Source: Panopea generosa (taxonomy: Eukaryota > Mollusca > Bivalvia > Adapedonta > Hiatellidae). From it: a stretch of 64,000 bases of DNA. The position numbers and the translations under genes were made by a program. Below, in pieces: positions 1-64,000 of this stretch. Below the pieces are notes generated by a model. That model was not told the origin of the DNA. It saw only the letters and a program-made list of their open reading frames with translations, and did no database searches. The stretch spans positions 50,673,818 through 50,737,817 of the forward strand of contig CM055909.1 in the NCBI GenBank assembly GCA_029582155.1, read 5' to 3'. Within the stretch, counting starts at the first letter, position 1, and every line of letters starts with the position of its first letter.

Positions 1-66
1 ATAGCAGCATTCTTATCAAGCTGTACTAGCAGCGGTCAGAGGTCAGCCTTTGACCTAGTCTTGATG

Positions 67-372
67 TTGACTCGGCCCCCGGCACCGCAGAACCAGCCAC
101 AGCAGCACGCATAAGGATACCCCCAGCCGTACCAGCAGAACGCTCAGGGCTACACCCAGCCGTACCAGCAGCACGCTCAGGGCTACACACAGTGCTTCAC
201 CCCACAGTTCCAGCAGAGGCAGCCACAGGGCTTCACTAGGCAGTTCTCGCAGGTCCCACCACAGATGCCACCACGGGTTCAGAGTACCCCACCAGCCCTT
301 CAGAGTTCATCCCAGTGGTACCCAGCTGCCTTTCCGGCTTCCAGAGCACACTGTCTTTGGGAAACAGGTAAA
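67..372 (+). pseudogene. Pro/Gln/Tyr-rich reading frame, probably decayed
   Basis: The frame reads as a low-complexity protein rich in Pro, Gln, Tyr and Gly. It has near-repeats of QPYQQxAQGYTQ followed by Q/P/F-rich sequence (CFTPQFQQRQPQGFT). A TAA at 112-114 falls exactly where the repeat pattern expects a CAA/CAG codon, so the frame looks broken there. It stays open from 115 to 459, but from about 373 it runs into a MITE. It faces the Harbinger transposase tail-to-tail, and an AATAAA lies at 846-851. PIF/Harbinger elements usually carry a second gene (Myb/SANT-like) beside the transposase. This could be its low-complexity tail, but no Myb or other domain is visible. It could equally be a host gene fragment entering from the left edge. 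Confidence 0.4.
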
Positions 373-555
373 AACAGTCGATCTTGCTATAAAGACCACC
401 TGTATATAGCATCCACTTGCCTCTTAAGGCCACTTTATTGTGTTCCCTTGATAAAATGAAATAGTAAAAATAAACCTGTATATATAGGCCAACTCTGTAT
501 AAAGGCCAAGTTTTCTCTTTCCCTTGAATGGCCTTTATAGGCAAGTTTGACTGTA
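373..555. mobile_element. MITE, copy 1 (termini ACAGTC...GACTGTA)
   Basis: The ends are inverted repeats: ACAGTCGATCTTGCTATAAA on the left matches the reverse complement of the right end, which reads TATAGGCAAGTTTGACTGT. The interior has repeated 'ATAAAGGCCA' and 'CCTGTATATA' words. The element interrupts the Pro/Gln-rich frame. It shares its termini with the shorter element at 3678-3832. The exact left boundary and target duplication are unclear. Confidence 0.6.
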
Positions 556-845
556 TTGCAGTTTCCTACATTATACTACAACTGAATTTTCTGTTGCTTT
601 ATATTATATATACACCCATGGTTTGCATACCCTTCATCCGGTTAAACGTCAGTTCTGTTACAGTTGTCCGAGTTCAGTTTCGCTACGGGCTTCCTGCATG
701 CACCTAGTCATCAAATGAGGACGAGAGGACAGAAGCAGGAGAGGATGTAGCAAGCGAGAGTGGTAATGGCAGCAAGTAGTGCCGCAGTGTTGCAGTAGTT
801 CCTATTACTTCTGTCCTGGTGTTCGTATGTACGTATGCGATTTGT

Positions 846-851
846 AATAAA
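846..851 (+). promoter_or_regulatory. Possible polyadenylation signal AATAAA
   Basis: AATAAA is followed by T/G-rich sequence (GTTTGTTACTGCTGGG, then a T run). It lies downstream of the Pro/Gln-rich frame and could be the 3' end of that transcription unit. AATAAA is common in AT-rich DNA, so this is weak. Confidence 0.25.
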
Positions 852-869
852 GTTTGTTACTGCTGGGAA

Positions 870-1640
870 CTTGTTTTTTTTTGTTTATATAATTTGCAAC
901 AAAAGAAAACAAAACAAGCCGAAAATAACTTCAAAAAATGTCAAATTTTAACAACATGGAGAAAAAGTTTTACAGTTCTGAAGTAAACTTTGACATTTTT
1001 ATAATTTGTATAAACTTTTTTATTTTAGTACACTTTGGTATGGTTTGACTGACTGGCTGGCTGGCTGGCTTTTACATCCTATATTTATGCACCGGTTGGG
1101 CAAATCAGGCGAGAAGAAACAGAGGAGAAAAGAAAGACAGAATTGAGGAAAGAACAGACAATACATGACAATAGAACACATGGGGAGAGTAAAGACGATG
1201 CATCACAACGCACATACAAGACAAGACAATAAGAGGCTACACAAGACAAACTCCCTGTTAAAGTACAATCAGGAAGGTTGTATTGTGCACTCCAGTTTGG
1301 GTCACATTGCTGGATACAACAAAAATGGTCCCGAGTCATGACCTTTAAATTGCGCTCCTGTCACATCTCTTTGTGGCAGCTTTCTTTTCTATTCTGTTCT
1401 TGGGTGGAGGGCGGCTTTCCTTAATTCTGTTTTTTTATTCTCTTTTCCTGTTTTTCTCATTCCTTACCTTTCTAGACTGACTCGAGCCTACGTCCTGATA
1501 AGCCAAACTGGTGCAGAAACATAGTATGTAAAATCCAATCACTCACTCGCTGGATAAAACAAAGCATATCACGTTTATAACTTTTAATCCAACAAATACT
1601 TTAATGCTTCAAGTCCAACTGCCATAATGACACAAATGCT
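870..1640. other. Non-coding interval without recognised features
   Basis: I see no gene here. There is a short (CTGG)n run near 1050-1070 and a purine-rich stretch with many 'AGACAA' words at about 1100-1250. It lies between the two convergent frames of the presumed Harbinger element and may be its interior. Confidence 0.5.
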
Positions 1641-1651
1641 ACTAGTCTTGT

Positions 1652-3053
1652 TCACACTATCTTATCCTGTCATGGAACCCTTCCCACTGCGCTGTTATAT
1701 TAGGCACATAGATAGTCCCTTTGTATCTTTGCTTCACGTGTGACGAGGGGACCTTTGTGCTGCAGTCCATCAAGAAGCTGGCGATCCTGACGCAAAGCAC
1801 CGAGGATAACGTTGTCTTACTCATCCTCCTGGTCAACGTCGGACAGCTAAAAGGCATGGGCTCTGGGCCGCATCCAGTTGTGCAACGTTATGGCTCCCAG
1901 GACAATGCTGATTGCATTGCAGTGTCATCAGCAAACGCCTCCACCGGTGTGCCAAGATGCTGAAGGCATTCTCAACGACACGTCTGGCCCGAAACTGCTT
2001 ATAGTTGAACACTTTCTCTTCATTTGTCATCCCTCTCATCAAGTACGGCTTCATCAGCCAGGTCCGGAGCGGGAAAGCGTCATCTCCCAGTATGAAAACT
2101 GGGATGTTGCGGTCATCTTGCGGGAGTGGCTTGGCCGGAGGGAACAGCCGGTAGGGAGCACTCACTGAAGATGCCAGCTTCGGACGCCGATCCTTGCTTC
2201 TCACACTTGCCAACAGACATTTGTACTCCGCATCCGCCCACCAAGCAGCACAATAGAGCAGAACCCTTTGCAGTTGAAGAATTCGCTCCCAGACAGGTGT
2301 GGTTTCTTGATGGCGACATGTTTACCGCCTATGGCACCACAAGCATGGTGGAAGTTCCACCGGTTGCCGCACGTCTGTGCTACTTCACGCCATTGATCGG
2401 GGGTAGAAGGCAAGGTGAAGAGTTCCCCTCTGTACTTGTCATAAATCGCCCGACACACCTCAGGAACAAAGAGGGAGGTGGTGTTGTGCGCAACCCTGAA
2501 GGCGTACTGTAACCTCAATCCCGGTGTAAACTCATCCCGGTGGCCAGAAAGCGAAGTGTTATCACCACCTTCTCCCCGGGCTCAATGGAACTACGATCCC
2601 CGTGAACGGAAAGTGTATGACCAACATAAGACTTTGTTATAATGTTTGCTAAAGATTATACAAAAAATACATATATTGCAAATTAAAATCGCAATTTAAC
2701 GTGGCAAGCAAATGTTGTACTTGTCTATTGGACTTGGTGATGCGCGGGGTGACCCATAGCAGCAACTCAGCAAACATGTTGCGGCTCATTCTTATGTAGT
2801 TCATGTAATCGCCCTCGGACTCCCTCTCCTGCTCCCGGAAGAGGGTGTAGTACTGGCCAAACAGCCAACGCCACTCAATCCATGGCTTGACCCACCAACG
2901 CCTCTCTCGTCTCCTCTGACGTTGAAGCTCACCGATAAGCATTGCCAAAATAGCTTTATGACGCTCTTCTTCATCACGTAGCATTCTTCTGAGTAGGTCA
3001 ACACGCAACCTCTGTGGTTGGAAAGCCATCACGAAGAGATGTTCTGCTGTCAA
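1652..3053 (-). pseudogene. PIF/Harbinger (HARBI1-like, DDE_4) transposase, decayed
   Basis: Read from high to low coordinates, the frames give a HARBI1-like transposase. The N-terminal part (3053-2700) ends in the family phrase RNMFAELLLWVTPRITKSN. The middle part (about 2600-2201) has VITLRFLATG, then FVPEVCRAIYDKYRGE and GAIGGKHVAIKKP. Next come GSASEAGIFSECSL (about 2200-2260), ILGDDAFPLRTWLMKPY and RRVVENAFSILAHRWRR (about 1900-2110). The C-terminus is NSAVGRVP-x-QDKIV, with its stop at 1652-1654. The pieces lie in several frames, so I count about four frameshifts. There are also in-frame stops, such as TGA where the family has Trp in VPWQD. The first catalytic motif reads IGGKH instead of IDGKH, and GSASD reads GSASE. 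The transposase is therefore certainly inactive. Family length is about 350-430 residues, so most of the protein is represented. Confidence 0.92.
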
Positions 3054-3059
3054 GTTCTG

Positions 3060-3443
3060 ATGAAAATGTGACGGCTGTTGGCGCTTCCCCTTGCATGTAT
3101 ACCGTCACTTGGGGCTAATTGGTACGATGAACGCACAAACAACGTAAGAAATTCGTACGGCTCTCTTGCAAAATCTTGCGTGTCGTAAGGTGGCAGCAAT
3201 AAAGTTTTGCGAATTCTTACGACAGCCTTGTGACTGTCGTGCAAATGTGTGCCTTTCTTTTTCCTACGTTCAAGCTGCGAACACCGTGCGATCCGTCAGT
3301 TAGCCATACGGGCATCGTACTGCTGCCTTGCAGTGTCTACGACCGGTGCGGACCTGTCCGGACATATTGCGAATTTTTCTTACGGCACCACGGGCCTGCG
3401 TAATCGTACGACCAAAAAATCGCACGGCTGATATGAACAGGGC
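3060..3443. mobile_element. Right terminal region of the Harbinger element
   Basis: Upstream of the transposase start there are about 380 bp unusually rich in CGTACG/CGTAAG/CGCACG words on both strands. They look like repeated subterminal binding motifs. Read inward from 3443, the end is GCCCTGTTCATATCAGCCGT, which resembles PIF/Harbinger termini. The outer flank is TTA (3444-3446), and this superfamily duplicates a TWA trinucleotide on insertion. I could not find the matching left terminus, which may lie outside the window or be lost. Confidence 0.6.
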
Positions 3444-3677
3444 TTAAGGGAACTAACCCAACACAGTATAAATATTAGTTCTGTCGCAGTCGTTGTGCTT
3501 GTAAACTAGGCGCAGGTTAAGCGCTTGGGGTAATACCAAATTTTTAGTTAAACTATGAAAAGTTCATAAAACGAAAAACTATTTAAGAAACTCTCTGTAT
3601 GTGTTTGATTGATAAGTTAATACATGCAACAAAATAAAAATAAAACACTCTCAAATATATAGAAATAATCGACAATC

Positions 3678-3832
3678 TACAGCCAAACCTGTGTAAGCGG
3701 TCACCTCTATTAAGCAGCAACTTGTCTTAAATAGACACACTTTCTATTTCCTATTTTATACTTTAAGAGTATATTAACCTGTATTAAGCATCAACCTGTC
3801 TTGAATGGTTGCTTAAGACAGGTTTGACTGTA
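3678..3832. mobile_element. 155-bp MITE, copy 2
   Basis: The terminal inverted repeats are near-perfect: TACAGCCAAACCTGTGTAAGC on one side, and the reverse complement of GCTTAAGACAGGTTTGACTGT on the other. The interior repeats 'ATTAAGCA' and 'AACCTGT'. TA lies at both extreme ends and may be a TA target site. It shares its terminal sequence with the element at 373-555. No coding capacity. Confidence 0.7.
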
Positions 3833-4090
3833 TTTGCTTTAGAAACGAACCTTATTTAATCACGACATTGTCGAATGGTAAAGCGACTCAATTTACAATT
3901 TACTTACCCTCTCGGTTCTGCAATACCGACAGCGTGACTGTTAAACGTGGCTTTTCCACAAAAAGGCGAGTCCTTATACTTGGTATCGAAAGAACATTCT
4001 GCATTTACTATCTTAATGGTAGAGCATCAGACCAAAGATTAGGGGGTGCAGGGTGGTAGGTTATGGGTGCGATTCTCTGCAACGGCAATG

Positions 4091-4364
4091 TGTGGTACCA
4101 TTTGAGTATCAAAATAGGGGTCGTCACACGAATTTGAATCCCCGCTTGGCCACAGTCCCCGTGATGACTTATATCAGTCATAACGTCTCATTATCATTTT
4201 TTCGAAGCTGATTCAAGTGTGAAAGTTATCAGTTACATGCGGAGACGGGAGTGCTCGAGTATTGGTTAACCTGCCATGATCCTGGCAAATATATGTTGTT
4301 TAACTGATCGTCTGTTAGCTCTTGACGACATAAATGTGAAGCTAAATATTCAATCAATCAATCA
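4091..4364 (+). mobile_element. SINE family A, copy 1 (CAAT-type tail)
   Basis: A tRNA-like B-box segment (GAATTTGAATCCCCGC) is followed by a body. The body holds GCTGATTCAAGTGTGAAAGT, then TGCGGAGACGGGAGTGCTCG and TGATCGTCTGTTAG, and it ends in a CAATCAATCAATCA tail. Diverged copies lie at 33586-33812 and 37735-37902. A further tRNA-like stretch (TAATGGTAGAGCATCAGACC) at about 4013-4080 may be an older SINE head. The satellite duplication breakpoint falls inside this SINE at about 4196. Confidence 0.75.
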
Positions 4365-4436
4365 CTGCGAACTGCAAAACTATTGTTTCGCAAATCGCAC
4401 GATTCTAAGGATTATTCACTTAATGAGAGTCATCAA

Positions 4437-4710
4437 CCCAGGTGTCGTCTAGTGGAAGAGCGTCCGTCTCGCATGCAGCAAGTCGTGGGTTCAATCCCCG
4501 GCTGGTTCTTACCGAAGACTAAAGGACAGCTCTATGTCTGATTGGCCCGGTGGTAGTATATTGTGACTGGATGGGGTATATTATACCATGTGTCTACGGC
4601 ATGATACTCTAGTGTGGCAGCGCTCAGAATATTGTCTCAGGTAGACACCGTCACGATACGACAGATAAAAGTCTACGGTTGAAAGCGATGCTAAGCACCA
4701 AACGACAACA
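4437..4710 (+). mobile_element. SINE family B, copy 1
   Basis: The tRNA-derived head has an A-box-like TCGTCTAGTGGAAGAGCG and a B box GTGGGTTCAATCCCCGGC. The body includes GATTGGCCCGGTGGTAGTAT and GTCTCAGGTAGACACCGTCA. A diverged copy at 25701-25985 shares the body (GTCTCAAGCAGACACCGTCG). It is repeated in the duplication at 12947-13220. The head lacks a full cloverleaf, so it is not scored as a tRNA gene. Confidence 0.75.
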
Positions 4711-4751
4711 GCGATGTTATGTATTTAGAACTGATCAGGCTTGTCAAAGTG

Positions 4752-7700
4752 GTTTAATATAGAACACTCTTCATACAATCAGTGTTCTATTATCTATAAC
4801 AACACTCTTCATACAATCAGCGTTCTATTATCTATAACAACACTCTTCATAGTATCAGGACTCTATTATCTGTAACAACACTCTTCATACAATCAGCGTT
4901 CTATTATCTATAACAACACTCTTCATAGTATCAGGACTCTATTATCTGTAACAACACTCTTCATACAATCATTGTTCTATTATCTATAACAACACTCTTC
5001 ATACAATCAGCGTTCTATTATCTATAACAACACTCTTCATAGTATCAGGACTCTATTATCTGTAACAACACTCTTCATACAATCATTGTTCTATTATCTA
5101 TAACAACACTCTTCATACAATCAGCGTTCTATTATCAATAACAACACTCTTCATACAATCAGTGTTCTATTATCTATAACAACACTCTTCATACAATCAG
5201 CGTTCTATTATCTATAACAACACTCTTCATAGTATCAGCACTCTATTATCTGTAACAACACTCTTCATACAATCAGTGTTCTATTATCTATAACAACACT
5301 TTTCATAGAATCAGCGTTCTATTATCTATAACAACACTCTTCATACAATCAGTGTTCTATTATCTATAACAACACCCTTCATAGAATCAGCGTTCTATTA
5401 TCTATAACAACACTCTTCATACAATCAGTGTTCTATTGTCTATAACAACACTCTTCATAGAATCAGCGTTCTATTATCTATAAAAACAGACTTCATAGAA
5501 ACAGCGTTCTATTATCTACAACAATACATTTCATAGAATCAGCGTTCAACTTTCTACAAAAATACACTCGATAGATTCAGTGTTCAGTTATCTAAAACAA
5601 TACACTGCATGAAGTCAGTGTTCAATACACTTCATAGAGTCAGTGTTCAATTATCTACAACAATACACTTCATAGAGTAAGTGTTCAACTATCTAAAACA
5701 ATACATTTCATAGAATCAGTGTTCAATTATCTAAAAGAATACACTGCACAGAGTCATTGCTCAATAATCTACAAAAATACACTGCATAGATTCAGTGTTC
5801 AAATATCTACAACAATACACTACATAGAATCAGTGTTCTCTAATCTATAACAACACACTTCATAGTGTAAGTATTCAATTATCTAAAAACAATACACTTC
5901 ATAGAATCAGTGTTCAATTATCTACAACAATATATTTCATAGAATCAGCGTTCAATTATCTACAACAATACTCTGCTTAGATTCAGCGTTTAATTATATA
6001 CAACAATACACTGATTAGATTCATCGTTCAATTATTTACAACAACACACTTCATAGAATCAGCGTTCATCTATCTACAACAATACACTTCATAGAATAAG
6101 CGTTCTATTTTCTAAAACAATACACTGCATAGATTCGGTGTTCAATTATCTACAACAAAACACTTCATAGAATCAGTGTTCAATTATCTATAACAATACA
6201 ATGCATATATTCAGTGTTCAATTATCTACAACAATACACTGCATAGAGTCAGTGTTCAATTATCTACAACAAAACACTTCATAAAATCAGCATTCAATTT
6301 TCTATAACAATAAACTTAATAGAATGAGCTTTCAATTATCTACAACAAAACACTGCATAGATTCAGTGTTCAATTATCTACAAAATTACACTTCATATAT
6401 TCAGTGTTCAATTATCTACAACAATACACTGTATCGATTCAGCGTTCAATTATCTACAACAATACACTTCATATAATCAGCGTTCAATTATCTACAACAA
6501 AACACTTAATAGAATAAGCTTTCAATTATCTACAACAATACACTGCATAGAGTGAGTGTTCAATTATCTACAACAATACACTGTATACAGTCAGTGTTCA
6601 ATTATCTACAACAATACACTTCATAGAATTAGTGTCCAATAATTACAACAATACACTTCATAAAATAAACGTTCTATTTTCTACAAAAATACACTGCATA
6701 GATTCAGTGTTCAATTATCTACAACAATACACTATATCGATTCAGCGTTCAATTATCTACAACAATACACTTCATATAATCAGCGTTCAATTATCTACAA
6801 CAATACACTTAATAGAATAAGCTTTAAATTATCTACAACAATACACTTAATAGAATAAGCTTTAAATTATCTACAACAATAAACTGCATAGAGTCAGTGT
6901 TCAATTATCTACAACAATACACTGTATACAGTCAGTGTTCAATTATCTTCATCAACAAACTCCATAGAATCAGTGTTCAATTATCTACAACAACACAATT
7001 CATATAATCAGCGTTCAACAATCTACAACAATACACTGTATAGATTCAGTGTTCAATTAGCTACAATCTTACACTGCCTACAGTCAATGATCAATTAGCT
7101 ACAACAATACACTGCATAAAATCAGCGTTCAAATATTTACAACAATACACTGCTTAGATTCAGTGTTTAATTATCTTCAACAATACACTGCATAGATTTA
7201 GTGTTCAAATATCTACAACAATTCACTTCATAGAATCATGTTCAATTATTTACAACAATACACTTTATCGATTCAACGTTCAATTATCTACAACAATAAA
7301 CTGTGAAGAATCAGTGTTTAATTATCTATAACAATACACTGCATAGATTTAGTGTTCAAATATCTACAACAATTCACTTCATAGAATCATGTTCAATTAT
7401 TTACAACAATACACTTTATAGAATCAGCGTTTTATTTTCTACAAAAATACACTGCATCAATTCAGTGTTCAATTATCTACAACAATACACTTCATAGAAT
7501 CAGTGTTCAATTATCTATAACAACACATTTCATAGAATCAGCGTTCAACTATCTACAACAATACACTGAATAGATTCAGTTCTCAAATATCTACAATAAT
7601 ACACTACATAGAGTCAGTGTTCAAATATTTACAACACACTGCTTAGATTCAGGGTTCAATTATCTACAACAATACACTGCTTAGATTCAGTGTTCAATTA

Positions 7701-10700
7701 TCTACAACAATATAATGCATAGAGTCATTGTTCAATTATATATAAAAATACACTGCAAAAAGTCAGTGTTCAATTATCTACAACCATACACTGCATAGAG
7801 TCAGTGTTCAATTATCTACAACAATACACTTTATATAGTATTTGTTCAATTATCTACAACAATACATTTCATAGAATCAGCGTTCAATTATCTACGACAT
7901 TACACTGCATAGATTCAGTGTTCAATTATCTACAACAATACACTTTATAGAGTAAGTGTTCAATTATCTACAACAATACACTGCATAGAATCAGTGTTCA
8001 ATTATCTATAGCAATACACTGCATAGAGTCTGTGTTCAATTATCTCCAACAATACATTTCATAGAGTCAGTCTTTTATTATCTTCAACAATACACTTCAT
8101 CGATTCAACGTTCAATTATCTACAGCAATAAACTGTGTATAGTCAGTGTTCAAATATCTACAACAATACTCTGCATCGATTCAGCGTTCAATGATCTACA
8201 ACAATGCACTGCGTAGAGTCAGTTTTCAATTGTCTACACCAATACACTGTATAGAGGCAGCGTTCAATTATCTACAACAATACACTTCATCGATTCAGCG
8301 TTCAATTATCTACAACAATAAACAGAGTAGAGCCAGTGTTCAATTATATACAACAATACACTGCATAGATTCAGTGTTCAAATATCTACAATAATACACT
8401 GCATCGATTCAGCGTTCAATTATCTACAACAATACACTGCGTAGAGTCAGTGTTTAATTATCTACAACAATAAACTGCATAGATTCAGTATTCAATTATC
8501 TACAACAATACATTTTATAGAATCAGTGTTCAATTATTTACAACAACACACTTCATAGAATCAACGTTCAACTATCTACAACACTACACTGCATAGATTC
8601 AGTGTTTAATTATCTACAACAATACACTGCTTAGATTCAGTGTTCAATTATCTACAACAATACAATGCATAGAGTCAGTGTTCAATTATCTACAACCATA
8701 CACTGCATAATGTCAGTGTTCAATTATCTATACCAATACACTTGACAGAGTCAGTGTTCAATTATCTACAACAATACATTGCATAGATTCAGTGATCAAT
8801 TATCTACAACCATACACTGCATAGAGTCAGTGTTGAATTATCTACAACAATACACTTCATAGATTCAGTGATCAATTATCTACAACAATACACTTCATAT
8901 AGTAAGTGCTCAATTATCTACAACAATACACTGCATAAAGTCAGTGTTCAATTATCTACAACCATACACTGCATAGAGTCAGTGTTCAACTATCTACAAC
9001 AATACACTGCATAGAGTCAGTGTTTAATTATCTTCAACAATAAACTTCATCGAATCAGCGTTCAATTATCTACAGCAATAAACTGTGTATAGTCAGTGTT
9101 CAATTATCTCAAACAATACACTGCATATATTCAGAGTTCAAATATTTACAACAATACTCTGCATCGATTCAGCGTTCAATGATCTACAACAATGCACTGC
9201 GTAAAGTCAGTTTTCAATTATCTACACCAATACACTTCATAGACTCAGCTTTCAATTATCTACAACAATACACTTCATTGATTCAGCGTTCAATTATCTA
9301 CAGCAATACACTGCATCGATTCAGCGTTCAGTGATCTACAACAATACACTGCGTAAAGTCAGTGTTCAATTATATACAACAATACAATGCATAGATTCAG
9401 TTTTTAATTATATACAACAATACATTTCATAGAATCAGTGTTCAATTATTGACAACAACACACTTCATAGAATCCGCGTTCAACTATCTACAACACTACA
9501 CTGCATAGATTCAGTGTTTAATTATCTACAACAATACATTGCTTAGATTCAGTGTTCAATTATTTACAACAACACACTTCAAAGAATCAGCGTTCAACTA
9601 TCTACAACACTACACTGCATAGATTCAGTGTTTAATTATCTGCAACAATACATTGCTTAGATTCAGTGTTCAATTCTCTACAACAATACACTGCATAGAG
9701 TCAGTGTTCAATTATCTACAACCATACACTGCATAATGTCAGTGTTCAATTATCTATACCAATAAACTTAATAGAGTCAGTGTTCAATTATCTACAACAA
9801 AACACTTCATAGATTCAGTATTCAATCATCTACAATAATACACTGCATATAGTCAGTGTTCAATCATCTAAAATAATACACTGCATAAAATCAGCGTTCA
9901 AATATTTACAACAATACACTGCTTAAATTCAGTGTTTAATTATCTACAACAATACACAGCTTAGATTCAGTGTTAAATTATATACAACAATACATTTCAT
10001 AGAGTCAGTGTTCAGTTATCTACAACAATACACTGGATAATGTCAGTGTTAAATTATCTACAACAATACACTTGATAGAGTCAGTGTTCAATTATCTACA
10101 ACAATACAATTCATAGAATCAGCGTTCAATTATCTACAACAATACATTGCAGAGATTCAGTGTTCAATTATCTACAACAATATACTTCATATAGTAAGTG
10201 CTCAATTATCTACAACAATACACTACATAGAGTCAGTGTTCAATTATCTACAACAATATACTGCATAGATTCAGCGTTCAATTATCTACAACGATACACT
10301 TCAAAGATTCAGCGGTCAATTATCCTCAACAATACATTGCATAGATTCAGTGTTCAAATATCTACAACAATACACTTCATACAGTAAGTGTTCAATTATC
10401 TATAACAATAGACTGCATAGAGTTAGTGTTCAATTATCTACAACAATACACTGCATAGAGTCAGTGTTCAATTAACTACATCAATACACTTCATTGAGTC
10501 AGTGTTTAATTATCTTCAACAATACACTTCATAGAATAAGCGTTCAATTATCTACAACAATACAATGCATCGATTCAGCGTTCAATTATCTACAACAATA
10601 CACTGCACAGAGTCAGTGTTCAATTATCTACAACAGTGCACTGCATATATTTTCAGTGTTCAATTATCTACTACAGTACACTTCATAGAATCATTGTTCA

Positions 10701-12700
10701 ATTATCTATAACAATACACTTCATAGAATAAGCGTTCTATTTTTACAACAATACACTGCATAGATTCAGTGTTCAATTATTTACAACAATACACTTCATA
10801 AAATCAGTGTTCAATGATTTACAACAACACACTTCATAGAATCATCGTCCAGCTATCTACCACAATACACTGCATAGATTCAGTGTTCAATTTTCTACAA
10901 CAATACACTGCATAGAGTCAGTGTTCAATTATCTACAAAAATACACAGCATAGAGTCCGTGTTCAATTATCTACAACAATACACTGCATAGAGTCAGTGT
11001 TCAATTAACTACATCAATACACTTCATTGAGTCAGTGTTTAATTATCTTCAACAATACACTTCATAGAATAAGCGTTCAATTATCTACAACAATACACTG
11101 CACAGAGTCAGTGTTCAATTATCTACAACAGTGCACTGCATATATTTTCAGTGTTCAATTATCTACTACAGTACACTTCATAGAATCATTGTTCAATTAT
11201 CTATAACAATACACTTCATAGAATAAGCGTTCTATTTTTACAACAATACACTGCATAGATTCAGTGTTCAATTATTTACAACAATACACTGCATAAAGTC
11301 AGTGTTCTATTATCTACAACAATACACTTCATAGAGTAAACGTTCAATTATCTACAAAATACACTTCATAGAATCAGTGTTTAATTTTCTACAACAATAC
11401 ACTGTATAGATTCAGTGCTCAATTATCTACCACAATACACTTCATAGAGTAAGCGTTCAATTAGCTACAACAATACTCGGCATACAGTAAGTGTTCAATT
11501 ATCTACAACAATATACTGCATTGATTCAGCGTTCAATTATCTACAACAATACACTTCATAGAATCAGTGTTCAATTATCTACAACAATATACTGCATAGA
11601 GTCAGTGTTTAATTATCTACAACAATTCACTTCATAGAATAAGCGTTCAGTTATCTACAACAATACACTGCATAGATTCAGCGGTCAATTATCCTCAACA
11701 ATACACTGCATAGATTCAGTGTTCAATTACCTACAACAATACATTGCATAGAGTCATTATTCAATTAACTACAACAATACACTTCATAGAGTCAGTGTTT
11801 AATTATCGTCAACAATACACTTCATAGAATAAGCGTTCAATTATCTACAACAATACAATCCATCGATTCAGCGTTCAATTATCTAAAACAATACACTACG
11901 TAGAGTCAGTGTTCAATTATCTACAACAATATACTGCATCGATTCAGCGTTCAATTATCTACAACAATACACTGCACAGATTCAGTGTTCAGTTATCTAC
12001 AACAATGCATTGCATAGATTCAGTGTTCAATTATCTACAACAATACACTTCATAGAATCATTGTTCAATTATCTTCAACAAAACACTTCATAGAATAAGC
12101 TTTCTATTTTCTACAACAATACACTGCATAGATTTAATTTACAATTATTTACAACAATACACTTCATAAAATAATTGTTCAATTATCTACAACAATACAA
12201 TCCATCGATTCAGCGTTCAATTATCTACAACAATACACTACGTAGAGTCAGTGTTCAATTATCTACAACAATCCACTGCATCGATTCAGCGTTCAATTAT
12301 CTACAACAAAACACTGCACAGAGTCAGTGTTCAATTATCTACAACAATGCATTGCATAGATTCAGTGTTCAATTATCTACAACAAAACACTTCATAAAAT
12401 AATTGTTCAATTATCTACAACAAAACACTTCATAGAATAAGCGTTCTATTTTCTACAACAATACACTGCATAAATTTAGTTTATAATTATTTACAACAAT
12501 ACACTTCATAAAATAAGTGTTCAATTATCTACAACAACACACTTCATAGAATCAGCGTTCAACTGTTTACAACAATACACTGCATAGAGAGAGTGTTCAA
12601 TTATCTACAACAATACACTGCATAGAATCAGCGGTCAATTATCTACATTAATACCCAGCATGGAGTCCGTGTTCAATTATCTACAACAACACACTTCATA
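4752..12700. repeat. 38-bp satellite array, block 1
   Basis: The period is 38 bp. The core word TTCAATTATCTACAACAATA is followed by CACT(G/T)CATAGA(G/A)TCAG(T/C)G. The first 750 bp (4752-5510) is a distinct subfamily, TTCTATTATCTATAACAACA then CTCTTCATACAATCAGCG, partly organised as dimers with a 'TATCAGGACTC' variant. The remainder is the TTCAATTATCTAC type with variable CATAGA/CATCGA centres. Open frames here have a 38-residue period (three units, 114 bp) and are by-products of the repeat. Confidence 0.95.
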
Positions 12701-12704
12701 AAAT

Positions 12705-12874
12705 CATTTTTTCGAAGCTGATTCAAGTGTGAAAGTTATCAGTTACATGCGGAGACGGGAGTGCTCGAGTATTGGTTAACCTGCCATGATCCTGGCAAAT
12801 ATATGTTGTTTAACTGATCGTCTGTTAGCTCTTGACGACATAAATGTGAAGCTAAATATTCAATCAATCAATCA
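12705..12874 (+). mobile_element. SINE family A, headless duplicate
   Basis: This is the 3' part of SINE A only, starting mid-body because the duplication breakpoint lies inside the SINE. It appears identical to 4196-4364. Confidence 0.85.
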
Positions 12875-12946
12875 CTGCGAACTGCAAAACTATTGTTTCG
12901 CAAATCGCACGATTCTAAGGATTATTCACTTAATGAGAGTCATCAA

Positions 12947-13220
12947 CCCAGGTGTCGTCTAGTGGAAGAGCGTCCGTCTCGCATGCAGCAAGTCGTGGGT
13001 TCAATCCCCGGCTGGTTCTTACCGAAGACTAAAGGACAGCTCTATGTCTGATTGGCCCGGTGGTAGTATATTGTGACTGGATGGGGTATATTATACCATG
13101 TGTCTACGGCATGATACTCTAGTGTGGCAGCGCTCAGAATATTGTCTCAGGTAGACACCGTCACGATACGACAGATAAAAGTCTACGGTTGAAAGCGATG
13201 CTAAGCACCAAACGACAACA
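12947..13220 (+). mobile_element. SINE family B, duplicate
   Basis: Duplicate of the SINE at 4437-4710, carried within the tandem duplication. I see no difference by eye. Confidence 0.85.
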
Positions 13221-13269
13221 GCGATGTTATGTATTTAGAACTGATCAGGCTTGTCAAAGTGGTTTAATA

Positions 13270-16200
13270 TAGAACACTCTTCATACAATCATTGTTCTAT
13301 TATCAATAACAACACTCTTCATACAATCAGCGTTCTATTATCTATAACAACACTCTTCATACAATCAGCGTTCTATTATCTATAACAACACTCTTCATAG
13401 TATCAGCACTCTATTATCTGTAACAACACTCTTCATACAATCAATGTTCTATTATCTATAACAACACTTTTCATAGAATCAGCGTTCTATTATCTATAAC
13501 AACACTCTTCATACAATCAGTGTTCTATTATCTATAACAACACCCTTCATAGAATCAGCGTTCTATTATCTATAACAACACTCTTCATACAATCAGTGTT
13601 CTATTGTCTATAACAACACTCTTCATAGAATCAGCGTTCTATTATCTATAAAAACAGACTTCATAGAAACAGCGTTCTATTATCTACAACAATACATTTC
13701 ATAGAATCAGCGTTCAACTTTCTACAAAAATACACTCGATAGATTCAGTGTTCAGTTATCTAAAACAATACACTGCATGAAGTCAGTGTTCAATACACTT
13801 CATAGAGTCAGTGTTCAATTATCTACAACAATACACTTCATAGAGTAAGTGTTCAACTATCTAAAACAATACATTTCATAGAATCAGTGTTCAATTATCT
13901 AAAAGAATACACTGCACAGAGTCATTGCTCAATAATCTACAAAAATACACTGCATAGATTCAGTGTTCAAATATCTACAACAATACACTACATAAAATCA
14001 GTGTTCTCTAATCTATAACAACACACTTCATAGTGTAAGTATTCAATTATCTAAAAACAATACACTTCATAGAATCAGTGTTCAATTATCTACAACAATA
14101 TATTTCATAGAATCAGCGTTCAATTATCTACAACAATACTCTGCTTAGATTCAGCGTTTAATTATATACAACAATACACTGATTAGATTCATCGTTCAAT
14201 TATTTACAACAACACACTTCATAGAATCAGCGTTCATCTATCTACAACAATACACTTCATAGAATAAGCGTTCTATTTTCTAAAACAATACACTGCATAG
14301 ATTCGGTGTTCAATTATCTACAACAAAACACTTCATAGAATCAGTGTTCAATTATCTATAACAATACAATGCATATATTCAGTGTTCAATTATCTACAAC
14401 AATACACTGCATAGAGTCAGTGTTCAATTATCTACAACAAAACACTTCATAAAATCAGCATTCAATTTTCTATAACAATACACTTAATAGAATGAGCTTT
14501 CAATTATCTACAACAAAACACTGCATAGATTCAGTGTTCAATTATCTACAAAATTACACTTCATATATTCAGTGTTCAATTATCTACAACAATACACTGT
14601 ATCGATTCAGCGTTCAATTATCTACAACAATACACTTCATATAATCAGCGTTCAATTATCTACAACAAAACACTTAATAGAATAAGCTTTCAATTATCTA
14701 CAACAATACACTGCATAGAGTGAGTGTTCAATTATCTACAACAATACACTGTATACAGTCAGTGTTCAATTATCTACAACAATACACTTCATAGAATTAG
14801 TGTCCAATAATTACAACAATACACTTCATAAAATAAACGTTCTATTTTCTACAAAAATACACTGCATAGATTCAGTGTTCAATTATCTACAACAATACAC
14901 TATATCGATTCAGCGTTCAATTATCTACAACAATACACTTCATATAATCAGCGTTCAATTATCTACAACAATACACTTAATAGAATAAGCTTTAAATTAT
15001 CTACAACAATAAACTGCATAGAGTCAGTGTTCAATTATCTACAACAATACACTGTATACAGTCAGTGTTCAATTATCTTCATCAACAAACTCCATAGAAT
15101 CAGTGTTCAATTATCTACAACAACACAATTCATATAATCAGCGTTCAACAATCTACAACAATACACTGTATAGATTCAGTGTTCAATTAGCTATAATCTT
15201 ACACTGCCTACAGTCAATGATCAATTAGCTACAACAATACACTGCATAAAATCAGCGTTCAAATATTTACAACAATACACTGCTTAGATTCAGTGTTTAA
15301 TTATCTTCAACAATACACTGCATAGATTTAGTGTTCAAATATCTACAACAATTCACTTCATAGAATCATGTTCAATTATTATAACAATACACTTTATCGA
15401 TTCAACGTTCAATTATCTACAACAATAAACTGTGAAGAGTCAGTGTTTAATTATCTATAACAATACACTGCATAGATTTAGTGTTCAAATATCTACAACA
15501 ATTCACTTCATAGAATCATGTTCAATTATTTACAACAATACACTTTATAGAATCAGCGTTTTATTTTCTACAAAAATACACTGCATCAATTCAGTGTTCA
15601 ATTATCTACAACAATACACTTCATAGAATCAGTGTTCAATTATCTATAACAACACATTTCATAGAATCAGCGTTCAACTATCTACAACAATACACTGAAT
15701 AGATTCAGTTCTCAATTATCTACAATAATACACTACATAGAGTCAGTGTTCAAATATTTACAACACACTGCTTAGATTCAGGGTTCAATTATCTACAACA
15801 ATACACTGCTTAGATTCAGTGTTCAATTATCTACAACAATATAATGCATAGAGTCATTGTTCAATTATCTATAAAAATACACTGCAAAAAGTCAGTGTTC
15901 AATTATCTACAACCATACACTGCATAGAGTCAGTGTTCAATTATCTACAACAATACACTTTATAGAGTATTTGTTCAATTATCTACAACAATACATTTCA
16001 TAGAATCAGCGTTCAATTATCTACGACATTACACTGCATAGATTCAGTGTTCAATTATCTACAACAATACACTTTATAGAGTAAGTGTTCAATTATCTAC
16101 AACAATACACTGCATAGAATCAGTGTTCAATTATCTATAGCAATACACTGCATAGAGTCTGTGTTCAATTATCTCCAACAATACATTTCATAGAGTCAGT

Positions 16201-19200
16201 CTTTTATTATCTTCAACAATACACTTCATCGATTCAACGTTCAATTATCTACAGCAATAAACTGTGTATAGTCAGTGTTCAAATATCTACAACAATACTC
16301 TGCATCGATTCAGCGTTCAATGATCTACAACAATGCACTGCGTAGAGTCAATTTTCAATTGTCTACACCAATACACTGTATAGAGGCAGCGTTCAATTAT
16401 CTACAACAATACACTTCATCGATTCAGCGTTCAATTATCTACAACAATAAACAGAGTAGAGCCAGTGTTCAATTATATACAACAATACACTGCATAGATT
16501 CAGTGTTCAAATATCTACAATAATACACTGCATCGATTCAGCGTTCAATTATCTACAACAATACACTGCGTAGAGTCAGTGTTTAATTATCTACAACAAT
16601 AAACTGCATAGATTCAGTATTCAATTATCTACAACAATACATTTTATAGAATCAGTGTTCAATTATTTACAACAACACACTTCATAGAATCAACGTTCAA
16701 CTATCTACAACACTACACTGCATAGATTCAGTGTTTAATTATCTACAACAATACACTGCTTAGATTCAGTGTTCAATTCTCTACAACAATACACTGCATA
16801 GAGTCAGTGTTCAATTATCTACAACCATACACTGCATAATGTCAGTGTTCAATTATCTATACCAATACACTTGACAGAGTCAGTGTTCAATTATCTACAA
16901 CAATACATTGCATAGATTCAGTGATCAATTATCTACAACCATACACTGCATAGAGTCAGTGTTGAATTATCTACAACAATACACTTCATAGATTCAGTGA
17001 TCAATTATCTACAACAATACACTTCATATAGTAAGTGCTCAATTATCTACAACAATACACTGCATAGAGTCAGTGTTCAATTATCTACAACCATACACTG
17101 CATAGAGTCAGTGTTCAATTATCTACAACAATACACTGCATAGAGTCAGTGTTTAATTATCTTCAACAATAAACTTCATCGAATCAGCGTTCAATTATCT
17201 ACAGCAATAAACTGTGTATAGTCAGTGTTCAATTATCTCAAACAATACACTGCATATATTCAGAGTTCAAATATTTACAACAATACTCTGCATCGATTCA
17301 GCGTTCAATGATCTACAACAATGCACTGCGTAAAGTCAGTTTTCAATTATCTACACCAATACACTTCATAGACTCAGCTTTCAATTATCTACAACAATAC
17401 ACTTCATCGATTCAGCGTTCAATTATCTACAGCAATACACTGCATCGATTCAGCGTTCAGTGATCTACAACAATACACTGCGTAAAGTCAGTGTTCAATT
17501 ATATACAACAATACAATGCATAGATTCAGTTTTTAATTATATACAACAATACATTTCATAGAATCAGTGTTCAATTATTGACAACAACACACTTCATAGA
17601 ATCCGCGTTCAACTATCTACAACACTACACTGCATAGATTCAGTGTTTAATTATCTACAACAATACATTGCTTAGATTCAGTGTTCAATTATTTACAACA
17701 ACACACTTCAAAGAATCAGCGTTCAACTATCTACAACACTACACTGCATAGATTCAGTGTTTAATTATCTGCAACAATACATTGCTTAGATTCAGTGTTC
17801 AATTCTCTACAACAATACACTGCATAGAGTCAGTGTTCAATTATCTACAACCATACACTGCATAATGTCAGTGTTCAATTATCTATACCAATAAACTTAA
17901 TAGAGTCAGTGTTCAATTATCTACAACAAAACACTTCATAGATTCAGTATTCAATCATCTACAATAATACACTGCATAGAGTCAGTGTTCAATCATCTAA
18001 AATAATACACTGCATAAAATCAGCGTTCAAATATTTACAACAATACACTGCTTAAATTCAGTGTTTAATTATCTACAACAATACACAGCTTAGATTCAGT
18101 GTTAAATTATATACAACAATACATTTCATAGAGTCAGTGTTCAGTTATCTACAACAATACACTGGATAATGTCAGTGTTAAATTATCTACAACAATACAC
18201 TTGATAGAGTCAGTGTTCAATTATCTACAACAATACAATTCATAGAATCAGCGTTCAATTATCTACAACAATACATTGCAGAGATTCAGTGTTCAATTAT
18301 CTACAACAATATACTTCATATAGTAAGTGCTCAATTATCTACAACAATACACTACATAGAGTCAGTGTTCAATTATCTACAACAATATACTGCATAGATT
18401 CAGCGTTCAATTATCTACAACGATACACTTCAAAGATTCAGCGGTCAATTATCCTCAACAATACATTGCATAGATTCAGTGTTCAAATATCTACAACAAT
18501 ACACTTCATACAGTAAGTGTTCAATTATCTATAACAATAGACTGCATAGAGTTAGTGTTCAATTATCTACAACAATACACTGCATAGAGTCAGTGTTCAA
18601 TTAACTACATCAATACACTTCATTGAGTCAGTGTTTAATTATCTTCAACAATACACTTCATAGAATAAGCGTTCAATTATCTACAACAATACAATGCATC
18701 GATTCAGCGTTCAATTATCTACAACAATACACTGCACAGAGTCAGTGTTCAATTATCTACAACAGTGCACTGCATATATTTTCAGTGTTCAATTATCTAC
18801 TACAGTACACTTCATAGAATCATTGTTCAATTATCTATAACAATACACTTCATAGAATAAGCGTTCTATTTTTACAACAATACACTGCATAGATTCAGTG
18901 TTCAATTATTTACAACAATACACTTCATAAAATCAGTGTTCAATGATTTACAACAACACACTTCATAGAATCATCGTCCAGCTATCTACCACAATACACT
19001 GCATAGATTCAGTGTTCAATTTTCTACAATACACTGCATAGAGTCAGTGTTCAATTATCTACAAAAATACACAGCATAGAGTCCGTGTTCAATTATCTAC
19101 AACAATACACTGCTTAGATTATCTGTTCTATTATCTACAACAATACTCTTCATAATGTCAGTGTTCAATTATCTACAACAAAACACTGCTTAGATTCAGT

Positions 19201-21779
19201 GTTCTATTATCTACAACAATACACTTCATAGTGTCAGTGTTCAATTATCTACAACAATACACTGCATAGAGTCAGTGTTCAGTTATCTACAATAATACAC
19301 TTCATAGATTAAATGTTCAATTATCTACAACAATACACTTCATAGAATCAGCGTTCAATCATCTACAACAATTCACTGCATAGAGTCAGTGTTCAATTAT
19401 CTACAACAGCACACTTCATAGAGTAAGTGTTCAATTGTCTACAACAATATACTGCATAGAGTCAGTGTTCAATTATCTACAACAATACACTGCATAGATT
19501 CATTTTTCAATTAACTACAACAAAACACTTGATAGAGTCAGTGTTTAATTATATACAACAGCACCCTTCATAAAATCAGCGTTCAACTATCGAAAACAAT
19601 ACACTGCATGAATTCAATGTTCATTTGTCTACAAGAATACACTGCATAGAGTCAGTGCTCAATTATCTACAACAATACAATGCATAGAGTCAGTGTTCAA
19701 TTATCGTCAACAACACACTTCATAAAGTAAGTGTTTAATTATCTACAACAATACACAGCTTAGGTTTAGTTTTTAATGATATACAAAAATACACTGCTTA
19801 GATTCAGTGTTAAATTATCTACAACAATACACTTCATAAAGTCAGTGTTCAGTTATATACAACCATACACTGCATAATGTTAGTGTTCAATTATCTACAA
19901 CAATAGACTGCATAGAATCAGTGTTCAATTATCTACAATAATACACTTCATAGAGTAAGTGTTCAATTATCTACAACAATACACTTCATCAAATAAGCGT
20001 TCAATTATATACAATAATACACTGCATAGATTCAGTGTTCAATTATCCTCAACAACACACTGCATCGATTCAGCGTTCAATTATCAAAAACAATACACTG
20101 CTTAGATTCAGTACTTAAATATCTACAAAAATACACTGCATAAAGTCAGTGTTCTATTATCTACAACAATACACTTCATAGAGTAAACGTTCAATTATCT
20201 ACAAAATACACTTCATAGAATCAGTGTTTAATTTTCTACAACAATACACTGTATAGACTCAGTGCTCAATTATCTACCACAATACACTTCATAGAGTAAG
20301 CGTTCAATTAGCTACAACAATACTCGGCATACAGTAAGTGTTCAATTATCTACAACAATATACTGCATTGATTCAGCGTTCAATTATCTACAACAATACA
20401 CTTCATAGAATCAGTGTTCAATTATCTACAACAATATACTGCATAGAGTCAGTGTTTAATTATCTACAACAATTCACTTCATAGAATAAGCGTTCAGTTA
20501 TCTACAACAATACACTGCATAGATTCAGCGGTCAATTATCCTCAACAATACACTGCATAGATTCAGTGTTCAATTACCTACAACAATACATTGCATAGAG
20601 TCATTATTCAATTAACTACAACAATACACTTCATAGAGTCAGTGTTTAATTATCGTCAACAATACACTTCATAGAATAAGCGTTCAATTATCTACAACAA
20701 TACAATCCATCGATTCAGCGTTCAATTATCTAAAACAATACACTACGTAGAGTCAGTGTTCAATTATCTACAACAATATACTGCATCGATTCAGCGTTCA
20801 ATTATCTACAACAATACACTGCACAGATTCAGTGTTCAGTTATCTACAACAATGCATTGCATAGATTCAGTGTTCAATTATCTACAACAATACACTTCAT
20901 AGAATCATTGTTCAATTATCTTCAACAAAACACTTCATAGAATAAGCTTTCTATTTTCTACAACAATACACTGCATAGATTTAATTTACAATTATTTACA
21001 ACAATACACTTCATAAAATAATTGTTCAATTATCTACAACAACACACTTCATAGAATCAGCGTTCAACTATTTACAACAATACACTGCATAGAGTAAATG
21101 TTCAATTATCTATAACAACAGACTTCATAGAGTCAGTGTTCAATTATCTACAACAATACACTGCATAAAGTCATTATTCAATTAACTACAACAATACACT
21201 TCATAGAGTCAGTGTTTAATTATCGTCAACAATACACTTCATAGAATAAGCGTTCAATCATCTACAACAATACAATCCATCGATTCAGCGTTCAATTATC
21301 TACAACAATACACTACGTAGAGTCAGTGTTCAATTATCTACAACAATCCACTGCATCGATTCAGCGTTCAATTATCTACAACAATACACTGCACAGAGTC
21401 AGTGTTCAATTATCTACAACAATGCATTGCATAGATTCAGTGTTCAATTATCTACAACAAAACACTTCATAAAATAATTGTTCAATTATCTACAACAAAA
21501 CACTTCATAGAATAAGCGTTCTATTTTCTACAACAATACACTGCATAGATTTAGTTTATAATTATTTACAACAATACACTTCATAAAATAAGTGTTCAAT
21601 TATCTACAACAACACACTTCATAGAATCAGCGTTCAACTGTTTACAACAATACACTGCATAGAGAGAGTGTTCAATTATCTACAACAATACACTGCATAG
21701 AATCAGCGGTCAATTATCTACATTAATACCCAGCATGGAGTCCGTGTTCAATTATCTACAACAACACACTTCATAAAAT
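13270..21779. repeat. 38-bp satellite array, block 2
   Basis: Same satellite as block 1 and, for most of its length, the same order of variant units. The leading TTCTATTATC subfamily is shorter here (to about 13675) than in block 1. Confidence 0.95.
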
Positions 21780-23876
21780 AAGCGTTCAATTATCTACAAC
21801 AATACACTGCTTAGATTAAGTGTTCTATTATCTACAACAATACACTTCAAAGTGTCAGTGTCCAATTATCTACAACAATATCCTGCATAGTGTCAGTGTT
21901 CAATTATCTACAACAATACGCTTCATAGAATAAGCGTTCAATTATCTACAACGATACACTGCATAGATTCAGCGGTCAATTATCCTCAACTATATACTGC
22001 ATAGATTCAGTGTTCAATTATCTACAACAATACACTTCATAGAGTAAGTGTTTAATTATCTATAACAGCACTCTGCATAGTGTCTGTATTCAATTATCTA
22101 CAACAATACACTGCATAGAATCAGTGTTCAATTAACTACAACAATACACTTCATAGAGTCAGTGTTTAATTATCTTCAACAATACACTTCATAGAAGAAT
22201 AAGCTTTCAATTATCTACAACAATACACTCCATCGATTCATCGTTCAATTATCTACAACAATACACTATGTAGAGTCAGTGTTCAATTATCTACAACAAT
22301 GCACTGCATAGATTCAGTGTTCAATTATCTACCACAATACATTTCATAGAATATGCGTTCTATTTTCTACAACAATACACTGCATAGATTCAGTGTTCAA
22401 TTATTTACAACAATACACTTCATAAAATCAGTGTTCAATGATCTACAACAACTCACTTCATAGAATTAGCGTTCACCTATCTACAACAATACACTGCATA
22501 AGTTCAGTGTTCAATTTTCTACATCAGTACACTGCATAGAGTCAGTGTTTAATTATCTACAATAATACACAGCATAGAGTCCGTGTTCAATTATCTACAA
22601 CAATACACTTCATAAATTAAGTGTTCATTCATCTACAACAATACACTGCTTAGATTCAGTGTTCTATTTTCTACAACAATACACTTCGTAGAGTCAGTGT
22701 TCAATTATCTACAACAATACACTTCATAGAGTAAGTGTTCAATTATCTACAATAAAACACTTCATAGAATCAGTGTTCAATTATCTACAACAATACACTG
22801 CTTAAATTCAGTGTTTAGTTATCTACAACAATACACTGCTTATAATCAGTGTTCAATTATCTACAACAATACACTTCATATAGTAAGTGTTCAATTTTCT
22901 ACAACAATACACTTCATAGAGTCAGTGTTCAATCATCTAAAACAATATACTGCATAGAGTTAGTGTCTAATTATCTACAACAATACACTGCATAGATTCA
23001 GTGTTCAATTATCTACAACAATACACTTCATTGAATCAGCGTTCACTTATCTACAACAATACACTTCATCGATTCAGCGTTCAATGAACTACAACAAAAC
23101 ACTGCATAAATTTAGTGTTCAATTATCTGCAAGAATACACTGCATAGAGTCAGTGTTCAATTATCTATAACAATACACTGCTTAGATTCAGTGTTCATTT
23201 ATCTACAACAATACACTGCATAGAGTCAGTGTTCAATTATCTACAACAATATACTGCATCGATTCAGCGTTCAATTATCTACAATAATACACTTCATAGA
23301 ATCAGTGTTCAATTATCTACAATAATACACTTCATAGAATCAGTGGTCAATTATCTACAACAATACACTTCATTGAATCAGCGTTCACTTATCTACAACA
23401 ATACACTTCATCGATTCAGCGTTCAATGAACTACAACAAATCACTGCATAAATTTAGTGTTCAATTATCTACAAGAATACACTGCTTAGAGTCAGTGTTC
23501 AATTATCTACAACAATACACTGCTTAGATTCAGTGTTCATTTATCTACAACAATACACTGCATAGAGTCAGTGTTCAATAATTATCTACAACAATATACT
23601 GCATCGATTCAGCGTTTAATTATCTACAATAATACACTTCATAGAATCAGTGTTCAATTATCTACAATAATACACTGCTTTAATTCAGTGTTTAGTTATC
23701 TACAACAATACACTGCTTATAATCAGTGGTCAATTATCTACAACAATACACTTCATAGAGTAAGTGTTCAATTTTCTACAACAATACACTTCATTGAGTC
23801 AGCGTTCAATTATCTACAACAATATACTTCATAGAATCAGCGTTCAATTATCTACAACACACTTCACAGAATCAGG
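21780..23876. repeat. 38-bp satellite array, unduplicated tail
   Basis: The satellite continues past the duplication without the SINE cassette. Internal duplications are visible: a block around 23030-23330 recurs around 23380-23660. The array decays at CACTTCACAGAATCAGGTG. Confidence 0.93.
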
Positions 23877-23999
23877 TGTATAAATGTTCAATACAGCCAC
23901 TTTATCTTCGTAAATCATCTTCAACATCCACACACTTCAAAGAATTAACATGTAGATTTGGTCCTACTTTCTCAGCCAATGAGATCAGTTATTTTTAAC

Positions 24000-24030
24000 A
24001 CCCCCCCCCCCTCCCACCCCACCCACCCCT
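24000..24030. repeat. C-rich tract
   Basis: A run of about twelve C is followed by CCCACCCCACCCACCCC. The minus strand is G-rich with several G-runs, so a G-quadruplex is possible. Confidence 0.7.
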
Positions 24031-24042
24031 CAAAAAAATAAT

Positions 24043-25036
24043 TTTCGGGTGGCATATATTAATTGTAGTGTCCGTTCGTCCGTCCGTGCTTCCGTCCGGT
24101 ATTTTGTGTCCAGCCTGTAATTTTGTTATAAATAGATGGATTTTGTTAATACTTGCTACAAATGATCAACATAAGATGACGACGTGTTGCGAGTTAGACA
24201 TACACCCGTACCTCAAAGATAAAGGTCACATTTTGAATTTGCTTGACAACACTTTGAATCTGTGTGAGATTTCGTTTCCGGCCTGCAATTTGTAATGCAT
24301 AAATCGATTTTATAAATACTTGCTAAAAATGATCAACATAACATGATGACGTGTCGTACATAACACCCAGTTTCCCGCTTCAAAGGTCAAAGTCACAATT
24401 TTACTATGTTTGACGACACTTTCAGTTTGATTCAGATTTCGTGTCCGGTCTGTAACTTTGTTACCTATGGATAAATTTCAAAAGCACATGGTACAATTCA
24501 TCAGCAAGACATGACGGCGTGCCGCGCGTAAGACCCACACCAATACCTAAAATGTTAAGGTCACATTTTGGGTTTGTTTAACAACACTTTCAGTGTGTTT
24601 GAGATTTTATATCCGTCCTGTAACTTTATCATAAATATATGGATTTCAAAAACAATTTATCAGTTGATCAACATGACATGACGATGTGTCGTGTTAAGAC
24701 CCAGAACTTTACAGTTTGTTTGACATTTCATGTCTGGTGTGTAACTTTGTCCTAAAATAGCTTGAAACAAGTGATCAACATGTCTTGATGATTTGTCACC
24801 TGCATTTTCCTGTTAAAATACGCAGACCTTTTCTTCAGATGTCAAGGTTATACAAAGGTCAAGGTCACACTTTAATGTAAAAAACAACAACATGAAATTG
24901 CATGTCTAGTTTGAAACTTTAGTCCATTACTCTTGATATTCATGGATACATCGCTGCTTATTATAAAATATATTATTATTTTCATAGACCATTTGGGAGC
25001 ATGTGCCACTTACCAGTGACAGTTCTTGTTTCAAAA
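24043..25036 (+). repeat. Dispersed repeat with about 170-bp tandem units, copy 1
   Basis: It opens with GGGTGGCATATATTAATTGT and a (TCCG)n-like run. About five diverged units follow, each with 'GTCTGTAACTTTGT', 'GATCAACATGACATGACG' and 'AAAGGTCAAGGTCACA'. It closes with TTTCATAGACCATTTGGG and CCACTTACCAGTGACAG. The same start, unit and closing words recur at 31440-32680. No protein is encoded. I know such words only as common bivalve repeats and cannot assign a superfamily. Confidence 0.7.
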
Positions 25037-25700
25037 TAGAACGTTCCATTTTATATAGAAACTTCTATATTCCATTCAATGATAAATAGAACGTTGTTTA
25101 TTTACCGAATGGAAATTTCTGAAGCTATAAAGACGAATCCACGTGACTCTATGCTAAAAATCGAAGGAAAAGTGCCCGTTTCTGTTACAGATAATTTTCT
25201 TAAAATTAACATTTCATGAAAATCACACAACAATGACAAACGCCGTCTGTGTATAAAGATGAACCATCGGTGCTATAACTGCCCATTAAAAACTCATTAT
25301 TTTGGCCAACCTTTTGTAAATTTAAAAATGGGCAAAATACGCCGTTGCATCTTTTTTGCCAAAAAAAAACGAGTTTTTGCATGGCCATTCAGTCAGTTTA
25401 AACTTATTTATTTTACCTCGATTGCGAAAAGTTATTTACATAAGGTAGACCTGTGTTCGTGTCTGTCATGGGCTTAATTCTATAAATAAAAATGATGCAA
25501 CAAGACAATGACTGGTACCCAGGAACGAGATCGTAGATCAACATCTAAGCCGGTTATAAGTTACTGGCGTAGGAAACTCCATATAACTTCTAACCCAAGT
25601 ATCCCTATTACACTTTATCTTCAACTCGCCCGGTGTTTAAAATTTAGGTATTCTGTGAGTTTAGTATCGTATTGCATGTTTCAGGTATGATATGTAAATG
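25037..25700. other. Intergenic DNA, no gene recognised
   Basis: AT-rich sequence with 'AGAACGTT' words near 25040-25100 and short open frames on both strands that show no domain, no splice logic and no similarity I recognise. Confidence 0.5.
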
Positions 25701-25985
25701 TTGATGCGTTTAGCACCCGGTTTTAAGCTACACCTCGTATGCAGGACTTGGAGTGTTCGATCCTCTGCTGGGTCATACCAAATGTTTAAAAAAAATGTAC
25801 TTAAAGCTTCAACGTTTGGCGGTCAGTATTTAGAGGGTAGTTAAGGACTGGTCGGTCCGGTGACAGTATAATGTGACTATGTGGGGATTATAACTTATGT
25901 CTGCAATGTGATACACCGATGTTGGAACGTTTAGAATACTGTCTCAAGCAGACACCGTCGTGATGTGACTTTTGTTGACAGAGAC
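25701..25985 (+). mobile_element. SINE family B, diverged copy
   Basis: The tRNA-like head includes TTTTAAGCTACACCTCGTAT and GGAGTGTTCGATCCTCTGCT. The body matches SINE B at GGTCCGGTGACAGTATAATG and ACTGTCTCAAGCAGACACCG. It is more diverged than the satellite-linked copies, so it is older or from another subfamily. Confidence 0.65.
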
Positions 25986-26298
25986 AATTATAACCACACA
26001 AAATAATACGTACTAAAAGCTTACACGACATAATTGTTGGTGCACTCAGAAATCCACTCAACAACAATCAACTTTATATGATAAGTAGTGATCGTCCTCA
26101 ACTCGAGTTTTTCCCATCCTGTATGCATAAGTCAATCAAACAAATTAAGGAGTTTCTTAAGCCTATCAGTCATTGTTGTTTGATTTAATAAAATTATATT
26201 ATATTTACAAGTTGTGTTAAACTGACTCGATGGCTTGGTGCTGTGGGTTTGAACGCAGACCGGGTCTCAACTAGACTGTAGTAAAAACTTATTTAAAG

Positions 26299-26432
26299 CG
26301 GGGCGGTAGTCTTATGGATAGAGTGTTGGCCGCTCACGCCAGAGGTTGCTGGTTCGATCCCCTCAGGAAGCGGACTCGAGAGCAGTTTATATAAACACTG
26401 ATCTTTCATTGCAATTGAGCTAAAATAAATTA
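26299..26432 (+). mobile_element. SINE family C, copy 1
   Basis: The tRNA-like head is GGGCGGTAGTCTTATGGATA followed by B box GCTGGTTCGATCCCC. The tail region has CTTTCATTGCAATTGAGCTA. A second copy at 37191-37370 is nearly identical over the head but carries about 40 bp more between head and tail. Confidence 0.7.
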
Positions 26433-26800
26433 GTATAATTTAAACTAACTAGACAGTAGAAACGGTCCTCACTCACGCCCGATAGGGACCGATACATACC
26501 ATGGACATTGGTCAGTTTCTTCGGCGGGAGATGTATCACGTCACAGTTTGGTAAACGCGCCAGACTTCTGGGAGTTGTAGGATCCGTGGTATAGCCACAG
26601 TAATTTGAAGTTCTACGTTCGATATATGTTATGTAATACCTTAAGAATAGTTGTTGATAATATATACCATAGATAATTCTAAATAATGAGATTGCAATAG
26701 CCCATACGCCATAGAGATACCTATGGTATATTACTAATACAAGCAATCCATACAGACAATGGATACTACGTAGAACACAGAAATTGGGTTTCCAGTGGTA
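26433..26800. other. Unique intergenic DNA
   Basis: No recognisable feature. A 108-codon open frame on the minus strand (26420-26746) shows no domain and is probably chance. Confidence 0.5.
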
Positions 26801-26808
26801 AAACAGAC

Positions 26809-27288
26809 CTGGATTGGGAGAGGTTAGGTGCTGGGACAGACTATGGATTGGGAGAGGTTAGGTGCTTGGACAGACTATGGATTGGGAGAGGTTAGGTGCT
26901 GGGACAGACTATGGATTGGAAGAGGTTAGGTGCTTGGACAGACTATGGATTGGGAGAGGTTAAGTGCTGGGACAGACTATGGATTGGGAGAGGTTAAGTG
27001 CTGGGACAGACTATGGATTGGGAGAGGTTAGGTGCTTGGACAGACTATGGATTGGGAGAGGTTAGGTGCTGGGACATACTATGGATTGGGAGAGGTTAGG
27101 TGCTGGGACAGACTATGGATTGGGAGAGGTTAGGTGCTGGGACATACTATGGATTGGGAGAGGTTAAGTGCTGGGACAGACTATGGATTGGGAGAGGTTA
27201 GGTGCTGGGACATACTATGGATTGGGAGAGGTTAGGTGCTGGGACATACTATGGATTGGGAGAGGTTAGGTGCTGGGACAGACTAGGG
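26809..27288. repeat. 34-bp minisatellite, about 14 copies
   Basis: The unit is TATGGATTGGGAGAGG, TTAGGTGCTGGGACAGAC (34 bp). Variants are GCTTGGACAGAC, GGTTAAGTGC and GGGACATAC. They are interspersed rather than blocked, which suggests turnover by exchange. Copies are otherwise almost identical, so the array is young. Confidence 0.95.
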
Positions 27289-27982
27289 TATCGGTATAAT
27301 GTAGCGTGTATCTTGTAAGTATACGTGGGCATACTCGTTCCACAACCGATAAAAATAAGTATAAAGGCCTGTTTTCATTTTTATTATCTTATCATTAATA
27401 TGTTTTATAATAAAATACATGTAGTTCTTTATTATTAATAAGCTGGTAGCCGCAACGTACATTGTGTCATGGAAGCGATGTTTTCAACATTACATACTTA
27501 AAACTTTCATGGACAAAGTCCAAAATGTTCTCCGTGATTTAATTGTTTATTTCGATATTTTGTGTAGGGACCTGCCTCGCAACCCTGAGATCCAAAGTTT
27601 ACCCAATTGGAACAACACTTGGTAGTTTCCGTATTCAAGTCTGCGGAAATGACCTTTTCGATTGAACTTGCGGAGATACAATGGTCTAATAATGACTCAT
27701 AAACTTCAGTTGTTTTCTTTATCAAAATTAAGTTCAGTCAGCGGTCGTATTTATGCATGTAAGCTATTTTAAACGTTATGCATTACTAATGTAATACTTG
27801 AATATTTTATAAAATTTATATTTCATAGATGCTTTACATAAGGACCCTGTGACTGAGATATCCGTTAACCTATTGACCATTTTCCTGCATTTGGCGATCG
27901 GTAGATAATTTCGATTTATGGCAAAATATATCGATAGTTTAATTTGAGAGCAATATATATAGTGATCACAGCTGGAAATAAA
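27289..27982. other. Presumed upstream region of the Ly6-like gene
   Basis: AT-rich and unique. A TATA-like CAATATATATAGTG lies at 27951-27964, only about 20-30 bp before the first ATG. If used, the 5' untranslated region would be very short, so the true promoter may lie further upstream. Confidence 0.35.
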
Positions 27983-28031
27983 ATGAACAGTTCAGGATAT
28001 ACACTTTTGCTGGTTGTTATCGTTGCTGAAG
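27983..28031 (+). CDS. Ly6-like gene, exon 1 (signal peptide)
   Basis: ATG followed by 16 codons (MNSSGYTLLLVVIVAE) plus one base, then donor G|GTATTT. It is hydrophobic as a signal-peptide core should be, and phase 1 matches exon 2. It is 8.35 kb upstream of exon 2, so transcript support would be needed to exclude another first exon. Confidence 0.72.
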
Positions 28032-31000
28032 GTATTTATTTTTTAGGTATTTTATTTCTTCATCAACATATATAACATGACATAGTGTGTATATACATCA
28101 TTATACGATTACAGGCATATTACTACTATCGGGTAAAAGGAAGTGCTTTCGTGGGGTAGTCGCATAATGGCGGTTATAAATAATCCTTGTTTCTTCTTCT
28201 TTAAAAATGCATTTTCCTTATTTCAATGCTCATGTTTTTATTTGAATAGCATTATTGATGTATTGATGAGCAAAAAAAATACTTATGTGACACATGACTC
28301 CTACTTTTCTCATCATATTTTGGTAGTACAGAGGTTGACAAACAGTAAAATGTAAGTTTCATTTCTTTCATTTGTGTCTCTCTATGAATGACAAGCCTTC
28401 AATTTTTTATTATTTACTATAAAATAAAGAACAAAACATCAATGGCGGGGTTACACCTACAGACAAAAGGTCGTGGCCGCCAGTTCTCAAACATCCATCC
28501 CACATTATAGCCTGAATTATATTAGTCTACATATTACTTTGCATAGAATTGTAGGTCAAAGCTTATGGTCAGTGTTTCCTCCGACCACGAAAAAGTAGAA
28601 ACATAAGTAGTGCTCCTTTATATTATTATTCATAGAAAAATGCATTAAATTTTAAACAATTCCTAAATTATTTTTAAACATTTGGCAATCATTTTGAATT
28701 GTCTTTACAAGTTCATGTTTGTTTAAGAGATGTTCCAGATAAAAAATAAAGATATCGTATACAAAACATAATGAAGATGAAGACATGATGTCAACATAAT
28801 TTACGTCTCTATTATTCATTTTTCGGAATCTGAGCCAATGAATAGTAGTTCACAGTTTCCAATTTGCACAGACTTCCTACTATATGATGAAGACTACAAT
28901 TGTTTTGAGCTCAGGGGGAAAGGTGTGTGTGTTGTTTTTTTGTTGTTTTTTTTTGGGGGGGGGGGGGGGGAGGGGGGGATAAGGCAATGTCAATGCGGCC
29001 CAAGTTATGTAAAGGAACTATTATAAAAATGCATTGACCATTATCATTTAAAGAAATATACACAACTTTTTTATTGGAATTTTCCAATTTTACATTAATC
29101 GTTTTAACTATACTGATTTAAAGAACGTGTATTATGTGTAAACAATTTATCAGATTATTGTTTTCTTTTGTTTTTTGGTTGTGGGAGCAGTAGGGATGTG
29201 CTATTTATATACGGGTTAGTTGCTAGGCGGCGCCTGCAATAGTGTGCAGGCGCTTTTTGACGCTTGACGCGTTTTGTCAGCAACGCTTTTTATCCGCAGA
29301 AAAAAAAATCGTTAACTTTTGTCCGCATGACGACATTTATCCGCAGAAAATTTGGAAAAAATGACGCCTTTTGTCCGAATGACGCCTTTTGTCCGTTGAA
29401 ATAATAAAAAAATGACGCCTTTTGTCTGCATGACGCCTTTTATCCGCAGAAAATTTATAAAAACGTCGGCTTTTGTCCGTACATGGATCATGACGCCTTT
29501 TGTCCGCAGAAAGTTTAGAAAAATGACGCTTGACGCGTTTTGTCAGCAACGCTTTTTATCCGCAGAAAAAAAAATCGTTAACTTTTGTCCGCATGACGAC
29601 ATTTATCCGCAGAAAATTTGGAAAAAATGACGCCTTTTGTCCGAATGACGCCTTTTGTCCGTTGAAAAAATAAAAAAAATGACGCCTTTTGTCTGCATGA
29701 CGCCTTTTATCCGCAGAAAATTTAGAAAAACGTCGACTTTTGTCCGTACATGGATCATGACGCCTTTTGTCCGCAGAAAGTTTAGAAAAATGACGCCTTT
29801 TGTCCGCATGAAGCCTTTTGTCCGGAGAAACATTTCAAAAACGTCGACTTTTGTCCGCATGACAACTTCTATCCAATTGTTGTAGTACAGTTTTATTTTA
29901 AAAATGTTTGGGTTACAGTGAGGCAGGGTAGACTGCGTAAAGTGAATCACGGGGTAAGTAGGAACAAGGACAGTAACTGATATTTAGTAATAGTCCTATT
30001 TAATCCATTTGACGAAGAATAGATAGGCACCATCATTATAAGTGATCAACAAATATTGGAATGGTGGCAGATGAAGAGTGATAACGATATTTATTAAGAA
30101 AAAATAGTTTTCATTTTGTCAATAGTGTTTTCATCGTTTTAGCTGTGCAAGCGTTTAGTATCAATTATATGGAATACAGTTATCTTTAATTTTAGTTTAC
30201 ACGAATTAAATATGCACATCTGCAAGATAATATATATTTTGTTTAATCTAATGTCACAGATAATTTGTGGTCGAGGCAAGTTAGAGCAAAGTGATGGAGG
30301 CATGTTGTAACAGCATTTCAACTCAGTGAATATACTCCATTTATTTTTTGCATATTCATGTAATGAACTTAAACAGTTTTAGATGTATTTCAATCGTAAG
30401 CACGTTATATACATGTATAAAAATTATACATGTTCTAAGCGCATGTTCAAGTTCAAGCGACCAATAGTGAATGCATTTTATTTAAAACATTCTGAAGGAC
30501 AGATGGAAGATGTACATATTAAGACATATTTCAAAAGAGATCGTGCTTTTATTTTAGCAATTTTACGGCTTTTATTGGTGGTTGTAAATGTAAAATTAAA
30601 AATACAAGCAGTTAGAAGTTAGTTTCATATTCTTTTCATATTTAAAGGAGAAACTCTTCAAATTGGAAGTTATAGTTAGGGTAGGGTTAGTGTTAGGTTC
30701 ATGATGAATATCGAATATCAAATATGAATATCAAACTAACTTAACTCTACTGGGGAAAAAACACACTATATTATCTTCAGATCGTCAGTTTCTGGATGAC
30801 CATGGGATTTATTTACAAAATAAAAGGATTATAAGTATATGAAAAAGGTATAGATTTAACTTGGATATATGTCAATAAAAAATATAAACACTTTTCTCCT
30901 CAATAACGTTAGTCTCTCCATAGCAACTAGTTTCCTTTAATAATTTCCAGACTTTTAAGTTCATTATTCCCTTTGCACTTACTCGTATAATATTTCTGAT

Positions 31001-34000
31001 TGACTTGATATGGACGTAAATTGACTGCTTTGTGGTCCTTGTTTTAATTTTTCATGAACTTTTTTATGCTTAATTTAAAAAATATATATTTCCTTTAAGT
31101 GTTTGTTTAATAATTTGAAGAAATGTTTTTTAAATATTTTAGAATAATCGAGAGCGCTCTCCTTCCGACAGCTTTTTTTTTACATTTTCCTCTGTTTCGT
31201 TTATTTATGTATAACAGATAATTTGGTAATTTTTGCTATTTGTTTCCATAGTGAGATCACGGGGGGTTGACATGTGTACAAAGTTTCGTGAAGTTACTTT
31301 GGTCGGTTTTAGAGTTATGACCCGGAAGCTGCAAATCTTATAACTGTGGCTATTTGTTTCCATGGTAACAACTCCCTCAAGTTACTTTGAATGGTTTTGT
31401 AGCTGCACTCCGAAAACGGAAAATTTTGTAATTATGCCCTTGAGCTATCGTGTCCGGTTTGTAACTTTGTCATGCAAAGATAAATTTTGCTAATACTTGC
31501 TACAAATGATCAACATAAAATGAAGCGCATTACAACGAGACTCCCACTTCAAAGGTCAAAGTCACAATTTAACTTTGTTTGATGACACTTTCAGTTTAAT
31601 TGAGATTTCGTGTCCGGTCTGTAACTTTTCACCTATGGATTAATTTCAAAAGCACTTGGCTCAATTCATCAGCATGACATGATGACGTGTCACATGTAAG
31701 ACCCACATGCGTACCTCAAAGGTCAAGGTCACACTTTGATAACACTTTGAATCTGTGTGAAATTTCGTGTCCTGTCTGTAACTTTGGCATAAATAGATGG
31801 ATTTTATAAATACTTGCTACAAATAATCAACATAACATGACGACGTGTACCGTGCAACAACCAGACTCCCACTTCAAACATCAAGGTCACAACTTTGTTT
31901 GACAACACTTTCGGTCTGTTTGAGATTCTGTGTCTAGTCTGTAACTTTGTCACCTATGGATAAATTTAAAAAAAACACTTGGCCCAGTTGATCAACATGG
32001 CATAATAAGTGTCGCATGTAAGACCAAGAACCTTTCCTCAAATGTCAAGGTCACACTTTCAATTTGTTTGATATTGCGTGTCTGGTCTGTAACTTTGTCT
32101 TTAACTTTGCTCAATTGATCAAGATAACATGACGACGTGTCTTACGTAAGACCTAGACCCGTACCTCAAAGGTCAAGGTCACACTTTGAGTTTGTATGAC
32201 ATCCTCCTGTTACTTTATCAGACATGGATGGAATTCAAAAATACTTGGCTCTGTTTATCAATTGATCAACATGACATGACGACGTGTTACGTTAAGACCC
32301 AACTCTTACCTCAAGGTCACACTTTCAGTTTGTTTGATATTTCATATCTGGTCTGTAAATTTGTCTTACATGAAGGGATTTTAAAATAGCTTCACACAAG
32401 TGATCAGCACATCATCATGATGTGTCAGCTGTATTTACCTGTAGAAATACCTAGACCTTTACATCAGATGTCAAGGTTACGCAACGGTCAAGGTCATGCT
32501 TTAATGTTAAAAAACATGAAATTGCGGGTCTAGTCTGAAACGTCAGTCCATTACTCTTGATATTCATGGATACATCGCTACCTATTATAACATATATTTT
32601 TATTTTCATAGACCATTTGGGGGAGGGGGATGGCATGCGACACTTACCAGTGACATTTCTTGTTTTTATTACTATTTGTTTTAACTTTGTAACAGGAAAA
32701 TATGTTGAAAATGAAAACTCCCTTATAGCAAAAGGCACTACTTCAACCAAAGGTTACAAAGTTTCGTGATGTTATCTTAAACGGTTTAAGAGTTGTGCTC
32801 CGGAAACGGTGAATTTTGTCATTTTGGCTATTTGTTTCATGGTAACAGAAAAAAAAATGTTGACAATAAAAACTCCCTCATAGCAAAACGCACTACTAGG
32901 CCTCCAGGTTGACATATGTACAAAGTTTAGTGAAGTTACCATGAATGACTTTGTAGTTGTACTCCGGAAACATAAGATTTTATAATTTGGCTATTTGTTT
33001 TCATAGCAACAGAAAAAATATTGAAAATTTACTCCCTCATAGCAATTGTATCCTAAGCTAAATTCTGAAATGTTTCGTCATTCGTTTGCTCAACAAGGCT
33101 CTTGTTTGTGGAACTCTATTCCATCATATATAAAAAATGCAAATTATACAAATTAGTTTATATTTATATAGTGGGGGGCTCAAGGAAAATTTATTTCGAA
33201 TGAGTTCTCTCGTTCATAAAAGTCTTTATATTACTATTATTGTTATTATTACTGTTGTTGTTTTTTATTACATAAAGCACTTCTAGACCTACTTTCTGAC
33301 ATGTGAACAACGTTAAGTAAAGTTACCTTGAGAAAATTTGGAGTTGTACTCCGGAATTGCTTTCGGACACACAGACGCACGCACGGAGGTGCCCAGTTTA
33401 ATATTCCCCGCAAAATTGCGTTTAGATCAAACGAGATTACGATGTTTGAAATATGCATGTCCGCTGAAAATCACATATGAATAATTTCTTTGGCTGATAT
33501 TTACCCATGATCTTCGACGCTTGCTAAAGACAAACGACGTTGTGAATATGATCAAGACTATGAGAATCTAAAAATATAATTACACCGCTTATGTCGTCTG
33601 GCTATCAATCAAGGGGTCGTGAGTTCGAATTCTCGCCTGGCAATAGTCTCCGCAAAGATTGATATACAGCATTACGTCTCAGTATCGTTTGTCTCTCGCC
33701 GCTGATTTTAGTGAGAATGTTATCAGACACTTGCGGAGATGGGTATTTTCGAGTAATGATCGTCTGTTAGCCATTAATGACATACAATTGCGCTTTATAT
33801 TCAAACAAACAAGATAAAGTGCACCGATGGCGATCCACTTTTAAAACATTTATAAAAACGCTTATTTGTTACAAGTCAAACGGAAGGATATGAAAATTCT
33901 CTCCAAAGACATTTGCTAAGTTCAATGATGCGATGAAATTTTATTTCGTAATATTAATTGTTTAACTTTAGACACCGATTGCGATTTACTGTGGAGGAAA

Positions 34001-37000
34001 CCAGGACAAGTCGGAATGAAAATTGCATTTGTCACAATGTATACATATTTGTTTTACATACATTCACGTATTATACGCACATCATAAATATCTGGCTTCT
34101 CTTGTCATTTAAGTTTAAAGATTTTATACTAATATAATTGGTTGTTTCACAAACTGACACAAATTGCGAACTGAAATGTTCCAGTTTGCCCAAGCATTGG
34201 GGATAGTTGGAACATCGTTTGTTTTGTAGTAAATTATAACCCAAATTAAATTTAAAAAAAGATCTGAGACTATCAAACAGCATATTATTCAAACAGATTT
34301 TACACAAAACATTTTAAGATTGTGACCAGCATGTTACATTCTAACATATACCTGAAGTAAATTTTACTTTATCCACGAAAATGTTAGACACTTTACAGCA
34401 GATAAATAAGGTTCATTCGTGTTCGCTCCTTAGCTCCCACGTGACTGGAAGGGTTTTTATACAGCTAGGCACAAAAGGTTGGTGTTTTTTTACAAATATC
34501 TGAACTATAAAGGTATGTTACAACTGTCACAGTGTTAGTTTGGGATAAATATCGAATACTACATGTTGGTGTAAGAGTCCACACAATATGAAAAAAGCTC
34601 TCTCTTATGTATATAAAATGAGAATTATAATTCAGATTTATTATTCGATTTGGCCAGTTCTAGAACTCGTCTGAGATATTATGGTTGTATAACAACTGTA
34701 TATGTTTGGTTAAGGTCAAGAGAAAAAAATGCGAGTGTTAAGGTGCACATAATTCGGAAAATACTTTGAATACCAATATAATATTAAAACAAGACCAATA
34801 GACCGTTCGGTCAGTTCAAGAATTTGTCCGAGATCAGTCCCAGTTAAGTAAATATCACGTGAAAAATATGGTTGCTAGAGCTGCACATAAGGCCAGATAG
34901 GGCAATATATGACAATTCAAGGGCCGTAAACCATACATAAATGATTTAATTTGGCCAGTTCAAGAATGTGTATGAAATATAATCATTATCAAATGAATAT
35001 TGCGCAAATTATCTGTGACATTAGATTGAACAAAATATATATTCACTTGCAGGCATGCAGATTTAATTCGTGTATACTCAATTTAAAGATAACTGTATTC
35101 CATATAATTGATACCAAACGCTTGTACAGCTAAAACAGTGAAAACACTATTGACAAAACGAAAACTATTTATTCTTAATAAAACCGTTAGCACTCTTCAT
35201 CTGCCACCATTCCAATATTTGTTGATCACTGGTAATGATGGTGCCTATCTATTCTTCGTCAAATGGATTAAATAGGAGTATTTCTATATATCAGTTACTG
35301 TCCTTGTTCCTACTTACCCCGTTTTTCACTTCACGCGGTTTACCCTGCCCCACTGTAACCCAAACGTTCTTAAAATGAAACTGTACTACAACAATCGGAT
35401 AGAAGATGTCATGCGGACAAAAGTCGACGCTTTTCTGATTTTTCTGCGGACAAAAGGCGTCATTCGGACAAAAGGCGTCATTTTTTAAAACTTTCTGCGG
35501 ACAAAAGGCGTCATTTTTCTAAATTTTCTGCGGATAAAAGGCGTCATTTTTTATGAGAACAAAAGGCGTCATGCGGATAAAAGGCGTCATTTTTCTAAAT
35601 TTTCTGCGGATAAAAGGCGTCATGCGGACAAAAGTCGACGTTTTTCTATTCTTTCTTCGGATAAAATGCGTTGCGGACAAAAAGCGTCAAGCGGACAAAA
35701 AGCGCATGCACAAATAGTAAATATATTTGACCGATGTTATAGTTAGAATTCGAAGTTTAATAGTGCATTCAATATTTGTGACAAAGATTTGTGAGATTGG
35801 TGTTCACATTCATTACGTCACTAATTTAAATCCGACCGATTTTGTTAGTTATATAGGTTTAATGCGCTCATAAAGATAAACTTATTTCTTTATTTCGATT
35901 GTGAAACAAGTTATTACAAATCATACTGGAAGCTAATTGCATTGATTGTATCTTATTTCAAATTCCCATCAACGTCATGTAAATATTTTAAATAAAGATA
36001 AATATTTCTAAATACATGTAGTATTATAAGTTCATGAATTTTAACTAACAATTAGACATCGCCCTGAACCATTCTTCGTACTGGAATTGTTGTTGATCAT
36101 GACAGGTTTTCTACAAGAGACGGCAGTATATCTTTGATTCACCACTTATTTAAAAACAAATTGAGTGTTCGAATTTATTTTCAGAGGAGAAACATTTCAT
36201 TTCGGCACTCCTGAGTTGTCTCAGCAAAAGTTCGATATAAAATGTTATAATGAAAACAAAGCCAGAGTTCATTAGTTGGGACACATGTCAGTGTATAAGC
36301 GCCCTCTAGTGGCGCACAAATTTCAAACAAAATTGAGTCTGCTGGATAATGAGAATATTCTTGACAAGTGTGTTTATCTTACAGCGCTTATCGGGGGCGT
36401 GAACGCTTTGAAATGTTACAAATGTGACTCCAGGCAACACAGTGATGTCTGCAGCCAGGACTTCAAGCTGACGTCATTGAATACAACGTACATCACTGAT
36501 GGGTGTGATAGCTGCCTTCGAACCGAAATTAAAAATATGAACGGTACGTTATACATAACACAATAAATAGTATCAGTGATATACATTACACAATAAATAT
36601 ATCACTATGTTACACAATAAATATGTTATATATTACACAAAAAATATGTTATATATAACACAATAAATATGTTATATTTTACACAATAGATATCACCAGT
36701 GTTATACATTACACAATAAATATGTTACTTTATCACATAACAAATATGTTATATTATACAATAAATGTGTTATATTATTACACAAGAAATTAATTATATA
36801 TTACACAATAAATATGTTATATGTTACAAAATAAATATGTTATATATTATTTAATGAATATATTATATGTTACAAAAGAAATATGTTATATATTACACAA
36901 TAAACAAGTTATATATTACACAAGCAATATGTTATATATTTATTTAACAAGAAATATGTAATATGTTACACAAATAATATGTTGTATATTACGCAAGAAA

Positions 37001-38474
37001 TATGTTATATGTTACACAAGAAATATGTTATATATAACACAATAAACAAGTTATATATTACAAAAGAAATATGTTGTATATTTATTTAACAATAAATATG
37101 TAATATGTTACTTGAATAATATGTTGTATATTACACAAGGAATATGTTGTATATTGCATAAAAATGTGTTATATGTTGAACAATTTAACGCAGGGCGGTA
37201 GTCTAATGGATAGAGTGTTGGCCGCTCACGCCAGAGGTTGCAGGTTCGATCCTCCGATGCCCCTCATAAAACAACACTCAGTACTGGTTCTACCAAGGAA
37301 GCAGACTACAGAGCGGTGCATATAAGCTCTGAGCTTTCATCGCAATCGAGCTATAATACATTAGTAAAAACTAAGCACTTCCTTTCTCCAATGGTGGAAC
37401 TATGCCTCAAAACATGTTGTATATAACTAGACGTATACTATATCCTGAATCCTGTTTAACCAACATTTTCTCAGTTCATTGGTTCTCCTTGGCAGAGATT
37501 ATGGGACCACCATCCGATGGCCACTTACTTCTCTCTGTGAGAAAGCTTGCCAGTTACTTGCAAAAGGACGTTGGTTCTATTTGGATTCATTCTGAGGTCT
37601 TCTTCGTCCAATAATACTGGATATGACTTATAGTCTGTGGTGTTTTGTTTAAAATTTAAACGTGGGACCGTTATTTTTAGTTGGATCTTAATCAAATTTG
37701 ATTAAAGCGTATTATAGATGTATACACCAGTGTACCTCATCATCATTGGTCTCCCACCGATCGTTCATTGGGGGAAATAATCAGATACTTGCTGAGATGG
37801 GGTGTGCTCGGGTACTCTGGTAAGCCTGATATAGTCATTAGGTAAACTGATCGTCTGTTAGCGATCGATGGCATAACAATGACGCTAATATTCAAACAAA
37901 CAGTAAACTTTGAGTTATTGCCCTTGCATTGTTGACAAAATTCCGTTTTATGCACAAAGGCGTTTGCAAACGTTGAGTTCAATAAAAACTAAATGTACTG
38001 AGAAAATTTGGAGTTATTACTTTAACAACATTTTGTAACTTAACTGTCAGTCTTTCTTTAGATTAGGCTAATTAATTATATAAAAATAACACAAAACTTT
38101 TTTTAAATATCTGTTTATACTTTGAAATGTGTCTTTGACTGTGAATATGTATATAATTATGTGAAATGTGTCTTTGACTGTGAATATGTATAAAATTATG
38201 TAAAATGTGTCTTTGACTATGAATATGTATGTGCTTTAAGTGCCAAGCAGTTTTTATTCTTTCTTTATTTACAGTTTTTATCCGGAACTGCACGTTGAGA
38301 ACAAAAACTTCTTTCAGTTTCAAACTCGGCTGCGAGAAAGGAATGGAAGACGGTCACGTGACAGAGACATGCGCGTGCAACAAGGACCTGTGTAACGGAG
38401 CACGAACTGAACTGACTGCTTTTTCAATGATCATATTTACGTTATTCATCGTGTATGTTTTATCTTCAGCATGA
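27983..38474 (+). CDS. Ly6/uPAR three-finger GPI-anchored protein (3 exons)
   Basis: Joining 27983-28031, 36385-36543 and 38275-38474 gives 408 nt, 135 residues plus stop. All junctions are GT-AG and all phases match (phase 1 at both introns). Residues 1-24 form a signal peptide ending VNA. The mature protein starts LKCYKC and has ten cysteines (27, 30, 39, 57, 60, 75, 89, 102, 104, 109), the full Ly6 set, closing with the family signature CACNKDLCNG. Asn49 and Asn74 are in N-x-T sites. Residues 116-135 are hydrophobic after NGA, fitting GPI-anchor addition near Asn110. Family members sit on the outer cell surface as small ligand- or receptor-modulating proteins; the partner cannot be told from sequence. 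Intron 1 (8.35 kb) holds a foldback element, and intron 2 (1.7 kb) is repeat-rich. Exons 2 and 3 are very secure. Exon 1 is inferred from phase and signal peptide. Confidence 0.85.
28032..29242. other. Ly6-like gene intron 1, 5' part
   Basis: AT-rich intron with no gene seen. A poly-G tract of about 16 G followed by AGGGGGGG lies at about 28955-28978. Confidence 0.6.
29243..29875. repeat. Left-arm minisatellite of the foldback element
   Basis: Alternating 'TGACGCCTTTTGTCCGCA' and A-rich spacers. A segment starting at 29261 recurs at 29527, a 266-bp internal duplication absent from the right arm. Open frames on both strands here arise from the repeat. Confidence 0.9.
30265..31200. other. Foldback interior, no gene recognised
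   Basis: AT-rich unique sequence. Short frames such as 30383-30622 show no domain. Confidence 0.5.
31220..31440 (+). repeat. Dispersed repeat, 'tacaaagtttcgtgaagttac' type
   Basis: Units of the form GGCTATTTGTTTCCATGGTA, ACAAAGTTTCGTGAAGTTAC, GAGTTATGACCCGGAAGC. Related units recur at 32720-33460. These often adjoin the 170-bp repeat in this window. Confidence 0.6.
31440..32680 (+). repeat. Dispersed repeat with about 170-bp tandem units, copy 2
   Basis: Same family as 24043-25036 with more units (about seven). It carries six 'TCAAGGTCA' words and ends with the same TTTCATAGACCATTTGGG and CACTTACCAGTGACA. It lies inside the foldback element. Confidence 0.7.
32720..33460 (+). repeat. Dispersed repeat, 'gttgtactccggaaac' units
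   Basis: Several diverged units with ACAAAGTTTAGTGAAGTTAC and TTGTACTCCGGAAAC. The last ends in CGGACACACAGACGCACGCA, a simple-sequence-like terminus. No coding potential. Confidence 0.6.
33586..33812 (+). mobile_element. SINE family A, copy in the foldback interior
   Basis: Head with B box GTGAGTTCGAATTCTCGCC, body GAATGTTATCAGACACTTGC and ATGATCGTCTGTTAGCC, tail CAAACAAACAA. It is nested in the foldback element and therefore younger than that insertion, unless it was carried in with the element. Confidence 0.72.
33813..35021. other. Foldback interior, no gene recognised
   Basis: AT-rich DNA. 'GGCCAGTTCAAGAA' words recur at about 34650, 34810 and 34950 with neighbouring similarity (FGxxQF-like frames are not sustained), suggesting old tandem copies of about 150 bp. 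Confidence 0.4.
35385..35712. repeat. Right-arm minisatellite of the foldback element
   Basis: Reverse complement of the left-arm repeat (GCGGACAAAAGGCGTCA with A/T spacers), about half as long. Confidence 0.9.
35718..36384. other. Ly6-like gene intron 1, 3' part
   Basis: Unique AT-rich intron ending in TGTTTATCTTACAG, a good splice acceptor. Confidence 0.6.
36385..36543 (+). CDS. Ly6-like gene, exon 2
   Basis: The acceptor TTATCTTACAG precedes the exon. It codes for residues 17-69: the end of the signal peptide, LKCYKCDSRQ, a VCSQDF segment and GCDSCLRTEI. It ends G|GTACGT in phase 1. Confidence 0.92.
36550..37180. repeat. AT-rich minisatellite in intron 2
   Basis: About 28 diverged units of roughly 22 bp built on 'ATGTTATATATTACACAATA'. 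No open frame. Confidence 0.88.
37191..37370 (+). mobile_element. SINE family C, copy 2
   Basis: The head GGGCGGTAGTCTAATGGATA and B box GCAGGTTCGATCC are nearly identical to 26299-26432. It continues with ACTGGTTCTACCAAGGAAGC and ends TTCATCGCAATCGAGCTATA. It lies in intron 2. Confidence 0.72.
37540..37620 (+). mobile_element. SINE family F fragment
   Basis: TGCCAGTTACTTGCAAAAGG and GGATTCATTCTGAGGTCTT match the body of the SINE at 63241-63490. The head is missing. Confidence 0.5.
37735..37902 (+). mobile_element. SINE family A, truncated copy
   Basis: Body words AATCAGATACTTGCTGAGATG, ACTGATCGTCTGTTAGCGAT and a TTCAAACAAACA tail. The tRNA head is absent or unrecognisable. Confidence 0.65.
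38125..38240. repeat. 39-bp repeat, three copies, just before exon 3
   Basis: AAATGTGTCTTTGACTGTG starts at 38125, 38164 and 38203 (period 39 bp). The last unit runs up to the polypyrimidine tract of the exon 3 acceptor. Confidence 0.85.
38275..38474 (+). CDS. Ly6-like gene, exon 3 (last)
   Basis: The acceptor TTCTTTATTTACAG precedes the exon. It codes for residues 70-135: five Cys including CACNKDLCNG, then the hydrophobic tail FSMIIFTLFIVYVLSSA and TGA at 38472-38474. Confidence 0.93.
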
Positions 38475-39345
38475 TATCTAAAGATAAAGTACTTGGCATA
38501 TATATAGATAACAACCTAACCTCGAAAAACAATGTAGATCATATATGTAAGAAAATGTCGTCAAATGTTTGGCTCCTGTCACGTATTAAACAATATCTAA
38601 GCATTGACCATAGAATTCAGTTTTATAAAGCTTATATTCAACCTCATATAGATTATTGTAGTGTTATATGGGTGGCGCCTGTCAAACCAACTTAAATAGA
38701 ATATTTAGACTCCAAAAACGTGCTTGCAAAATCATCTTAGATTACAATGTTAAAAACTCATTAGAAAGTTTGCAGAGATTAAAAATATTAACAATATTTG
38801 ACAGAGTATATCTTAGAAAATCAAAATTTATGTACAAAATAGCAAAGTCTATAACCCCAGTATACGTAAATGAAATGTTTTATATCAGACAAACAAATAA
38901 AAATGCACCTGTAACACGGTCAAATTCTTCAAATAACTTCATACTACCTAAACCGAAAAAAGAAAAATTTAAACAAAGTTTAACATACTCTGGTCCAATG
39001 ATATGGAATAATCTACCAGTAGATATTAAAAAAAAACACTTCAGTTATGGTATTTCAAAGCAATTTAATCAAATTGATGAAAAATGTGTAATCCTAAATG
39101 TTTTCTGTGCATCTGTGTCCAGAATCTTGTAAATAGTTACATACTGCAACGCTCTGTAAATAAATGTTTTCTATAAATATAATGCTATCAACCCATTTTG
39201 AATTTTGACATGTTTTATGAGAGAATGTGTGTGAAGAGTCTTGTGTGTGAAGAAGAAATTTGTTGTTGTTTTTAGTATTGTCTGCACTGAACATTTCGTG
39301 TACATGTTTATTTCATTTTTGTATATCTTGTAAATAAAAGAAGGC
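38475..39345 (+). mobile_element. 5'-truncated LINE, reverse transcriptase C-terminus
   Basis: Encodes the part after the catalytic core of a CR1/L2-like non-LTR reverse transcriptase: KVLGIYIDNNLTSKNNVDH, IQFYKAYIQPHIDYCSVIW, then LNRIFRLQKRACKIIL and SLTYSGPMIWNNLPVDIKKK. One base is missing near 38670, shifting the frame between SVIW and GGACQTN. The 3' region holds AATAAA words (about 39158 and 39335). The LINE-like frame starts at 38471 and overlaps the Ly6 stop codon, so the insertion sits exactly at the end of the coding region. Clade placement is approximate. Confidence 0.85.
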
Positions 39346-39425
39346 CGCATGGAAAATAAGTTTTAAACTTAATGTGTTACCTTCTATACATAAAGTCGTT
39401 TATCTTATATTATATTATATTATAT

Positions 39426-39625
39426 TCTACTCTACTCTACTCTACTCTACTCTACTCTACTCTACTCTACTCTACTCTACTCTACTCTACTCTACTCTAC
39501 TCTACTCTACTCTACTCTACTCTACTCTACTCTACTCTACTCTACTCTACTCTACTCTACTCTACTCTACTCTACTCTACTCTACTCTACTCTACTCTAC
39601 TCTACTCTACTCTACTCTACTCTAC
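39426..39625. repeat. (TCTAC)40 pentanucleotide microsatellite
   Basis: 200 bp of uninterrupted TCTAC, preceded by about four TTATA/TATAT pentamers (39405-39425) and followed by TCTAT TTTAT. The pure tract must be very unstable. Open frames with a YSTLL period in two phases are artefacts. Confidence 0.98.
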
Positions 39626-39796
39626 TCTATTTTATTTTCTTATCCCAGTTAATGCTGTAGTGAAAATAACATATCGGTGTTATTGATGCACATGTGCATT
39701 AATGTATTAATATTCAATTAGTATGCCTCACGCAAACTTCTGATGTTAAATCCCCATTGGTCAGCAGATAACAGATGCCAACATTTCATCTACATG

Positions 39797-40030
39797 TACT
39801 GTTACCGTTCCAAAGGGTAACAGTCTTTATAAAATGATTTTAGGGTACTGTTAACCTCTGCGTCGGGTATCAGTCTTTATAAAATGATGTCACTGTACTG
39901 TAAACCTCTCCAGCGGATAACAGTATTTATAAAATGATGTCACTGTGCTGTTAACCTCTCCATCGGGTATCAGTCTTTATAAAATAGTGCCACTGTACTG
40001 TTAACCTCTCCAGCGGATAACAGTATTTAA
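39797..40030. repeat. 59-bp hairpin-bearing minisatellite, about 4 copies
   Basis: The unit has ACTGTTAACCTCTCCAGCGG, then ATAACAGTATTTATAAAATG and ATGTCACT. ACTGTTA and TAACAGT in each unit are inverted and could form a hairpin. The two centre variants (CCAGCGGATAACAG, CCATCGGGTATCAG) alternate. Confidence 0.88.
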
Positions 40031-41640
40031 ACTGCCACAGGCTTATAAATAGATCTGGTTTACAATAAAGAAAATAACGTATAGTGCAAAATAAATATAT
40101 ATATTGAAATGTTTATCGTATGACTGGCCGGTCTAAATGACTTTTGCCAAATATGGCAGTTTCAAGTAGCATTTGTCAATGTATATTTATGCACTGGTTG
40201 GGTGGCAAACACTTACTGAATGTAACAAGTGAATATAACACTTTTAATTTACTGTGTTAGAGTAAAATGTCGATCTGCGGTTGATAGAAATGTGCAAAAT
40301 TAAAGGGAAACAATCCATAAGCAAACGTTTTATGGCTGTCAATTGAATTTTGCATATCATTATAGGATAGTATTAGAATGGGAACTTTATATGAAATACT
40401 GAAGTTCCAATCTTTTTTTATATATATAACCTTATGTTGTGAAATTACATGACATTTAATTGTTTAAATATCAATAAAATATGTTTTAACTAACTCAGTG
40501 TATTAATCCCTTAAACATACCATCGATCGATCATAAAGATGCTATCAAAACAATATATGTTATCTGAATAATGGACAAAGCCTATCATTTTGATCAGATT
40601 ATCACATTATAAAACGACGAATACGCACCATGTGAACATATTTGTAGCGAACTCTTAGTGTGTGTGATTCTACGGATTTCTGTAGTAGCGGATATTACCA
40701 GCGGGGTCAAGCACTTTTTCCCGGAGCCAGAAAAATCGCTAAATATATGTCGTGAAGCAGCGATATACACTTGTTGATTCCAAAGTATGTTCATACAAAC
40801 ATGTTGCATACTTAAATGAATGAACAATGAAACTATATTTAATCTCGCCTTATATCACAAATCAGCCACATACACCTTGCTAGTAGAATGTAAAATAACA
40901 AACATGTAAAAACATGAAACACCATAGAAAGTTGAAAAACACGAATTGAAAACAAGGAACAAACAAAAAAATAACACTGGTAATTCTTCAATTAGCATTT
41001 TAGGTAAAGTGACATTACGTGATTAACTTGTAACGATTTCTGATTGGATACAGCTCTCATAAAACAAGCCGGTACGCCCTTTCTTTAATCTCTTGTCCTC
41101 ACTTTACCCACTATGCTAATTGAAAAATCAAGTATAAATAATTAAGTATTGGACATACATTTAAAAATGATGCCTCATTCACTGCTGAACTGATATGACA
41201 TTGTGACAATAACTAAAGAGACAAGTTTTGCACACAGTTTAATTTCACAGCCTGATTGAGAGTCGAACTGATTTGACATTTAGTTACAATAAATAAAGTA
41301 GCTATTATTGGACAATAATTAAGTGTGATACATGGTGATATAGTGTGATAATGAATGAAGAAAGAAGCATGATTCAGAGTTGAACTGATGGTGATTATAA
41401 TTCTAATAAATAATGACATGTTGTGACAATTAATAATGACATGTGACATGTTGTGACAATAAATGAAAAGCACGTTTTGGACACAATTTAAATGTGAAAG
41501 CTTATTCCATGTTTGACACTGTAAAGTGTAACTGATGTAGTGACAATAAATAAAAACAAACATCATAAAAAATAAATAATATACACCGTATGTTTTGCCT
41601 TTCAATACCTACTTAGATGGCATCATTTCACAAACTTCTT
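40031..41640. other. Intergenic DNA, no gene recognised
   Basis: AT-rich sequence with loosely repeated 'TGTGACAATAAATA' and 'GAACTGAT' words at 41200-41560. No convincing coding exon or RNA. Confidence 0.5.
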
Positions 41641-41719
41641 GGGTGACATGTGACACACACTTACCAGTGACATTTCCATTTCTTGTTTTTGTTCTTCGTT
41701 TCTATTCGCGTTGTTCGAC

Positions 41720-44520
41720 TTTGTAATGAAAGTGATGTTTTTATATTTATGTTCATTATTTTACATTTGTGTTGCTAAGTTGTAAATTGTGTTTGTTGTT
41801 TTTATATTCAGGTTCATTATTTCCATTCGTGTTGTAAAGTTGTATATTGTGTTTGTTGTTTTTATATTTATGTTCATTATTTTACATTCGTGTTGTAAAG
41901 TTGTATATTGTGTTTGATGTTTTATATTTATGTTCATTATTTTACATTCGTGTTGTCAAGTTGTACATTATGTTTGTTGTTTTTATATTTATGTTCATTA
42001 TTTCCATTCGTGTTGTAAAGTTGTATATTGTGTTTGTTGTTTTTATATTTATGTTCATTATTTCCATTCGTGTTTTAAAGTTGTATATTGTGTTTGTTGT
42101 TTTTATATTTATGTTCATTATTTTACATTCGTGTTGTCAAGTTGTATATTGTGTTTGATGTTTTATATTTATGTTCATTATTTTACATTCGTGTTGTTAA
42201 GTTGTACATTGTGTTTGTTAGTTTTGTATTTATGTTTATTATTTACATTCTTGTTGTAAAGTTGTACATTGTGTTTATTGTTTTTATATTTATGTTATTA
42301 TTTAACAATTTGCTGTAAAGTTGTATATTGTGTTTGTTGTTTTATTTTTATCTTCATTATTTTACAATCGTGTTGTTAATTTGTATATTGTGTTTGTTAG
42401 TTTTTATATTTATGTTAATTACTTTACATTCGTGTTGTTATGTTGTATATTGTGTTTGATGTTTTTATATTTATGTTCATTATTTCCATTCGTGTTTTAA
42501 AGTTGTATATTGTGTTTGTTGTTTTTATATTTATGTTCATTATTTTACATTCGTGTTGTCAAGTTGTATATTGTGTTTGATGTTTTATATTTATGTTCAT
42601 TATTTTACATTCGTGTTGTTAAGTTGTATATTGTGTTTGTTAGTTTTGTATTTATGTTTATTATTTACATTCGTGTTGTTATGTTGTATATTGTGTTTGT
42701 TGTTTTTATATTTATGTTCATTATTTCCATTCGTGTTTTAAAGTTGTATATTGTGTTTGTTGTTTTTATATTTATGTTCATTATTTTACATTCGTGTTGT
42801 CAAGTTGTATATTGTGTTTGATGTTTTATATTTATGTTCATTATTTTACATTCGTGTTGTTAAGTTGTACATTGTGTTTGTTAGTTTTGTATTTATGTTT
42901 ATTATTTACATTCTTGTTGTAAAGTTGTACATTGTGTTTATTGTTTTTATATTTATGTTATTATTTAACAATTTGCTGTAAAGTTGTATATTGTGTTTGT
43001 TGTTTTATTTTTATCTTCATTATTTTACAATCGTGTTGTTAATTTGTATATTGTGTTTGTTAGTTTTTATATTTATGTTAATTACTTTACATTCGTGTTG
43101 TTATGTTGTATATTGTGTTTGATGTTTTTATATTTATGTTCATTATTTCCATTCGTGTTTTAAAGTTGTATATTGTGTTTGTTGTTTTTATATTTATGTT
43201 CATTATTTTACATTCGTGTTGTCAAGTTGTATATTGTGTTTGATGTTTTATATTTATGTTCATTATTTTACATTCGTGTTGTTAAGTTGTATATTGTGTT
43301 TGTTAGTTTTGTATTTATGTTTATTATTTACATTCGTGTTGTTATGTTGTATATTGTGTTTGTTGTTTTTATATTTATGTTCATTATTTCCATTCGTGTT
43401 TTAAAGTTGTATATTGTGTTTGTTGTTTTTATATTTATGTTCATTATTTTACATTCGTGTTGTCAAGTTGTATATTGTGTTTGATGTTTTATATTTATGT
43501 TCATTATTTTACATTCGTGTTGTTAAGTTGTACATTGTGTTTGTTAGTTTTGTATTTATGTTTATTATTTACATTCGTTTTGTAAAGTTGTATATTGTGT
43601 TTGTTGTTTTATTTTTATTTTCATTATTTTACAATCGTGTTGTTAATTTGTATATTGTGTTTGTTAGTTTTTATATTTATGTTAATTACTTTACATTCGT
43701 GTTGTTATGTTGTATATTGTGTTTGATGTTTTTATATTTATGTTCATTATTTTACATTCGTGTTGTTAAGTTGTACATTGTGTTTGTTAGTTTTGTATTT
43801 ATGTTTATTATTTACATTCTTGTTGTAAAGTTGTATATTGTGTTTATTGTTTTTATATTTATGTTATTATTTAACATTCTTGCTGTTAAGTTGTATATTG
43901 TGTTTGTTGTTTTATTTTTATTTTCATTATTTTACAATCGTGTTGTTAATTTGTATATTGTGTTTGTTAGTTTTTATATTTATGTTAATTACTTTACATT
44001 CGTGTTGTTATGTTGTATATTGTGTTTGATGTTTTTATATTTATGTTCATTATTTTACATTCGTGTTGTTAAGTTGTACATCGTGTTTGTTGTTTAGAAT
44101 TTATGTTCATTATTTTACATTCGTGTTGTAAAGTTGTAAAGTTGTATATTGTGTTTGTTGTTTTATATTTATGTTCATTATTTTACATTGGTGTTGTAAA
44201 GTTGTACATCGTGTTTGTTATTTTGAATTTATGTTCATTATTTTACATTCGTATTGTTAAGTTATTGTTTTGTATTTATGTTCATTATTTTACATTCGTG
44301 TTGTAATGTTGTAAAGTTGTATATTGTGTTTGTTGTTTTATATTTATGTTCATTATTTTACATTCATATTGTTAAGTTATTGTTTTGTATTTATGTTCAT
44401 TATTTTACATTCGTGTTGTAATGTTGTAAAGTTGTATATTGTGTTTGTTGTTTTATATTTATGTTCATTATTTTACATTCGTATTGTTAAGTTATTGTTT
44501 TCATATTTATGTTCTTAGTT
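41720..44520. repeat. About 60-bp minisatellite with 663-bp higher-order repeat
   Basis: The unit is TATGTTCATTATTTTACATT, CGTGTTGTTAAGTTGTATAT, TGTGTTTGTTGTTTTATATT. Variant runs recur at exactly 663 bp (41847/42510/43173 and 42088/42751), about 11 units per block. Later units (44100-44500) form a different, shorter pattern with TTAAGTTATTGTTTTG. Open frames rich in Phe/Ile/Leu/Cys are by-products. Confidence 0.95.
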
Positions 44521-44639
44521 TAACAAAAATAATCTAAAACAAATAACATAATTATTAAACATATATGTGCATTTTATCAACACAAATATTAAGTTTAAAC
44601 AAGAAAAGTAGTTATACAATATAGCAACGTTTGGCAGTT

Positions 44640-44905
44640 ATATACTTATATAAAAATAATGAAGTTGTAAAGATACAAAACACAATAACGGAATACTTAT
44701 CTAAATATAACGAAGTTGTACATATACAAATCACAAAAACGGTACACATATATAAAAATAATGAAGTTGCAGAGATACATATCACAAAAACGGTATACTT
44801 ATCTAAAAGTAATGAAGTTGTAGAGATATACATTACAAAAACGGTAACCCTATCTAAATATAATGAAATTGTAGAGATACACATCACAAAAAACGGTATA
44901 TAGTA
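44640..44905. repeat. 51-bp minisatellite, 5 copies
   Basis: 'GAAGTTGTA' recurs at 44661, 44712, 44763, 44814 and (as GAAATTGTA) 44865. Units also share 'ATCACAAAAACGGTA'. Because 51 is a multiple of three, both strands stay open with a 17-residue period (NEVVEIxITKTV). There is no start context or neighbour to suggest real coding. Confidence 0.9.
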
Positions 44906-44987
44906 CCATGTTGAAAACCGAAAGACAAAAATACGAACAATTATCTATCTTCTGTCTTTCGAAAATATATCTAAATATAATGAAATT

Positions 44988-45235
44988 GTTGTTGTTGTTG
45001 TATGGTGTTTAGCGTCGATTTCAACAATTGTCCAGTCATAGTGAGAAAGTATTTTAAGCGCTTCCGTATGGGAATATCGATGATGCCAAAGATTTATGGC
45101 ATGATATCCAAACCAGTCATATTATACTGCTATAGCGTCAAGCGAAGAACCTTCATTTACCATTTTGAAGACTTTTGTATGACCCGACCGAGGATCGAAC
45201 CCACGACTTAATGATATTGCAGGCATAGAAAGCGT
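44988..45235 (-). mobile_element. SINE family D (minus strand)
   Basis: A B-box complement GAGGATCGAACCCACGAC lies at about 45193. The body (TTATGGCATGATATCCAAAC) and a (GTT)n run with TGGTGTTTAGCGTCG at the other end fit a tRNA-derived SINE in reverse orientation with a CAA-type tail. Confidence 0.6.
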
Positions 45236-46428
45236 ATGATAATTAGTTCTATTTTAAATATGAAATACTGCAATTGTATTTTGTCTAAACGTTGTCTTTA
45301 CTCTTGTGTTTCGATCTCGGTAATGTTCAATATAATGTAGTGTATATATATTAATAAGTATAAGCGGTTTGATGGCGTGATAATGTATTAATTCCTCTGT
45401 TATTTACTATGCGTTTGTCTCTATGATCTGTTTTGAGATAAAATGTCTTTTCGTTTACAGTCTGTTTCTCATTTAACTAGTTTGAGATAATCTCGGTCCG
45501 TGTTTTTGCCGCTTGAAATCTCGTCCTTAAATCGGTTGTAAATGTATATTGTCGAAACTCTGAGCTGACGTTGTTCATGTTACTCACGTTTACAACCAAA
45601 AAGCGAAAAGAGAGGAGGATGCGCACGCACCATTCTCACACTGAATCATCCACGTTTTTGTGATTCCAGCAGACGACAACCATGTAGTGTAATTTGATGC
45701 ATTGTGGGATTTCTCTTTGTTTCGGAGACAATAAACTCACAATAACTTCTGCTTTGAATATATCAGCGCTTCATTTCGCTTGTGCAATAACACTTGATAG
45801 GTGGCGGTTTAGTGTAATTCTCAGGATAGGAAGATTTGAGTAGCGGAGGATCACTTGGGAATTTGAAACAACTGTTAAAATTCATCGCTGTTTCTATTAT
45901 CTTTGATCGATTTTCAAATAAACGACTTTCCGAGAGAATCTTTCAAATTTAATTTCAGTAAGTTGGCGGAAACTGATACTATGGGTAGAACGGTTTAATT
46001 TTGTCACGAAATAGTCATTGACACGTGAATCACACACTGAGAGAGTGCTCTCCTGATTTTTGGTTAACTTTTTGTTGGAACTGAAGCCGAGAGTTAATGT
46101 GCAATAAAGAAGGATATTAAGTTAAAGAACTAAATAATTGATAAAAAAGAAGACCTTGAATGTTTTCTTGAAAGGGAGTTTTTAATTGGTTATTAGGAGA
46201 TGAATGAGTCATAAACGTGTTTTGATAACTCATCAAGACTGTTGTAGCATAAGTTTTTAACCATATTTGCTACAGAAATCGCAATGCAATGTAAAATTGA
46301 TATAAAAATTATAAATTAAACAACGACAAGTACATATTGAAAGAAATTAACGCAAATAAAGAGATTTTTTTTAAAGAAAAAGGAGATACACATTTTAGAA
46401 TTCAATTCGATATAAAAATATAGAAAAC
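45236..46428. other. Upstream region of the SLC1 transporter exon
   Basis: Unique AT-rich DNA. CAT words and a possible acceptor TTTTAG at about 46393-46398 precede the ATG, so the 5' untranslated region may itself be spliced. No promoter can be fixed. Confidence 0.4.
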
Positions 46429-46970
46429 ATGTCTGCAGAAGGACAGTCAGAGGAACAAGAAAAAATGAACACTCACGTGTCAATAGCCGTACCGGAAGAG
46501 TACCCACCAGGGCCAAGGGGGTTGTTAATGCGCATTAGGAACCGGAACTGGCAAAGATTCGGAGAGAATATGAAAGAAAATCTTCTCTTGATATTACTGC
46601 TTGGCTCGGTGATTCTCGGCTGTGCAGTTGGTTTCGGCGTCCGGAACTCTGCTGGTGAAATGACCAAACGACAAATAATGTACCTACAGTTTCCCGGGGA
46701 AATTTTGATGAGAATGCTGCAAATGTTGATACTACCGCTGGTCGTATCCAGTTTGATTGCGGGCATTGCGGGACTCGATGCAACCACATGCGGCAAAATG
46801 GGTCTACGCACAATCGCGTACTTTGCCACGACAACAGTGAGCGCCGTGGTTCTCGGTATCATCATGACCTATATCATGCAGCCGGGAGCCAACTCGGACA
46901 AAAAGGGTATTCCACGGTATGGTAACACTGCCCAGCTGAACCCTGTCGACACGTTCATGGATCTCATTAG
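46429..46970 (+). CDS. Excitatory amino acid transporter (SLC1), first coding exon
   Basis: Encodes the N-terminal 180 residues of a sodium-coupled glutamate/aspartate transporter. A hydrophilic N-terminus (1-48) is followed by TM1 (about 51-72, LLLILLLGSVILGCAVGFG). TM2 is about 84-116, with the family signature FPGEILMRMLQMLILPL and VVSSLIAGIAGLD. TM3 is about 124-151 (YFATTTVSAVVLGIIMTYIM, then QPG). The exon ends VDTFMDLI plus AG, then donor GTAACT at 46971. Vertebrate EAATs also have a DLIRNMFPPN sequence at this point. These trimeric plasma-membrane carriers clear glutamate from synapses. The catalytic HP1/HP2 half is absent from the window, so the gene must continue to the right and its first coding intron is at least 17 kb. 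The start is chosen as the first ATG in a fitting AAAACATGT context. Confidence 0.94.
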
Positions 46971-47440
46971 GTAACTGGTGTAATCACGTTAGTCCCTGTG
47001 CTCAAAATATCTCACCTGTCTTTTGCATGATTTAGTAATGTATATGTGTGATTACTTTTGTATTGGTCGATTTTTTAAAATCCAAATAAATCAATTTATG
47101 TAAATAATTCTTGCAGTTAAAATTAATTTTAAAAGTTGCTAAGGCTTCTGTTTCACCAGCATTTTCATCAGTTTTTAAATACGTAACTCAATTTTGACTG
47201 GTTAGTTCTCTATGTAATCAATATTACTGAAACCATATCCAGTTTTACTTGATCTTGTCCAAAAATAGCATCTTCCGGCTGCTTGTCTTAACTATAAGTA
47301 TTTAAGTTTATATTAACTATATGATGAAGCAGAACACTGATTGCAGGCAACTAAACATAGAAAGTATCACCATTTTATTTTACATTAAAAATTATGTGTA
47401 GCATGTATATGTAAATTTGGTTGCGTGCACATATTTAAGT
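46971..47440. other. SLC1 gene, start of the intron
   Basis: Splice donor G|GTAACT at 46971, then AT-rich intron with no other feature. Confidence 0.7.
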
Positions 47441-47442
47441 CT

Positions 47443-47630
47443 ACTATCACTTCCATACATCACCTCTCAGGTTTTCGGTACGAGCTCAACTCGGTACTAT
47501 CACTTCCATACATCACCTCTCAGGTCTTCGGTTCGAGCCCAACTCCGTATTCACAGTTTTTAGAAAGTTTTCCTTTCATGTGGAAGAACGGCTGTTCTAT
47601 TTCGGTTGAGATTCACGAGTCTTAGGTAAA
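47443..47630 (+). mobile_element. SINE fragment with duplicated B box
   Basis: A 53-bp segment ACTATCACTTCCATACATCA through the B box occurs twice (47443 and 47496). It gives B boxes GTTTTCGGTACGAGCTC and GTCTTCGGTTCGAGCCC. The body TGTGGAAGAACGGCTGTTCT resembles family F (63241-63490). Confidence 0.6.
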
Positions 47631-47689
47631 CATACCAGAAAACTGGCAGCCATGTATAATCTGTAATTATTTGAAAATGGGGTTAAACT

Positions 47690-50600
47690 CCACCCCACTT
47701 TAAAAAACCTTAAGAAATAACATTTCTAGGGGTCATACATCTACATATATCACATTTATAAAACAATGAGAACAGTGGCTATTTCAGGGTCACATATTTA
47801 CATATATCACATTTATAAAACAAGGAGGATAGGGACTATTCAAATGTCACATATCTACATATATCACATCTTTAAAACAAGAACGATAGTGGCTATTTAA
47901 GGGTCACATATCTACATATATCACATGTATAAAACAAGGAGGATAGTGGCTTTTTAACGGTCATACATCTACATATATCACATGCATAAAACAATGAGGA
48001 TAGGGTCTATTTTAGAGTCACATATTTACATATATCACATCTATAAAACAAGGAGGATAATGGCTATTTAAGAGTCACATATCTACATATCTCACATGTA
48101 TACGAAAAGAAGGATAGTGTCTATTTAAGGGTCACATATTTACATATATCACATCTATAAAACAAGGAAGACAGTGGCTATTTAAAGGTCACACATCTCC
48201 ATATATCGCATGTATAAAACAAGGAGGAAGTTGGCTATTTAAGGGTCACACATTTACATACATGTATATCACATGTATAAAACAAGAAGGTTAGTTGCTA
48301 TGTAAGGGTCGTACATCTACATATATCATATTTATAAAACAATGAGGATAGGGTCTATTTAAGGGTCACATATTTACATATATCACATCTATAAAGCTAG
48401 GAGAAAGTTGGCTTTTTAAGGGTCACACATCTACATATATCACATGTATAAAACAAAAAGGTTAGTGGCTATTTAAGGGTCAAACATCTACATTTATCAC
48501 ATTTATAACACAAGGTGGATAGTGACTATTAAAGATCACACATCTAAAAATAGCATATTCATAATACAAGGAGGATAATGGCTATTTAAGGGTCACACAT
48601 CCACAAATATCACATCTATAATATAAGGAGGATAGTGGCAATTTAAGGGTCACACAAATTCATATATCACATCTATAAAACAAGCAAGATAGTGACAATT
48701 TAAGGGTCACACATCTATATATATATCCCATTTATAATACAAAGAGATTAGTTGCTAATAAAGGGTAACTACTCTACAAATATCAAATCTATAAAAGAAG
48801 AATGATAGTGACTATTAAAGAGTCACTTATCTACATATATCACATTTATAAAACAAGGAGAATAGTGGCTATTTAAAGGTCACTTATCTACATATATCAC
48901 ATTTATCAAACAAGAAGGACACAGGCTATTTAAAGGTCACTTATCTACATATATGACATTTATCAAACAAGAATGATAGTGTCCATTTAAGAGTCACTTA
49001 TCTATCTATATCACATTTATAAAACAAGGAGGATAATGGCTTTTTAAAGGTCACTTATCTACATATATCACATTTATCAAACAAGAAGGACAGTGGCCAG
49101 TTAATAGTCACACATCTACATATATCACATTTATAAAACAAGGAGGATAATGGTTATTTAAAGGTCATTTATCTACATATATCACATTTATAAAACAAGG
49201 AGGATAATGGCTTTTTAAAGGTCACTTATCTACATATATCACATTTATCAAACAAGAAGGACAGTGGCCATTTAATAGTCACACATCTACATATATCACA
49301 TTTATAAAACAAGGAGGATAATGGTTATTTAAAGGTCATTTATCTACATATATCACATTTATAAAATAAGGAGGATAATGGCTTTTTAAAGGTCACTTAT
49401 CTACATATATCACATTTATAAAACAAGGAGGATAGTGGCTGTTTATGGGTCCCACATCTACATATATCACATTTATAAAACAAGGAGGATAGTGTATTTT
49501 TAAGGGTCATACATCTATATATATCACATCTATAAAACAAGAAGTATAATGGCTATTTAAGTGTCACACATCGACTTATATCACATTCATAAAACAAGAT
49601 GGATAACGGCTTTTTAAGGGTCAGACATCTACATATATCACATCTATAAAACAAGACGGATAACGGCCATTTACGGGTCAGACATTTACATATATCACAT
49701 CTATAAAACAAGAAGGACAATGGCTATTTAAGGGTCACACATCTACATATATCACATTTATAAAACAAGGAGGATAATGGCTATTTAAAGGTCACACATC
49801 TACATATATCACATTTTAATACAAGGAGGATAGTTGCTATTTAATAGTCACACATCTACATATATCACATTTATAAAACAAGAAGGATAATGGCTATTTA
49901 AGGGTCAGACATTTACATATATCACATTTTAATACAAGGAGGATAGTTGCTATTTAATAGTCACACATCTACATATATCACATTTATAAAACAAGGAGGA
50001 TAGTGGCTGTTTATGGGTTCCACATCTACATATATCACATTTATAAAACAAGGAGGATAGTGTATTTTTAAGGGTCATACATCTATATATATCACATCTA
50101 TAAAACAAGAAGTATAATGGCTATTTAAGTGTCACACATCGACTTATATCACATTCATAAAACAAGATGGATAACGGCTTTTTAAGGGTCAGACATCTAC
50201 ATATATCACATCTATAAAACAAGACGGATAACGGCCATTTACGGGTCAGACATTTACATATATCACATCTATAAAACAAGAAGGACAATGGCTATTTAAG
50301 GGTCACACATCTACATATATCACATTTATAAAACAAGGAGGATAATGGCTATTTAAAGGTCACACATCTACATATATCACATTTTAATACAAGGAGGATA
50401 GTTGCTATTTAATAGTCACACATCTACATATATCACATTTATAAAACAAGAAGGATAATGGCTATTTAAGGGTCAGACATTTACATATATCACATTTTAA
50501 TACAAGGAGGATAGTTGCTATTTAATAGTCACACATCTACATATATCACATTTATAAAACAAGGTGGAAAGTGACAATTTAAGAGTCACACATCTATATA

Positions 50601-53600
50601 TATATATATATATATATCACATTTATAAATTAAGGAGGATAGTGGCTATCTAAGGGTCACACATCTGCATATATCAAATTTATAAAACAATGAGGATAAT
50701 GGCTTTTTAAGGGTCACATATTTACATATATCACATCCTTAAAACAAGGAGGATAGTGGCTATTTAAAGGTCGTACATCTACATATATCACATCTATAAA
50801 AACAAAGAGGATAGTGGCTATTTAAGGGTCACACATCCACATATATCACATCTATAAAACAAAGAGGATAGTGGTTTTTTAAGGGTAACATATCTACATA
50901 TATCACATTTATAAAACAAGAAGGATAGTGGCTATTTAAGTGTCACACATCAACAAATATCACATTTATAAAACAATGAGAATAGTGGCTTTTTAAGGGT
51001 CACATATTTACATATATCACATCCTTAAACAAGGAGGATAGTGACTATTTAAAGGTCAGACATCTACATATATCACATCCTTAAAACAAGGAGGATAGTT
51101 CCTATTTAATGGTCACACATCTACATATATCACATTTATAAAACAAGTTGGACTGTGACTATTTAAGAGTCACACATCTATATATATCACATTTATAAAA
51201 CAAGGAGGATATTGGCTATTTAAGGGTCCGCATCTGCATATATCACATTTATAAAACAAGGTGTATGGTGGCTATTTAAGGGTCACACATCTACATACAT
51301 CACATTTATAAAATAAGATGGATAGTGCTGTTTAAGGGTCACACATTCACAAATATCACATATATAAAACAAAGAGGATAATTGCTATTTAAAAGTCACA
51401 CGTCTACATATATCTAATTTATAATACAAGGAGAATGGTGGCTATTTAAGGGTCATATATCTACATACATGTATATCTCAATTATAATACAAGGAAGAAA
51501 GTGGCTATTTAAAGGTCTTACATCTACATATATCACATCTATAAAACAAGGAGAAAAGTGTCTATTTAAAGGTCACACATCTACATATATCTCATCTAAA
51601 ATACAAGGAGGATAGTGGCTATTTAAAGGTCATACATCTGCATATATCTCATCTATAAAACAATGAGGATAGTGACTATTTAAGTGTCACACATCTACAA
51701 ATATCACATTTTTAAAACAAGGTGGATAGTGGCTATTTAAAGGTCATACATCTACATATATCACATTTATAAAACAAGGAGGATAGTGGTTATTTAAGGG
51801 TCACACATCTACATATATCACATCTATAAAACAAGGAGGATAGTGGCTATTTAAGGGTCACACATCCACATATATCACATCTATAAAACGAAGAGGATAG
51901 CGTTTTTTAATGGTCACTCATCTACATATATCACATATATAATACAAGGAGGAAAAGCGCTATTAAAGGGTAACACATCTACATATATCACATTTATAAA
52001 ACAAGAAGGATAGTGGCTATTTAATAGCCACATACATACATATGTCACATCTATAAAACAAGAAGGATATTGGCTATTTAATGGCCACATACCTACATAT
52101 GTCACATCTATAAAACAAGGAGGATAGTGGCAATTTAAATGTCATACGTCTACATATATCACATTTATAAAACAAGGAGAAAAGTGGCTATTTAAGGGTC
52201 ACATATCTACATATATCACATCTATAAAACAATGAGGATAGTGGCTATTTAAGGATCACATATCGACATATATCACATTTATAAAACATGGAGGAAAGTG
52301 GTTATTTAAGGGTCACACATCTGCATATATCTCATCTATAAAACAAGGGGGATAGTGGCTGTTTAAGGGTCACACATCTACATATATCACATTTATAAAA
52401 CAAGGGGGATAGTGGCTGTTTAAGGGTCACACATCTACATATATCACATTTATAAAACAAGGTGGATATTGGCTGTTTAAGGGTCACACATCTACATATA
52501 TCACATTTATAAAACAAGGGGGATAGTGGCTGTTTAAGGGTCACACATCTACATATATCACATTTATAAAACAAGGTGGATATTGGCTGTTTAAGGGTCA
52601 CACATCTACATATATCACATTTATAAAACAAGGTGGATATTGGCTATTTCAGGGTCACACATCTACATATATCACATTTATAAAACAAGGTAGATATTGG
52701 CTGTTTAAGGGTCACACATCTACATATATTACATTTATAAAACAAGGAGAAAAGTGGCTATTTAAGGGTCACATATCTACATATATCACATCTATAAAAC
52801 AATGAGGATAGTGGCTATTTAAGGGTCACATATCTCATCTATAAAGCAAGGTGGATAGAGGCTTTTTAAAGTGGCTGTTTAAGGGGCACACATATACATA
52901 TATCTCATCTATAAAACAAGGTGGACAGTGGCCATTTAATAGTCACACATCTACATATATCACATTTATAAAACAAGGAGGATAGTGGCTGTTTATGGGT
53001 CCCACATCTACATATACCACATTTATAAAACAAGGAGGATAGTGTATTTTTAAGGGTCATACATCTATATATATCACATCCTTAAAACAAGGAGGATAGT
53101 GGCTATTTAAAGGTCGTACATCTACATATATAACATCTATAAAAACAAAGAGGATAGTGGCTATTTAAGGGTCACACATCCACATATATCACATCTATAA
53201 AACAAAGAGGATAGTGGTTTTTTAAGGGTAACATATCAACATATATTACATTTATAAAACAAGAAGGATAGTGGCTATTTAAGTGTCACACATCAACAAA
53301 TATCACATTGATAAAACAATGAGGATAGTGGCTTTTTAAGGGTCACATATTTACATATATCACATCCTTAAACAAGGAGGATAGTGACTATTTAAAGGTC
53401 AGACATCTACATATATCACATCCTTAAAACAAGGAGGATAGTTCCTATTTAATGATCACACCTCTACATATATCACATTTATAAAACAAGTTGGATTGTG
53501 ACTATTTAAGAGTCACACATCTATATATATCACATTTATAAAACCAGGAGGATAGTGGCTATTTAAGGGTCACACATCTGCATATATCACATTTATAAAA

Positions 53601-56600
53601 CAAGGTGTATGGTGGCTATTTAAGGGTCACACATCTACATACATCACATTTATAAAACAAGGAGGATAGGGTCTATTTAAAGGTCACATATTTACATATA
53701 TCACATGTATCAAACAAGGAGGATAGTGACTATTCAAATGTCACATATATGTTGCTATTTAATAGTCACACATCTACATATATCACATTTATAAAACAAG
53801 GTGGACAGTGGCCATTTAATAGTCACACATCTACATATATCACATTTATAAAACAAGGAGGATAGTGTATTTTTAAGGGTCATACATCTATATATATCAC
53901 ATCCTTAAAACAAGGAGGATAGTGGCTATTTAAAGGTCGTACATCTACATATATCACATCTATAAAAACAAAGAGGATAGTGGCTATTTAAGGGTCATAC
54001 ATCCACATATATCACATCTATAAAACAAAGAGGATAGTGGTTTTTTAAGGGTAACATATCTACATATATTACATTTATAAAACAAGAAGGATAGTGGCTA
54101 TTTAAGTGTCACACATCAACAAACATCACATTTATAAAACAATGAGGATAGTGGCTTTTTAAGGGTCACATATTTACATATATCACATCCTTAAACAAGG
54201 AGGATAGTGACTATTTAAAGGTCAGACATCTACATATATCACATCCTTAAAACAAGGAGGATAGTTCCTATTTAATGGTCACACATCTACATATATCACA
54301 TTTATAAAACAAGTTGGATTGTGACTATTTAAGAGTCACACATCTATATATATCACATTTATAAAACCAGGAGGATATTGGCTATTTAAGGGTCACACAT
54401 CTGCATATATCACATTTATAAAACAAGGTGTATGGTGGCTATTTAAGGGTCACACATCTACATACATCACATTTATAAAATAAGATGGATAATGTCTGTT
54501 AAAGGGCCACACATCTACAGATATCACATCTATAAAACAAGAAGGAAAGGTGCTGTTTAAGGGTCACACATTCACAAATATCACATATATAAAACAAAGA
54601 GGATAATTGCTATTTAAAAGTCACACGTCTACATATATCTAATTTATAATACAAGGAGAATGGTGGCTATTTAAGGGTCATATATCTACATACATGTATA
54701 TTTCAATTATAATACAAGGAAGAAAGTGGCTATTTAAAGGTCTTACATCTACATATATCACATCTATAAAAGAAGGAGAAAAGTGTCTATTTAAAGGTCA
54801 CACATCTACATATATCTCATCTAAAATACAAGGAGGATAGTGGCTATTTAAAGGTCATACATCTGCATATATCTCATTCTATAAAACAATGAGGATAGTG
54901 ACTATTTAAGTGTCACACATCTACAAATATCACATTTTTAAAACAAGGTGGATAGTGGCTATTTAAAGGTCATTCATCTACATATATCACATCTATAAAA
55001 CAAGGAGAAAAGTGTCTATTTAAAGGTCACACATCTACATATATCTCATCTAAAATACAAGGAGGATAGTGGCTATTTAAAGGTCATACATCTGCATATA
55101 TCTCATTCTATAAAACAATGAGGATAGTGACTATTTAAGTGTCACACATCTATAAATATCACATTTTTAAAACAAGGTGGATAGTGGCTATTTAAAGGTC
55201 ATTCATCTACATATATCACATTTATAAAACAAGGAGGATAGTGGTTATTTAAGGGTCACACATCCACATATATCACATCTATAAAACAAGGAGGATAGTG
55301 GCTTTTTTAAGGGTCACACATCCACATATATCACATCTATAAAACGAAGAGGATAGCGTTTTTTAATGGTCACTCATCTACATATATCACATATATAATA
55401 CAAGGAGGAAAAGCGCTATTAAAGGGTAACACATCTACATATATCACATTTATAAAACAAGAAGGATAGTGGCTATTTAATAGCCACATACATACATATG
55501 TCACATCTATAAAACAAGAAGGATATTGGCTATTTAATGGCCACATACCTACATATGTCACATCTATAAAACAAGGAGGATAGTGGCAATTTAAATGTCA
55601 TACGTCTACATATATCACATTTATAAAACAAGGAGAAAAGTGGCTATTTAAGGGTCACATATCTACATATATCACATCTATAAAACAATGAGGATAGTGG
55701 CTATTTAAGGATCACATATCGACATATATCACATTTATAAAACATGGAGGAAAGTGGTTATTTAAGGGTCACACATCTACATATATCACATCTATAAAAC
55801 AATGAGGATAGTGGCTATTTAAGGGTCACATATCGACATATATCACATTTATAAAACAAGGTGGATATTGGCTGTTTAAGGGTCACACATCAACATATAT
55901 CACATTTATAAAACAAGGTGGATATTGGCTATTTCAGGGTCACACATCTACATATATCACATTTATAAAACAAGGTGGATATTGGCTGTTTAAGGGTCAC
56001 ACATCTACATATATTACATTTATAAAACAAGGAGAAAAGTGGCTATTTAAGGGTCACACATCTACATATATCACATCTATAAAACAATGAGGATAGTGGC
56101 TATTTAAGGGTCACATATCGACATATATCACATTTATAAAACATGGAGGAAAGTGGCTATTTCAGGGTCACACATCTACATATATCTCATCTATAAAGCA
56201 AGGTGGATAGAGGCTATTTAAAGTGGCTGTTTAAGGGGCACACATCTACATATATCTCATCTATAAAACAAGGGGGATAGTGGCTGTTTAAGGGTCACAC
56301 ATCTACATATATCACATTTATAAAACAAGGTGGATATTGGCTGTTTAAGGGTCACACATCTACATATATCACATTTATAAAACAAGGTGGATATTGGCTG
56401 TTTAAGGGTCACACATCTACATATATCACATTTATAAAACAAGGTGGATAGTGGCTGTTTAAGGGTCACACATCTACATATATTACATTTATAAAACAAG
56501 GTGGATATTGGCTATTTCAGGGTCACACATCTACATATATCACATTTATAAAACAAAGTGGTTTTTGGCTGTTTAAGGGTCACACATCTACATATATCAC

Positions 56601-57140
56601 ATTTATAAAACAAGGTGGCTTTTGGCTGTTTAAGGGTCACACATCTACATATATTACATTTATAAAACAAGGTGGATATTGGCTGTTTAAGGGTCACACA
56701 TCTACATATATCACATTTATAAAAAAGGTGGATATTGGCTATTTCAGGGTCACACATCTACATATATCACATTTATAAAACAAGGTGGATATTGGCTGTT
56801 TAAGGGTCACACATCTACATATATTACATTTATAAAACAAGGTCGATAGAGGCTGTTTAAGAGTCACACATCTACATATATCACATTTATAAAACAAGGT
56901 GGATATTGGCTATTTCAGGGTCACACATTTACATATATCACATTTATAAAACAAGGTGGATATTGGCTGTTTAAGGGTCACACATCTACATATATCACAT
57001 TTATAAAACAAGGTGGATATTGGCTGTTTAAGGGTCACACATCTACATATATCACATTTATAAAACAAGGGGGATAGTGGCTGTTTAAGGGTCACACATC
57101 TACATATACCACATTTATAAAACAAGGTGGATATTGGCTA
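47690..57140. repeat. 57-bp minisatellite, about 165 copies (9.4 kb)
   Basis: The unit is TATTTAAGGGTCACACATCT, ACATATATCACATTTATAAA, ACAAGGAGGATAGTGGC (57 bp). Nested larger duplications are visible: a 568-bp block at 49441 recurs at 50009, a block at 50737 recurs at 53080 and 53903, and one near 51914 recurs at 55370 (offset 3456). The last kilobase (about 56250-57140) is the most homogeneous. Because 57 is a multiple of three, minus-strand frames remain open with a 19-residue Cys-rich period; they lack any gene context. It lies in the presumed intron of the SLC1 gene. Confidence 0.96.
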
Positions 57141-57480
57141 TTTCTACAGAGATCACTTTCATGAAACAGAGAATATTAATATTTAAGCCGCGTCACAAAT
57201 CTACGTTCGTAACATTAATAAAACACAGGATATTTGTAAGTAAATGGCCATATATATCAAGTTTATAAAACAAAGAGGATATTGGTCATTTATTATCATT
57301 ACCTCGCATATTTTAGACAAAGACTTAATCCTTGGTTCACTTAATAATTTGAACCTGGTGTTTAGGTATCTATTGGGCGATTTTAACACATATTTAACTG
57401 AATTCGTCAAGAGTCATATAACAAAGTTAACCATTCATTTTGTATGAGTTACTGCCAGGCGTGGGCTTATAACGTTGTTT
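57141..57480. other. Decayed array edge and unique DNA
   Basis: Two or three degenerate 57-bp units, then AT-rich sequence without recognised features. Confidence 0.5.
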
Positions 57481-57482
57481 TT

Positions 57483-57960
57483 TTTTAACTCGGCTGTTCT
57501 ATGAGTAGTGGATTTTTTGTACTCCCCACCCCCGGCGCGACGTCAGCGTCTGTTGGTGTCCGCTTCCCACCTAATCATAAGTGTACATGGATTGATGTTA
57601 CTTAATATCAATGTACATGTGTGGGGCAGTATGTAACATAACATAACTTCAAAGTCAAAGTCATATTCCAGGGTGAAAAGGTCACATATGTCTTTAAATT
57701 TTAAGTTAATGTTTTTGGAGCAAAGTGCCCATCAGTGCACATTGCTTGCAGACAAAATGAATGTATATGCTTATACACCGATGAAGTAAATAACATATCG
57801 GGTTCCTAAACTTGAAACTTATGGTCATTTTGCAGGACAAAACGGTCATTTTTTTGTCCTAAAACTCCTGGAGTTTTGGTGCCCCATTTCAACATTGTTA
57901 TCGGCATATTTGTTTACCAAAAAACTATTGATTTAAAAAACTCAGCTTTGTTTAGAATTG
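57483..57960 (+). repeat. Dispersed repeat with about 185-bp units, copy 1
   Basis: Starts ACTCGGCTGTTCTATGAGTA and continues with GGCGCGACGTCAGCGTCTG and CAGGGTGAAAAGGTCACAT. The same order is seen at 60180-60700 (ACTCGACTATTCTATAAAAA, GCGTCAGCGTG, CAGGGTGAAAAGGTCACAT). Confidence 0.65.
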
Positions 57961-58019
57961 GTTCGTCTCCTTCTTTTAAATTTTGTTTTGTGTTAAATTA
58001 AATACTCTTTTACTTTTTC

Positions 58020-59340
58020 TTCCATTTAGTTAATTGTATCGATGGCGTTTGGTTTGGTCATTAGGGTCCGATCCACCATTTAGTTGATTGTATCGATGGC
58101 GTTTGGTTTGGTTATTAGGGTCCAATCTACCATAAAGTTAATCGTTTCGATGACGTTTGGTTTGGTTATTAGGGTCCATTTCACCATTTAGTTAATCGTC
58201 TCGATGGCGTTTGGTTAAGTAATTAGGGTCAAATTCACCATTTAGTTAATTGTTTCGATGGCGTTTGGTTAAGTGATTAGGGTCCAATTCACCATTTAGT
58301 TAATTGTTTCGATGGCGTTTGGTTTGGTTATTAGGGTCCATTTCACCATTTAGTTAATCGTCTCGATGGCGTTTGGTTTGGTTATTAGGGTCCGGTCCAC
58401 CATTTAGTTAATTGTTTCGATGGCGTTTGGTTAAGTGATTAGGGTCCAATTCACCATTTAGTTAATCGTTTCGATGGCGTTTGGTTAAGTGATTAGGGTC
58501 CAATTCACCATTTAGTTAATTGTTTCGATGGCGTTTGGTTAAGTGATTAGGGTCCGGTCCACCATTTAGTTAATTGTTTCGATGGCGTTTGGTTAAGTGA
58601 TTAGGGTCCAATTCACCATTTAGTTAATTGTTTCGATGGCGTTTGGTTAAGTGATTAGGGTCCGGTCCACCATTTAGTTAATTGTTTCGATGGCGTTTGG
58701 TTAAGTGATTAGGGTCCAATTCACCATTTAGTTAATCTTCTCGATGGCGTTTAGTTTTGTTATTAGGGTCTGATCCACCATTTAGTTAATCGTTTCGATG
58801 GCGTTTGGTTTGGTTATAAGGGTTTGATCCACCATTGAGTTAATCGTTTCGATGGCGTTTAGTTTGGTTATTAGGGTCCATTTCACCATTTAGTTAATCG
58901 TCTCGATGGCGTTTGGTTTGGTTATTAGGGTCCGGTCCACCATTTAGTTAATTGTTTCGATGGCGTTTGGTTAAGTGATTAGGGTCCAATTCACCATTTA
59001 GTTAATTGTTTCGATGGCGTTTGGTTTGGTTATTAGGGTCCAATTCACCATTTAGTTAATTGTTTCGATGGCGTTTGGTTTGGTTATTAGGGTCCAATTC
59101 ACCATTTAGTTAATCGTTTCGATGGCGTTTGGTTTGGTTATTAGGGTCCGGTCCACCATTTAATTGATCGTTTCGATGGCGTTTGGTTAAGTGATTAGGG
59201 TCCAATTCACCATTTAGTTAATTGTTTCGATGGCGTTTGGTTAAGTGATTAGGGTTCAATTCACCATTTAGTTAATTGTTTCGATAGCGTTTGGTTTTGT
59301 TTTTAGAGTCCGGACACCATTTAGCTAATTGATTCGATCG
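58020..59340. repeat. 54-bp minisatellite, about 24 copies, one TTAGGG each
   Basis: The unit is CCATTTAGTTAATTGTTTCG, ATGGCGTTTGGTTAAGTGAT, TAGGGTCCAATTCA (54 bp). Two main variants differ at GGTTAAGTGATTAGGG versus GGTTTGGTTATTAGGG and at CCAATTCA versus CCGGTCCA. They occur in runs and alternations. ATTAGGGTC is fixed in almost every copy. Confidence 0.95.
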
Positions 59341-59738
59341 CGTTTGGTTTTACGTAATACGTTCATTAGCAAACAAAAGATTTCAAATTTTAATAAAAAA
59401 AATTATCTTTGATTGTGGCTAGTGATCGTGATATTTCAATAATGTTTTTGTTTTGATTTCCGTGTCCATTTAATTCATTTCATTTGAAATAACACTGTTC
59501 ACGGCGGGTTTCTTTCAGCACCTAAATTCATCAGTATATCGAGTATCGGAACTGAAAATCAGACTTTCAAAAAATTGAAATTCAGCAAATGGCTATGTTT
59601 AATTATTCATCCAAGTTTTGATGTTAGAAGTTTTACGCCTGAGTTCTCTTCTCAAACTCAAACGTTCGACTGTATATCTATGTTTGTTCATGCCACATTG
59701 TTTTACTTGTTGGTTTTCGGATTCTCTTTTTAATTTTT
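59341..59738. other. Unique intronic or intergenic DNA
   Basis: No recognised feature. Confidence 0.5.
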
Positions 59739-59935
59739 AGCTCACCTGATCTCAAGGTGAGCTATTCCGATCACCTTGTGACTTTCGTCTGTCGTTCGTC
59801 AGTCTGCAAACTTTATCTTGGGGTATAATAGAGCCCACATTTTCATTAGATCTTTATCAAACGTGTATTTATAGTTGTTATAAAACTGTAAAATCTCGGA
59901 CAATTTCTTGAACTGTCCAAACTGAATAAATAATG
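59739..59935 (+). repeat. Dispersed repeat with terminal hairpin
   Basis: Begins with a perfect 9-bp stem, AGCTCACCT, loop GATCTCA, AGGTGAGCT, then ATTCCGATCACCTTGTGACT and TCGTCTGTCGTTCGTC. I recall similar 'AGCTCACCT...AGGTGAGCT' termini as abundant in bivalve genomes. The superfamily is not assigned. Confidence 0.6.
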
Positions 59936-59965
59936 TCAAGAGTTATAAGATTAAATCAAAACTAT

Positions 59966-60180
59966 TTGACCTGTTGTGCTCTCCAGCACCTGTTTTTTGA
60001 CGTGATGTGCTCTCCAGCACCTGTATTTGACCTGTTGTGCTCTCCAGCACCTGTATTTGACCTGTTGTGCTCTCCAGCATCTGTATTTGACGTGATGTGC
60101 TCTAGAGCACCTGTATTTGACGTGATTTGCTCTCCAGCACCTGTATTTGACCTGTTTTACTCTCAAGCACCTGTATTTCT
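59966..60180. repeat. 30-bp minisatellite with palindromic core, 7 copies
   Basis: The unit is CTGTTGTGCTCTCCAGCACC plus TGTATTTGAC. The core GTGCT-CTCC-AGCAC is an inverted repeat. One unit has GTGCTCTAGAGCAC, a perfect 14-bp palindrome. A multiple of three keeps frames open on both strands. Confidence 0.92.
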
Positions 60181-60700
60181 AACTCGACTATTCTATAAAA
60201 ATAAATGATTTTTCGTACTATCCCAGACGGCGCTGGTGTCGGCATCGGCGTCAGCGTGAACATTTGCGTCCAACCTACTTTAAAGTTTTGGTGCAAATTG
60301 TTCATTAGTGTGAATAGGTTGCAATTATATGGCTGGAACTTGACATAAGTGTGCATGCTTATACTCTGAGGCATTCAAGTAACATATCGAGCATCTAAAT
60401 GTAAAGTCAATGCCATTTTGCAGGGTGAAAAGGTCACATTTTGTCTTAAACTTAGATTTAGTTGCGTTTTGGTGCAATTTGTTCATACAGGCATGTGAAT
60501 TGCTGATTGTTATATTGATGAAACTTGGTATAACTGTGCATGTTTATACTCTGAGTCATTATGTAACATGGTGGGCTCCTAACTTGTAGAAGAAGGCCAT
60601 ATTGCAGGGTGAAAAGGTCATATTTTGTCTTTGAATTCTGTGTTAAAGTTTTGGTGCACGTTGTGATTTATTACACACATACTTACTGTTATGCTACCGT
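60181..60700 (+). repeat. Dispersed repeat with about 185-bp units, copy 2
   Basis: Three diverged units. CAGGGTGAAAAGGTCA recurs at about 60421 and 60606. Each unit includes 'TTTTGGTGCA' and 'CTTGGTATAACTGTGCATG'-like words. Confidence 0.65.
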
Positions 60701-61427
60701 TACTTGGCACATGGGTGTATGCTTATACCTCGAGATTTTGTACTATTGAAGTGCTGCTTTATTTAAGTTCAAGGGGAAATATTGGATTGAAAAGGAGAAA
60801 AGGGGTTTATAACTCTAGGTTACAGTTTAGGTACATGTTGTATGTAGACACTACTTTCACTTTTATATTTTGCTTCTTATTGTCTTATGTCTTACACTAA
60901 TAATCAACAAAATTTTGGCTTTATTTTTGTTAATGTGTATCATATGGAACGTTACAACTTTTAGGTTCAGAATCTTATTCACTTTAGAACCTAAAACTGT
61001 TATTTGGTAGTTATATGAACTGTTGTTAAATCGACCCATATTGATATATTAGTAGTTTGGCATAGAACAAGAGTCATTTGTTTATGGGAAATACCTTGTA
61101 TCTTTGTTTGAACATTCCTGGTCCCATTGGCCAATACCTACATGGGGACCTGTCCGGGCACCACCCCACCCCATCCCTCCTTCCCACGCTCCCATTTTTA
61201 AAAATGAAAATTACATTTATTTTGTATTAAATGAAATACTCAACCCCATTTCAACTTTGTTACATTTCCTAGTAACCCATCCTTCATCCTTATCCCAACC
61301 TCTCAATCCCTACCCACCAAGATTTTTTGTTTTTATTATTTTTTAAATTTTGTTTTATGTATTTTTTAAATACTTATACTTCAGCAAAGAATGGTGTGTT
61401 TGTATCAAATATAAATCTACTTTATTA

Positions 61428-61430
<3 letters not shown>
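60701..61430. other. Repeat-like AT-rich DNA, no gene
   Basis: Includes a C-rich stretch (CACCCCACCCCATCCCTCC) at about 61160. The sequence resembles a decayed tail of the 185-bp repeat. No coding exon seen; in particular no SLC1 exon. Confidence 0.4.
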
Positions 61431-61431
<1 letters not shown>

Positions 61432-61484
<53 letters not shown>

Positions 61485-61485
61485 T
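61432..61485. repeat. (AT)n microsatellite with poly-T
   Basis: About 20 AT dinucleotides followed by a T run. Confidence 0.95.
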
Positions 61486-61514
61486 TTTTATATTTTTCTG
61501 TTTAAAGAATGACC

Positions 61515-61690
61515 CCAAAGAGGGTGAAATTAAGAACAGAACAGAACATATATTTTATATCGATTTAAGCATATACAGCTCATCATCATACAAAATGCAA
61601 AAAATCAGTGCATGCATGAAACATACAAAATATACAATATAAACATTTACAGAAATAAGGAAAGTCCCCCCACCCCAACCCACCCCTATA
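61515..61690 (-). mobile_element. LINE 3' end fragment (minus strand)
   Basis: Read on the minus strand it gives TGTATGATGATGAGCTGTAT, ATCGATATAAAATATATGTT and a CTGTTCTGTTCTT end. This resembles the 3' ends of CR1/L2-like LINEs with (TGTTC)n tails. No coding part is present. Confidence 0.45.
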
Positions 61691-62170
61691 ACTTTTATTC
61701 AAAAGAAACCATTCACAAATTCATTAGTTAGATATATAGTGTCATTTAGTTATCTTGAATGTAATATAAACTTTTAACGTTTTTCATTTTTTCCCGTTAA
61801 ATTTTGAAATTCTACATAGTTCACACCTAAAATATGTTTTCTTTCACACGCTTTAATGTTAATTCAACACGATTATCAGTAAAGTATTACTTTGTGACAA
61901 ATGCACAGCCATAACCTGATTACATATTTCCGGTTTATAATCAGCATGTGAAATCTTACATGATGCACAGGAAAATGATGCACTTCCTGCACTTTAGTGA
62001 ATGGACAAATAGAGTCGACGCTTATCTCTGCGTTCATGTTTGAAATATACTCGCGTCTATTTCAATTTGCCAACAAAATGAACAAATCAGTCAAGTCTGA
62101 CATTTAAGAGTAGTTGCTTATTCGAATACATGCTGACATATTCAATATACACCTGATAGACATTCTTTAC
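61690..62170. other. Unique DNA without recognised features
   Basis: AT-rich, nothing identified beyond a short C-rich run at 61666-61688. Confidence 0.5.
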
Positions 62171-62174
62171 TAAA

Positions 62175-62370
62175 CGCGGTCCTCTGTAACCGAGTTGACT
62201 GAGGCGCTATTTTAAAATCCTTGACCTTTTACTACCGAGGTTTTCGGTTCGAACCCAAGTGTGTCACTTACAGGCGGGAGGGTGAGGTTTTCGCTCATTT
62301 ACAACACTGGATGTCATAAATACCGTGAAATGTAACGAAACTGACGTTAAACGCAAGCCTTCATCATTTG
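62175..62370 (+). mobile_element. SINE family E
   Basis: tRNA-like head GCGGTCCTCTGTAACCGAGT with B box GTTTTCGGTTCGAACCCAAG. The body ends GACGTTAAACGCAAGCC and CATCATTTG. Confidence 0.6.
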
Positions 62371-63240
62371 TAAATTAGGGTACATAGTATTAAAAATACA
62401 AACAAACTGAACACAAAACCATGTGTTATGACGACAACGTCGATATATGGCTGAACTATTGTTGACAGCAACATTAATCACAAAAAAAACACAAAAAAAA
62501 AACAATACAACCCATCAAGTAGTTAAGATCCCCCAGTACATCGTCCGATGAAGAGCCAAGTAAACCGTTTAAATATTCAATGGGTTTCGTAGATTAACGT
62601 ATTTCTCTGAAGCTGAAATCAGATTACGTGACACATAGTCGACATTTAATTCAGAATTTAGATTTGCATTTGATTTGCATTTAACTCGATTGCTCGCGTT
62701 ACAATTGTTTCACACCAACCGATATCAGAATACCGTCACGACACCACAGGCGAATTATGACGGAGCATAAATAAATAAAATATTTTTTTAAAAAACATAG
62801 CTGGCTCTGGGTTACTATTTGCCTCAGCTGAAATACCTTAGCTTTTTAAGGGATGTATTTCGCTATGAATTTTGCCATTCACTGAACTGAGCTGATCGTG
62901 CCAAAGTGTTGCTATTGAGATGTTGATACTGAACGCAATAGGTCGGAAAGTAAGGAAAGAAATAAAGTGTAAGGGAGAAACATCATTTATCCCATACGTC
63001 GTTCATATGCATGCGTCCAGTATCTTCATAACAGAAGCACTACAGTGACACAATCATGAGCTGTTTATATTGTGTCTGTCATACAAACCTCTATGCAAAC
63101 TGTCTTTGGCCGACAGTGAATACAAAACACACAATTACAAAGTTGGCAAGATTGAAGCAAGGCTTGGATAAGTTGTCTTCCATCTCCATACTACAGGTAT
63201 TGTTGTTGGTGAACATCTGTATCTATTGACTAAATTACAT
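62371..63240. other. Unique DNA without recognised features
   Basis: No exon, RNA or repeat structure recognised; short A-runs only. Confidence 0.5.
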
Positions 63241-63490
63241 GCGGAGTTTCTCGTGGCCGAGTGGTCTACGGTACCCGTCTCAAACTCACTTACGTCTCAC
63301 TACTAAGGTCGTAGGTTCGAGTCTCACTCACTCTGTATGTTCGAATTTTGCCAGTTATTTGTGGAAGGACGGTGGTTCTACTTAGATTCATTCTGAGGTC
63401 TTGCTGTACGTTGGCGTATGAACTATACACATTTACTCACTTATATAACTTAGGCAAGACACTTTAGCGTGCGTATCTGCAGTTATGTAA
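63241..63490 (+). mobile_element. SINE family F (class II tRNA-like head)
   Basis: The head has A box GTGGCCGAGTGGTCTACGG and B box TCGTAGGTTCGAGTCTCAC. Their spacing is long, as in tRNA-Leu or tRNA-Ser. The anticodon arm does not fold and no acceptor pairing is seen. The body GGAAGGACGGTGGTTCTACT and GGATTCATTCTGAGGTCTT is shared with fragments at 37540 and 47560. Confidence 0.7.
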
Positions 63491-63815
63491 GCTAAACAAG
63501 TTTACTCATGTGGTTAAATAACGTAAGGTACCTGAGCACTTATTGTTTTCTTCTCTCTGTCTTGTTTTGTCTTGCCTCGTTCAATCTCACCATGCCTTGT
63601 ATTTTATTCACAATACTTACAGACACATCAATTAATATCAAAAGCATTAATAATTAACTAATGGTTCTGGTATTGTCTGTATATGGCAATGCATTATGCA
63701 CATATACTGGTGGATATTCAATAAAGAGAAATGAAAGACTGAAATCTAAAATCACTGTATAAAAAGGGTTTTGAAATGATTGCCTGATTATGGGTACGTG
63801 AATGTATGGAGTGTG

Positions 63816-63847
63816 GGGGAGAGGGGGGGGGGGGGGGGGGGGGGGGG
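63816..63847. repeat. Poly-G tract
   Basis: GGGGGAGAGG followed by more than 20 G. The length is unreliable in most sequencing and G-quadruplex formation is likely. Confidence 0.9.
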
Positions 63848-64000
63848 CGTGATTTAATTAAATTGATCATTTTATATTATATGGAACAGAGCTCCTTGTT
63901 TTTATGAACGCGTTTATTTACTTGACGACTAAGATGAAGTACTAGTATGTTAGCACCTATCTCATTCTTTATACAAAATATATCTGCCGTTATTAAAAAG
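63848..64000. other. Unique AT-rich DNA to the window edge
   Basis: Nothing recognised. Confidence 0.5.

Follow-up and report, generated by a model that had tools for sequence, protein, structure and literature searches.

The interval 29243-35712 (6,470 bp) of the window, by which we mean the whole 64,000-nucleotide stretch of the Panopea generosa genome analysed here, is a non-autonomous foldback-like DNA transposon, one copy among many. The original prediction was to fall if no other copies shared the same ends; such copies are present, with 370 matches to the 29-bp end of the element at three or fewer mismatches in its own genome and none for a reversed-pattern control, so the dispersed copies with the same ends that it foresaw are real. 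Family copies span ~6-8 kb, with arms of ~1.4 kb in the fuller ones, and carry terminal inverted repeats at both ends, as TIR DNA transposons do; their tips start TG (some TA, an apparent point change) and finish CA.

The termini of the window element are TGTGCAGGCGC at 29243 and GCGCATGCACA at 35712, the latter with an exact terminal match at C16:50709501-50709529. The claimed inverted arms are confirmed at ~91% complementarity, chiefly by two inverted pairings at 91% (29757-30091 with 35180-35514, 335 nt; 30090-30267 with 35005-35182, 178 nt) beside many minisatellite cross-matches, and these long, internally repetitive arms bear out the proposed foldback-type architecture. The outer part of each arm consists of arrayed 18-bp units resembling TGACGCCTTTTGTCCGCA; in the right arm of this copy the array begins 10 bp inside the tip. 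Motif matches are spaced at 18 or 33/34 bp in 11 of 20 intervals in the left arm and 9 of 11 in the right. A 266-bp tandem duplication makes the left arm the longer of the two, and longer than the arms of most relatives (20 of 39 other arm matches start at query base 285). Feature coordinates are given in Table 1.

Table 1. Features of the window element and its flanks (positions in the window)
Feature	Position	Strand	Evidence
Left target-site duplication, CAATAG	29237..29242	.	Family duplication is 6 bp; left flank reads CAATAG
Left arm outer minisatellite domain, terminus TGTGCAGGCGC	29243..29874	+	21 motif matches; inverted partner
266-bp tandem duplication within left outer domain	29258..29796	+	TRF 2.0 copies, 98%
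Left arm inner unique segment (armA)	29875..30267	+	Pairs with 35005-35395, 91.8% identity when inverted
Further arm segment (armB)	30268..30870	+	Inverted partner missing from window copy
Internal segment 1	30871..31440	.	Collinear in L010, L012, L017, L018, L028 among others
Internal array, longer tandem repeats	31441..33305	.	Tandem-repeat and locus comparison
Internal segment 2	33400..35002	.	At least 68 match rows in own genome, window included (from scoring the best 40 among 6269 first-look candidates)
Right arm inner unique segment	35005..35395	-	Inverted pairing with left inner segment
Right arm outer minisatellite domain, terminus GCGCATGCACA	35396..35712	-	12 motif matches
Right target-site duplication remnant, AATAG	35713..35717	.	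5/5 identical to left flank

The armA segment was found in 20 of 20 fetched 10-kb loci, these having been picked by arm match, and armB lies on both sides in fuller copies (e.g. L010, L014, L018 and L028); the direct joint between internal segment 2 and armA in the window copy recurs in L027 and in slice L070. By eye, a tRNA-SINE-like piece sits near 33580-33760 within internal segment 2, and an array outside the element, at 24101-24691, has a unit that looks like that of the internal array. In five of six copies the left armA is nearer another copy's arm than its own right armA, the exception being L022, whose two arms are nearest each other. The arms give a foldback shape, yet to judge from these alignments they seem mostly to be passed on as separate, ordinary left and right ends. 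Segmental duplication also spreads some copies, L015, L017 and L020 having ~1.48 kb of flanking sequence in common at 90-98%. Not every tip is part of the family of the window element: when 40 tips, picked without a listed partner among 100 matches listed, were read 300-1000 bp inside, 20 held armA, one armB only, eight pieces that were minisatellite, L031-type or from elsewhere in the family, and 11 no family sequence (L055, which is flank shared with L017, and L067, L069, L072, L073, L077, L082, L083, L085, L086 and L089).

Insertion is marked by target duplications of constant length, again as in TIR DNA transposons. Among 21 copies with both ends, nine have exact 6-bp duplications and 15 reach at least 5/6 identity, against a mean of 0.68 exact duplications (maximum 4) when flanks are re-paired; L104 adds one further exact case. 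The remaining six of the 21, including the window copy and C1:65.3M, fall below 5/6 in the 6-bp register. The original prediction was right that direct repeats flank the element, AATAG standing at both ends, but a length of 5 bp is unsupported for the family. The window copy itself fits only 5 bp; its flanks, CAATAG and (C)AATAG, look most like a 6-bp duplication that has decayed, one base having presumably been lost on the right. Insertions favour a CG-centred palindrome of about the form G-YACGTR-C: the CG lies in the middle at 14 of 18 insertions (12 of 16 with L015, L017 and L020 counted once) against a background CG of 3%. Empty sites might have placed the ends elsewhere; those of the sister copy L014, which are uninterrupted SINEs in L009, in L027 and, twice, in the window, agree with the boundaries. 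When nine copies were compared with the retrieved sequence, spanning matches were obtained for L014 only, and for the window insertion no empty allele turned up. The tRNA-like SINE target of one copy aside, none of the target sites read was recognised by eye as an RNA gene.

As predicted, no transposase was detected inside the window copy: the longest stop-free frame in 29201-35750 has 126 codons and lies within minisatellite, and of the 47 stop-free pieces of at least 40 codons in 30268-35004, the nine scanned (59-100 codons) gave no Pfam match. Selected ORFs scanned in or beside other copies comprised retroelement genes, an OTU-protease-like gene, or frames without relevant match (L011 ORFs and L104 insert pieces among them); they yielded no DNA-transposase domain, no P-type (THAP) match, no integrase outside nested retroelements and no full-length relative with a transposase. 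Twelve of the 40 sampled tips were also read 1500-2400 bp inside; the only long ORF there, one of 160 codons in L096, had no Pfam match. Two sets of candidates were rejected as transposase sources: large ORFs in or beside L019, L021 and L024 (those of L021 not being placed with certainty inside the copy) have reverse transcriptase, RNase H, integrase zinc-binding, aspartyl protease or zinc-knuckle domains, and a 13.5-kb pair on C1 holds a nested LINE-type element.

A second, diverged family (L031 and L104) shares the tips of the window element's family almost exactly and has the same target preference and the same motif spacing, mostly 18/33 bp, on arms of ~0.3-0.4 kb. Its larger copies carry the OTU-protease-like gene, which occurs at ten loci, none more than 7.2 kb from a listed tip; all ten have a listed family feature within 8 kb, where 0.017 would be expected. 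Domain X coincides with OTU at the same ten loci and gave no Pfam hit at a threshold of E 10; a search of solved structures with the OTU ORF returned none. Of the 48 diverged X homologues, three are no more than 3 kb from family features, where 0.04 would be expected; one of the three, C4:80817176, falls outside the element of the nearest tip, and the other 45 have no listed feature within 8 kb in what is a partial feature list.

We consider it very probable that these elements form a family of non-autonomous, cut-and-paste type DNA transposons with long inverted ends. A transposase encoded elsewhere likely acts in trans; it would bind the arrayed 18-bp motif as putative multiple binding sites, pair both ends and insert them at G-YACGTR-C sites through cuts staggered by 6 bp. 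The tip-sharing sister group with the OTU-protease/domain-X gene probably supplies the mobiliser. No description of the family appeared among the papers listed by literature searches or in the available parts of PMC5139131 and PMC11136912.

The alternatives differ greatly in weight. An inverted duplication arising by chance or rearrangement might draw on the segmental duplication seen at three loci, but dispersed copies with constant ends, target duplications and empty sites refute it. Galileo/Foldback-type elements of Drosophila, and Tetris, resemble the family in having many defective copies and long TIRs whose internal tandem repeats may, it has been proposed, offer the transposase additional binding sites (PMC4168063, PMC4079207, in part). 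Galileo, however, belongs to the P superfamily and makes 7-8 bp duplications of GTANTAC type (PMC4168063, in part), against 6-bp, CG-centred ones in our family; since duplication length and target differ, kinship with Galileo and a filing under Galileo/P are unsupported, and such membership is very improbable. Dada is comparable in its 6-7 bp duplications, some with GCG inside, and one copy of our family sits in a tRNA-like SINE; Dada families, however, insert in small-RNA genes and Dada-U6 and Dada-U1 lack TIRs (PMC3706591, in part), whereas ours has long ones.

Our tentative guess, held at somewhat less than an even chance, places the family in an integrase-related superfamily (Ginger1 or IS3EU/GingerRoot), in which a Gypsy-integrase-like or IS3/IS481-like transposase would have OTU as its companion. 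Ginger1 has TG..CA-type ends, a CG-centred CCGG/CCGT target and OTU (in several families) or Ulp1 domains (PMC2836005, in part), and OTU is present in our sister family, although Helitrons too can contain it (PMC2836005, in part). Yet Ginger1 also has 4-bp duplications, TGTNR ends, TIRs of 40-270 bp and an integrase (same excerpts), whereas the elements here have 6-bp duplications, TGTGC, TIRs of ~0.3-1.4 kb and no integrase found outside nested retroelements; for all the shared CG centre, no exact 4-bp case occurs in 21 copies, and the fifth base is C in 24 of 26 tips (the others being the right tips of L010, TGTGA, and L026, out of register). IS3EU/GingerRoot shares the 6-bp duplication, but complete IS3EU families finish TA..TA, as GingerRoot mostly does, with TG..CA as an occasional exception (PMC10045372, in part). 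A new or unassigned lineage whose own gene is OTU plus a domain-X protein, its transposase not yet recognised, is rather unlikely: the coincidence of both at ten tip-proximal loci, the novelty of X to Pfam and the excess of nearby X homologues speak for it, while the stray position of C4:80817176, the 45 homologues far from features in the partial list, the shortness of X and the inability of OTU alone to transpose DNA speak against. If it held, an undescribed lineage of eukaryotic DNA transposons, with ends built of minisatellite, CG-centred 6-bp target duplications and gene-bearing members that encode the OTU-protease/domain-X protein, would have given rise to the foldback-like elements as a gene-less, long-armed offshoot, a reading we offer with considerable reserve.

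As to the host gene, a frame at 38223-38474 has a weak Pfam match (E 0.0022, short of the curated cut-off) to QVR, a family of u-PAR/Ly-6-like type, and the exon-like frame at 36384-36545 has none; a Ly6 intron as the location of the element is at most plausible. Tandem-repeat MITEs are reportedly the subject of a paper on Donax.

Foldback structure has been suggested to evolve independently in different transposons (PMC4079207, in part). Here a short-armed and a long-armed family coexist in one genome, their tips almost alike and their target preference shared, so that arm growth is directly comparable between them; the CG-centred target and the link to OTU, in turn, make the question of superfamily testable, given one long copy that can be read.

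The foldback-like element of the window is a member of a dispersed family, with fixed ends, CG-centred 6-bp duplications and, for one copy, precise empty sites. The arms proved to be inverted, each with a minisatellite on the outside and a unique segment inside; these features, the termini and the flanking AATAG were all found as the original prediction described, the left arm being longer than the right because it carries a 266-bp tandem duplication. In a search of its own genome (1.47 Gb, 39 contigs), the left arm drew 626 first-look candidates, of which 40 were scored as matches (window included); for internal segment 2 the candidates numbered 6269, and again 40 were scored. A 29-bp tip pattern allowing up to 3 mismatches gave 370 matches (179 plus, 191 minus; 100 listed individually), against 0 for a reversed control. 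Both ends were identified in the window copy and in eight of the loci L009-L028 (10-kb stretches read at 20 of the 39 remaining arm matches), at a spacing of 6.1–8.1 kb. In fuller copies, arms of ~1.4 kb (minisatellite, inner unique segment armA, further segment armB) lead into internal segment 1, a longer-unit tandem array and internal segment 2, whilst the window copy is without the right-hand armB, the same joint occurring in L027 and slice L070. By eye, a separate array of a 168-bp unit at window 24101-24691 resembles the tandem unit within the transposon; that module therefore also occurs outside the window copy.

Target duplication was assessed in the 21 copies for which both ends were available: the window copy, the eight fetched loci, a 13.5-kb copy on contig C1, L031 of a second family, and ten pairs with both ends among the tip matches listed. 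In a 6-bp register flanks were identical in nine and agreed at 5/6 or better in 15, compared with a mean of 0.68 exact matches (maximum 4) over 500 flank re-pairings; the poor cases were three copies at 4/6, one at 3/6 and C1:65.3M at 0/6. Lengths 3, 4, 7, 8 and 9 gave no exact duplication amongst these copies, and length 5 only one, the window copy. The predicted AATAG repeat is present, but its 5-bp length is not the family's; the window copy, whose flanks agree in that register only, has probably lost one C on its right side. CG was central in 14 of 18 insertions (one flank each; L024 left out as a duplicate of L023), and CG, TG or CA in 17, against a CG background of 3%; counting the flank-sharing L015, L017 and L020 once leaves 12 of 16. 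The wider target consensus is G-YACGTR-C. One copy, L014, sits inside and splits a tRNA-like SINE, and its joined flanks, with one duplication removed, align unbroken to SINEs of L009 and L027 and to two others in the window (near 4.4 and 12.9 kb, with identical scores); among nine copies compared with the sequence stretches read, only L014 gave such spanning matches.

Mean identity across 28 armA sequences of at least 350 nt was 92%. In five of six two-armed copies (L022 excepted) the left armA is nearer another copy's arm than its own right armA, and therefore arms appear to be mostly inherited as separate ends. L015, L017 and L020 have ~1.48 kb of flank in common (90–98% identity), so segmental duplication has spread some copies. 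The tip at C5:81600854 falls within the duplicated segment of L017 (L055 versus L017, 98%). Coordinates suggest a possible mini-element of ~150 bp, two tips only, at C5:81600702-81600854; in L017 the same segment bears a copy with listed tips 10.7 kb apart.

The element plausibly lies in an intron of a putative Ly-6-like gene: an exon-like frame at window 36384-36545, reading CYKCDSRQHSDVC..., had no Pfam match, and a frame at 38223-38474 matched QVR, a u-PAR/Ly-6-like family, weakly, at E 0.0022, which does not reach the cut-off. Tandem arrays at 4772-23859 (38-bp unit, ~500 copies) and 47730-57143 (57/114/171-bp unit, 9.4 kb) together make up ~45% of the window.

Coordinates of the elements and open reading frames discussed
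Feature	Position	Length	Remarks
Window element	window 29243-35712	6470 bp	
L031 (second family)	C6:25366806-25371701	4896 bp	tips nearly as first family; exact CACGTA duplication
L104 (second family)	C24:3483020-3492300	9220 bp (element)	
OTU ORF and X ORF	L104 6050-7048 (-) and 5779-6102 (-)		also C11:66370311-66371571

A second, diverged family is represented by L031, with arms of ~0.3–0.4 kb, armA and armB absent, and interior stretches ~69–83% similar to the first. Its tip pattern (up to 2 mismatches) gave 59 matches, control 0, some 2-mismatch rows being first-family tips. L104, ~93% like L031 and bearing an exact TACGCT duplication (outside the 21 copies), is 2.6 kb longer, the extra sequence including a 333-codon ORF with an OTU domain (PF02338, E 5.5e-8), whose catalytic cysteine position looks substituted, judging by eye. 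The OTU protein matches 10 loci (17 rows), all 2.2–7.2 kb from one of 216 listed family features (expected within 8 kb, 0.017); five lie on the small contig C24 (4.3 Mb). At two of the ten (C24:3489069 and C11:66370311, 100% identical to each other) the whole frame is stop-free. A 108-codon ORF, X, for which Pfam at E 10 returned nothing, is present at these 10 loci as well and has matches at 48 diverged places. Three of the 48 lie within 3 kb of a listed feature (expected 0.04): one inside L011 ~2.5 kb from a tip, one by an internal-segment-2 match (C12), and C4:80817176, which is not within the element to which the nearest tip belongs. In both C24 and C11 copies X overlaps the OTU ORF by 53 bases in a different frame; a frameshift-type fusion, an inherited frameshift and two genes are alternative readings.

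No DNA-transposase domain or Ginger1-type integrase was found among the ORFs scanned; no stop-free frame of the window copy exceeds 126 codons, and nine of its interior pieces had no Pfam match. A 160-codon ORF at L096 420-899 (C6:5960540-5961439), ~2 kb inside the tip at C6:5959040, resembles by eye a cGAS/Mab-21-type nucleotidyltransferase and had no Pfam match; it may be either a captured gene or a neighbour. As far as the available text of each source goes, Galileo/P is similar in architecture but unlike the window family's 6-bp, CG-centred pattern in duplication length and target (PMC4168063); Ginger1 has a CG-centred target and OTU in common with the families here, but its 4-bp duplication and TGTNR ends do not match (PMC2836005); IS3EU/GingerRoot has the 6-bp duplication in common, although the family's ends fit only GingerRoot's exceptional form (PMC10045372); and Dada duplicates 6–7 bp, but Dada-U6 and Dada-U1 lack TIRs and its families are inserted in RNA genes (PMC3706591).

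Both families carry in their outer arms a motif array, an 18-bp unit mostly at 18/33-bp spacing. A transposase supplied in trans would bind this putative site array, and extra binding sites may raise transposition, as argued for Galileo and Tetris in the available text of PMC4079207.
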